This document shows positions 1-39,350 of a stretch of DNA of 39,350 nt, piece after piece. The stretch is from the NCBI GenBank assembly GCA_012719535.1, contig JAAYAC010000015.1:1-39350 (forward strand), given 5' to 3'. Each line of letters opens with the position of its first letter. Positions within the stretch are counted from its first letter, which is position 1. The notes below the pieces were generated by a model, which ran no database searches, had not been told where the DNA came from, and worked only from the letters and a program-made list of their open reading frames with translations. Both the position numbers and the translations under genes were made by a program. This DNA is from Syntrophomonadaceae bacterium (GTDB taxonomy: Bacteria > Bacillota > Syntrophomonadia > Syntrophomonadales > Syntrophothermaceae).

Positions 1-78
1 TCCTACAAGCGGGCATTTTTCTGATGTTGACAGGTGTTATTAGGGTACATCATCGCCCTAAGAGTGGTAAGATTTTGA

Positions 79-681
79 ATGGGGAGTAGTGGTTGGGCAA
101 CTACGGTTTCCGGGGTCCCGGGTGACTGGTTCACGCAGATCGGGGGGAAGAATACTGTGAGCAACCTTTTCCTTAACATATTGAAAGAGTGGTCCTGGCT
201 TAACCTGCTTGAATTCATTACCGGGAAGTCTGCATCGGAAAAAACCTGGATTAAGAAAGAAACCCGAACCGTCAATGATACACCAAGTGGCGGCGGCAAA
301 CAATCATTCGGTGAGATAATCAAGAAGGCCAGTGAGACGTACGGGGTGGACGAACGCATCATAAGGGCGGTCATCAAGCATGAGTCTTCGTTCAATCCCC
401 GTGCGGTGTCTTCTTGTGGGGCCATGGGGCTGATGCAACTTATGCCGGCCACAGCCAGAAGCCTGGGGGTTACGGACCCGTTTGACGCCGAAGAAAACAT
501 CATGGCCGGTGTTCGTTACCTGAGGCAGAAGCTCGACGAGTTTGACGGCAACCTGCCTATGGCTCTGGCTGCCTATAATGCGGGCAGCGGAGCGGTACGC
601 AAATACGGGGATATTCCTCCGTACAAGGAAACCCGGGCTTACGTCAAAAAGATCATGAACTCCATCGATCACTGGGCTTGA
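79..681 (+). CDS. Soluble lytic transglycosylase (SLT domain)
   Basis: The C-terminal half (about residues 76-200) is an SLT/goose-lysozyme-like domain that cleaves peptidoglycan glycan strands to 1,6-anhydro ends. Visible motifs are IKHESSFNP with the probable catalytic Glu102, GAMGLMQLMPATA, and ALAAYNAGSGAV near the C-terminus. The first 75 residues are a low-complexity linker with one weakly hydrophobic stretch (about residues 28-48) and no clear signal peptide, so export is not evident. At 200 residues it matches small Firmicutes transglycosylases. The ATG at 79 has only a weak upstream purine stretch, so the true start could lie further downstream. The gene stands alone ahead of a 515-base gene-free stretch. 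The family call is firm; the cellular role is inferred. Confidence 0.9.
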   Translation: MGSSGWATTVSGVPGDWFTQIGGKNTVSNLFLNILKEWSWLNLLEFITGKSASEKTWIKKETRTVNDTPSGGGKQSFGEIIKKASETYGVDERIIRAVIKHESSFNPRAVSSCGAMGLMQLMPATARSLGVTDPFDAEENIMAGVRYLRQKLDEFDGNLPMALAAYNAGSGAVRKYGDIPPYKETRAYVKKIMNSIDHWA

Positions 682-715
682 AGCCGGGTAATATGAAGCC
701 CGCTTGGCCACAGCC

Positions 716-745
716 GCCGGGCACGCCTCCCGGCAGGACCTTTTT
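716..745 (+). terminator. Possible intrinsic terminator after slt
   Basis: The arms GCCGGG (716-721) and CCCGGC (729-734) pair around a 7-base loop. A T5 tract follows only at 741-745, six bases after the stem, so termination is possible but not strong. Confidence 0.35.
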
Positions 746-889
746 AGTGGGGTTACTACTGATGCTGGTCGGAATTGTGGCTTCCTGGTAGACCTCGGGT
801 TCGGTTCCTGGGATATGTTAAGGCAAGTAGCCAGGCTGTGGCCGGTGTTTCGCCAGGCTATGAGGGCTCGGACGGTATTATCGATTTGG

Positions 890-986
890 ACCTGCGCATG
901 GCGGTAGGTAAATTCACCCCTGGATCGCTGACCGCCAGGGCCGGGTGTTCCAACGCCACCTGCGCATGGTGGTAGGTAAATTTACC
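890..986 (+). repeat. Two related direct repeats containing a GGTAAATTTACC palindrome
   Basis: A unit reading CCTGCGCATGGYGGTAGG followed by TAAATTYACC occurs at about 891-918 and 959-986, 68 bases apart. The second copy contains the perfect palindrome GGTAAATTTACC (975-986); the first has one mismatch (GGTAAATTCACC). Function is unknown. Confidence 0.6.
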
Positions 987-1196
987 CTCGAAACCGTCCC
1001 TACCACACTATAGGTGTTTATGGGCCAGTTCCTACTCCCTGCACCCGCTGTAAAATTAATGCAGTTCCCGTTTTCAGCTTGTCTGGAGATACGAGAACCC
1101 TATCAAGGATGTCGGGTTGGCGGCGACCAGTTATGCACCAGCGTGCACAAGAATTTCAAGAATTTCAAGCCTGACCCTAGAAAGTAGGTGAAAGTA

Positions 1197-1985
1197 ATGG
1201 ATAAACGGGTTAAAGAGGTTGACATTTATCGTGATAAAGGCGGGGTCAGGGAGGGTTTTCGCGACCTGCTAGTAGAGGAGATACCCTTAACCATTTATCT
1301 TAACGAAAAGGAAATAGTCACCCTCCTCTGTACTCCTGAATACCTTGAAGACCTGGCGGTCGGTTTTCTGGTTTCAGAAGGATTCATAAGGAAAAAGGAA
1401 GATCTCCGGGAAGTGAAAGCCGATTATGACAAGGGGATGGTTCGCGTATTGACAAGCGCCACCAGTGTAATTGCTGAAAGCACGTTTTTAAAGCGCTATA
1501 TTACCACTGGTTGTGGTAAAGGGACTTCCTTCTATCACCTCACCGATGTCAGGCGGAGCAAGGTCCCTGATACCGGGTTGCGGGTTTCCGGGGTGGAGGT
1601 TTTGTCCCTGATGAAGGAAGCCCAGCACAGGTCCGAACTGTTTTTAAAGACTGGCGGGGTACACGGTACCGCCCTATGTGATAACAGGCAGATACTCGTT
1701 TTCAGGGAGGATATAGGCAGGCACAATGCCACGGACAAAATAGCGGGGAAATGCTTCCTTGAAGGCATCCCCCTGCACGACAAGCTACTGCTGACCACTG
1801 GGCGGGTATCGTCTGAAATACTGATAAAGACGGCCAAAATGGGCATCAGCATCCTGGTTTCCCGCTCAGCTCCTACAGCTCTGGCGGTAGAAATCGCTCA
1901 CGAGGCCGGAGTGACCATCATAGGTTTTGCCCGGGGTAACCGGTTCAACATATATACCCACCCGGAACGGGTTTCCCCATCGTAA
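1197..1985 (+). CDS. fdhD: Formate dehydrogenase accessory sulfurtransferase FdhD
   Basis: FdhD receives sulfur from a cysteine desulfurase and inserts it into the molybdenum/tungsten bis-MGD cofactor of formate dehydrogenase. Family motifs are TGGVHGTALC, EDIGRHNATDK, TTGRVSSEI, SRSAPT and GFARGNRFNIY. The central sulfur-relay loop reads TTGCGKGTSF, so it has a single Cys instead of the CxxC of E. coli FdhD; as I recall, single-Cys loops occur in other Firmicutes. The ATG at 1197 is preferred because AGGTG (1186-1190) sits 6 bases upstream; the in-frame GTG at 1188 lies inside that ribosome site. No formate dehydrogenase gene is in the window. The setting next to cysteine desulfurase genes fits its sulfur-transfer role. 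Confidence 0.93.
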   Translation: MDKRVKEVDIYRDKGGVREGFRDLLVEEIPLTIYLNEKEIVTLLCTPEYLEDLAVGFLVSEGFIRKKEDLREVKADYDKGMVRVLTSATSVIAESTFLKRYITTGCGKGTSFYHLTDVRRSKVPDTGLRVSGVEVLSLMKEAQHRSELFLKTGGVHGTALCDNRQILVFREDIGRHNATDKIAGKCFLEGIPLHDKLLLTTGRVSSEILIKTAKMGISILVSRSAPTALAVEIAHEAGVTIIGFARGNRFNIYTHPERVSPS

Positions 1986-1987
1986 CA

Positions 1988-2053
1988 GGGAACGGTTTTC
2001 TTGTCACGCTTTTCTCGCTCTGCAAAACGAAAGCGTGACAGGAGAACCGTCCC
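1988..2053 (+). repeat. Long imperfect hairpin with GGGACGGTTCTCCTGTCACG-type arms
   Basis: Twenty-one-base arms at 1992-2012 and 2030-2050 are inverted complements with two mismatches, around a 17-base loop. A further partial TGTCACG copy follows at 2056-2062. Arms of this GGGACGGTTCTCCTGTCACG type recur, as I recall, between genes in several thermophilic and sulfate-reducing Clostridia. It could serve as a transcription terminator for fdhD, but a clean T tract is lacking. Confidence 0.65.
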
Positions 2054-2070
2054 GCTGTCACGTTTAAAAG

Positions 2071-2098
2071 TTGACAAAACTACTAGGAATAATATTAT
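2071..2098 (+). promoter_or_regulatory. nadA promoter with overlapping ACTAGGAAT half-site
   Basis: TTGACA (2071-2076) and TATTAT (2093-2098) are separated by 16 bases. Between them lies ACTAGGAATA (2082-2091), a half-site of the dyad seen at other sulfur and Fe-S promoters in the window. This suggests nadA belongs to the same candidate regulon. Confidence 0.65.
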
Positions 2099-2190
2099 AC
2101 TTTATATAAACACTAAGAGCTAAGTGACGGTCAAGTAGAGTAGTTTGCCCGGGATGGAACCGGATTTTGTTGTAGAGAGAAGGTGAAAGT

Positions 2191-3114
2191 TTGATTAGCC
2201 CACGGGATGAACTTCTGACACAAGATATTCTTCGTTTGAAAAAGGAGAAATCGGCTTATATTATCGCTCACTACTACCAGCGGGAAGAGGTACAAGCTCT
2301 GGCCGATTTTGTGGGGGATTCTTATGCTATGGCTATTGCCGCCAAGGAAAGCCCGTATGACGTTATTTTGGTTGCTGGGGTGGATTTTATGGCCGAGACG
2401 GCGGCCATACTATGCCCCGGTAAGATAGTTTTAACCCCGGAACCGGCAGCGACCTGTCCGATGGCCAATACCATAACGGTTAACGATGTGTTGGCATACA
2501 AGAAGAAACATCCCGAAAGTATCGTGGTGTGCTATGTTAATACTCCGGCGGAAATTAAAGCCGTAAGCGATGTTTGCTGTACCTCGTCCAATGCAGTAAA
2601 GATTATAAACAGGCTACCGGAGAACGCAGGGATATTCTTTATACCTGACCAGTACCTGGGCTCATACCTGGCCAAGAAGTTGGGCAGGTCCATAGACCTC
2701 TTTTCGGCGAGTTGCCCAACCCATGCCAATATTGAAAAGGAGCATTTACTGCGATTGAAAGAGCAGTTCCCACATGCACAGGTACTGGTACACCCGGAAT
2801 GCCACCCGGAAATTGTAGACCTGGCTGACTACGCGGGAAGCACCAAGGGAATACTTGATTATGCAACGCAATCGGAGGGGAAGAGTTTTATTATTGGAAC
2901 GGAATGCGGGATTCTATATTCCCTACAGAAAAATAATCCGGACAAAACCTTTATCCTGGCTTCGGAAGAACTAATCTGCCCCAATATGAAAAGTATTACT
3001 CTGGATAAGGTTCGCTACTCTCTGGAGAAATTGGAAACAAGGGTAACCGTTCCCGAGGAAATTCGGGCTAAGGCTGCCCTGGCCCTGGAGCGAATGATAG
3101 AGTACGCTTCCTGA
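2191..3114 (+). CDS. nadA: Quinolinate synthase A (NadA)
   Basis: NadA condenses iminoaspartate with dihydroxyacetone phosphate to quinolinate, the NAD precursor, using an oxygen-sensitive [4Fe-4S] cluster. The likely cluster ligands are Cys89 (in PAATCPMAN), Cys175 (in ASCPTHAN) and Cys263 (in LICPNMKS), with the spacing (86 and 88 residues) expected for the family. Other family motifs are AHYYQREEVQALADFVGDS and DVCCTSSNAVKI. At 307 residues it has the normal length. The start is TTG 2191, set by AGAAGGTGAAAG just upstream. No nadB or nadC is nearby, so the other pathway steps must be encoded elsewhere. Placing it directly before an Fe-S regulator and NifS/IscU genes fits its need for a cluster. 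Confidence 0.95.
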   Translation: MISPRDELLTQDILRLKKEKSAYIIAHYYQREEVQALADFVGDSYAMAIAAKESPYDVILVAGVDFMAETAAILCPGKIVLTPEPAATCPMANTITVNDVLAYKKKHPESIVVCYVNTPAEIKAVSDVCCTSSNAVKIINRLPENAGIFFIPDQYLGSYLAKKLGRSIDLFSASCPTHANIEKEHLLRLKEQFPHAQVLVHPECHPEIVDLADYAGSTKGILDYATQSEGKSFIIGTECGILYSLQKNNPDKTFILASEELICPNMKSITLDKVRYSLEKLETRVTVPEEIRAKAALALERMIEYAS

Positions 3115-3152
3115 GGCCGTGCCGAAACTTTAGTTGCCTGTTCGGTTTTCGC

Positions 3153-3183
3153 TTGACCGAAACCCTAGCGCAGTGCTAGGATA
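3153..3183 (+). promoter_or_regulatory. Promoter and putative autoregulatory operator of the rrf2 gene
   Basis: The perfect dyad CCTAGC-gcagt-GCTAGG occupies 3164-3180. It sits between a TTGACC box (3153-3158) and a possible -10 TAGGAT (3178-3183, spacer 19). A repressor bound here would block polymerase. The same 6-5-6 geometry recurs at 10005-10021, 31307-31323 and 31455-31471. This is a motif inference; binding has not been shown. Confidence 0.65.
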
Positions 3184-3210
3184 AAGGTAAAAGCAAAGGT
3201 GGATGGAGAC

Positions 3211-3660
3211 ATGAAGATGTCTACTAAGGGCAGGTATGGGCTTAGGGCTATGCTCGACATGGCTATTCATCAAAACGAAGGCCCGATAGCTGTACACAGT
3301 ATTGCGGAGCGCCAGGGTCTTTCAGACCGCTACCTTGAGCAGCTTATGGTGCCCCTGAAGAAGGCGGGATTGGTCAAGAGTGTACGCGGGCCCCAGGGGG
3401 GGTATGTGCTGGCCAAAGAACCAAAAGACATTACGGTTGGTGAGATTATTCGTACCCTGGAGGGTCCGATTGCGCCGGTTGACTGCGTCAGTGAGGATTA
3501 CCCGGAAGAATGCGAGCGTGCGGAATATTGCGTAACCCGCCTGATATGGTCCAAGGTGAGGGATTCTATCGCGGAGGTGCTGGATTCCTTTTCCCTGGAG
3601 GACTTGGTTCAGGAGTCCAGAAGAATCTCCACGCAGAACCGCTACATGTACTACATTTAG
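3211..3660 (+). CDS. Rrf2-family regulator, IscR-like
   Basis: This is a winged helix-turn-helix regulator of the Rrf2 family. The N-terminal STKGRYGLRAMLDMA and the HTH/wing region (about residues 24-68, with RGPQGGYVLAKEP) are diagnostic. Counted from ATG 3211, Cys92, Cys101 and Cys107 form a three-Cys set like that of Fe-S-binding IscR; CymR, the cysteine regulator of the same family, lacks it. Either role fits the setting: it lies directly upstream of a NifS-type desulfurase and an IscU-type scaffold, and near two cysK genes. An alternative ATG at 3199 would add four residues; GGAG at 3202-3205 favours 3211. A perfect dyad in its promoter suggests autoregulation. Whether it senses Fe-S status or cysteine supply cannot be read from sequence. 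Confidence 0.9.
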   Translation: MKMSTKGRYGLRAMLDMAIHQNEGPIAVHSIAERQGLSDRYLEQLMVPLKKAGLVKSVRGPQGGYVLAKEPKDITVGEIIRTLEGPIAPVDCVSEDYPEECERAEYCVTRLIWSKVRDSIAEVLDSFSLEDLVQESRRISTQNRYMYYI

Positions 3661-3676
3661 TGATGGAGGTTTTGAA

Positions 3677-4849
3677 GTGAGACAGGTTTACATGGATCAC
3701 AGCGCGACTACTCCGGTTGATCCGGAGGTTTTTGAGGCTATGGTACCCTACTTAACCGATAGGTTTGGTAATCCTTCCAGCATCTACTCGGCGGGGCGAG
3801 CCGCCCGCCAGGGGATGGAGAAGGCTCGAGAGCAGGTGGCATCTCTGCTCAACGCGTCCCCGGATGAGATAATTTTTACCAGTGGCGGGACAGAGGCAGA
3901 TAACCAGGCGATAATCGGCTACGCGACAGCCAATCGCCATAAGGGCAACCACATTATCACTTCGGCCATCGAACACCATGCCGTTTACGATACATGTAAG
4001 TACCTCAGCAGAAACGGATTCGAGGTCACTTTCCTCCCCGTTGACGGCAACGGTGTGGTTGAACCGGAAACCCTCAAGGCGGTGCTGAAACCGACTACCC
4101 TCCTGGTTTCCATAATGCACGCCAACAATGAGGTAGGTACTATTGAACCGATTAAAGAGCTGGCCACCATAACCCATGAAGCCGGAGCGGCCTTTCACTG
4201 CGATGCTGTTCAGACCGTGGGGCGAATCCCCGTGGATGTTGTGGACCTGGGGGTGGACATGTTATCGGCTTCCAGTCACAAGTTATATGGACCCAAGGGG
4301 ACGGGGTGCCTTTATCTCAAGAAAGGTATCAAGGTCGAAAGCTATCTCCACGGAGGCGGGCAGGAACGGAAACACCGACCGGGAACCGAAAATATTCCTG
4401 GTATCGTAGGATTTGGCAAGGCAGCGGAATTGGCGCAGGCCAGGGTGGATGAAACCGGAAAAAGACTTAGGGAACTGGGCGGACGGTTAGCCCAGGGCCT
4501 CCTGAATGCTATTCCTCACTCGAGGCTTACCGGGCATCCGGTAAACCGTATACCGGGGCATGTGAGCCTGTGCTTCGAGTTTGTCGAAGGGGAATCGATA
4601 CTCTTGATGCTGGATCAGGCGGGTGTCATGGCTTCAAGCGGGTCGGCCTGTACATCGGGGTCACTCGAGCCATCTCATGTCCTCCTGGCCCTCGGTCTGC
4701 CCCACGAGATTGCCCACGGTTCTCTCCGGCTCACTCTGGGGAAAGGTAACAGCGACGAGGATGTGGATTATGTCTTGAATACACTTCCGGGAATCGTGGA
4801 AAGACTGAGACAAATGTCTCCTTTATACATGAAAGCGGGTGAACGATAG
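3677..4849 (+). CDS. nifS: Cysteine desulfurase, NifS/IscS type (first copy)
   Basis: This PLP enzyme removes sulfur from L-cysteine as an enzyme-bound persulfide and yields alanine. The PLP lysine is Lys202 in SASSHKLYGPKG; the persulfide-forming residue is Cys325 in SSGSACTSGSLEPSHVL, the long-loop group I form typical of NifS/IscS. At 390 residues it is full length. GTG 3677 is chosen because GGAGG (3664-3668) precedes it with good spacing. It starts 17 bases after the Rrf2 gene and ends immediately before the scaffold gene, so the three are probably one transcript with mnmA downstream. Likely acceptors are the scaffold, MnmA and perhaps NadA and FdhD. Confidence 0.95.
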   Translation: MRQVYMDHSATTPVDPEVFEAMVPYLTDRFGNPSSIYSAGRAARQGMEKAREQVASLLNASPDEIIFTSGGTEADNQAIIGYATANRHKGNHIITSAIEHHAVYDTCKYLSRNGFEVTFLPVDGNGVVEPETLKAVLKPTTLLVSIMHANNEVGTIEPIKELATITHEAGAAFHCDAVQTVGRIPVDVVDLGVDMLSASSHKLYGPKGTGCLYLKKGIKVESYLHGGGQERKHRPGTENIPGIVGFGKAAELAQARVDETGKRLRELGGRLAQGLLNAIPHSRLTGHPVNRIPGHVSLCFEFVEGESILLMLDQAGVMASSGSACTSGSLEPSHVLLALGLPHEIAHGSLRLTLGKGNSDEDVDYVLNTLPGIVERLRQMSPLYMKAGER

Positions 4850-5233
4850 ATGTATTCAGAGAAAGTAATGGAACACTTCCTTAATCCCCGCAACGTGGGT
4901 GAAATTAAGGATGCCGACGGCGTCGGAGAAGTGGGTAATCCGGTCTGCGGCGACATTATGCGCATAGAGATCAAAGTGGTGGAAAACCGCATCGAGGATG
5001 TCAAGTTTAGGACATTTGGGTGTGGGGCAGCTATCGCCACCAGCAGTATGGTTACCGAGATGGTTAAAGGTAAAACTCTGGAAGAAGCTATGAAGGTAAC
5101 CAACAAGGCAGTGGCCGAGGCCCTCGATGGCCTGCCTGCTCCCAAAATGCATTGCTCCAACCTGGCCGCCGATGCCTTGCACCGGGCTATCGAGGATTAC
5201 ATGCACAAAGAGGCTTCAAGGGGTCAAGCTTGA
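4850..5233 (+). CDS. iscU: Fe-S cluster scaffold protein, IscU/NifU N-terminal type
   Basis: This small scaffold assembles [2Fe-2S]/[4Fe-4S] clusters from the sulfur of the desulfurase encoded just upstream. The three cluster cysteines are Cys33 (GNPVCGDIM, with the following Asp35), Cys58 (FGCGAAIATSS) and Cys102 (MHCSNLAADALH). The length, 127 residues, is that of a stand-alone IscU; the middle and C-terminal NifU domains are absent. The ATG begins on the base after the nifS stop codon, which implies translational coupling. No hscA, hscB or fdx accompanies it, as is usual in Clostridia. Confidence 0.94.
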   Translation: MYSEKVMEHFLNPRNVGEIKDADGVGEVGNPVCGDIMRIEIKVVENRIEDVKFRTFGCGAAIATSSMVTEMVKGKTLEEAMKVTNKAVAEALDGLPAPKMHCSNLAADALHRAIEDYMHKEASRGQA

Positions 5234-5323
5234 TATTTATGAAATTTGAAGTTACTCTAATGCCAGTACCTCTTGGTAGCTGGGAGTCACCCCCAGTCGT
5301 TGGTGAATGTAAAGGATGATATC

Positions 5324-6427
5324 ATGCCGGACAAGAAAGTTATTGTAGCTATGAGCGGCGGGGTAGACAGTTCGGTGGCCGCCTTTCTGCTCCAACAAGA
5401 AGGCTACGAAGTAATAGGAATTACCATGCAGATCTGGCCCCGGCCGGAAGATGATACCAAAGCGTGCTGCAGCCTGTCTGCCGTCGATGACGCGCGGCGG
5501 GTGGCCTGGAGCCTGGGCATACCTCATTATGTACTCAATTTTCGGGACGAGTTCAGGGCTAAGGTTATAGACTACTTTTGTAAAGAGTACCTCGAAGGCC
5601 GAACCCCCAACCCGTGCATTGCCTGCAACAGGTATATCAAGTTTGAATCCCTGTTGCAGAAAGCCCTGGCCTACGGGGCGGAATATATAGCTACCGGCCA
5701 TTACGCTCGCATAGAACGCGATAAGACTGATGGCCAATTCAAGCTCCTGACTGCACGCGACAGGACTAAGGATCAAACCTATTTCCTATATAACATGAAC
5801 CAATACCAGCTTCAGCACACCTTATTCCCACTGGGCAAATACCTGAAACAGGACGTCCGCAAAATAGCCAAGGAAGCCGGCCTGCCAGTGGCGGAAAAGC
5901 CTGAAAGTCAGGAAATATGCTTTGTCTCCTCAGGGAGGTATAGCCAGTTCGTGGAAGAACACCACGGGGGGGCGAAGCTGACGGGCTGCTTCCGCGGTTC
6001 CCACGGAGAGTACCTCGGACCCCATAAAGGAATTCACCACTATACTATAGGCCAGCGTAAGGGTTTAGGTCTAGCTCTCGGGTACCCGGTCTATGTCACC
6101 CGGATTGATGCAGAAACCAACACTGTTTGGGTAGGGCAAAAGGAGGAATTGTTCCAGAGTGCCCTGATTGCCGTTGATGTCAACTATGTGTCCGGTTTTC
6201 CGCCCGATGGCCCCGTCAGGGTGACGGGCAAGATAAGGTATTCAGCCCCTCGGGTGGACGCCGTGGCCACCCCATTGGGACAGGATAAGCTGAGGGTGGA
6301 CTTTCTTGTGCCCCAGAGGGCCATAACCCCTGGGCAGGCCGTGGTTTTGTACGATGGAGATGCTGTGGTCGGCGGGGGGACCATTGACGCAATAGCTGAC
6401 TGGCAAAAGGAAAAGAAGAAGTGTTGA
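5324..6427 (+). CDS. mnmA: tRNA-specific 2-thiouridylase MnmA
   Basis: MnmA adenylates C2 of the wobble uridine of Lys/Glu/Gln tRNAs and replaces the oxygen with sulfur relayed from a cysteine desulfurase. The PP-loop SGGVDSS lies at residues 11-17; Cys98/Cys101 (NPCIACN) and Cys199 (SQEICFV) are the catalytic and partner cysteines; GHYARI and KDQTYFLY are further family motifs. ATG 5324 is preferred to an upstream in-frame start at 5273: AAAGGA (5311-5316) precedes it and the protein then begins [13 protein letters not shown]. It follows the scaffold gene by 90 bases, a common Firmicutes desulfurase-scaffold-mnmA order. Its TGA stop overlaps the -35 box of the next promoter. A short fragment of this gene recurs near 36.5 kb. 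Confidence 0.96.
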
Positions 6428-6453
6428 CAGGGGAGCTAGCCGATTTATATAAT
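6424..6453 (+). promoter_or_regulatory. Promoter of SAM riboswitch 1 / cysK
   Basis: TTGACA (6424-6429) and TATAAT (6448-6453), spacer 18, form a consensus housekeeping promoter. The -35 box overlaps the mnmA stop codon. An ATTCCGAT element follows at 6466-6473, the same distance from the -10 as in the promoter at 36561. Confidence 0.85.
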
Positions 6454-6507
6454 GGTAACATCATTATTCCGATGTATTTTAGTGTAGTTAAAACTGAATA
6501 ATGGATT

Positions 6508-6636
6508 CTCATCAAGAGTGGCGGAGGGACTGGCCCGATGAAGCCCGGCAACCGGCGGTTTGCACGGTGCTAACTCCTGCGGAGCAATTCCGGAAGATGA
6601 GGTTGGCTTGCCTCTTCGCTCGGAAGAGGTTTTTTT
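6508..6636 (+). promoter_or_regulatory. SAM-I (S-box) riboswitch 1 with terminator, upstream of cysK
   Basis: The aptamer runs 6508-6601, closed by P1 (CTCATC 6508-6513 with GATGAG 6596-6601). It contains the conserved AGAGTGGCGGAGGGACTGG, GATGAAGCCCGGCAACC and CGGTGCTAACTCC segments. The expression platform is a terminator, CCTCTTC/GAAGAGG (6611-6629) followed by T7. GAGG 6599-6602 can instead pair with CCTC 6611-6614, giving the usual antiterminator choice. SAM binding should stop transcription before cysK. Confidence 0.95.
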
Positions 6637-6699
6637 GTGGAAAGAAAGTATTGGACAGTTGGTTGTTTTGTCAAAACTTTTGGGGAGGTTTAAGGGATA

Positions 6700-7629
6700 G
6701 TGGCGAGGATTGCTGACAGCTTAACCGACTTGATTGGCAGGACGCCTTTGTTAAGATTGCAGCGGGTTGCTGCCGACATAGAAGCTGAAGTGGTGGTAAA
6801 GCTGGAGTTCTTTAACCCGGCGGGAAGCATAAAGGACCGGATTGGTTTTAGCATGATCAAGGATGCGGAAGATAAAGGTTTGATTTCGAAGGATACGGTC
6901 ATTATTGAACCTACCAGTGGTAACACCGGCATCGCCCTTGCTTTTGTTTGTGCGGCCCGGGGATACCGCCTGATACTTACTATGCCAGACACCATGAGCA
7001 TCGAGCGACGTAACCTGTTGAAAGCCTATGGCGCGGAACTGGTGCTGACCCCGGGCTTGGAAGGGATGAGAGGGGCTGTCGAGAAGGCAGAACAACTGGC
7101 GAAGGAGATTCCCAACGCGTTCATTCCCCAACAGTTCAAGAATCCTGCCAATCCCGCCGTACATCGGGCTACAACCGCTGAGGAAATATGGGAGGATACC
7201 GACGGCAAGGTTGACATTGTTGTAGGCGGAGTCGGTACGGGCGGTACCATCACCGGAATCGGTGAGGTTATTAAGAAGCGGAAGCCCGGCTTCCAAGTAG
7301 TGGCAGTTGAACCGTTTGATTCCCCGGTACTGTCGGGAGGGCAACCGGGTCCCCACCAGCTACAGGGCATTGGTGCCGGGTTTGTTCCAGATGTATTGAA
7401 TCTCCGGTTAGTTGACGAGATTTTCAAGGTAAGAAATGAGGAGGCCTTCGCGACCGCTCGCCGTCTTACCCGGGAAGAAGGGATTCTAGCGGGGATTTCT
7501 TCCGGAGCCGCGGTTTTTGCCGCCCTGGAGGTGGCTAAGAGGCCGGAAAACAAAGGTAAGCTGATTGTAGCTATATTGCCGGATACAGGTGAACGGTACT
7601 TGAGTACCGCGCTATTTCAAGAGCCTTAG
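6700..7629 (+). CDS. cysK: Cysteine synthase A (O-acetylserine sulfhydrylase), copy 1
   Basis: This PLP enzyme makes L-cysteine from O-acetylserine and sulfide. PLP attaches at Lys45 in [11 protein letters not shown]; the substrate loop is [12 protein letters not shown]; the PLP-phosphate loop is [14 protein letters not shown]. It is 309 residues, the normal CysK length. GTG 6700 is set by GGGGAGG (6682-6688). SAM riboswitch 1 with its own promoter lies upstream, so cysteine synthesis here is tied to SAM level. A second cysK at 14186 encodes a protein differing at about 43 positions (my count), so roughly 86% identical, but without an S-box. O-acetylserine supply (cysE) is not in the window. 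Confidence 0.96.
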
Positions 7630-7754
7630 AAGGTTCCGGCCGAACGTGGAATAACACCTTCGGGCACCCGGTGTCAATTGCCGTGTGACAGAACGGATGC
7701 GCCCGGCACCTGGCTCGCTGGATATACTGCAAGTTTCTCCTGCAAGTCAAATAA

Positions 7755-7787
7755 TTGCACACCTGTAATGTACATTAATTACATAGG
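7755..7787 (+). promoter_or_regulatory. Putative promoter/operator of metY
   Basis: An inverted repeat TGTAAT (7764-7769)/ATTACA (7778-7783), flanked by CC and GG, overlaps a possible promoter TTGCAC (7755-7760) and TTACAT (7779-7784, spacer 18). It differs from the CCTANY dyad elsewhere in the window, so a different regulator is implied. Confidence 0.45.
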
Positions 7788-7868
7788 TTTACTGGGGAGA
7801 TCTTTTGGGGTAATAAGGACAAAAGTAAAAAATATGGGTGAGGTAGCATTTGGAAAGGAGAGGTTTGA

Positions 7869-9158
<1,290 letters not shown>

Positions 9159-9214
9159 TATACACAGTGAAAGCAGCTAAGCGGTCGGACCAGCGGGTAT
9201 ACACGGATATAACA

Positions 9215-9244
9215 GTCTGGTTTTAATGGCCAGACCAGCTTTTT
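9215..9244 (+). terminator. Intrinsic terminator after metY
   Basis: GTCTGG (9215-9220) pairs with CCAGAC (9230-9235), with an overlapping alternative CTGGT/ACCAG stem. T5 (9240-9244) follows. Confidence 0.7.
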
Positions 9245-9272
9245 GCCCCGATTATGTACACTTATCTTATAA
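9243..9272 (+). promoter_or_regulatory. Possible promoter for the C_GCAxxG_C_C gene
   Basis: TTGCCC (9243-9248) and TTATAA (9267-9272) have an 18-base spacer. Downstream, AATTCCCTATC (9329-9339) resembles the half-site found at other sulfur promoters in the window. Confidence 0.4.
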
Positions 9273-9351
9273 AGGATCTTGCAAAGGCTTGACCGATCTG
9301 TCCATTTGATGCCAACGTCTTCCAGCATAATTCCCTATCTGGAGGACTACA

Positions 9352-9384
9352 ATGCTAAGAACAAGGCTAACCTGGTATGGATAG
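9352..9384 (+). CDS. Possible 10-residue leader peptide
   Basis: An ATG at 9352 preceded at good spacing by CTGGAGG (9339-9345) opens the 10-codon frame MLRTRLTWYG, ending at TAG 9382-9384. The ribosome site is stronger than that of the downstream gene. It could be a leader peptide or a translational coupling device. The composition (three Arg/Leu pairs and a Trp) does not clearly point to one amino acid. Confidence 0.35.
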   Translation: MLRTRLTWYG

Positions 9385-9404
9385 TGAAGGTGCATACCCA
9401 ACCC

Positions 9405-9944
9405 ATGGGGATGTACTCCAAGAAGGTAGATAAGCTTGACAAGCCGATTGAAGTGGTGAAAGAACGCGCCGAGGCGCTATATCGTAAAGGAGACTACCTG
9501 TGTTCACAAGCGGTGTTTACCGTAGTCAACGACTACCTTGGCAGGCCGGTGCCGCCCGAGGCGGTGCGGATGGCGTCAGGGTTTCCGGTAGGAATGGGTA
9601 CGGCCGGCTGTGCCTGCGGGGCGCTCTCCGGCGGTGTTATGGCACTCGGCCTCAAATTCGGGCGTACTCAGCCGAAGGCGGAAACCGGACATGTTCGAGT
9701 GGCCAAGCAATTGCATGACGAGTTTAAAGAAAAGTATCGCAGTGCCTGCTGCCGGGTATTGACCAAGAAGCACGAGTTTGGAAGCCCGGAACACATCATC
9801 GCGCAGTGTACTTCCATCACCGGTGCGGTGGCGGAAATGGTCATGAAAAGAATGATTGCTTCGGGCAAGCTGAATAGTCAACATAACATCGTGAAAAGGC
9901 TGTCAGGTCATCCTTTAGAAAGAGGAGTAAGCTTAAGAAAGTAA
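9405..9944 (+). CDS. C_GCAxxG_C_C family putative redox protein
   Basis: This belongs to the small Cys-rich C_GCAxxG_C_C family, named for its motif; members are thought to be redox-active or metal-binding, with no firmly established reaction. Visible here are YLCSQAVF, GTAGCACGALSGGVMALG, then SACCRVLTKK and a late Cys in HIIAQCTSIT, giving the expected Cys order. The start is uncertain: ATG 9405 or 9411 put the protein at about 180 residues, the family size. GTG 9384 and GTG 9390 are alternatives, and a frame reaching back to 9279 would add an atypical N-terminus. It lies between metY and the second S-box, which suggests but does not prove a sulfur-redox role. Confidence 0.8.
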   Translation: MGMYSKKVDKLDKPIEVVKERAEALYRKGDYLCSQAVFTVVNDYLGRPVPPEAVRMASGFPVGMGTAGCACGALSGGVMALGLKFGRTQPKAETGHVRVAKQLHDEFKEKYRSACCRVLTKKHEFGSPEHIIAQCTSITGAVAEMVMKRMIASGKLNSQHNIVKRLSGHPLERGVSLRK

Positions 9945-9965
9945 CGGCAGAATACAAAAAAGGTG

Positions 9966-9994
9966 TTGACACTACAGGAATATGAGACTATTCT
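9966..9994 (+). promoter_or_regulatory. Promoter of SAM riboswitch 2
   Basis: TTGACA (9966-9971) and TATTCT (9989-9994), spacer 17. The spacing and the position of the downstream dyad match the promoter of riboswitch 3 exactly. Confidence 0.75.
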
Positions 9995-10002
9995 GCTCCT
10001 AA

Positions 10003-10023
10003 TTCCTATCATGTTGATAGAAA
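10003..10023 (+). promoter_or_regulatory. Putative Rrf2-type operator at the riboswitch 2 promoter
   Basis: TTCCTATC-atgtt-GATAGAAA is an 8-5-8 inverted repeat with one mismatch. It begins about 9 bases after the -10 box, at or just after the expected transcription start. It has the same CCTANY-N5-RNTAGR geometry as the perfect dyad in the rrf2 promoter. Confidence 0.6.
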
Positions 10024-10040
10024 TAGTAATATAAAGGATT

Positions 10041-10169
10041 CTCATCCAGAGTGGCGGAGGGACTGGTCCGATGAAGCCCGGCAACCGGCGAAACGCACGG
10101 TGCTAACTCCTGCGGAGTGATTCCGAAAGATGAGGTTGCTGGTACCTCTTCGCTCAGAAGAGGTTTTTT
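10041..10169 (+). promoter_or_regulatory. SAM-I (S-box) riboswitch 2 with terminator
   Basis: P1 is CTCATC (10041-10046) with GATGAG (10129-10134); the S-box core segments are all present. The terminator is CCTCTTC (10145-10151)/GAAGAGG (10157-10163) plus T6. It differs from riboswitch 4 by only two bases within aptamer plus terminator stem: GGTCCG here for GGCCCG, and GCTCAG for GCTCGG. It now precedes a dead metX/metW remnant and then metI-metC, which it probably controls. Confidence 0.93.
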
Positions 10170-10200
10170 AGTATGGAGAAGAGCAGAGGTGAATTGGTGA

Positions 10201-10464
10201 GTGAGTGATGTTTTAAGCGTAGTTACCGAAAGAGCGACAAAACAACAGGACGGCCCTGAGTCTCCACGGTCCGTAGGTTGGACCAGGTCGCGGCGCGTAC
10301 GGCTTGCCGATAAGTAAAATCCCCTGCCCCTGGACTGCGGGACCCGTGCGAACAGCGTGCGGGTGGAATACGGAGTGGCGCTGGTGGACGGTGAGGTTGT
10401 ACCCTTGGACGAAGAGTACTCCGGCCGCGCCGAAGAGGTCCTGTTTATGGTATCTCGTTCATGA
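10201..10464 (+). pseudogene. metX-metW remnant with a 1.56-kb internal deletion
   Basis: Positions 10201-10342 match the first 47 codons of metX at 36803, with five substitutions by my count. Positions 10340-10464 match the last ~41 codons of metW (38498-38622), with three substitutions plus a different stop triplet. The junction falls in GGA, present at both deletion ends of the intact unit (36942-36944 and 38498-38500), so this looks like a microhomology deletion. Codon 39 (CAA in the intact gene) is TAA here (10315-10317), which kills the frame independently. The upstream riboswitch and ribosome-site region are preserved. It cannot encode an acetyltransferase or a methyltransferase. Confidence 0.93.
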
Positions 10465-10498
10465 TCATAAGAAATATGATTCATAAGGAGTGAAGTAG

Positions 10499-11638
10499 AT
10501 GAAACTGGCAACTCAATTGGTTCAGGTGGGAGTCGGCCGGGATAGGGAAACCGGTGCAATAAGCATGCCGATTTACCAAACCGCAACGTTCCGCCATCCG
10601 GGCCTGGGTCAGAGTACAGGTTATGACTACAGCCGTTCGGGGAACCCGACCAGGCAGGCGTTGGAAGAGAGTATGTGTAGCCTGGAGGGAGGCAAGCGCG
10701 GGCTGGCCTTTGCCTCCGGGATGGCTGCCGTCGCTGCCGTCATGCAGCTGTTCCGGCCAGGGGACCATCTTCTGGTTTGCGATGACACATATGGCGGCAC
10801 CTATCGCCTTTTTGCCACCCTGGGCGCTGCAAACGGCCTCAAATTTTCTCTTACTGACCTCACGGATTTGGACGCCCTGACTGGTAATATTACCCCTACG
10901 ACCAGGGCTATTTTTGTAGAAACCCCTACTAACCCTCTCATGAAGATAATTGACCTGGAGGCAATCATAGGTATTGCCAAACGGTACGGAATTCTGGTTA
11001 TTGTCGACAATACGTTTTTCACCTCTTACTTGCAGCGTCCCCTGGAGATGGGCGCTGACCTGGTCGTTTACAGTGCAACCAAATACATTGGCGGCCATAA
11101 CGACGTAGTAGCTGGCCTGGTGGTCTGTGGAAGTGAGGAACTGGGCGAAAAACTGGCCTTCATCCAGAATGTGGCCGGGGCAGTTCCGGGCCCACTGGAT
11201 TGCTGGCTGCTCCTGCGGGGGTTAAAAACCCTGGCGGCCCGGTTGGAATGGGCGCAGGCTTCGGCACTTCACCTGGCCCGGTTCCTGGACCAGCATCCGG
11301 GGGTGAAAAAAGTCTATTTTCCTGGTTTACCCGGCCACCCGGGACATGAGCTCTGCAAGAAGCAGGCCCGGGGATTCGGGGCCATGCTTTCTTTTGAAGT
11401 AAAATCAAAAGAGATGGTTGCCCAGGTGCTGGAGAAACTGAAGATCATCTCTTTTGCGGAGAGCCTGGGGGGGGTGGAATCCCTGATCACCTACCCCGAA
11501 ACCCAGACCCATGCGGATGTCCCGACGGAGGTGCGGAGGCGTCTGGGAATAAACGAGTGTCTGCTGAGGCTTTCGGTGGGGCTTGAGGATGCCTGCGATT
11601 TGGAGGCCGACCTGAGCCAGGCCCTGCGACCATGGTAG
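10499..11638 (+). CDS. metI: Cystathionine gamma-synthase/O-acetylhomoserine thiolyase (MetI type)
   Basis: This Cys/Met-metabolism PLP enzyme joins O-acetylhomoserine to cysteine to form cystathionine, and may also use sulfide directly. The PLP lysine is Lys195 in YSATKYIGGHND. YDYSRSGNPTRQALEE and the C-terminal SFAESLGGVESLITYP and QTHADVP resemble B. subtilis MetI more than MetB of proteobacteria. It is 379 residues. ATG 10499 follows AAGGAG (10485-10490). The next gene, metC, starts 16 bases after its stop, reproducing the S-box metI-metC operon of Bacillus. The only S-box upstream is riboswitch 2, separated by the metX/metW remnant, so SAM control probably persists by read-through. Confidence 0.88.
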   Translation: MKLATQLVQVGVGRDRETGAISMPIYQTATFRHPGLGQSTGYDYSRSGNPTRQALEESMCSLEGGKRGLAFASGMAAVAAVMQLFRPGDHLLVCDDTYGGTYRLFATLGAANGLKFSLTDLTDLDALTGNITPTTRAIFVETPTNPLMKIIDLEAIIGIAKRYGILVIVDNTFFTSYLQRPLEMGADLVVYSATKYIGGHNDVVAGLVVCGSEELGEKLAFIQNVAGAVPGPLDCWLLLRGLKTLAARLEWAQASALHLARFLDQHPGVKKVYFPGLPGHPGHELCKKQARGFGAMLSFEVKSKEMVAQVLEKLKIISFAESLGGVESLITYPETQTHADVPTEVRRRLGINECLLRLSVGLEDACDLEADLSQALRPW

Positions 11639-11654
11639 AGAAGGGGGAGTAGAA

Positions 11655-12809
11655 TTGGGGAAGGGAACCAAGCTTATTCATTCCGGTCATGAAGTTGACG
11701 AAGCTACCGGGGCGGTCAGCGCCCCTATTTATCAGAGCGTAATCTTTGCCCAACCTGACGTAGATACCGTTGGTAAGTGGGAATATACCAGAGCGGGGAA
11801 TCCCACCCGCGCTGTTCTGGAAGAGACCATTGCTGAACTGGAAGGAGGGAAGTACGGGTTCGCTTTCGGTTCCGGAATGGCGGCCATTGCCGCCGCCTTT
11901 TTCATATTCTCTGCCGGCGACCACATACTCGTGGCCCAGGATATCTATGGGGGAACCTTCCGTTTCGTTCACCGCCTCTTGCCGCGTTTCGGGTTCAAGG
12001 TTGAATTCGTCGACACTTCTGATATAAACAACATCAAGAACGCCATCAGGCCGGAGACCCGGGCTTTGTTTCTGGAGACACCTTCCAACCCCCTGATGAA
12101 GATTACTGATCTCCGCGCGGCTGCGAACCTGGCCCGGGAACACAATATTGTCACCATTGCCGATAACACATTGATGACTCCTTACCTGCAGCGGCCACTC
12201 GAATTGGGTATCGACATTGTGGTGCACAGCGCCACGAAGTACCTGGGAGGGCACAGCGATTGCCTGGCTGGTCTGGTGGTAACCGGGAAGGAGCGCTTGG
12301 CGAAGGAAATCCGCTTTATTCAGAATTCTATCGGGGCTGTCCTGGCTCCCCATGACTGCTGGTTGATTTTGCGAGGAATCAAAACACTGAAGGTGCGGAT
12401 GGAACAGCAGCAGCAAACTGCCGTTCTGCTGGCGGAGTGGCTCTCCGGTCAACCGGAAGTAGTGGAAGTCTTCTACCCTGGCTTACCCGGACACCCGGGG
12501 AGGGAGCTTCATTTTTCTCAAGCTGAAGGAGCGGGCGGAGTCCTGTCTTTCCGACTGCAAAACCAAGAGCAGGCCCGGCGGTTAATCAATAGCCTGCACT
12601 TGCCGGTAATTGCATCCAGCCTGGGAGCCGTGGAGAGCATCGTCTCCCTGCCAGCAACTATGTCCCACGCCGCCATCCCCGAAGAAACCCGCCGCAAATT
12701 AGGGCTGACCCGTGAACTGGTCCGCCTTTCGGTGGGCCTCGAGGATTTCGAGGACCTGCAGGCCGATTTGACCCAGGCCCTTGAAGTAGCAAGGCTTTCC
12801 CAAGACTGA
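11655..12809 (+). CDS. metC: Cystathionine beta-lyase (MetC type)
   Basis: This enzyme is predicted to split cystathionine into homocysteine, pyruvate and ammonia, completing transsulfuration from cysteine. The PLP lysine is Lys195 in HSATKYLGGHSD. KLIHSGHEVDEATGAVSAP at the N-terminus and SLGAVESIVSLPATMSHAAIP near the C-terminus resemble B. subtilis MetC. It is 384 residues. The start is TTG 11655, after AAGGGGGAG (11641-11649). It forms a tight pair with metI. Within this fold family, beta-lyase versus gamma-lyase or gamma-synthase activity is hard to separate by eye, so the assignment leans on the metI-metC context. Confidence 0.85.
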   Translation: MGKGTKLIHSGHEVDEATGAVSAPIYQSVIFAQPDVDTVGKWEYTRAGNPTRAVLEETIAELEGGKYGFAFGSGMAAIAAAFFIFSAGDHILVAQDIYGGTFRFVHRLLPRFGFKVEFVDTSDINNIKNAIRPETRALFLETPSNPLMKITDLRAAANLAREHNIVTIADNTLMTPYLQRPLELGIDIVVHSATKYLGGHSDCLAGLVVTGKERLAKEIRFIQNSIGAVLAPHDCWLILRGIKTLKVRMEQQQQTAVLLAEWLSGQPEVVEVFYPGLPGHPGRELHFSQAEGAGGVLSFRLQNQEQARRLINSLHLPVIASSLGAVESIVSLPATMSHAAIPEETRRKLGLTRELVRLSVGLEDFEDLQADLTQALEVARLSQD

Positions 12810-12866
12810 CTATTCATTATGTGTATAGATAAACATGAATTTTACTCTGGCTCTGTATATTTCGTA

Positions 12867-12925
12867 TTGACAATAAAAACGCGACAGCCTAAAAAGAACC
12901 ATAACCGATAGTAATACTAGGGAAT
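12867..12925 (+). promoter_or_regulatory. Possible promoter with ACTAGGGAAT half-site
   Basis: TTGACA (12867-12872) and TAAAAA (12890-12895), spacer 17, form a moderate promoter. ACTAGGGAAT (12916-12925), a half-site of the window's recurring dyad, follows about 20 bases after the -10. A terminator comes soon after, so the product would be a short RNA of roughly 75 bases. Confidence 0.4.
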
Positions 12926-12944
12926 GAGCTGACCGGAACAACTG

Positions 12945-12977
12945 GAGGCTAAGTCATTTGACTTGGCCTCTTTTTTT
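12945..12977 (+). terminator. Strong intrinsic terminator
   Basis: An 11-base stem GAGGCTAAGTC (12945-12955)/GACTTGGCCTC (12960-12970) with a 4-base loop and one G-T pair is followed by T7. It can end metI-metC transcription and any short transcript begun near 12902. Confidence 0.88.
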
Positions 12978-13065
12978 GTGCGACTGGTTGAAACTACATT
13001 ATCTTTCTTGGGGCTTTCTTTCCGGTTCTGTTAAATGTTATCACAGGTATCCGGAGCAGGCTAGC

Positions 13066-13106
13066 AACCCCCGGTTCCATCGATATGTACGGCACCGGGG
13101 GTTGTT
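13066..13106 (+). terminator. Hairpin, possible terminator
   Basis: Perfect 10-base arms AACCCCCGGT (13066-13075) and ACCGGGGGTT (13094-13103), followed by GTTTGCTTT. The stem is very stable but the T tract is interrupted. Confidence 0.6.
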
Positions 13107-13156
13107 TGCTTTAACTTCAGGATGTGGTGACAACTTCCGGGAACACAAAAAAACAG

Positions 13157-13200
13157 TTGACACCAAACTCAACTTTATATACGATAAAGTTGATAGGAAT
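13157..13200 (+). promoter_or_regulatory. Promoter and operator of the DUF2325 gene
   Basis: TTGACA (13157-13162) and TACGAT (13180-13185), spacer 17. A perfect inverted repeat CAACTTTAT-atacg-ATAAAGTTG (13170-13192) covers the -10 box. GATAGGAAT (13192-13200), the exact complement of the ATTCCTATC at riboswitch 2, abuts it. Two regulators, or one with a composite site, may act here. Confidence 0.6.
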
Positions 13201-13307
13201 ACTGGACAATATGGTTTGGGTCTGCTACGTCTAAGGGCTGAGGCAGTCATATTCAGCGTTTCAACAAACGCACCAGAATATTTGATTAAAAAGGGAAGTG
13301 AAGTATT

Positions 13308-13568
13308 ATGACAGTCTTGGTAATCGGTGCCGACCGGCTTGGTAACATACCCAGGGCACTGCTTGAAAAAGGTGCAAAAAGAATAATCCACTGGAGCGGC
13401 CGGAACAAATCGTTTCATACCCGGATAATCCCCAAGAACGTAGATGTTATAATTCTCTTTTGTGACTTTCTGAACCACGCCTTGATGTACAGTGTTAAGC
13501 GGCAGGCCAAAGCCACGGGTATTCCCATAGTCTTCAAGAAACGCAGCCTGACTCATAAGGCAGGTTGA
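13308..13568 (+). CDS. DUF2325 domain protein
   Basis: An 86-residue protein that is essentially one DUF2325 domain. The pattern is VLVIGADRLGNIP at the start, HWSGRNKS in the middle, then DVIILFCDFLNHALMYSVKRQAK and IPIVFKKRS. The family is widespread in Firmicutes; its function is not established, though the Rossmann-like start suggests nucleotide or small-ligand binding. ATG 13308 is preceded by AGGGAAG. It has its own promoter with a perfect dyad and a sulfur-type half-site. It lies between methionine and cysteine genes, so a role in sulfur metabolism is a reasonable guess only. Confidence 0.85.
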   Translation: MTVLVIGADRLGNIPRALLEKGAKRIIHWSGRNKSFHTRIIPKNVDVIILFCDFLNHALMYSVKRQAKATGIPIVFKKRSLTHKAG

Positions 13569-13586
13569 TAAACGTGGAAAAATACG

Positions 13587-13614
13587 TTGACTTTCAAGTG
13601 CAGGGGTAAATAAT
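13587..13614 (+). promoter_or_regulatory. Possible promoter upstream of the YezD-family gene
   Basis: TTGACT (13587-13592) and AATAAT (13609-13614), spacer 16. A GC-rich hairpin (about 13636-13666, GCCGGGG/CCCCCGGC) follows and could be a leader structure or attenuator. Confidence 0.4.
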
Positions 13615-13858
13615 GCAGGGGATTCTTTACTTGCCGGGGCTCGTTAACGGAGAGGCCCCCGGCTTCGTTATGTGCCACGAGCTTATGGGAAACTAAAATC
13701 GACCTGTAGTGTCTTTGTGAAAGCGACCAGGGAATTCTGTCAGGAGCTCGACACGGGGACGGAAAGATAATCCTATTCTACTAACAAAAATAATTTAAAA
13801 GCTCACGGTTTTTGGGGGGAGTAAATGGTAACTTGCAATAGTTTGAGGAGGTGATACT

Positions 13859-14026
13859 TTGAGAACTGTAAAAAAGGCAAACCCGAAACAAGAAGCTTTT
13901 CCGGAAGAGGTCAAGAACAAGATCATCGAGGCCATACACAGCCTCAAGTACGGCATAGTCAGTATCATTGTACAAGACGGACACGTCATTCAGATTGAGA
14001 AGCTGGAAAAGGAAAGGCTGAAATAG
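13859..14026 (+). CDS. YezD-family (DUF2292) small protein
   Basis: A 55-residue frame starts at TTG 13859, seven bases after GAGGAGGTGA (13844-13853), an excellent ribosome site. The core, IIEAIHSLKYGIVSIIVQDG then HVIQIEKLEKERL, matches the DUF2292/YezD pattern of a predicted alpha-beta-beta fold with a conserved KYG and a basic C-terminus. The function is unknown. As I recall, YezD-like genes often sit beside sulfate-assimilation or cysteine genes, and here cysK copy 2 follows 159 bases later, so the two may be co-transcribed. The call rests on the ribosome site and the family pattern. Confidence 0.82.
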   Translation: MRTVKKANPKQEAFPEEVKNKIIEAIHSLKYGIVSIIVQDGHVIQIEKLEKERLK

Positions 14027-14185
14027 AATATCGCGGGAAGTATTTCGGGCTAGAGGAAGGGCAAACTTTCCTTATTGGGCATTACACTGTAAGAGTCTGT
14101 GGTTCTGTAAAGTGGTGGGAGGTGAAACGCGCCGAGCGCAACTGGTAATTTAGGTACCAAAACATATCATTAGGAGGAATGCAAA

Positions 14186-15115
14186 ATGGCCAAAATAGCT
14201 AATAATCTTACTGATCTGATTGGGAGGACTCCTCTGCTGAGATTGCAGCGGGTGGCGGCCGGGTTGGGGGCGGACGTGGTGGTTAAGCTGGAATCTTTTA
14301 ATCCCGCTGGAAGTGTAAAAGACCGGATTGGCTACAGCATGATCAAGGATGCAGAAGAGAAAGGGTTAATTTCAAAGGATACCGTCATTATTGAACCTAC
14401 CAGTGGTAACACTGGAATCGCTCTGGCTTTCGTCGCGGCTGCCCGTGGGTACCGCTTGATTCTTACTATGCCGGATACTATGAGCATTGAGCGCCGCAAC
14501 CTGCTGAAGGCCTATGGGGCGGAACTGGTACTGACCCCGGGGGCCGAAGGGATGAAGGGCGCCGTAGCCAGAGCGGAAGAACTGGCGGCGGAAATACCTA
14601 ACTCCTTTGTTCCCCAGCAGTTTAAGAACCCGGCCAACCCCGCAATTCATCGGGTTACCACTGCGGAAGAGATATGGGAGGATACTGACGGTAAAGTTGA
14701 TATTGTGGTAGGTGGGGTCGGTACCGGTGGCACTATTACCGGTATCAGTGAAGTGATAAAAAGGCGGAAACCGAATTTTAGAACGGTAGCAGTGGAACCA
14801 TTTGATTCCCCGGTTCTGTCGGGAGGAAAGCCCGGCCCGCACAAGATTCAGGGGATTGGTGCCGGGTTTGTCCCGGATGTACTGAATCTCCAGGTGATTG
14901 ATGAAATATTTAAGGTAAAAAATGAAGAGGCGATAGCAACCGCCCGTCGTCTCGCCCGGGAAGAGGGGCTGCTGGTGGGTATTTCTTCCGGAGCGGCTGC
15001 CTTCGCTGCCCTACAAGTAGCCAGGAGACCGGAAAACAAGGGGAAACTGGTTGTAGCTATACTGCCGGATACCGGTGAAAGATACTTGAGTACCGAGTTA
15101 TTTCAAGAGCCGTAA
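14186..15115 (+). CDS. cysK: Cysteine synthase A, copy 2
   Basis: A full-length 309-residue CysK with PLP Lys45 in [11 protein letters not shown], the [12 protein letters not shown] substrate loop and [13 protein letters not shown]. It differs from copy 1 at about 43 positions by eye, scattered and mostly conservative, with all active-site motifs intact, so both copies are probably functional. ATG 14186 follows TAGGAGGA. It has no S-box; it lies downstream of the YezD-family gene and no strong promoter is evident in the gap. This suggests one cysK responds to SAM and the other to a different signal. Copy 1 has Cys84 where this copy has Ala. Confidence 0.95.
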
Positions 15116-15454
15116 GAGATTTTTGAATTTTGCATGTGGTCGGGGCGTTTGTCCTTGCTGTGACCTCATGCGGATGAGCCTATTAGACTGGGTGTGAAGG
15201 TTTCAATGTAAAAAGAGTTGACTATAAGTAGAGTGCTTTGCCGTAATTACGATAATTCCGATGGAATTTAGGATAATTAAGCTTACTATTTGTCATAGTA
15301 CTGAGGCAAATGCCCCGGTGTTGTGTGAAATGACAGGGTTTGAACTGGCTGTTTTGGCCACAACAATGAATTTGGAAGGGGGTATGGCCAGGTAAACGCA
15401 AGAATAGGGCAAGCCAAAGTCTTTAGGAAAAAAACCAAGGGGAGGTAATTTATT
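15116..15454 (+). other. Long untranslated leader before the copper-locus membrane gene
   Basis: No gene is seen. Features are a 10-base-arm hairpin with one mismatch (GCATGTGGTC/GACCTCATGC, about 15133-15172), a possible TTGACT (15218-15223), the element AATTCCGATGGAATT (15254-15268), and a purine-rich tract ending in AGGGGAGGTAAT. The TGGCCA boxes near 15354 and 15384 can pair. It may be a structured leader RNA, but it matches no riboswitch class I can recall. Confidence 0.4.
15254..15268 (+). promoter_or_regulatory. AATTCC-gat-GGAATT palindrome
   Basis: A perfect palindromic pair of the AATTCC/GGAATT half-sites seen singly at other promoters in the window, about 30 bases after a TTGACT box (15218-15223). 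A candidate operator for the downstream membrane-protein/copper genes. Confidence 0.45.
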
Positions 15455-15934
15455 GTGTCTATTACTCATTATATGGAACTTCTGATGACCAATCAGCCCT
15501 GGAACCTGATCATCTATATGGCGATTCCGGTAATCCTGGCTGAAGCTCTGGTGGCAACTGAGTTTTTTGTGGTGCATACCCACCAGAATACGGGAACCCT
15601 GCGTACCGTCAATAAATGGCTGGGAGTTGTAGCGGGGATATATTTCCTGGGTATTTTCCTCAATCTAATAACTAACGTTGTACCCGGTATCGAGTGGCGG
15701 GGCTGGGTTGACGTAGTAGCGGTGGGCTTTTACCTGAGTGGCGTAATCCCGCTGGTAAGTATTGCCCTGATAGAACTGGGCGTGCTGGGCCGGGGGCGAT
15801 CCGACATGGATAGAATGAAGCTTCACTTCATATTCTTAACCGTCTTTCTGGTTGTAGCACACATTGCCATGATATTCGGTATGGTGAGTCCGGAGTTGGT
15901 TCAAGTCGCTCCCTCGGCTATGCCGATGATGTAA
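15455..15934 (+). CDS. Small four-helix membrane protein (DUF6803-like)
   Basis: A 159-residue integral membrane protein with about four hydrophobic segments (near residues 18-38, 53-77, 88-110 and 123-145). The opening HYMELLMTNQPWNLIIYMA resembles a family of clostridial membrane proteins that I associate with DUF6803; this is from memory and unverified. His40 and His42 in VVHTHQ, at the end of the first helix, are possible metal ligands. GTG 15455 follows AGGGGAGGTAAT. The next three genes encode a small membrane protein, a copper ATPase and a copper-type fusion protein, so participation in metal handling is inferred. Confidence 0.7.
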   Translation: MSITHYMELLMTNQPWNLIIYMAIPVILAEALVATEFFVVHTHQNTGTLRTVNKWLGVVAGIYFLGIFLNLITNVVPGIEWRGWVDVVAVGFYLSGVIPLVSIALIELGVLGRGRSDMDRMKLHFIFLTVFLVVAHIAMIFGMVSPELVQVAPSAMPMM

Positions 15935-16002
15935 CTTTATAACGTCTTGAGCAGGGGGATAAGGCGCCCCCGGGTAGAAAACGTTGAAGGAGGTTAGCCC
16001 GG

Positions 16003-16353
16003 ATGCTACTGACAGGTCTAATCTTGATCGGAGTTCTGTTATATGTGCTAGGTTCCCCGGACCGAAGCAAGGAGTGGCAGTGGGTTCTGGGCGTCTTGGG
16101 AGGAGCTTTGATACTGGTTGGAGGTTATAACCTGGGCCTGGCGGGTTTGAAATCCTGGGCCTACCAGGGAGGATATGCTTTTGGATGCTACAGTGGTGCC
16201 TGGCCGGTTATCGCTATTATCGTCGGGGTTGGGCTGGTAGTGATGGCAGTGGTAGAATGGATACGGGAAAGACCTTCCGGTGGTGAAGGTCCGTCTATCC
16301 CTGAGGGGACCACTTCACAAGAGTCGATGATCAATACCATGCACAATCCTTAA
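16003..16353 (+). CDS. Hypothetical small membrane protein
   Basis: A 116-residue protein with three hydrophobic segments (about residues 1-17, 27-48 and 67-86) and a polar, Ser/Glu-rich C-terminal tail. I do not recognise the family. ATG 16003 is preceded by GAAGGAGG. It lies 68 bases after the preceding membrane gene and 256 bases before copA, on the same strand. No Met/His/Cys-rich motif is evident, so a copper role is suggested by position only. Confidence 0.65.
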   Translation: MLLTGLILIGVLLYVLGSPDRSKEWQWVLGVLGGALILVGGYNLGLAGLKSWAYQGGYAFGCYSGAWPVIAIIVGVGLVVMAVVEWIRERPSGGEGPSIPEGTTSQESMINTMHNP

Positions 16354-16481
16354 GATGCCGCAGGGGGGCGGGCTTCGGTCCTCAGTTCCTGCCCGCTCTC
16401 CGGCCGGCTCTGACCTTTCCTTTAATTCGTCGCTGGCATATGCATAAGGTGGAGGGTCCCCGGTCTGAACAAAGTGGAGGT

Positions 16482-16568
16482 ATGGCGGACACGGGCATGA
16501 TAACGTTCGGGCACTGGGAAATGGAAGCCCGGCTCCTGAACCTAATAACCCAGATCAACTTGGGTTAA
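16482..16568 (+). other. Doubtful 28-codon open frame before copA
   Basis: ATG 16482 to TAA 16566 encodes 28 residues including MITFGHWEMEARLL. GTGGAGG abuts the ATG too closely to be a standard ribosome site. Its end overlaps an AACCCA/TGGGTT inverted repeat (16547-16566), which may instead be an operator for copA. Confidence 0.25.
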
Positions 16569-16609
16569 GCTAGATTCAAGTAAAAATACAGCGCAAGGGA
16601 GATCGAGGA

Positions 16610-19009
16610 ATGCAACGGGTTACTATGAAAGTAAAGGGAATGAGTTGCGCGGCGTGCGCTGCCCGCATTGAGAAGGTATTGAGCCGAGTGCCCGGGGTTA
16701 GCCAGGCCCAGGTCAACTTGGCCCTGGAACAGGCATCGGTGGATTTCAACCCCGGGGAGGTACAGGTTTCCGACCTGGTCGGACGGATAGAAAAGTTGGG
16801 ATACTCGGTACCTTCGGAAAAAGCTGAACTTAAGATCGAGGGCATGAGCTGTGCCGCCTGTGCGGCCCGGGTGGAAAAGGGCTTGAGTAAGTTGCCCGGA
16901 GTGGAAAAGGTGAACGTCAATCTGGCCACCGAAATAGCTACCGTAGAATACCAGCCGGCCCAGTTGGGCATCGAGGACCTGGTCGGGGCGGTGACCCGGG
17001 TTGGATACGGTGCTCGCCCGCTTTCCTCCACGCGGCCGGATACCGGGGAAGAGGATGAGCCGGGGGAACTGCGGCAAAGAAAGAGATTACTGGTATTTTC
17101 CGCGGTGTTATCTTTTCCTTTTATCATAGTGATGTTCGGCCATCTATTTGGTATGGCCGTTCCCGGATGGCTGACCTCGTTTACTACCCAACTGCTGCTG
17201 GCCACTCCCATACAGTTTATAGCCGGGTTTCCTTTTTACCGGGGAGCATACACTGCCCTGCGCAACGGTAGCGCCAATATGGACGTGCTGGTTGTCTTGG
17301 GGACTAGCGCCGCTTACCTGTACAGCGTGGGGGCGGCGTACTTTACCCGACACCCTCACCTGTATTTTGAGGTCAGCGCCCTTTTAATTACCTTAATATT
17401 GCTGGGCAAGTACCTGGAATCCCTTGCCAAGGGCAGAACCTCTGAGGCCATTCGGAAGCTGATTGGCTTACAGCCCAAAACCGCTCGGGTCATCCGTGGC
17501 GGAGAGGAGCTGGAGGTTCCGGTCACCGAAGTTGCGGTGGGAGACACGGTGATAGTACGTCCCGGCGAGCGAATTCCGGTGGACGGAAAGGTTGTGGAGG
17601 GGTACTCCGCCGTGGATGAATCGATGCTGACCGGGGAAAGTGTACCCGTGGACAAGCAAACCGGGGATTCGGTATCCGGAGCGACGGTCAACAAATTTGG
17701 GGTTCTTAAGGTGAAAGCCACCCGGGTAGGGCGTGATACTGTACTGGCCCAGATTATCAGAGTGGTCGAGGAGGCTCAGGGATCGAAGGCGCCTATTCAG
17801 AGGCTGGCTGATGTGGTGGCAGGCTACTTTGTCCCGGTGGTGGTGGCGATAGCGGCCGCAACTTTTGCCGTCTGGTACTGGGGTATCGATGCCGGCAATT
17901 TCTCCCGGGCGTTGCTCAACGCCACCGCAGTATTGGTTATTGCCTGCCCATGCGCCATGGGCTTGGCCACCCCCACTTCTATTATGGTAGGCACCGGTCG
18001 GGGGGCGGAAAACGGAATTTTGATTCGCGGAGGAGAGCACCTGGAAAGGACTCACCGGATAAATACGGTGGTGTTGGATAAGACGGGTACCATTACTACG
18101 GGCGAATTGCAGGTTGCAGATATGATAACCGCCGAACGGTATGCGAACCAGAAAAACCAATTATTGAACTGGGCGGCGCAGGTTGAGAAACAATCGGAAC
18201 ACCCGGTGGCCCAGGCCATTGTCCGGGGAGCCCTGGAACGCGTGCCCGGGTTGACCGTGGCAGAACCCGCGGAATTTACCGCTGTTCCCGGCAAAGGGGT
18301 GAGAGCCGTCCTGGAGGGAAAGAAGATTCTAATTGGTACCCGCAGGTTTTTGCAGGAGGAAGGCGTGGACCTGAAACCCCTTCTGCCAATGGTAGATGAA
18401 ATGGAAGCAGAAGGAAAGACCACTGTGCTCATGGCGGTAGACCAGGTGGTTGCGGCCGCCATCGCAGTTGCGGACTCTGTGAAGGAACACTCGGCTGAAG
18501 CCATACGGGAACTAAGAAACCTCGGCATCGATGTATGGATGATAACCGGAGACAACCGGCGAACTGCAGCGGCTATCGCTGAGCAGGTAGGGATTGATAA
18601 CGTGCTGGCGGAAGTGCTGCCGGAGGATAAAGCGCGGGAGGTACAAAGGCTGCGCGATGAAGGACGTATTGTCGCCATGGTGGGGGATGGGATTAACGAT
18701 GCCCCGGCTCTGGCCATGGCCGATGTGGGCATAGCTATGGGCACGGGCACTGATGTAGCCATGGAAGCGGCTGATATTACACTCATGCGAGGAGACCTGC
18801 GGGCCATAGTTACGGCCATTCGTCTCAGTAAAGCCACGATGCGCAACATCAAACAGAACCTGTTTTGGGCGTTTGTCTACAACACGGTGGGGATTCCGCT
18901 AGCGGCGGCGGGACTTCTGAGCCCGGTGTTAGCGGGAGGAGCCATGGCCTTAAGTTCAGTTTCGGTGGTCAGTAACGCCTTGAGGCTTAAGCGGGTAAGG
19001 TTGACCTGA
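16610..19009 (+). CDS. copA: Copper-translocating P1B-type ATPase with two HMA domains
   Basis: An ATP-driven Cu(I) exporter in the cytoplasmic membrane. Two N-terminal heavy-metal-associated domains each carry GMSCAAC (Cys13/16 and Cys81/84). Membrane helices follow, then the TGES actuator motif, the membrane CPC motif ([10 protein letters not shown], near residues 445-447), the phosphorylation site DKTGTIT (Asp near 490), SEHPVA in the nucleotide domain and [10 protein letters not shown]. It is 799 residues, full length. The motif set is the P1B-1 copper pattern. ATG 16610 follows GATCGAGGA. A near-identical copy of its last ~150 bases recurs at 38810. No csoR or copZ was seen beside it. 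Confidence 0.96.
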
Positions 19010-19054
19010 AAAGGAACTGGCTTGCAGGTTCCTATGTGGGGAGGGCATTAATTG

Positions 19055-20491
19055 ATGCGGAAGCATGTCATAAAGCAGGTGCTGAACCTCAGGGGTATGA
19101 CCTGTAGTAACTGCGAGACCAGAATTGAAAGGGCGTTACGCAGGATTCCCGGGGTGCGCCGGGTGAAGTCCAGTTATCCCCGGTCAATGGTTGAGGTGGA
19201 ATTTGACAAACGGCAGGTATCATTGTCTCAACTCAAAGAAATCATCGAAGACCTCGACTACCAGGTGGTTGCCGGCTCCTCGCTCCGGCCGGGAAACGAC
19301 ATTCGGGGTTTTCTGGGTTTTCTGGTAGTAGTAATCGCTTTGTACCTGGTGCTCAAGAATACCGTAGGATTGAATTTCTTTCCCCAGGTGAATCAATCCA
19401 TGGGTTTGGGGCTACTGTTTTTGGCAGGACTTTTGACCTCGGTCCATTGTCTTGCCATGTGCGGGGGAATCGTTCTTTCTCAGACCACCTGTAACCAAGA
19501 GCCGACCTCAGTGGGGGCTTCGAACTCCGGGTGGCGGGCCAGCTTTTCGTACAATCTTGGTAGGGTAATATCTTATACTCTGATTGGCGGGCTGGCGGGT
19601 ATGCTGGGCGCCACGGTCAGTTTTTCCGGCACTGCCCGGGGAACGGTAGCCGTTATAGCGGGGATATTAATGCTGGTGATCGGGCTTAACATGCTGGGGC
19701 TGTTTAGTTGGACCCGCCATATACCCTTGCATATGCCTCGTTTTCTGGGTACGGTACTATTGCGTCTGCAGAGCGGGCAGCGACCTCTTTATATTGGCCT
19801 TGCCAACGGCCTAATGCCGTGCGGGCCTCTTCAGGCGATGCAGCTTTACGCCCTGGGCACGGGAAGCTTCCTGGCTGGGGCTGGTGCCATGCTTGTCTTT
19901 GGACTGGGGACCGTTCCCCTGCTCTTTGGCTTTGGGGCCTTGAATTCCCTGCTCAGCCAGCGGTTTACTCGAGGGATGCTGAAAGCCAGTGCGGTTCTAG
20001 TAAGTGTGCTGGGGCTGGTAATGGTGTCAAGAGGGTTGGCGCTCTCCGGCGTGGTGTCCGGGTTAGATTCGTTCGTTACCAAAGCCGACGCGGCTCCCAT
20101 TGCGCAGGTACAAAACGGAGTGCAGGTTGTTCGAACTGTAGTCGGGGACCAATCCTACAGTCCCAGGGTGCAGGTGCTTCAGAAGGGTATGCCGGTTCGA
20201 TGGATAGTTGACGCCAAGTCTTTGAATGGCTGCAATAATCCGATAACCATCCCCAAGCTGGGAGTTGAGAAACAGCTATCACCGGGAGAAAACGTAATTC
20301 AGTTTACCCCGCATGAGGAAGGAGTGCTGACCTATGCGTGCTGGATGGGAATGATCACCGGCAGCTTTCGGGTAGTTGGCGACATCAAGAAGGTTAGCAG
20401 TGAAGATATCGATAAGTTTGTGAAAGAAGATAAGGCCGCTAACGCCGCAAGAGGCGGGGGGTGCTGCGGGCCAACACCTCCCAAGTTTTAG
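19055..20491 (+). CDS. HMA - SafE-like membrane domain - cupredoxin fusion protein
   Basis: Three modules in one 478-residue protein. Residues about 5-70 are an HMA domain with MTCSNC (Cys17/20). About 85-330 is a six-helix-type sulfite exporter/SafE-like membrane domain with LLTSVHCLAMCGGIVLS and GLANGLMPCGPLQAMQLYA. About 345-450 is a cupredoxin-like domain with SYSPRVQVLQKGMPVRWIV, GCNNPITIP and YACWMGMITGSFRV. The C-terminal GGGCCGP is a further Cys pair. Related fusions are known in Firmicutes copper loci and are thought to move or deliver copper. The ATG at 19055 is taken with GGGGAGGG upstream; the adjacent TTG at 19052 is an alternative. It lies 45 bases after copA, probably co-transcribed. 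Confidence 0.85.
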   Translation: MRKHVIKQVLNLRGMTCSNCETRIERALRRIPGVRRVKSSYPRSMVEVEFDKRQVSLSQLKEIIEDLDYQVVAGSSLRPGNDIRGFLGFLVVVIALYLVLKNTVGLNFFPQVNQSMGLGLLFLAGLLTSVHCLAMCGGIVLSQTTCNQEPTSVGASNSGWRASFSYNLGRVISYTLIGGLAGMLGATVSFSGTARGTVAVIAGILMLVIGLNMLGLFSWTRHIPLHMPRFLGTVLLRLQSGQRPLYIGLANGLMPCGPLQAMQLYALGTGSFLAGAGAMLVFGLGTVPLLFGFGALNSLLSQRFTRGMLKASAVLVSVLGLVMVSRGLALSGVVSGLDSFVTKADAAPIAQVQNGVQVVRTVVGDQSYSPRVQVLQKGMPVRWIVDAKSLNGCNNPITIPKLGVEKQLSPGENVIQFTPHEEGVLTYACWMGMITGSFRVVGDIKKVSSEDIDKFVKEDKAANAARGGGCCGPTPPKF

Positions 20492-20504
20492 GCGGCGGAT
20501 TCCG

Positions 20505-20642
20505 GTGGATAACTTGGCAGTTGCCCAAGTATCCAACGGTAAGCAGCGGGTAAGAATAAAGGTCACTGATGAGGGATTTGTACCGAATCAAACCGCGTGG
20601 TGGGGCCGGATCGTGCTGTGGTTAAAGGCTTGGCAGGGGTAA
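20505..20642 (+). pseudogene. Truncated cupredoxin-domain remnant
   Basis: The frame GTG 20505 to TAA 20640 reads ...VSNGKQRVRIKVTDEGFVPN and then QTAWWGRIVL before ending. This matches the first strand pair of a cupredoxin domain (compare NGVQVVRTVVGDQSYSP in the upstream gene) but lacks the copper-ligand half. There is no ribosome site or start of its own. It begins 14 bases after the fusion gene stops, so it is probably the rest of a lost second cupredoxin domain or gene. Confidence 0.55.
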
Positions 20643-20741
20643 GAAAAGCCCGGTGTAACTACTAAAATTTCTTATAGATGACAAAACCCATGGGATTAGT
20701 CATGCATAGTTTCTAGGCACCCGGCTGACTAGATAACTGGA

Positions 20742-20788
20742 GGCCAGGGAGATTGGACCCGCAGGGAACGCTCTCCCCGGCCTTTGTT
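20742..20788 (+). other. Stable hairpin upstream of the CoA-ligase gene
   Basis: Twelve-base arms, AGGCCAGGGAGA and TCTCCCCGGCCT with one G-T/mismatch position, enclose a 19-base loop, followed by TTGTTCTT. It could terminate transcription from the copper locus or act as a leader structure. Confidence 0.45.
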
Positions 20789-20855
20789 CTTGGTACGGGC
20801 GGGTAACTCTACCCATGACAGAGCCTGGTCTTAATTGGGAAAGGAGAAATGAGCT

Positions 20856-22193
20856 ATGGAAAATACCTACTGGGACACGGAGATCGAGACCATGAGCCAA
20901 GACAGGCTTCGCGCTTACCAGCTTGCCAGATTGTCCGAGACCGTGTTACGGGCCTACCATGGGTCCGTGTACTATCGAAGGATAATGGATGAAAAGGGGA
21001 TTCATCCTCACCAGGTACGATATCTGGAAGACCTGGAACGGTTTCCATTTCTAAATAAGCAAATAATACGGGAGAGCCAAGAAAGGCAGCCGCCCCTGGG
21101 TGACCTGGTAGCCGTATCCGAGACGGAGATAGTGTATACTGCTCTATCCAGCGGCTCAACCGGGGTGCCCACGGCTTCCCCCTTTACCCGGACGGACTTC
21201 GACGAGTGGATGGATTACGAAGCCCGTCTCTACTGGTCTACGGGAATGCGACCAGCCGACAGGTACGTTCACGCCATCAGTATGAGCCTATTCTGCGGGG
21301 GGCCGGTGGTGCTCGGGGCTCAGCGGCTGGGGGCTTTAACCATTCACGCCGGGACGCTGCCCGCAGAGAGGCTTCTGGCTATCTTCAGCCAATTTCAACC
21401 AACCTGCTTTTCCACAACGCCCACCTATGCCTGGCATTTAGGAGAAGTAGCTCAACAGGAGGGGTGGGACCCACGATCTGATTTCGCTATCCGGCGCATC
21501 TATGTTTCAGGTGAGCCGGGGGGTTCCATTCCCGCCACCCGGCGGGCCATTGAGGAACTTTGGGGAGCTCAGGTCTTTGATAAGTATGGTATATCCGACA
21601 TTTTTGGGGCTTGCGCCGGTACCTGCACGGAGCAGGATGGTCTGCACCTGGCGGAAGACCATGTGCTGGCTGAGGTCATTGAAGTAGGGGGAACCCAGCC
21701 GGTGCCGGAAGGGAAACCGGGTGAGTTGGTACTAACCTCGTTGCGTAAACGAGCTCGTCCCATGATTCGATTCCGCACCGGCGACATAGTTACCATTACC
21801 AGAGAGCCCTGCCGGTGCGGGCGGACTCATCTAAGGCTTACGGGAATCTACGGGAGGGTAGATGACATGCTGGTCATTAAAGGTGTCAACGTCTTTCCCA
21901 GCGACATCGAGAGCGTGCTGCGGGACATTAAAGAATTGGGGGGTGAGTATGAAATAGTTATTACCCGGGAAAAGCATCTAGATCAGGTGGCCCTGCGGGT
22001 GGAGGCAGAGGCTGCACCCGCCGCGTTTCCAGTAATAGAAAGACAAACGCAGGAACGTATCAAACAGAAGCTGGGTATAACCGTGAAGGTAACGGCAATT
22101 CCGGTGGGAGCATTGCCTCGGCAAGAGCACAAGACTCGCCGGGTCAAGGATCTGCGCTCGGAAGTATGGAGCCAACCGGCCTACACCCTTTAA
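20856..22193 (+). CDS. Phenylacetate-CoA ligase-like (PaaK family) AMP-forming ligase
   Basis: A 445-residue adenylate-forming enzyme of the PaaK family, which activates aryl or alkyl acids to CoA thioesters. Seen are the P-loop-like LSSGSTGVPTASPF (about residues 96-109), YGISDIFGACAG, the hinge region FRTGDIVTITREPCRCGRT and the C-terminal RVDDMLVIKGVNVFPSDIE. A late Lys in EHKTRRVKD is the expected catalytic lysine region. Substrate cannot be read from sequence; phenylacetate is only the family default. ATG 20856 is preceded by AAAGGAGAA. A VOC protein, an ABC importer, a QueG-like protein and a DUF1847 protein follow on the same strand, which suggests uptake and activation of an organic acid. 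Confidence 0.9.
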   Translation: MENTYWDTEIETMSQDRLRAYQLARLSETVLRAYHGSVYYRRIMDEKGIHPHQVRYLEDLERFPFLNKQIIRESQERQPPLGDLVAVSETEIVYTALSSGSTGVPTASPFTRTDFDEWMDYEARLYWSTGMRPADRYVHAISMSLFCGGPVVLGAQRLGALTIHAGTLPAERLLAIFSQFQPTCFSTTPTYAWHLGEVAQQEGWDPRSDFAIRRIYVSGEPGGSIPATRRAIEELWGAQVFDKYGISDIFGACAGTCTEQDGLHLAEDHVLAEVIEVGGTQPVPEGKPGELVLTSLRKRARPMIRFRTGDIVTITREPCRCGRTHLRLTGIYGRVDDMLVIKGVNVFPSDIESVLRDIKELGGEYEIVITREKHLDQVALRVEAEAAPAAFPVIERQTQERIKQKLGITVKVTAIPVGALPRQEHKTRRVKDLRSEVWSQPAYTL

Positions 22194-22208
22194 GGAGGCT
22201 TGATTAAC

Positions 22209-22664
22209 GTGTCTATAGTCAAGACCATTGATCACATCTCGATTGTAGTAAAGGAGCTCGAGCTGGCGGTAAGGCATTTTACGCAACTGCTGGGGGGAGA
22301 AGTCCTGTTCACTCGCGATATAGAAAAACTGGGAGTGCGGATGGCGTTCATCCGGTTGGGGGACCGCCTGATTAGCATCGAACAACCGACCCGGCCCGGC
22401 CCGTTCGCCGATGTGTTGGCTAAGAGGGGGGAGGGGGTTCACCACATCGGATTATCCGTGCACAGTCTTGGCGAGGCGCGGGAACGCCTAGTGAAGTTGG
22501 GGATTAAAGGAGTCAACGAGACTGCTGATGACGAGCGTGAGGAATTGCTGATTATGCCCCGCGATGGTCTGGGGATTCTGTGGCAATTGATTGAGTGGAA
22601 GGGGCCCTGCGGCGATTCTTTCGAGAATCGTCTGGCGTACTCCCGCCGAAGCTTGTACCGGTAG
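22209..22664 (+). CDS. VOC-superfamily (glyoxalase/methylmalonyl-CoA epimerase-like) protein
   Basis: A 151-residue vicinal-oxygen-chelate fold protein with two beta-alpha-beta-beta-beta modules. Probable metal ligands include His in TIDHISIVV, Glu in LISIEQPT, His in GVHHIGLSV, and an acidic residue near the C-terminus. The layout resembles methylmalonyl-CoA epimerase, which acts on a CoA thioester; with a CoA ligase just upstream, a CoA-ester substrate is plausible but unproven. GTG 22209 is preferred because AAGGAGG (22192-22198) is 10 bases upstream; the in-frame TTG at 22200 is too close. It begins 15 bases after the ligase stop. Confidence 0.85.
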   Translation: MSIVKTIDHISIVVKELELAVRHFTQLLGGEVLFTRDIEKLGVRMAFIRLGDRLISIEQPTRPGPFADVLAKRGEGVHHIGLSVHSLGEARERLVKLGIKGVNETADDEREELLIMPRDGLGILWQLIEWKGPCGDSFENRLAYSRRSLYR

Positions 22665-22798
22665 GCCCTACTCGTCAAACATCCAGAATAGCAGGCCAAC
22701 AACCTGGCGGGTGCTACTGTAGTCTTTCGGCAGGCTGGAGCATAGCCCGGCCTGGAGGATAATCGAGAATTCGGGAATAAAAGCAGGAGGAATGTTCC

Positions 22799-23881
22799 GT
22801 GAGAAGGATAGAGAATTGGCGAAACGTTTTAGTTGTGCTAACGTTGGCTACCCTGGTACTGGTGGCGGTCGGCTGCGGGGTCAAATCCTCCCAAACCACC
22901 AGTACCCCGTCCGAAGCGCCCCAAACGGCTACTAAATTGAAGGTAGGTTATTCCGCGGGCGGTGGCAGCCTGTTGTCATTTATTGCCCAGGACCAGGGCC
23001 TTTTCGAAAAAGAAGGTCTTGATGTTGAACTGATCCCGTTTACCAGTTCCGCCGATGGCCTGAATGCCTTGAACACCGGTAAAATCGATGTCGGTATTTC
23101 TTTTGGCACCGGTGGTCCGCTGACATTTATCAGCAAGGGGGCCGACTTCGTAATCATTGGCGGGCACCTGTCGGGTGGCCACCCAATAATCGCTCTGCCC
23201 GAGAAGGCTGGTCAATTTAAGTCAATTCAGGATTTCAGAGGCAAGACCATAGCCACGCCTCGTCTCTATACCTCCGACGTTGTGTGGAGAGGAGCCCTGG
23301 TGAAAGCGGGGTTTGATCTCAGTAAAGATGTTAATATCATCGAAATGAAGAACCCTCAGGCAGTGCTGGAAGCCGTCAAGTCCGGAAAGGTTGACGCTGG
23401 TATCGGAGCCAGCTCAATTTACTTGAAATCTAAAGAATCGGGATTGGCTATTGTAGGTTGGAGCAATGACCTGTTTCCGAATCATCCCTGCTGCCGGGTG
23501 GTAGCCAGAGGGAAGGACGTCAAGGCGAATCCTGAAACTTATCGGGCCTTCTTGAGGGCGTTGATACAGGCCGAGAAAATCAAGCAGGACGACCCGGAAC
23601 TGGCGGTGGATGTTAACAAGCGTTTCCTCAAGATTGACGATAAACTGGCCCGGGACTTTACTCTGGAGCCACACCAAATCATCAATGTGGATCCAAACCG
23701 CAAGGGTGTGGTTCAGATGTGGAAACAAATGAACGATATCGGGTACATCAAATCCGATCTGGACATCAATCAGCACATTAACACTGATTTGTATAAGCAG
23801 GCATTGGAGCAGCTTGCGAAGCAAAACGCGTCCGACGAGTTTTACAAGGAATTGAAGCAGAGGTTTGATAAGCAGAACTAG
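22799..23881 (+). CDS. ABC transporter substrate-binding lipoprotein (NMT1/SsuA-TauA type)
   Basis: A 360-residue periplasmic-type binding protein anchored outside the membrane as a lipoprotein: hydrophobic signal at residues 10-25 and lipobox VAVGC with Cys26. The mature part has the SsuA/TauA/ThiY pattern LKVGYSAGGGSLLSFIAQDQ, FEKEGLDVELIPF, ALNTGKIDVGISF and GKTIATPR. This subclass binds sulfonates, taurine, pyrimidines or aromatic acids; the ligand here is not predictable. GTG 22799 follows GCAGGAGGAA. The permease gene starts 22 bases after its stop. In a sulfur-rich region, an organosulfur ligand is one possibility; the ligase upstream suggests an organic acid as another. Confidence 0.9.
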   Translation: MRRIENWRNVLVVLTLATLVLVAVGCGVKSSQTTSTPSEAPQTATKLKVGYSAGGGSLLSFIAQDQGLFEKEGLDVELIPFTSSADGLNALNTGKIDVGISFGTGGPLTFISKGADFVIIGGHLSGGHPIIALPEKAGQFKSIQDFRGKTIATPRLYTSDVVWRGALVKAGFDLSKDVNIIEMKNPQAVLEAVKSGKVDAGIGASSIYLKSKESGLAIVGWSNDLFPNHPCCRVVARGKDVKANPETYRAFLRALIQAEKIKQDDPELAVDVNKRFLKIDDKLARDFTLEPHQIINVDPNRKGVVQMWKQMNDIGYIKSDLDINQHINTDLYKQALEQLAKQNASDEFYKELKQRFDKQN

Positions 23882-23903
23882 TAAGTGGAAAGAAGGGGCG
23901 AAG

Positions 23904-24671
23904 ATGGGGGGGTTAGTGAGAAACATAAACAGCTACCGGGGCACCCTGGTTATGATAGCGATGCTGCTGGTGCTGTTTGAATTGGCCACGGATATCTTCC
24001 ACTGGCTGGATCCTATTCTATTCCCGGGGTTTTCCAAGATTGGGCCGGCGTTGCTCGAGTCTCTTCCCCAACTCAAGGAGGGACTCATTAGCTCGCTGGG
24101 GCTATTAGTGCCAAGCTATCTGCTGGCCCTGACCACCGGTGTGGGCATGGGGTTGGTGATAGGCAGGTATGAACCTTTGCGTAAGAACCTGATGCCGATA
24201 TTCCACGGTATCAGCCCCATTCCCCCGACGCTGTATATACCTTATGCCCTGGCTATTCTCCCTACGTTCTGGCTGTCATCCACGTTCATAATCTTTATCG
24301 GTTCTCTGTGGCCTATTCTGATGGGTACCATTCATGGGGTGGTGTTACTGGAAGGCCGGTACCTGGACAATGCGCGTGCCCTTGAACTTAAGGGGTGGAA
24401 GATGCTGACCCGAATAATTTTACCGGCCGCCTCCCCCATGATATTCAACGGAGCGGGGATTGCTCTTGTCTTCGCTTTTATCCTGCTGACGGTAGCCGAG
24501 ATGTTCGGAGCCAAGTCCGGTTTGGGATACTTCATCCAGCTTAACGCGGATTTCTCTGAATACGGCAGGGTGTTGGCCGGTCTCATCTTCATGTCCACTT
24601 TTATAGTCCTGGTCATGGGGCTTTTTGAGGCTATTCAACGCCGCTCCTTGCACTGGACCAATAAAAGATAG
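23904..24671 (+). CDS. ABC transporter permease (SsuC/TauC type)
   Basis: A 255-residue BPD-type inner-membrane permease with about six helices. The EAA loop that docks on the ATPase reads NARALELKGWKMLTRIILPA. ISPIPPTLYIPYALAIL resembles the conserved central segment of nitrate/sulfonate/taurine permeases. ATG 23904 after GAAGGGG is preferred to an in-frame TTG at 23865, which would lie inside the lipoprotein gene. It is the membrane partner of the lipoprotein just upstream and of the ATPase at 25660. Confidence 0.9.
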   Translation: MGGLVRNINSYRGTLVMIAMLLVLFELATDIFHWLDPILFPGFSKIGPALLESLPQLKEGLISSLGLLVPSYLLALTTGVGMGLVIGRYEPLRKNLMPIFHGISPIPPTLYIPYALAILPTFWLSSTFIIFIGSLWPILMGTIHGVVLLEGRYLDNARALELKGWKMLTRIILPAASPMIFNGAGIALVFAFILLTVAEMFGAKSGLGYFIQLNADFSEYGRVLAGLIFMSTFIVLVMGLFEAIQRRSLHWTNKR

Positions 24672-24682
24672 GAGGTACTCCG

Positions 24683-25588
24683 ATGAAGGATTTAACTGAT
24701 TCGTTGCGGGAACAAGCGTTGGCGCTGGGAGCCGATCTCTTCGGCGTGGCGGATGCCAAGGACCTGGATGGTTATTTTACCTCACCTCACCGGCCGAAAG
24801 ACCTGCTGCCTGAGGTGAGAAGTATCGTGGTTGTGGCGTTGCATATACCCGACGGGGTTCTAGAAGCGCAAAAGAACGGCATAACCAATTACTCCTATAA
24901 CGTCTACGGATATGCGTATTTGAACCGGGAACTGGATGCTGTTGCCTACCGCCTGACCATGTTTCTGGAAAAGCACGGTTGGCAGGCGCTGCCTATTCCC
25001 GCCCGGGGCAGCCATTACTGGGAGCCAAAAAAATACTATGGTCCTCTTTCTTTCCGGCATGCGGCGGTGGCAGCGGGCCTGGGCCAGTTTGGGTGGAGCG
25101 GGTTGGTACTGACTCCGGAATTCGGCCCCCGTCAACGGTTTGTCGCCGTACTGACCGACGCTCCCTTAAAGGCTTCTCCCCCACTGGCCGAAAACCCCTG
25201 TCAGAAATGTTATCAATGTATCAAGAACTGCCCAGCGGGCGCCATTCGAAAAGAGGCGTGGCAGGCTACTCTTGGTGAGCGAACCTATACTTACGGGAAG
25301 ATTGACGGTGACCGATGCTGGTGGGTGGCTAGAGGTTTGACCACTAAGGCCTGGCCGGGCGCGCCATTTAACCCGTCAGTTGCAGTTACCAAACCCGGTG
25401 ATATTACGGCAGAAGAGAAGTTTGAGGTTCTTTGGGAAAAAAGAGACGCGCGTCTTAGGCTAAGCGAACACGACGAAGGAACGTACGGGGCGACTTTGTG
25501 CGGGCGCTGCATGATATTTTGCCAGGCTGGACACGATGCAATGCGGGCCAGGTTAGCCAGGGCTAAAGAGAACGAACCAGCCGATTGA
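24683..25588 (+). CDS. QueG-like double [4Fe-4S] protein
   Basis: A 301-residue Fe-S protein similar to epoxyqueuosine reductase and reductive-dehalogenase-type redox modules. ALGADLFGVADAKDL opens the fold, and RHAAVAAGLGQFGWSGLVLTP is the characteristic QueG segment. A classical ferredoxin set follows, CQKCYQCIKNCP (from about Cys172), with further cysteines in GDRCWW and LCGRCMIFC for a second cluster. It is probably not QueG itself: it lacks the HEAT-repeat tail and sits between the permease and ATPase genes of one ABC importer. It may reduce the imported compound. ATG 24683 follows TAGGAGG, 11 bases after the permease stop. Confidence 0.82.
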   Translation: MKDLTDSLREQALALGADLFGVADAKDLDGYFTSPHRPKDLLPEVRSIVVVALHIPDGVLEAQKNGITNYSYNVYGYAYLNRELDAVAYRLTMFLEKHGWQALPIPARGSHYWEPKKYYGPLSFRHAAVAAGLGQFGWSGLVLTPEFGPRQRFVAVLTDAPLKASPPLAENPCQKCYQCIKNCPAGAIRKEAWQATLGERTYTYGKIDGDRCWWVARGLTTKAWPGAPFNPSVAVTKPGDITAEEKFEVLWEKRDARLRLSEHDEGTYGATLCGRCMIFCQAGHDAMRARLARAKENEPAD

Positions 25589-25659
25589 AAATGGCTAATA
25601 AACGTTCCTGTACACAACATGAAATTGCCGAAGGATGAGACGGAGAGGGGGATAGCGGA

Positions 25660-26475
25660 ATGGAGAAACTGGTGTTGGACAATGTGTACTTTGATTACGG
25701 AACGGGCTCGGTACTGACTGGTCTGGATTTAACAATTGGTACGGGTGAGTTTGTGGCTATTCTGGGAGCCAGCGGTTCTGGCAAGAGTACCTTGCTCCGG
25801 CTCTTGGCGGGGTTGGCTCAGCCTCAAAGGGGGAGGGTGCTGCTCGATGGAAAACCAATTGTGGGCCCCGGTTTGGACAGGGGAGTGGTCTTTCAAGATT
25901 ACAGCCTTTTCCCGTGGTTAACCACTGAGCAAAATATAACCCTCGCTCTCGGACAGGTATTGGGCCAGTCCAAGGATATCAACGAAGTAAGATCAATTGC
26001 GCGTGAATACCTTGATCTGGTTGGTTTAGGGGGGACGTACAAAAAGTATCCCGGGGAGCTTTCCGGAGGAATGCGCCAGCGGGCCGCCATCGCCCGGGTC
26101 TTTGCTGTTGGTTCACCGGTACTGTTGCTGGATGAACCCTTTGGCGCGTTGGATCCCATAACCCGCGCCCGGCTCCAAGACCTCCTGTTACACCTGTGGA
26201 CAGAAGCCGAGCAACGCCGTACAGTTGTTTTCGTTACCCATGATGTGGAAGAGGCTATTCTGATGGCGGACCGGGTAGTGTTGCTGGGAGCTTCTTCCGG
26301 GAGAGTTAAGGAACAAATATCAGTTTTGCTTCCCAGGCCGCGATCCCGGGAAAGCTTATATCGAGATGAACGCTTTCACAACCTCCGTAATTACCTAATT
26401 GACCTGCTGAACGAAGATATTATAGCTTCCTTGGGTGAGGGAACCTGGATTATGCAGCCTGCGGAAGGAATCTAA
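25660..26475 (+). CDS. ABC transporter ATP-binding protein (SsuB/TauB type)
   Basis: A 271-residue ATPase powering the importer encoded upstream. Walker A is GASGSGKST (residues 36-44), the Q-loop is in VVFQDYSLFPWLT, the signature is LSGGMRQR, Walker B is VLLLDEPFGALD and the switch is VFVTHDVEEA. All are intact. It is closest to the nitrate/sulfonate/taurine subfamily, matching the lipoprotein and permease. ATG 25660 follows GGAGAGGGGGA. The Fe-S gene interrupts the usual permease-ATPase order. Confidence 0.93.
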   Translation: MEKLVLDNVYFDYGTGSVLTGLDLTIGTGEFVAILGASGSGKSTLLRLLAGLAQPQRGRVLLDGKPIVGPGLDRGVVFQDYSLFPWLTTEQNITLALGQVLGQSKDINEVRSIAREYLDLVGLGGTYKKYPGELSGGMRQRAAIARVFAVGSPVLLLDEPFGALDPITRARLQDLLLHLWTEAEQRRTVVFVTHDVEEAILMADRVVLLGASSGRVKEQISVLLPRPRSRESLYRDERFHNLRNYLIDLLNEDIIASLGEGTWIMQPAEGI

Positions 26476-26549
26476 TCCAGGAAGAGCAGGGTACACTATT
26501 GAAGCATAACCAAGCGCAAGTGAGTTTTATTAGAGAGGAGAGTTAACGC

Positions 26550-27230
26550 ATGTCAGATTTAAATGTACCCCCGCAATGCCATCTATGCACCACCACTAAT
26601 TGTTACCGCAAGAATGCCAGCTTCCCGTCGATATGCATCACTGCCGCCGGTATCGTTGAACTGGATTCAGTACGTGAACGCTATCGTACTGATGTCGAAG
26701 CGAACCGGGTCCTTCGCGTAGCGGCTCAAACGGAAGCCCGGGCTTACGGCAAAATGACGCGAGTAGAAGAGACCATAGAGTTTGCCAGGGAAATGGGCTA
26801 CCGCAAAATCGGTATTGCCTCGTGCGTTGGACTAGCCCGGGAGGCCAACCTTTTTGGGCGAATGCTATCCCGCAACGGTTTTGACGTATGCGGGGTGATC
26901 TGCAAAGTGGGAGCCATAGATAAGACCGAATTAGGGATTCCCGAAGAGCACAAGCTTAAGCCCGGCTGCTTTGAAGCGGCCTGCAACCCGTTACTTCAAG
27001 CAGAACTCCTAAACAGGGAGAAGACTGATTTTAACGTCATGATCGGGCTTTGCGTTGGTCATGACTCTTTGTTTATCAAACATTCAAACGCCCCGGTGAC
27101 TGTATTAATAGCCAAGGATCGCGTATTGGTACACAACCCGGCGGCTGCTTTGTACGCATCCGGATTCTACTACCAGCACTTGATGCAAGTTGAGCCGAAC
27201 AAGATTAGTCCCGAACCCTTAGATTGTTGA
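26550..27230 (+). CDS. DUF1847 metal-binding domain protein
   Basis: A 226-residue protein with an N-terminal Cys cluster, PPQCHLCTTTNCYRK, followed by FPSICIT. Later motifs GYRKIGIASCVGLAREA, GVICKVGAIDK, GCFEAACNPLLQAELLN and GLCVGHDSLF carry more conserved cysteines. This is the DUF1847 pattern, predicted to bind metal; no reaction is established. ATG 26550 follows GAGAGGAGAG. It closes the importer run (74 bases after the ATPase gene) and lies on the same strand, so it probably acts on the same substrate or cofactor. Confidence 0.85.
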   Translation: MSDLNVPPQCHLCTTTNCYRKNASFPSICITAAGIVELDSVRERYRTDVEANRVLRVAAQTEARAYGKMTRVEETIEFAREMGYRKIGIASCVGLAREANLFGRMLSRNGFDVCGVICKVGAIDKTELGIPEEHKLKPGCFEAACNPLLQAELLNREKTDFNVMIGLCVGHDSLFIKHSNAPVTVLIAKDRVLVHNPAAALYASGFYYQHLMQVEPNKISPEPLDC

Positions 27231-27338
27231 CCGGAGTCCGAAAAAGGCATAAAAGGTATAGTATGTTTATTAGTAAAATAATCGAGAGGCTGCTCTCTAT
27301 CTTGAGGGTGGGGCCATTGAATCTCGGTTTACAGGGCG

Positions 27339-27631
27339 ATGTGCCTGCGGAGCGAATTCGTCTATTCCTATTGCAATCAAAAGTGCAATGTAATCATCCC
27401 TGGGGGAGGGGAACTGATTTTGGCCATGACCAACGATGACGAAGAGGTTTTTGCCATTCCCCGGTCACAGTTTGAAAGCGTAGCAGAGGGCTGGAGGCTA
27501 CTCACAAGGTTGGGGTAGCCAGGATTCCTACTCCCTTCTTCGAGATTCGCAGCAAACCGGAATTCCCGAGTACCTATGAAGAACTGGACAGGTATTGTGG
27601 CATCATACCGGAAGAAGTCGGGCAGCCTTAA
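27339..27631 (+). pseudogene. Frameshifted gene of unknown family
   Basis: Frame A runs ATG 27339 to TAG 27516 (59 residues, including NDDEEVFAIPRSQFESVAEG). Frame B, shifted, continues the apparent coding sense from about 27490 as LEATHKVGVARIPTPFFEIR and then PEFPSTYEELDRYCGIIPEE, ending at TAA 27629. Both halves look like real protein with balanced codon use, so a single indel near 27490-27510 has probably split one gene. I do not recognise the family. A further in-frame piece from ATG 27263 may belong to it. Confidence 0.5.
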
Positions 27632-27663
27632 AGAATCTCAAATGAAAAACTGCCATTGAAATG

Positions 27664-27695
27664 AAAAAATGCAGAGATAGCCTCTGCATTTTTTT
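27664..27695. terminator. Bidirectional intrinsic terminator
   Basis: Thirteen-base arms AAAAAATGCAGAG (27664-27676) and CTCTGCATTTTTT (27682-27694) around a 5-base loop. The T run on the plus strand serves the genes to the left; the A run serves the minus-strand Cys-rich gene to the right. Confidence 0.92.
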
Positions 27696-27788
27696 GTCAC
27701 TCCTATAAAACTACCGGCAGTCCCTGTTCTCCCTAACAGCAAAAGTTGTGACTGGAATGAACATTACCAATACTTATACGGGATTGCC

Positions 27789-27914
27789 TCAACTGCACGA
27801 ACGACAACTTTCACACAGACAACTTTCGCAATCCTCGGAGCTAAGTTCCTCGCTGTCCTCCAGTTCGCACCCGCATTTGGAGCATCTCGGACTCTCGCTA
27901 CTGGAATCAGACAT
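27789..27914 (-). CDS. 41-residue Cys-rich small protein
   Basis: On the minus strand ATG (27914-27912) follows AAAGGGAGGTG at ideal spacing and opens a 41-codon frame ending TGA at 27789. The protein has nine Cys, with CSKCGCELED early and CESCLCESCRSCS at the end, separated by an acidic Ser/Glu stretch. The pattern suggests two metal-binding knuckles (zinc or Fe-S/Cu). The plus-strand 100-codon frame across it is its Ser/Leu-rich shadow. A bidirectional terminator lies 95 bases downstream. I know no matching named family; the call rests on the ribosome site, composition and terminator. Confidence 0.72.
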   Translation of the reverse strand: MSDSSSESPRCSKCGCELEDSEELSSEDCESCLCESCRSCS

Positions 27915-28301
27915 AATCGCACCTCCCTTTTGTGTTACTAGTATACCCGCGGAAGCAAAACAATATTTATGGGTTTACTCAAGTTTAGACAGGCACTTCT
28001 ATTCAAGTAGGGATATGTTATTGACTACGAACACCAGTAACGGGAAGTGAAGATAGTGGTAAAACAGTAATTAACAGCGGTTAAGGCGGTGCGAGGAGAT
28101 TTGCGTGGGTGGGTAACAACTCCTAGTCACCGGCAAGTATTCCCTGACATGGACCAATGCAAAAGATATGAGAAGAAGTGGAGGTATCTTCAATAACTCC
28201 CTTTGTCCCTTTCCCTGGCAAGAAAAATAGTAAGGGCAGATTAAAAATGTGATACACCCTAAATTAAAGAAACTTACATGAAGCTTCCTTTGGGGGATCT
28301 C
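27915..28301. other. Gene-poor interval
   Basis: It contains the likely promoter of the minus-strand Cys-rich gene (TATACT complement near 27939-27944, no clear -35). Nothing else could be assigned: no RNA structure, repeat or ribosome-sited frame was convincing on either strand. Confidence 0.4.
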
Positions 28302-29486
28302 TTAAGACATACATCGCGCCAGGGTTGTCAGGTCGTCCTTTTGAAAGAGGTGTAAGCAGGCATTAACAGCATCAGAATCATAAAGAACGCCGCTATTCTG
28401 GGAAATCTCAGTGAGGGCTTCTTTTATTCCGAGAGCGGGCCTGTAGGGCCGGTGAGAGGCCATGGCTTCTACCACGTCAGCAATCGCCAGTATTCTTGCC
28501 TCCAAAAGGATTTCTTCGCCGGAGAGGCCGGACGGATACCCGGAGCCATTCATTCGTTCGTGGTGCTGGAGAACGATACGGGCAACAGGGCACGTAAAGG
28601 GTATGTTCTTTAGAATTTCATACCCGGCTTGGGGGTGACACCTGATCAGCCCCCATTCCAATTCGGTAAGTTGACCCGGTTTGGTGAGAATCTCGGAAGG
28701 AACCGCTATCTTACCAATGTCGTGAAGGGTTGCCGCCACCCTTATTCCATCGATTTGGTCCGCAGGGAGCCTTATTTCTCTAGCGATAGCACAAGCCAAA
28801 TGGGCTACCCGCTGCTGGTGTCCGGCTGTATACGGATCCCTCTTTTCTGCGGTAACTGCCAGAGCATTAACTACGCCGTCCAAGATTCGGCGCATCTTTG
28901 CAATGCTCTGCTTCAGCGCTTCCTCACCCCGTTTGCGGATGATAATGCCAGCGAGCATATCGGCGATGGCTGTCAAGAACTCTTCCTCGTTGTTTTGGCG
29001 GACATGGCCTTCTCTCACGTACAGGTTTATCACTCCCAGTATCCTGTCGGCGTACAGGATGGGGACACAATAGTGGCCGTGGGGAATGATACCTTCATAC
29101 CGGGTTTCATGACGTTCGTCCAGGTGGGCAGCGAACTGTATCTTGCGTTCCAGTGCTGCACGCCCACAGAGGCATCTCCCAAAGGGAACTCGTGCACACG
29201 TTTCCAAAAGTGGAGCGGCAAGCCCGCTTTGGGCTTTCATCACCAGAACGCCGGGTTCGTCCTCGACGATGAAAATGCTGCCCTTCGATTGCACTGAAAG
29301 CCACGGTATGGAGACAATGAGGTCGAGTGCGGCCCTGAGGATATCTTCTAGATTTGTCTCTTCGAGAGAGAGGCGCGTAAGACAATTCATAGTAGCTAGC
29401 AAATCTTGATTACGCTCAAGTTGTTCTTCTACTTCACATGTATACCTTCGAGTTTCCTGCGTTACAGGCTGCTTATTAATGTACAT
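28302..29486 (-). CDS. GAF - HD-GYP domain protein (putative c-di-GMP phosphodiesterase)
   Basis: A roughly 394-residue cytoplasmic signalling protein. The GAF domain covers about residues 45-190 (with RVPFGRCLCGRAAL and HGHYCVPILYADRILGVINL). An HD-GYP domain follows with AGHQQRVAHLACAIA, LHDIGKIAVP and HHERMNGSGYPSGLSGEEI, all metal- and substrate-binding motifs intact. HD-GYP proteins hydrolyse cyclic di-GMP. The GAF Cys residues could sense redox or metal. ATG 29486 is preferred because GGAAGGG lies about 10 bases upstream; ATG 29504 is the alternative. It lies just downstream of the chemoreceptor gene on the same strand, so the two probably form one signalling operon. Confidence 0.92.
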   Translation of the reverse strand: MYINKQPVTQETRRYTCEVEEQLERNQDLLATMNCLTRLSLEETNLEDILRAALDLIVSIPWLSVQSKGSIFIVEDEPGVLVMKAQSGLAAPLLETCARVPFGRCLCGRAALERKIQFAAHLDERHETRYEGIIPHGHYCVPILYADRILGVINLYVREGHVRQNNEEEFLTAIADMLAGIIIRKRGEEALKQSIAKMRRILDGVVNALAVTAEKRDPYTAGHQQRVAHLACAIAREIRLPADQIDGIRVAATLHDIGKIAVPSEILTKPGQLTELEWGLIRCHPQAGYEILKNIPFTCPVARIVLQHHERMNGSGYPSGLSGEEILLEARILAIADVVEAMASHRPYRPALGIKEALTEISQNSGVLYDSDAVNACLHLFQKDDLTTLARCMS

Positions 29487-29547
29487 TGTTCCAATCCCTT
29501 CCATGTTCTTTCGCCGCCAAAGTAGGCAAAGAAGCCCGCGTTTCAGA

Positions 29548-31251
29548 CTACGTGTGGAAGAACCGTATCGATTCTTCTAGTTGGGCAGTGGTATCCTTTA
29601 GGCTAAGAATGATATGCGTAAGTTCTGCCACCATTCCCGTATGAGTCCTCGTACCGCTTGCCACGTCTTCGGTAATTGCTGCCGTCTGGGCCGATGACTT
29701 GCCAATACTATCTACTATCCCTGCGATTTCAAAACTAAGGCTGGTAAGTTGTTGTATGGATGCGGAAACGTTTCCTATCTGGCTACTGGTCTGTTCGATT
29801 TCCGATGTGATTAGCCGGAAAGAATCAAAAGCCGTATCAGTAAGTCCGACCCCTTGGTCAACTTTTGATGTGCCCGCGCTCATAGCTATTATGGCGTTGT
29901 CAGTGGCGCGGCTAATAGAGTCAATTAGCATAGTAATCTCTTTGGCCGCCTTGCCTGACTCTTCTGCGAGTTTTCTTACTTCTTCTGAGACTACGGCAAA
30001 GCCCCTCCCGTGTTCCCCGGCCCGGGCCGCCTCAATAGCGACATTGAGGGCTAACAAATTGGTCTGCTCGGCAATCCCGGTTATGACGGCAGTTATCTGC
30101 CCGATTTGATTGGAGTGTTCCTTAACGTCATCAATAGCTGCCGAGATCATGTCAACAGCCTCCTTAATATCAGCCATCTGATTTTTAACTTTTTCGATAG
30201 CCTGCTGCCCTGCCTGGGTTAGTTGGGAAGCCTTGATTGAGTTCATAACCACCCCCTGCGTGGCATTCGCGATATCGTTGATCTCGCCAGATACCTGATT
30301 GATCATCTGAGCGATGCTATTGATTTCCTTGGACTGGTTATCCGCCTCCAGCGCAATTTGGTGTATTAAAGAATTAACGTCGTCGGTAATCCGGGCTGAA
30401 TCAACCGCTTTTGCCGACAGGACGGCAGACGAATGCCTAATAGTGCTAGTTATTTCCTGTACCTGGGTAATAATGTTGCGCAGATGGCCTACCATATTAT
30501 CAAACGCGGCGGCGAGCAGGCCTATTTCATCACTTGACGATTGCTCCAAGGCTGCAGTTAAGTCGCCGCCCGATATACTTCTGGCCGCCGTGGTCAAGCG
30601 GTTAATAGGCCGGGTAATGGACCTAGTCATCAACACTACTGTAACGACGACACTAAGAAGGGCTATAACGAGGATCGCCAATAACCAAACCTTGGCGAGC
30701 TTACTTATCCGTTGTGCCTTTCTTTGAGAGATAGCCACCTGTTGTTTGTTCAAAGCCACCAACTCATCTAACGATGCATTAGCTGCCAGGTAGGCTTGTT
30801 GGGAATTACCCCTGATTAAGGCCAGTGCTTGAGAAAACTTGCCTGCTTCTCCCAGCTTCATAACCTGCATATGAATTTGAATATACTGGTCGTAGTCCAA
30901 AATGAACTGCCCGTATATCTCCACCTGCCGTTTTTTCTTCCCGTTGTTAATCAGGTTCTCATATGCCTGGCGGTCATTCTCTATTTTTTCGCGCCAGGAT
31001 TTCATTTCACCCATATACTTCATGCGGCTTTGGGCGTCGGGCGAATATATGTACTGGAGCTCCGCTACCCGGAAATTTGCGATGTGAGATTTAAGATTAT
31101 CGGTTATCTGAATACTGGGTAAATGGTACTTGCTAAGAGATTCAACCTCGTGGTTCACGTTGCTCAAAGAGTTTAATCCTACGGCTCCCACCAAAACCAC
31201 AAAAACCAGAATTATCATTGATCCAGTAAGCAGGCGGTGACGAATGCTCAT
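29548..31251 (-). CDS. Methyl-accepting chemotaxis protein
   Basis: A 567-residue transmembrane chemoreceptor. TM1 lies at about residues 9-30, an extracytoplasmic four-helix-bundle ligand domain at 31-185, TM2 at about 190-210, a HAMP domain ([20 protein letters not shown]...) at 210-262, then the coiled-coil signalling domain. The hairpin tip, which contacts CheA/CheW, reads [20 protein letters not shown] followed by [18 protein letters not shown]; the usual Ala in LNAAIEA is Val here. ATG 31251 follows AAAGGAGATTGCC. Its promoter carries the CCTACT-N5-GATAGG dyad between -35 and -10, suggesting shared control with sulfur genes. Ligand unknown. Confidence 0.95.
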
Positions 31252-31297
31252 GGCAATCTCCTTTCATAGAGAATTAATGACAAGGAACCAGCGGGCA

Positions 31298-31328
31298 GAT
31301 ATAAATCCTACTAATATGATAGGAACAA
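31298..31328 (-). promoter_or_regulatory. MCP promoter with Rrf2-type dyad in the spacer
   Basis: On the minus strand TTGTTC (31328-31323) and TTATAT (31304-31299) are separated by 18 bases. The plus-strand dyad CCTACT-aatat-GATAGG (31307-31323) fills that spacer, a classic repressor position. It has the same 6-5-6 geometry as the rrf2 dyad. Confidence 0.6.
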
Positions 31329-31415
31329 TCATATACGTTAAAATTACCAAAGGGAAAATATCTTGTCAAGAACTGGTGGGATATTAAGAAAATAATGCAG
31401 AAAACTAAGAAGGTG

Positions 31416-31444
31416 TTGACAGTAAAAAAACATTAAATTATCAT
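31416..31444 (+). promoter_or_regulatory. Promoter of SAM riboswitch 3
   Basis: TTGACA (31416-31421) and TATCAT (31439-31444), spacer 17. The layout matches the riboswitch 2 promoter. Confidence 0.72.
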
Positions 31445-31452
31445 ATCTACAA

Positions 31453-31473
31453 TTCCTATGATTTTTATAGAGT
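31453..31473 (+). promoter_or_regulatory. Putative Rrf2-type operator at riboswitch 3
   Basis: TTCCTATG-atttt-TATAGAGT holds an imperfect dyad (CCTAT/ATAGA). Its first CC lies 11 bases after the -10, exactly as at riboswitch 2. It is preceded by AA, giving the AATTCCTAT half-site. Confidence 0.5.
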
Positions 31474-31490
31474 TTAGTCACATACAGATA

Positions 31491-31620
31491 CTCATCCAGA
31501 GCGTCACAGGGACTGGCCCTGTGAAGCCCGGCAACCGGCTTGATGCACGGTGCTAACTCCTGCGGAATGATTTCGAAAGATGAGGTTGCCAATGCCTCTT
31601 TGCCGGAAGGGGCTTTTATT
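31491..31620 (+). promoter_or_regulatory. SAM-I (S-box) riboswitch 3 with terminator
   Basis: P1 is CTCATC (31491-31496) with GATGAG (31579-31584). The core has AGCGTCACAGGGACTGG, GTGAAGCCCGGCAACC and GGTGCTAACTCC; P2 varies in a compensatory way (CAGGG/CCCTG). The terminator GCCTCTT (31594-31600)/AAGGGGC (31607-31613) has one G-T pair and is followed by TTTTATTTT, weaker than the other three. It now precedes a metX remnant and thiI. Confidence 0.92.
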
Positions 31621-31705
31621 TTCGAAAAATCCAGGAGGGGGGAGGGGCATGTACAAAAGATGGGGCCGGACTCGTCGTCACGGAACTGGAAAGGTGTACA
31701 ATCAG

Positions 31706-31841
31706 GCGGATACCACTTGACTTTGGCCGGTTTTCGGCCCCGTCGAAATAGCCGGCGAAACATACGGTAGTCTAAGTGAAACCCGAGATAATGTGGTCTT
31801 GATTCTGCGCGCATTAACCGGGGACGCACACGCTGCGGGAA
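31706..31841 (+). pseudogene. metX N-terminal remnant (distinct paralog)
   Basis: From about 31721 the frame reads [20 protein letters not shown] and then [17 protein letters not shown]. This aligns with the homoserine O-acetyltransferase N-terminus and with residues 52-86 of intact MetX at 36803. A TGA at 31718-31720 interrupts it, and homology stops near 31841, before the catalytic parts. Its DNA differs widely from the intact metX, so it descends from a different copy. Its position right after an S-box is the expected place for metX. Confidence 0.8.
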
Positions 31842-31932
31842 GTACATGCGAGTATTTGTTTACGGATTGTACTAAGAGTCGCTTCCCGGGAAAAGACTTA
31901 CGGGTTAGAAGGGAAAAAGGCGGGGTTAGGAC

Positions 31933-33108
31933 ATGTATGACGCGGTTCTGGTAAGATATGGGGAAGTAGGACTCAAGGGAGCGAATAAATGGGTCTTTGA
32001 ATCCATCCTTCTCGAGAACATCCGCATCGCTTTGCAGGGGCTGAAAAACGTCACAGTGGTAAAGAGGTCCGGGCGCATACTGGTTCAAACCAACGGTGGT
32101 CCGAACGAGGTGCTGACCAGGCTGGCAAGAGTATTCGGAATAGTATCTATCAGCCCGGTTATAATTGTCAATTCTGAAATGGAGGAAGTGATGACTGCAT
32201 GTTCTGCCCTGGTCGGCTTTCTGCGGGGGAAAATCAAGACGTTCAAAGTGGAAACCCGCCGGGCCCATAAGGCCTTTCCTTACACCTCGCCCGAAATAAG
32301 CAGGATAGTGGGGGGGTACTTGCTTCGGAGGTACCCGGCCCTGCAGGTAGATGTCCACGCCCCGGATGTCACGATATACATCGAGCTCAGGGCCGGAGAA
32401 ACGTACGTGTTTTTTGATGTCATACCGGGCCCGGGTGGTCTGCCAGTGGGTGCAAGCGGCAAGGGGCTCCTGCTCCTGTCCGGGGGACTGGACAGCCCGG
32501 TAGCAGGTTGGATGGCAATGAAAAGGGGTATCAAGCTGTCGGCTATTCATTTTCATAGTTTTCCTTTTACGAGTGAGCGTTCCAGGCAAAAGGTAATTGA
32601 CCTGGGCAAGGTGCTAGCCTGGTACAATCAAGGCATAACGCTTCACGTCGTCAACTTTACCCCCATCCAAGAGACAATAATGGCACGATGCCCTGAAAAA
32701 TACCGGGTGACAATATTAAGGCGAATGATGTTTCGTATCGCCGAAGAAATTGCAGCCGGTCAACGGATTCAGTGCCTGATTACCGGGGATAGCGTGGGAC
32801 AGGTGGCCAGCCAGACCCTGGAAAGTATGAGCGTAATCGGCAGTGCCATACGGATGCTGCTGCTGAGGCCGCTGGCCGGGCTGGACAAAACCGAGATCGT
32901 TGAAATCGCCAAGAAAATAAGGACTTACAGGATTTCTATATTGCCCTACGAGGATTGCTGTTCCATGTTTGTTCCCAAACACCCGGCCACCAAACCCAAA
33001 CTGGACATCATAGTTGAAGCCGAGAGTAAAGTCGACTGGGAACCCTTACTGCGAGAGGCGATTGAGACGGTCGAGACACTGGACATTGATGCCACCTGGC
33101 TTCCGTAG
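31933..33108 (+). CDS. thiI: tRNA 4-thiouridine synthase ThiI
   Basis: ThiI adenylates U8 of tRNA and, with a cysteine desulfurase, makes 4-thiouridine; in some bacteria it also serves thiamine thiazole synthesis. The order is an N-terminal ferredoxin-like part with [17 protein letters not shown], a THUMP domain (to about residue 165, [12 protein letters not shown]), then the PP-loop [15 protein letters not shown]. The C-terminal rhodanese domain of E. coli ThiI is absent, as in most Firmicutes; EDCCSMF near residue 338 is a conserved Cys region. It is 391 residues. ATG 31933 follows a weak GGGGTTAGGA. Riboswitch 3 lies upstream and the NifS-type gene at 35136 probably supplies sulfur. Confidence 0.95.
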
Positions 33109-33162
33109 AGTACGGTTTTCGGCAAGACTGGCTTCCGGTCGTTCTTTAAGGGGGGGATAGGT

Positions 33163-34227
33163 TTGTTGAAAGACATATTTAAGAAGATTGATCAAGAACG
33201 AGAATTATCCAAGGAGGATATTGTCTGCCTGTTGGCCCTGAAAGACGAGCAGGAACTGGCCCGGCTTTACGACCGGGCGGATACGGTCAGGCAAAAGTAT
33301 GTGGGTGACGAAGTTCACCTGCGTGGCCTGATTGAGTTTTCCAACTACTGCAGGAAGAACTGCAACTACTGCGGCATCCGCAGGGGGAACCGTAAGCTAC
33401 AACGCTATCGTATGTCCGCTGAAGAAATACTGGCCACTGTGGCTGTGGCAGAGAGATTGGGGTACAAAACGGTGGTATTACAGTCGGGAGAGGATATGTA
33501 CTACACGGTGGGTAAATTGGTAGACATAATTAGGAGAATAAAGCAAGAGGCAGATGTAGCTATTACCCTGAGTATCGGAGAGCGATCCCGGGAAGAATAC
33601 GAGCGGCTGCACGAGGCAGGGGCGGATAGATTTCTAATACGTTTTGAAACCTCCAACCGCGAGTTGTACAGTAGGCTTCACCCTGATTCCGACTACGATG
33701 AGCGTATGCAGATTCTCGTCTGGCTAAAGGAAATCGGCTACCAGGTAGGGTCCGGAGTTATGATCGGACTGCCCGGCCAAACCCTTGAGGACCTGGCCAT
33801 GGATATACTGAAATTCAAAGAGCTGGACCTGGATATGGTAGGAGTGGGACCTTATATATGCCATGAAGAAACTCCCCTGGCCGGAAACGCGAATGGGACC
33901 GTGGAGATGACCTTCAAGGTTATAGCTCTCACCCGAATCGTAACCCGTGATGCTCATATTCCCGCTACCACCGCCCTTGCTACTCTCAGGCCGACTGATG
34001 GGCGAGAAAAGGCCCTGGAGCTGGGGGCGAATGTTGTAATGCCTAATGTTACCCCGGCGAAGTATCGCGCTCTGTATGAATTATATCCTGCCAAGGTCTG
34101 CATTGGGGAAGAAGCGGAGCAGTGCCAGGCGTGCATGCACGGGCGCATATATTCCTTGGGCCGTCCTATTAGCCAGGGCTATGGGCATTCTTTTAAGAGG
34201 GCCCACCTGCTGCCGCAATATGGTTAG
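33163..34227 (+). CDS. hydE: [FeFe]-hydrogenase maturation radical SAM protein HydE
   Basis: A 354-residue radical SAM enzyme. The SAM cluster motif CRKNCNYC (Cys63, 67, 70), within LRGLIEFSNYCRKNCNYCGI, is characteristic of HydE, which helps build the diiron subcluster of [FeFe]-hydrogenase. A second set, CIGEEAEQCQAC near residues 313-324, fits the C-x7-C-x2-C accessory cluster of HydE. GVMIGLPGQTLEDLA and ATTALATLRPTDGREKALE are further family segments. TTG 33163 follows AGGGGGGGA. hydF, hydG and hydrogenase genes are not in the window. A related role in another sulfur or thiazole pathway cannot be excluded because thiI and thiF-like genes flank it. Confidence 0.87.
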   Translation: MLKDIFKKIDQERELSKEDIVCLLALKDEQELARLYDRADTVRQKYVGDEVHLRGLIEFSNYCRKNCNYCGIRRGNRKLQRYRMSAEEILATVAVAERLGYKTVVLQSGEDMYYTVGKLVDIIRRIKQEADVAITLSIGERSREEYERLHEAGADRFLIRFETSNRELYSRLHPDSDYDERMQILVWLKEIGYQVGSGVMIGLPGQTLEDLAMDILKFKELDLDMVGVGPYICHEETPLAGNANGTVEMTFKVIALTRIVTRDAHIPATTALATLRPTDGREKALELGANVVMPNVTPAKYRALYELYPAKVCIGEEAEQCQACMHGRIYSLGRPISQGYGHSFKRAHLLPQYG

Positions 34228-34375
34228 AAATTGTCTAGCCTGCTTTACCAGGGGTACGGAAGATGGGCAGGTTGTATTTTTAGAACAACATGATTCACCA
34301 TCGGATAAATACTATCCAATAGGCTTGTTATATGGTTGCATCAGCTCAAGTACTTGGACAGGAGGGCGTTGTGCT

Positions 34376-35128
34376 GTGAGCCAGTGGCCTGAACGTTACA
34401 GCCGGCAGATCATACTGGACGAGATGGGCGACAAAGGGCAGGAGAGACTGCATAACGGGAAGGTGTTGGTGGTTGGTGCAGGGGGGCTGGGCACCCCGGC
34501 GATGCTGTACCTGGCCTCGGCCGGGGTTGACGTCATTGGGGTAGTGGACGATGATTTTGTTAGCCAACACAACCTTAACCGGCAGGTATTGCACTGGACC
34601 GATGATGTCAACCAGCTCAAGGTCCAATCGGTGGAGGCCAAACTGGCCAGGATTAACCCGGAAGTCAATGTACAGACATTCATTCAGCGTTTGGATGATG
34701 GGACGGCGAGGGACCTCTGCCAGGGGTTTGACATCGTACTGGACTGTACCGACAATCTGAGGACCAGGCTAGTTATTAACGAAGCTTGTTTGGATATCAA
34801 CATACCTTTTGTTCATGGGGGTGCTATCCGGTTTTACGGCCAAGTGATGACGGTACTACCCGATAAAGGTCCTTGTCTGCGTTGCTTCCTGCCGGATGAT
34901 GCGGAACAGTGTGCGGGCAGTTGTGAGCGCGAAGGAATAATGGGGCCGGTGGTCGGAACCATCGGCGTTCTGCAGGCCTTGGAAGCCATCAAGTACTTGA
35001 CCGGAGTGGGGGAACTCCTGGTAGGTAGGATGCTCTGTTTCGACGGCCTGCACGGGGCATTTGACGAGGTTCCGGTCCAGCGCAACCTGGGGTGTCCGGT
35101 ATGCGGGGGCCGAAAAAGCAAGGAGTGA
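34376..35128 (+). CDS. ThiF/MoeB-family sulfur-carrier adenylyltransferase
   Basis: A 250-residue E1-like enzyme that adenylates the C-terminal Gly of a ThiS/MoaD-type sulfur carrier. Motifs are the nucleotide loop VVGAGGLGTPAMLYLASAG (from about residue 32), HNLNRQVLH, VLDCTDNLRTR, and zinc cysteines CLRC and CPVC; Cys in DAEQCAGSCE lies where the crossover loop is expected. GTG 34376 with GGAGGG upstream gives the normal family length; the frame extends upstream to 34046 inside hydE without support. No thiS, moaD or thiG is nearby, so thiamine, molybdopterin or another carrier pathway is left open. The following desulfurase gene starts 8 bases after its stop. Confidence 0.88.
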   Translation: MSQWPERYSRQIILDEMGDKGQERLHNGKVLVVGAGGLGTPAMLYLASAGVDVIGVVDDDFVSQHNLNRQVLHWTDDVNQLKVQSVEAKLARINPEVNVQTFIQRLDDGTARDLCQGFDIVLDCTDNLRTRLVINEACLDINIPFVHGGAIRFYGQVMTVLPDKGPCLRCFLPDDAEQCAGSCEREGIMGPVVGTIGVLQALEAIKYLTGVGELLVGRMLCFDGLHGAFDEVPVQRNLGCPVCGGRKSKE

Positions 35129-35135
35129 AGTGCCA

Positions 35136-36302
35136 GTGGTCGTGGATATCAAGGAAGTGTATTTGGACAACAGTGCTACGACCCCGGTTATTCCCGAAAT
35201 TGCTGACAAGGTCAGGGAGGCCATGGTGAGGCAATTCGGGAACCCGTCTTCTCTCCACCGAAAAGGCCTGGAGGCCGAGATGCTGGTGACCGAGGCCCGG
35301 AAGCAGATAAGCCGGGGGTTGGGGGTGCGGGACGAGGAAATAATCTTTACCTCAGGCGGGACCGAAGCCAACAACCTGGCTTTATTCGGCGCTGCTATGG
35401 CCAACCGGAGACGCGGCAACAGGATCGTAAGCAGCCCCATTGAACACCCCTCAGTTCTGGAGGTTTTGAAAAGACTGGGTGAACGGGGGTTTGATATTGC
35501 CTTCTGTCTCGTGGACAGCACCGGACGGGTTGATCCAGAGGAGCTGGCTTCTTTGATAACCCCGGAGACAATCCTGGTCAGCATCATGACGGTAAATAAC
35601 GAGATTGGGACCGTTCAACCGGTGAGTGAGTTGGTTGAGGCCTGCAAACAGGTGAACCCCGGCCTGATTTTCCATACCGACTGTGTACAGGCTTTGGGGA
35701 AGATAATAGTCCATCCAAAACAGACGGGTGCTGATATGGTAAGCTTAAGTTCCCACAAGATACACGGCCCCAAAGGGGTGGGAGCCCTGTACGTCGCAGG
35801 AGGGGCTCCACTTGAAGCGTTGTTACACGGGGGAGGCCAGGAAAGAGGGATAAGGTCCGGAACCGAGAACGTGCCGGGAATCGTGGGTTTTGGCCTGGCC
35901 GTCCAAATGGCCACGGCTGATTTTGAGTCACATACCGGGCAGATGCGGCGGCTCAAAACCAGGTTAATAGAGCGGCTCAATTCCAACAGGGTCAAATTCA
36001 GGGTTAATGGCCCGCCCCTCGACCAGGCGGCTCCTCACATCGTCAGCCTGTCTTTCCCAGGGGTACGGGGCGAAGTGCTGGTGCACTTCCTGGAGGCCGA
36101 GAACATATTCGTTTCCACGGGGGCCGCGTGCAGTTCCAGGAAGGTCAAGATCAGCCATGTTCTTAAAGCTATCGGCCTATCCTCTGGGGAAGCGGAGGGG
36201 TCCATACGGGTCAGCCTGTCTATACTGAACACTGAGGATGACATCGAACGGTTAGCTGAGGCTCTGGCTGCAGCACTTAAGAAACTCAAGGGTTTATCCT
36301 AA
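35136..36302 (+). CDS. Cysteine desulfurase, second copy
   Basis: A 388-residue NifS-family PLP enzyme. The PLP lysine is Lys208 in SLSSHKIHGPKG; the persulfide Cys332 lies in VSTGAACSSRKVKISHVL. It is clearly diverged from the copy at 3677, whose loop reads SSGSACTSGSLEPSHVL. Shared landmarks are DNSATTPV, FTSGGTEANN, HGGGQERGIRSGTENVPGIV. GTG 35136 is chosen with AGGAG (35121-35125) 10 bases upstream; GTG 35130 and 35142 are alternatives. It is translationally close to the thiF-like gene and shares an apparent operon with thiI and hydE, so it likely supplies sulfur to ThiI and the carrier activated by the ThiF-like protein. Confidence 0.93.
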   Translation: MVVDIKEVYLDNSATTPVIPEIADKVREAMVRQFGNPSSLHRKGLEAEMLVTEARKQISRGLGVRDEEIIFTSGGTEANNLALFGAAMANRRRGNRIVSSPIEHPSVLEVLKRLGERGFDIAFCLVDSTGRVDPEELASLITPETILVSIMTVNNEIGTVQPVSELVEACKQVNPGLIFHTDCVQALGKIIVHPKQTGADMVSLSSHKIHGPKGVGALYVAGGAPLEALLHGGGQERGIRSGTENVPGIVGFGLAVQMATADFESHTGQMRRLKTRLIERLNSNRVKFRVNGPPLDQAAPHIVSLSFPGVRGEVLVHFLEAENIFVSTGAACSSRKVKISHVLKAIGLSSGEAEGSIRVSLSILNTEDDIERLAEALAAALKKLKGLS

Positions 36303-36464
36303 ACACGTCCTCGCAGGAGGAGTGTATTAAACTGGTGACCTACTTACGACAAGGCACAGCAAGTCACCGCGAGGTTGAGGGCCAGGAAGCAGGGTGAGAA
36401 ACAGGATGTTGCGACCCTCAAGAACTGAGGGCATGGATCCGAATAACGAAGGGGCTGCTTCATA

Positions 36465-36530
36465 CCGGCCGGGGGATGATAACAAAGCCTGCTGCAGCCT
36501 GTGGCCGTAGATGAAGCCTGACGGGTGGCA
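36465..36530 (+). pseudogene. Degraded internal fragment of mnmA
   Basis: CCGGCCGG, GATGATA, CAAAGC, TGCTGCAGCCTGT, GATGA and CGGGTGGC occur in the same order as in mnmA (about 5440-5504), with roughly nine mismatches and a one-base loss. The corresponding protein segment is [21 protein letters not shown] single-base deletion and a stop (TGA at 36519) destroy the frame. In mnmA an S-box unit follows the gene, as it does here. Confidence 0.8.
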
Positions 36531-36560
36531 AGGTTAATCGATTCGACGAGGAAGAAATGA

Positions 36561-36590
36561 TTGACAGGTGACAAAGTCGGTGCGTATAAT
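36561..36590 (+). promoter_or_regulatory. Promoter of SAM riboswitch 4 / metX
   Basis: TTGACA (36561-36566) and TATAAT (36585-36590), spacer 18, identical in sequence and spacing to the riboswitch 1 promoter. The flanking GAAGAAATGATTGACAGG resembles the mnmA end GAAGAAGTGTTGACAGG. AATTCCCAT follows at 36602-36610. Confidence 0.88.
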
Positions 36591-36641
36591 ATATACATTA
36601 TAATTCCCATATATTTAATATAGTTAAAGTAAATAACTTAT

Positions 36642-36771
36642 CTCATCCAGAGTGGCGGAGGGACTGGCCCGATGAAGCCCGGCAACCGGCGAAACGCACG
36701 GTGCTAACTCCTGCGGAGTGATTCCGAAAGATGAGGTTGCTGGTACCTCTTCGCTCGGAAGAGGTTTTTTT
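36642..36771 (+). promoter_or_regulatory. SAM-I (S-box) riboswitch 4 with terminator, upstream of metX
   Basis: P1 is CTCATC (36642-36647) with GATGAG (36730-36735), and the full S-box core is present. The terminator CCTCTTC/GAAGAGG (36746-36764) is followed by T7. It controls the intact metX-metW operon and is nearly identical to riboswitch 2. Confidence 0.96.
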
Positions 36772-36802
36772 AGTATGGAGAAGAGCAGAGGTGAATTGGT
36801 GA

Positions 36803-38020
36803 GTGAGTGATGTTTTAAGCGTAGTTACCGAAAGAGCGACAAAACAACAGGACGGCCCTGAGTCTCCACGGTCCGTAGGTTGGACCAGGTCTCGGCGCGT
36901 GCGGCTAGCCGATAAGCAAAATCCCTTGCCCCTGGACTGCGGGAGGACGATTGCGCCGGTCGACGTGGAGTACGAACTCTATGGAAAGCTGAACGAAGAG
37001 CGTGACAACGCCATCCTTATTGTTCATGCTCTTTCCGGGGATGCCCATGTGGCTGGTTGGGCTGCTGATGCCGAAGAATTAGGGCGTCCCTGGCTGAAAA
37101 CTCGTCCTGGCTGGTGGGATACCATGGTCGGTCCGGGGAAGGCTTTCGATACGGAGAAGTACTGTGTTATCTGTTCCAACATACTGGGGGGCTGTTATGG
37201 AACCACCGGGCCCGCTTCCATTGATCCGGAAACCAATCGTCCATATGGCCTGCGTTTTCCGGTAGTCACCGTGGGGGACTGGGTCAGGCTGCAGGAGAGG
37301 TTGGTCAGTTATCTGGGAATTCAACGCCTGCTTGCGGTGGCAGGAGGGTCGCTGGGAGGTCAACAGGCCCTGGAGTGGGCGTTAGCTTTTCCTGATAGGG
37401 TTGATTCAGTTATTATCTGCGCTGCGGCGGCCCGTCTCAGCGACCAGGGGCTTGCCTTCAATGCGGTGGGGCGGCACGCTATTATGACAGATCCCAATTA
37501 CCGGCAAGGAGATTATTATGATGGCAGCACCCCCGACCAGGGGGTTGCGATTGCACGCATGTTAGCCCACATCACCTACCTGTCGGAGGTGGCCATGAAC
37601 CGAAAATTCGGCCGCCGGTTCTGCAACGGGGAGGGACCGGGGTTTCACCTGGGCGTCGATTTCGAGGTTGAGGGATATCTCCGCCATCAGGGGAAAGCCT
37701 TCGCCGAAAGGTTCGATGCCAACAGTTACTTGTATATAACGCGCGCCATGGACTACTATGACGCCGCAGCCTGGGGAGGCGGGGATATTGACCAAGCCTG
37801 CCAGAGGATTAAGAGCAGGCTGCTCTTGGTTTCGTTTTCTTCTGACTGGCTTTATAGGCCGGAGCAGACGAAGGAACTGGCCCAGGCCTTATACCGCAAC
37901 CGGAAGCTGGCGAGCTATGTTAACATTGATTCATCTTACGGTCACGACGCTTTTCTCCTGGAAACCGACAAGTTATCCTATTTGGTGCGATGCTTCCTGG
38001 AAGGAGGAGAGGAACAGTGA
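36803..38020 (+). CDS. metX: Homoserine O-acetyltransferase MetX
   Basis: MetX acetylates homoserine with acetyl-CoA, the first committed methionine step, feeding MetY and MetI here. The alpha/beta-hydrolase triad is visible: nucleophile Ser183 in AGGSLGGQQALEW, Asp in SSDWLYRP and His in YGHDAFLLE. NILGGCYGTTGP is a further family motif. At 405 residues it is somewhat long because of an N-terminal extension of about 40 residues before the usual PLPLDCGRTIAPV start of the fold. GTG 36803 with GAGGTG upstream is supported by the copy at 10201, which has the same start. Succinyl-CoA use cannot be excluded from sequence. It is under S-box control and overlaps metW by 4 bases. Confidence 0.95.
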   Translation: MSDVLSVVTERATKQQDGPESPRSVGWTRSRRVRLADKQNPLPLDCGRTIAPVDVEYELYGKLNEERDNAILIVHALSGDAHVAGWAADAEELGRPWLKTRPGWWDTMVGPGKAFDTEKYCVICSNILGGCYGTTGPASIDPETNRPYGLRFPVVTVGDWVRLQERLVSYLGIQRLLAVAGGSLGGQQALEWALAFPDRVDSVIICAAAARLSDQGLAFNAVGRHAIMTDPNYRQGDYYDGSTPDQGVAIARMLAHITYLSEVAMNRKFGRRFCNGEGPGFHLGVDFEVEGYLRHQGKAFAERFDANSYLYITRAMDYYDAAAWGGGDIDQACQRIKSRLLLVSFSSDWLYRPEQTKELAQALYRNRKLASYVNIDSSYGHDAFLLETDKLSYLVRCFLEGGEEQ

Positions 38021-38622
38021 GGGAGAATATAAGAAACCGTTGGGACCATGAAATCATCTATGAGCTTATCCCTGAAGGAGCGTCCGTATTGGACCTGGGG
38101 TGCGGCTATGGGGAACTGTTGGCCCGGCTCATAAGGAATAAAGAAGTTCAGGGGATAGGAATTGAAAACGATTTTGAACGCGTGGCCGTATCCATCTCCA
38201 AAGGGGTTCCTGTCCTGCAGGCAGACCTGGACGAAGGCCTCCCCGGTCTGCCCGACCACTTCTTCGATTATGTTATCCTGGAGAAGACTCTGCAGGCGGT
38301 AAAGAAACCGCTTTTCGTACTGGAGGAGATGCTCCGGGTGGGAGGTGCGGGGGTGATCAGCTTCCCTAATTTTGGACACTGGAGGGTCATTTCTTCACTG
38401 TCTTCCACGGGCAGGATGCCGGTGACAGCGGAACTTCCCTACCAATGGTACGATACCCCGAACATTCATCTTTTCACCGCCCGAGATTTTCTCGATTGGA
38501 CCCGTGCGAACAGCGTGCGGGTGGAATACGGAGTGGCGCTGGCGGACGGTGAGGTTGTACCCTTTGACGAAGAGTACTCCGACCGCGCCGAAGAGGTCCT
38601 GTTTATGGTATCTCGTTCATAA
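38017..38622 (+). CDS. metW: Methionine biosynthesis protein MetW
   Basis: A 201-residue class I methyltransferase-like protein that accompanies metX in many bacteria; its exact reaction is unsettled. The SAM-binding motif I is VLDLGCGYGELL, followed by GIEND; DYVILEKTLQAVKKPLFVLEEMLRVG and SFPNFGHWRVI are MetW-specific. GTG 38017 overlaps the metX TGA (GTGA), with AAGGAGGAGA upstream, so the two are translationally coupled. A copy of its last ~41 codons survives in the remnant at 10340-10464. Confidence 0.93.
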   Translation: MRENIRNRWDHEIIYELIPEGASVLDLGCGYGELLARLIRNKEVQGIGIENDFERVAVSISKGVPVLQADLDEGLPGLPDHFFDYVILEKTLQAVKKPLFVLEEMLRVGGAGVISFPNFGHWRVISSLSSTGRMPVTAELPYQWYDTPNIHLFTARDFLDWTRANSVRVEYGVALADGEVVPFDEEYSDRAEEVLFMVSRS

Positions 38623-38809
38623 GTGACAAGAATCTGATTTGTGAGAGGTAAAGGAACACTGGAGGCCGGGATGAATTGTGACAATGCATCCGTTCTTATT
38701 TGGTGCGGCCGGCATAGGCATTGGCTATACGGTGGAAGTCCCGAGCGGCGAAGATAGCAGCAGTCGTTAGCTTAAGACAAGGGTATCCGTGGTGGTGGTG
38801 AAGCCGGGT

Positions 38810-38958
38810 ACCTGTTTTGGGCGTTCCTCTACAACACGGTGGGGATTCCGCTAGCGGCGGGACTTCTGAGCCCGGTGCTGGCGGGAGGAGCCATGGCCTT
38901 AAGTTCAGTTTCGGTGGTCAGTAACGCCCTGAGGCTTAAGCGGGCAAGGTTGACCTGA
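38810..38958 (+). pseudogene. 3'-terminal fragment of a copA gene
   Basis: The 149 bases match the end of copA (18858-19009) with about six substitutions and a 3-base deletion in a GCG repeat, including the stop codon. Most differences are silent (for example TTA/CTG and TTG/CTG leucine codons), as if the source had been a functional second copA. There is no ATPase coding upstream of 38810. It represents only the last membrane segment of CopA. Confidence 0.92.
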
Positions 38959-38966
38959 CACCTTCC

Positions 38967-38996
38967 AAAAACAAAAGGCGGTCCACCCCAACCGCC
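38967..38996 (-). terminator. Intrinsic terminator for the minus-strand gene
   Basis: On the minus strand GGCGGT/ACCGCC (38996-38977) with an 8-base loop is followed by TTTTGTTTTT (38976-38967). It lies about 110 bases past the stop of the small gene at 39108. Confidence 0.75.
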
Positions 38997-39107
38997 CGAA
39001 CATGTCGATTTAAACTTGGCCGAGAGAATCAAATCCTTTATCCGGGATTCTCTACAAGACTGCCGGTACCAGCATAAAGAAGCGAAAACATCGTTCCCCT
39101 TGCTTCC

Positions 39108-39332
39108 TTAATTACCTATCTCACGCTTGAGATCTAATACCTTATCTAAAGGAAGACCGGTTATTTCCGCCACGTCCTCGGGCGAGAACCCTTTTCTTAA
39201 AGCCGCCTTAGCTGTTTCTAACTTTCCCTCCATCTTTCCCTCCATCTTTCCCTCTATCTTTCCTTCGATCCTTCCTTCGATCCTTCCTTCCTTTCTCCCT
39301 TCTTCTCTTATCCACTGTTCGATTTGGGTCAT
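39108..39332 (-). CDS. Small charged-repeat protein resembling the Rpn/PD-(D/E)XK transposase C-terminal tail
   Basis: A 74-residue protein: MTQIEQWIREEGRKEGR, then seven or so EG[RK][IM]-type tetrads predicted to form one long charged helix, then AKAALRKGFSPEDVAEITGL and PLDKVLDLKREI. This arrangement is the C-terminal tail of Rpn-family (PD-(D/E)XK transposase-like) proteins. Here it stands without the nuclease domain. ATG 39332 has GGAGGTGG upstream at good spacing, so it may be expressed as is; the frame also reaches TTG 39347 at the window edge. The 12-base coding repeats (CTTTCCCTCCAT) are prone to slippage. Function unknown. Confidence 0.6.
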   Translation of the reverse strand: MTQIEQWIREEGRKEGRIEGRIEGKIEGKMEGKMEGKLETAKAALRKGFSPEDVAEITGLPLDKVLDLKREIGN

Positions 39333-39350
39333 CGCTACCACCTCCAATAA

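Follow-up and report, generated by a model that had tools for sequence, protein, structure and literature searches.

The window analysed here, a 39,350-nucleotide stretch from a Syntrophomonadaceae bacterium, holds near 10 kb a metI-metC operon whose leader has the makings of a SAM-I (S-box) riboswitch: an aptamer above the Rfam cut-off for RF00162 (44.4 bits), an intrinsic terminator as expression platform and methionine genes downstream (metI-metC from 10499). Between terminator and metI lies a stretch of dead metX and metW sequence, called the scar below, and metI has, judging from the sequence, a ribosome site of its own at 10485-10498 (Table 1). An intact S-box-metX-metW unit is found 26.6 kb downstream of the scar, preceded by a cysteine desulfurase-like gene; its aptamer likewise exceeds the Rfam cut-off, and its MetX and MetW both score above their NCBIfam cut-offs. 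Promoter, aptamer and terminator are present at both loci, and the gene content of the two is complementary, full close matches to metX-metW occurring only at 36.6 kb and to metI (with metC behind it) only at 10 kb.

Table 1. Features of the scar locus, the intact unit and related copies in the window
Feature	Position	Strand	Basis or remarks
Promoter-like site 5' of the scar	9966-9994	+	TTGACA-17-TATTCT, 10/12 matches
SAM riboswitch (S box) aptamer, metI-metC operon	10039-10136	+	Rfam RF00162, 81.7 bits; 98% identity with the 36640 aptamer
Intrinsic terminator of the leader	10144-10169	+	Stem 10144-10164 plus T run; stem same as 36745-36765
metX relic, first 47 codons	10201-10342	+	Self-match and alignment; TAA at 10315-10317
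GGA joint	10340-10342	+	Self-match and alignment; 1,556 bp of metX-metW missing, frame kept
metW relic, last 41 codons and stop	10340-10464	+	Self-match
metW-metI spacer	10465-10498	+	Similar to the metW-metI spacer of G233's intact operon, z 5.0
metI-like gene (cystathionine gamma-synthase/lyase family)	10499-11638	+	81% identity with its counterpart in the G233 operon
metC-like gene (cystathionine beta-lyase family)	11655-12809	+	80% identical in G233
Third S-box	31489-31586	+	Rfam; promoter similar to the one at the scar
Older metX relic, MetX residues 27-88	31661-31849	+	E 2.5e-7; 59-65% identity over residues 50-85, E about 1e-13
mnmA relic, 66 bp	36465-36529	+	Self-match; copy of 5440-5505
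Promoter, intact unit	36561-36590	+	TTGACA-18-TATAAT; region similar to the promoter of the cysK S-box, z 8.2
SAM riboswitch aptamer, intact unit	36640-36737	+	Rfam, 87.3 bits
Intact metX	36803-38020	+	NF001209, 481.6 bits
Intact metW	37990-38622	+	TIGR02081, 214.7 bits
copA tail	38810-38958	+	94% copy of copA's final 49 codons (18858-19009); collinear with metX-metW

When the window was compared with itself by BLASTN, 10040-10342 matched 36641-36944 (97.4% identity, seven mismatches and one gap, E 5e-145) and 10340-10481 matched the end of metW at 38498-38639 (93.7%, E 7e-55), the relic portion 10340-10464 corresponding to 38498-38622; neither match is due to chance. A base-by-base alignment of 10040-10464 (425 bases), with 11 substitutions and one missing T, agrees with this and bears out the initial annotation, which had described a near-copy of 36642-36944 that jumps to the end of metW, with the right coordinates. 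The joint and the nonsense change that it had reported are likewise found: GGA stands at the joint and at both deletion ends of the intact unit (36942-36944 and 38498-38500), 36945-38500 being absent from the scar, and codon 39 of the relic is TAA where intact metX has CAA (36917-36919). With a head and a tail that match the intact paralogue and a middle that is gone, the scar has the form of an internal-deletion pseudogene. A microhomology of 3 bp is common by chance and is compatible with slippage or end-joining, but it is proof of neither. A detail additional to the initial annotation is that the reading frame is retained across the joint, so that from the GTG at 10201 it runs for 38 residues to the TAA, on through metX codons 40-47 and the in-frame metW tail, and ends at a TGA (10462-10464); if the TAA were absent, it would specify MetX residues 1-47 fused to the final codons of MetW.

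Could the joint be a misassembly through the 300 bp that the two loci share? The genome is a draft in 203 contigs, and repeats break contigs here, but the joint links metX to metW rather than one locus to the other, and the two copies are set apart by their 11 substitutions and by unique, differing flanks, with a longest shared run of only 126 bp; an assembly artefact therefore appears exceedingly improbable.

The five changes within the 47 metX codons comprise four synonymous changes and the nonsense change, whereas all three coding changes of the metW portion alter the residue (A/V, F/L, D/G), and the stop codon differs as well (TAA/TGA). With metX and metW from six genomes as outgroups for the ancestral bases, and among the sites that gave a clear answer, the likely older base was found in the scar at 10305, 10324 and 10385 and in the intact copy at 10299 and 10407; both copies have therefore diverged, and the changes in the intact gene are mostly silent, as expected of a working gene. 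The duplication had been called recent, which accords with the 2.6% substitutions overall but holds only in a relative sense, since the 47 metX codons contain four synonymous changes.

At its 5' end the copy breaks off exactly at the 5' edge of the aptamer. The sequences upstream of the two aptamers are unrelated (z 1.1), whereas the aptamers themselves and what lies downstream are nearly identical. The scar's promoter region (9939-10031) is similar instead to the one before the 31.5-kb S-box (z 10.4), and for the intact unit the similarity is to the promoter region of the cysK S-box, at 6.5 kb (z 8.2). The window's four S-boxes all have the same orientation, and the promoter mosaic suggests recombination from one S-box to another; unequal crossing-over between S-boxes could, we infer, yield it. 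Between the S-box at 31489 and thiI lies a further, older metX relic, absent from the initial annotation's finding, with one in-frame TGA and frameshifts. Three S-boxes within 39 kb have thus each once stood before metX, of which one copy is intact and two are dead, and it is a tentative thought, which we hold to be possible rather than probable, that S-box leaders are hubs of recombination whose promoters were shuffled at the aptamer edge.

The surroundings of the intact unit hold further copied material. Upstream of its promoter lies a relic of mnmA, the gene that precedes the cysK S-box, and after this relic 36551-36640 is a decayed copy of the promoter region (6415-6506) of the cysK S-box leader, which marks the 36.6-kb leader as an older duplicate of the cysK leader region. 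The copA tail behind intact metW has the order and orientation in which copA stands behind metI-metC. The copied stretch may have reached copA and later lost everything from metI through most of copA, or the copA tail may have arisen independently; traces of metI 3' of intact metW were not significant (P 0.13; spacer P 0.015). A dispersed repeat of about 110 bp at 38701-38812 has at least five further copies in the genome (76-83% identity; contigs 138, 57, 145, 6 and 60). It was considered as a carrier of the copA tail and rejected, the other five copies having no adjoining copA-like sequence. The window itself ends in a repeat, 39097-39350 being 98% identical to 13095-13348 of contig 37 and including a 12-bp tandem repeat (39222-39291). 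Two cysK paralogues, at 6700-7629 and 14186-15115, lie 7.5 kb apart and are 79% identical in DNA.

Which of the two loci was the first home of metX-metW? A MetI scan of 84,980 genomes yielded two near relatives, L056 (80%) and L057 (78%); the relatives searched include none of the same genus, the nearest MetI proteins being 78-81% identical. L056 has S-box-metI-metC with 63 bases from aptamer to metI, and L057 has metI without an S-box. Neither has metX ahead of metI, and MetX was undetectable anywhere in their genomes by a search that finds it in the positive controls G233 and G281. G233, from the same phylum, carries the unsplit order S-box-metX-metW-metI-metC followed by cysK, with metX and metW intact, and the window at 10-15 kb, where cysK also follows, would have this order were its metX-metW whole. 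This full operon was seen in a single genome; identity to it is 79-81% for metX, metI, metC and cysK and 69% for metW. The scar's metW-metI spacer is similar to that of G233, and comparison with L056 and L057 gave no resemblance. In a MetI tree the window, G233, L056 and L057 form one clade (support 100/100), the branching inside which is not resolved. True MetW was found in six other genomes, G233 among them, in a sample of 399 from the phylum, and in no further genome of the class among 63 searched, because of which metX-metW were perhaps acquired laterally. In G281, from the genus of G233, metI-metC are gone behind metX-metW, with the opening codons of metI and its tail left (L176, 9328-9415), and the genome has no other full metI, a mirror image of the window's scar; inside the riboswitch leader of the same locus, at 5441-7350, the S-box aptamer is separated from metX by a group II intron (RF02001, 65.2 bits) that holds a 422-aa frame.

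Because of the full operon in G233 and the likeness of the spacers, the place before metI would most likely be the original home of metX-metW, and 36641-38622 the newer location. The initial annotation had inferred a unit copied next to metI-metC and then collapsed; the copied S-box-metX-metW unit, the GGA-to-GGA deletion and the nonsense change all stand, but the direction of copying is not supported and probably wrong, in view of the intact metX-metW between S-box and metI-metC in G233 and of the spacer. Its reading, with metX-metW native to 36.6 kb and the new copy before metI collapsing, fits the same sequence facts and the absence of metX-metW in front of metI in L056 and L057. Against it, however, stand not only G233 and the spacer but also the surroundings of the intact unit (the cysteine desulfurase-like gene, the copA tail and the mnmA relic), which are debris of other copies, and the finding that no relative examined has metX-metW at that place, so that we regard it as unlikely. 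The unit may also have been inserted ahead of metI twice, as L056 and L057 have no metX in the genome and the MetI tree leaves the four-member clade unresolved. The scar is, in our estimation, probably the gutted old S-box-metX-metW-metI-metC operon, from which metX-metW were copied out and the home copy was lost afterwards.

A one-step origin, in which copying switched template and so passed over 1.56 kb, a full second copy never existing at the scar, would account for the single joint with 3 bp of homology. A somewhat clustered set of five changes in the 36 bp beside the joint (P 0.05, post hoc, and not relied on) would also suit it, but the full operon of G233 makes a full-length copy before metI the simpler ancestor, and the four synonymous metX changes suit coding constraint over time in at least one copy; such a chimaera is very unlikely. 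Does the short form serve a purpose of its own, with the 38-codon frame and the metX ribosome site providing the metI-metC transcript with a spacer or leader peptide? No change has touched the ribosome site or the first 30 codons (a run of 126 identical bases), and S-box and terminator are retained. The short form is, however, absent from 60 relatives as well as from L056, L057 and G233, so that a conserved functional RNA or ORF, which the initial annotation had named as a finding that would speak against it, was rejected; metI has its own ribosome site; and selection on the unchanged 5' part was rejected as an explanation, since its substitution-free run is no longer than is ordinary for 11 changes (P 0.18). 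A functional short form is thus highly improbable.

The history proposed for the gutted operon builds on what is established, namely the two copies, the deletion, the promoter mosaic and the intact operon in G233, and adds a crossing-over and an order of the two losses, both of which we infer. It would begin with one S-box-metX-metW-metI-metC operon at the scar locus, from which a stretch from the S-box to past metW, perhaps to copA, would have been copied behind a second, cysK-type S-box leader, the S-boxes probably serving as the matching sequence, for example in unequal crossing-over between direct repeats. The copy at 36.6 kb would have retained metX-metW and lost its downstream part; the home operon would afterwards have lost 1.56 kb of metX-metW at GGA and gained the stop codon.

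Today the pathway would be divided between two SAM-controlled units, S-box-metX-metW and S-box-scar-metI-metC. The metI-metC transcript is predicted to run from its own promoter through an almost unchanged S-box and terminator and the dead metX-metW stretch into metI, the scar being a mere spacer of about 300-330 nt in the leader between terminator and metI, and metX-metW would be transcribed separately under a near-identical S-box. SAM should still turn off the metI-metC transcript, and both riboswitches presumably work. The 38-codon frame may be translated; nothing points to its importance.

What is the significance of such a locus? The way in which a single riboswitch comes to govern several units is as a rule reconstructed from end states, whereas here the steps would be readable: copying from the riboswitch onward, promoter shuffling, a scar left by deletion, and a riboswitch that still precedes each half. 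It would be a rare catch of a regulated operon dividing into two, each part retaining its SAM-sensing switch. If the hub idea were true, riboswitch regulons could expand and operons divide through crossing-over from one riboswitch to another, and the idea of the riboswitch as the matching sequence in operon splitting becomes testable in genomes with many near-identical leaders.

Like the S-box (SAM-I) leaders of Bacillota methionine genes (RF00162), the scar locus has an aptamer and an intrinsic terminator before met genes, but unlike typical leaders of this family it has about 330 nt of dead metX-metW between terminator and first gene. It shares with bacterial internal-deletion pseudogenes the head and tail of lost genes in their locus, together with a nonsense change, and differs from the ordinary case in that the scar spans two genes and the frame is kept across the joint. 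In 2006 Price et al. reportedly described an operon life-cycle that includes operon splitting by duplication and loss. The present case is real and instructive operon splitting, not a new system: one operon would have given two transcription units that share out its genes, but here, compared with operon splitting generally, an intermediate scar, a breakpoint at the riboswitch and remnants of the lost copy can still be read. In work on lysine riboswitches, operon disintegration alone was held insufficient to give multiple riboswitch copies without a duplication mechanism, and for a second lysW with its riboswitch gene duplication was inferred and the mechanism of riboswitch multiplication left open (PMC5584792). 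As with that second lysW, a riboswitch has been multiplied here together with a gene under its control, the difference being that in the window both the breakpoints and the remnants are visible.

Follow-up and report, generated by a model that had tools for sequence, protein, structure and literature searches.

Gene content of the locus

The window analyzed here is a 39,350-nucleotide stretch of DNA from a Syntrophomonadaceae bacterium, and open reading frames and Pfam matches confirmed that it carries seven genes on the plus strand with the families named in a sequence-only reading. The first encodes a PaaK-like AMP-dependent CoA ligase (20856 to 22193; AMP-binding and AMP-binding_C_2). It is followed by genes for a VOC protein resembling glyoxalase and methylmalonyl-CoA epimerase (22200 to 22664; Pfam Glyoxalase) and a substrate-binding lipoprotein of the NMT1/SsuA family with a vicinal Cys-Cys (22799 to 23881; NMT1/THI5-like). 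As that reading had noted, the permease gene (23865 to 24671; BPD_transp_1) and the ATPase gene (25660 to 26475; ABC_tran, NtrCD/TauB-like) of an ABC importer flank the gene for a QueG/RdhA-like two-[4Fe-4S] protein (24683 to 25588; weak Fer4), which is predicted to be a class III corrinoid-dependent reductase. The last of the seven genes encodes a DUF1847 protein (26550 to 27230; PF08901, 213 bits, E 2.1e-63).

The genes are closely spaced, with 6 bp between the PaaK and VOC genes, 134 bp between the VOC and binding protein genes, an overlap between the binding protein and permease genes, and then gaps of 11, 71, and 74 bp. At 27664 to 27694 on the plus strand, a perfect 13-bp hairpin with a T run (-18.2 kcal/mol, z -5.35) is a plausible terminator and, in its T-rich context, plausibly marks the end of the unit. 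A consensus scan did not rise above shuffled sequences for either promoter-like sites (5 versus 7.5 expected) or terminators (14 versus 10.7); thus, we infer an operon-type unit from spacing and conservation. We found no shared regulator by Rfam searches: positions 20400 to 28300 gave, at E ≤ 5, eukaryotic chance matches only, all far below the cut-off, and a gathering-threshold search of 17 relative loci returned one TPP riboswitch and two tRNAs. SAM riboswitches were not found ahead of the module, either in the window or in the 17 relative loci. In the plasmid collection, no record reached 80% coverage of the QueG-like protein.

Conservation of the cluster across genomes

The seven genes do not form one conserved unit. 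The core is the SsuA/TauA-type importer plus the QueG-like protein: of the 24 loci with at least 3.5 kb of upstream sequence, 21 have importer genes no more than 4 kb from the QueG-like gene and on its strand. Core loci span Bacillota, Lentisphaerota, Deltaproteobacteria/Myxococcota, Spirochaetota, and Planctomycetota, and carriers include rumen bacteria and probably, as the names of the isolates suggest, bacteria from other gut habitats. The permease gene adjoins the QueG-like gene in other phyla too, the ATPase gene is kept in the module, and the Lentisphaerota version includes DUF1847 as well. For DUF1847, neighborhoods were covered at 24 loci, 14 from a search matching 89 genomes and 10 of 13 from another. 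A permease, binding protein, or CysK/MetY neighbor was present at 0 of 53 more distant, second-tier QueG-like loci, 42 of which are at least 3.3 kb long. Identity matrices of the QueG-like proteins correlated with those of the binding protein, ATPase, and permease (0.82, 0.91, and 0.96 over 20 loci, computed without three Moorella-type loci and one locus lacking a binding protein match), and none of 2,000 permutations was as high; vertical descent would be expected to give such correlations too.

Clustering of the importer and QueG-like core exceeds chance, and that of PaaK and VOC does not. Neither had a match at any of the 31 other QueG-family loci, and six PaaK orthologs elsewhere (51 to 56%) had no VOC, binding protein, permease, QueG-like, or DUF1847 neighbor within about 7 kb (less on one side of locus L179, which is cut there). 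These two results ruled out PaaK and VOC as module members; they are a local addition, in an apparent operon in the window only. The seven-family set suggested earlier was thus conserved for five genes and not for the other two, and neither the single seven-gene pathway nor the aromatic-acid half of the reductive route suggested with it is supported. The ligase scored 290.5 bits, far below the curated PaaK cut-off of 646.3 (TIGR02155).

The QueG-like protein and its relation to known class III enzymes

We modeled the QueG-like protein with AF2 at moderate confidence (pLDDT 75.8, with two of the five models near 75). The model matched QueG 5d0a with a Z score of 19.1 (2.9 Å, 214 aligned residues) and PceA with a Z score of 17.9 (3.7 Å, 219 aligned residues). 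Its modeled fold is that of a class III cobalamin enzyme, and corrinoid binding is predicted from the fold only. The earlier reading called the protein QueG-like, but its best NCBIfam match is to the reductive dehalogenases (TIGR02486, 63.7 bits, cut-off 160.35) rather than to QueG (TIGR00276, 40.9 bits, cut-off 200), and both scores lie below cut-off.

The protein shares its fold with both enzymes, a two-cluster ferredoxin region with RdhA, and a conserved G-x-x-Tyr position with QueG. Tyr79 is invariant in 27 aligned QueG-like rows and coincides in the alignment with the Tyr of GRDY in E. coli QueG and of GKSY in 8q4h; the accessible text of PMC4646009 gives Tyr as the catalytic residue of the enzyme class. 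The first CxxCxxCxxxC motif, C173 to C183, is also invariant. In contrast to QueG, the protein is 301 residues long with no C-terminal repeat domain found, and the position of the catalytic Asp (Asp134 in B. subtilis, Asp130 in S. thermophilus) is variable, holding Y, H, Y, Y, G, and G in six members. In contrast to RdhA, the N terminus MKDLTDSLREQALALGADLF lacks the twin Arg of a Tat signal, no RdhB-like membrane anchor is encoded beside the gene, whose neighbors are the permease and ATPase genes, and the family has its own invariant residues S123, R125, H126, and R108. QueG identity was ruled out by the TIGR00276 score and the variable Asp position, and RdhA identity by the curated cut-off and the residues. 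By its sequence, the protein is neither QueG nor RdhA and has active-site residues of its own. No protein of the window genome reaches the TIGR00276 cut-off. Among the five full-length QueG-like relatives, G061 has an in-frame stop that is absent from its piece in the alignment.

The importer and its Cys-Cys binding protein

The vicinal cysteines of the binding protein lie within H229-P-C231-C232-R233. They are kept in all 13 aligned relatives (counted without L224, a match with three in-frame stops) and in all 6 more distant cluster binding proteins, whereas neither of the two E. coli proteins compared, TauA and SsuA, has them. The earlier SsuA/TauA-type assignment was right at the level of family, and SsuA, TauA, NtrB, TauC, and TauB are the closest named importer families in NCBIfam. 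The binding protein, permease, and ATPase agree in family with the SsuABC/TauABC sulfonate importers, but all three fall under the equivalog cut-offs, the binding protein scoring 138.1 bits against 163.5 for SsuA (TIGR01728). The Sec-assisted organometallic (SAO) importers SaoXPA belong to the same ABC family, and SAO binding proteins bear Cys or Sec. However, matches fell far below the cut-offs for SaoX (31.6 versus 300 bits), SaoP (73 versus 295), and SaoA (202.7 versus 360), with relatives of the binding protein reaching up to 59.5 bits, and no SaoL, SaoC, or SaoT was identified among the seven genes.

DUF1847 and its neighborhoods

Four cysteines of DUF1847 (92, 118, 145, and 168) are invariant in 18 aligned rows. 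The best Foldseek match of its model was an aspartate racemase domain (E 3.9e-4), and VIA listed numerous flavodoxin-like folds that are unrelated, B12-binding domains and Dph2 among them, at Z scores of at most 9.3. We infer no function from the fold. The term "DUF1847" had no mention in the literature library searched, whose scope leaves preprints elsewhere and subscription papers outside.

Related loci with DUF1847 and a Cys-Cys binding protein resemble type 1 mlp clusters, carrying CysK/MetY/MetB and corrinoid S-methyltransferase genes; their URO-D proteins have His-x-Cys...Cys in 11 of 11 cases. Genes for two Mlp methyltransferases, a corrinoid protein, and RACE cluster in five relatives (L087, L183, L190, L248, and L093), and none of them occurs in the window cluster. 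Type 1 mlp clusters are assigned to methyl-S/Se metabolism in the accessible text of Kountz and Balskus (PMC10418091), in which DUF1847, QueG, and "ABC transporter" do not occur. They share two URO-D methyltransferases, a corrinoid protein, RACE, CysK, and MetY with the related loci, whereas the window and Lentisphaerota loci lack those methyltransferases within the flanks covered.

Sulfur surroundings and carrier genomes

The window is a sulfur contig, with four SAM riboswitches, two CysK genes, MetY, and MetX. On the plus strand, one SAM riboswitch stands with CysK (6700 to 7629) and the homocysteine synthase MetY (7869 to 9158) in a stretch from 6506 to 9158, another stands with two MetB/MetC-type PLP enzymes (10039 to 12809), and a second CysK, which shares 86% identity with the first, lies at 14186 to 15115. 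The CysK and MetY of the stretch from 6506 to 9158 would probably use the sulfide that is released. Seven loci in six genomes have CysK no more than 1 kb from the QueG-like gene, all from Bacillota except one Lentisphaerota locus (L104), and MetY lies within 5 kb at four loci; the copies of these neighboring enzymes that were tested score above curated cut-offs. Such adjacency is absent, within the flanks covered, from the other rumen Lentisphaerota and from all Deltaproteobacteria, Spirochaetota, and Planctomycetota loci.

Of the enzymes of sulfate and sulfite reduction, ATP sulfurylase PF01747 and siroheme sulfite reductase PF01077 were covered in 14 carrier genomes: 13 lack the former and 8, including the window genome, lack the latter; eight genomes were reached through loci and may be incomplete. 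NifDK-like PF00148 has no match in the window genome and is found in 9 of the 14 carriers. A search of the window genome at E ≤ 1e-20 also gave no Mlp relative.

A putative module for anaerobic sulfur acquisition

Conservation across phyla, the fold, the sulfur neighborhoods, and the lack of PF01747 or PF01077 in many carriers lead us to propose a putative module with which anaerobes would acquire sulfur, importing an organosulfur compound and cleaving its C-S bond reductively, a reading we regard as evenly balanced between right and wrong. It is weakened by the patchy CysK/MetY adjacency, the lack of a SAM riboswitch before the module, and the absence of methyltransferases from the window genome. 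It keeps the organosulfur half of the route suggested earlier, which the class III cobalamin fold, the SsuA-family importer, and the sulfur-assimilation surroundings support.

The lipoprotein, with its Cys-Cys predicted to lie at or near the pocket, and the SsuA/TauA-family importer would take up an organosulfur compound that is most likely a small anion. A dedicated class III corrinoid enzyme in the cytoplasm, its cobalt reduced to Co(I) via the two [4Fe-4S] clusters, would cleave the C-S bond reductively, in parallel with RdhA on carbon-halogen bonds and QueG on an epoxide. CysK and MetY would capture the sulfide or thiol, and the Cys-rich DUF1847 protein may act as a partner that binds a metal or cluster or relays the sulfur.

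The proposed route resembles IsrBHDK with SsuCAB of Rhodobacter capsulatus, as described in the accessible text of PMC11423573, and the methylthio-alkane reductase MarBHDK, described in that of PMC10418091, in anaerobic sulfur assimilation, low-potential Fe-S electrons, and reductive C-S cleavage; SsuA-type import is also a feature of the Isr system. In those systems, the catalyst is nitrogenase-like HDK with a radical SAM protein, whereas here it would be a single class III corrinoid-type protein. In the literature library, none of the 15 papers listed out of 55 matched mentions "epoxyqueuosine reductase" together with "sulfonate".

Alternative explanations

The importer may carry an alkyl- or arylsulfonate, which the class III enzyme would then strip of sulfite (R-SO3- -> R-H + SO3 2-), like the nitrogenase-like isethionate reductase of Rhodobacter capsulatus. 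This would suit the nearest named importer families, the two-electron removal of an anion by RdhA, and the anaerobic release of sulfite by IsrBHDK with SsuCAB given in the accessible text of PMC11423573. However, in the 8 of 14 carriers without PF01077, sulfite would not be reducible by a known siroheme enzyme, and the invariant Cys-Cys has no counterpart in E. coli TauA or SsuA, so we consider the sulfonate version unlikely, although the strongest of the alternatives.

Somewhat less probable still is soft-metal or organometal handling, in which the importer would be an SAO relative, the Cys-Cys a metal ligand, and the corrinoid enzyme a catalyst that demethylates or reduces an organometal(loid). 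The invariant Cys-Cys, the Sao matches, and the genes for a Cu ATPase-like protein and an HMA-DsbD fusion directly upstream in the window point that way. Against this, the Sao scores are far below cut-off, none of the seven genes was identified as MerB-like, relatives repeatedly have sulfur-assimilation genes next to them, and the DsbD fusion, the sole upstream metal gene used as a query, was not seen in relative loci.

The fold matches to MMACHC (Z 10.6) and CblD (Z 7.8), together with the RACE, corrinoid, and methyltransferase genes that come after the QueG-like gene in Moorella, suggest a CblC/MMACHC-like protein that would process or activate imported cobamides or corrinoid methyltransferases. 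We judge this improbable: QueG and RdhA match far better, Fe-S domain included, methyltransferase genes are missing from most loci with the QueG-like gene, and cobamides are not known as substrates of SsuA-family importers. Acquisition of methyl-selenium in place of sulfur, which the accessible text of PMC10418091 proposes as methyl-selenide metabolism for most type 1 mlp clusters, would fit the type-1-mlp-like related loci, but with CysK/MetY as neighbors and no Mlp relative in the window genome, it is quite improbable. Import of an aromatic acid that PaaK, VOC, and the Fe-S protein would activate and reduce has the least chance of all. The PaaK and VOC genes, 6 bp apart and running in the same direction as the rest, speak for it, but both are missing from all 31 other module loci, and the PaaK orthologs elsewhere stand away from module genes.

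Implications

If anaerobic sulfur acquisition is the correct reading, the QueG-like family could form a functional branch of its own within the class III cobalamin enzymes, the third after the dehalogenases and QueG. We suggest tentatively, and with less confidence than in the module itself, that it is a candidate corrinoid C-S bond reductase, a B12 counterpart of nitrogenase-like Mar and Isr, served by a new Cys-Cys binding protein, through which strict anaerobes without sulfate and sulfite reduction would use imported organosulfur. Oxygenase-free acquisition of sulfur from organic compounds by fermenting anaerobes of gut and sediment is so far partly known. A corrinoid enzyme would then join the reductive C-S cleaving catalysts, and DUF1847 would gain a context. 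The module would also point to a sulfur source for rumen and likely other gut bacteria, with Moorella thermoacetica as a cultivable carrier.

Conservation of the importer-enzyme module

Seven open reading frames, all on one strand, occupy window positions 20856-27230 in the order PaaK-like ligase, VOC protein, NMT1/SsuA-family binding lipoprotein (SBP; 22799-23881, + strand), permease, two-cluster QueG-like Fe-S protein (24683-25588, + strand), ABC ATPase, and DUF1847 protein. The PaaK and VOC genes are 6 bp apart, the next gap, before the lipoprotein gene, is 134 bp, and from there onward neighboring genes overlap or are spaced by 11-74 bp. The DUF1847 gene is followed, 434 bp on, by a perfect 13-bp hairpin that has a T run. 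Ahead of the PaaK gene is a structured leader (20700-20845; z -2.38, with 5 of 200 shuffles folding equally well) that matched no Rfam family. Counts of consensus promoters and terminators in the window did not exceed those in shuffles. Just upstream of the cluster (16610-20491) are a P-type ATPase gene, copper-type by its sequence, and then a gene whose product joins HMA, DsbD_2, and cupredoxin-like parts and has a Cys-rich tail.

When 398 phylum genomes were searched, five yielded full-length relatives of the Fe-S protein that are 53-58% identical to it, one of them interrupted by an in-frame stop; below this group, identity falls sharply to about 40%. A wider scan of 84,980 species genomes, using an alignment of the window protein and four close relatives, yielded 29 loci from Moorella thermoacetica, Syntrophomonadaceae, other Bacillota, rumen Lentisphaerota, and MAGs of Deltaproteobacteria (listed as Myxococcota in the tree), Spirochaetota, and Planctomycetota. 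Together with the window and two loci from Bacillota-phylum genomes (L073 and L074), these make a comparison set of 32 loci; L095 and L121 come from the same genome, on separate contigs. At least 3.5 kb of upstream sequence is present for 24 loci, and in 21 of these the SBP, ATPase, and permease genes are co-directional with the QueG-like gene and no more than 4 kb from it; L094, L113, and L117 are the three exceptions. Among second-tier QueG-like loci used as a control (n = 53; 42 of at least 3.3 kb), nothing matched a permease, binding protein, CysK, or MetY.

Across 20 loci, Fe-S protein identities correlate with those of the SBP, ATPase, and permease (r = 0.82, 0.91, and 0.96; reached by 0 of 2,000 permutations), a pattern that shared descent alone could explain. 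In the tree, the window Fe-S protein sits on a long branch basal to the gut-type clade (support 90/81). The remaining Bacillota relatives have a different, distantly related importer (25-45% identical to that of the window); thus, the same enzyme has been paired twice with an importer of one superfamily. We are nearly certain that the importer-enzyme module is real. The sequence-only reading had proposed a seven-gene unit, of which five genes form a conserved unit, with DUF1847 in 8 of the 32 loci (the window and Lentisphaerota-type loci), while PaaK and VOC are confined to the window (1 of 32).

In the tree, a Planctomycetota MAG protein (L107) nests among Spirochaetota ones (L106, L110, L113, and L119), by transfer or binning error. 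L079 (G072:C8) has an open frame of 777 aa in which two QueG-like matches lie in tandem; it may encode a fusion of two class III proteins.

Predicted structure of the Fe-S protein and sequence features of the binding protein

An AF2 model of the Fe-S protein (27 aligned sequences; mean pLDDT 75.8, pTM 0.77, loop 110-121 poor) was ranked by VIA-align closest to QueG (5d0a; Z 19.1, 2.9 Å, 214 aligned), followed by PceA (Z 17.9, 3.7 Å, 219 aligned), NpRdhA (Z 17.4), and MMACHC (Z 10.6), all of them corrinoid proteins. We rejected assignment to QueG or RdhA, as the protein fails the curated cutoffs; no protein in the window genome meets that for QueG. In a MAFFT alignment, Y79 matches the Tyr of QueG GRDY and PceA-type GKSY, which is reported as conserved in class III (PMC4646009), and the QueG catalytic Asp falls at a variable position of the family. 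Invariant residues include H54, Y70-S-Y-N73, R108, S123, R125-H126, and R150-Q-R152. Based on the fold ranking, cutoff failures, and these alignments, we infer a putative class III corrinoid reductase with its own active site; that it is a corrinoid enzyme of some kind is very likely.

The SBP carries a vicinal Cys-Cys that is invariant in 13 of 13 aligned rows and in 6 of 6 further SBPs from DUF1847/methyltransferase-type loci. In a phylum search, 18 of 29 SBPs had it (11 of 11 above 150 bits, 7 of 18 below). Cys-Cys is absent from E. coli TauA and SsuA, and aligns with a Cys-rich stretch of yeast THI5.

Sulfur genes around the module

Beyond the cluster, the window is a sulfur/Fe-S contig, dense at 3677-15115 and 31489-38622, encoding NifS, MnmA, CysK, MetY, two MetB/MetC-type proteins, a second CysK (86% identical to the first), ThiI, HydE, ThiF, a NifS-like protein, and MetX, with four SAM riboswitches. 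The distance from the QueG-like gene is at most 1 kb for CysK in L073, L074, L093, L094, L095, L121, and L104, and at most 5 kb for MetY in L073, L074, L094, and L104; L104 also has an Rrf2 regulator gene in this neighborhood. Among the CysK-type genes of relative loci, the four copies scanned (those of L093 and L104 and the second copies of L073 and L075) surpass TIGR01139, and the two MetY copies (L073 and L104) surpass TIGR01326. Neither gene was found in the available flanks of the other loci, the chief gap in the sulfur context.

DUF1847 exceeds its cutoff in 86 of the 398 phylum genomes. Five of 24 neighborhoods examined contain URO-D methyltransferase genes (L087, L183, L187, L190, and L191), all but L087 with CysK, MetY, or MetB. 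Same-strand permease and ATPase genes of the module kind occur in L087, L183, L190, L191, and L084; L183 has radical SAM and NifH-like genes too, and an additional locus, L248, combines DUF1847, importer, methyltransferases, and RACE. Downstream of the Moorella module are RACE, corrinoid, two URO-D, NifH-like, CysK, and radical SAM genes. In all 11 URO-D proteins, His-x-Cys is followed by a further Cys at an aligned position, the signature of S/Se-methyltransferases in type 1 mlp (corrinoid methyltransferase) clusters, for which MetY and CysK are listed as partners (Kountz and Balskus, PMC10418091); the text of that paper does not mention DUF1847.

As a separate observation, DUF1847 in L183, L187, L190, L191, L087, and L248 adjoins Cys-Cys SBP importers and/or type-1-mlp-like corrinoid methyltransferases and CysK/MetY/MetB. 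At about 14-50 kb on the Moorella contig (L255-L256) lies a sulfur island that includes the module, with ATP sulfurylase, mlp-like, NifH-like, radical SAM, nitrogenase-like subunit, and sulfite reductase genes.

Proposed role in sulfur acquisition

By the tests made, the module is not a member of the QueG, RdhA, type 1 mlp cluster, or SAO (Sec-assisted organometallic importer) groups. It would resemble the nitrogenase-like reductases Mar/Isr with SsuABC in its way of working, but with a different catalyst. Of the imported acids suggested by the sequence-only reading for a reductive route, an organosulfur compound holds up better than an aromatic one. The importer would bring in an organosulfur anion, the corrinoid would be reduced via the two clusters, the C-S bond would be cleaved reductively, and CysK/MetY would capture the product. 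At loci with methyltransferases, which the window lacks, a methyl-sulfur substrate may be demethylated first.

Among 14 carrier genomes, ATP sulfurylase (PF01747) is missing from 13, Moorella being the sole holder, sulfite reductase (PF01077) from 8, and nitrogenase-like proteins (PF00148) from 5, the latter two absences including the window genome. The lack of sulfite reductase favors sulfide or a thiol over sulfite as the released product. Because these enzymes are lacking in many carriers, carriers need an outside sulfur source. A sulfur role for the module is probable, and the full sequence of import, corrinoid-dependent reductive C-S cleavage, and sulfur capture is about an even prospect.
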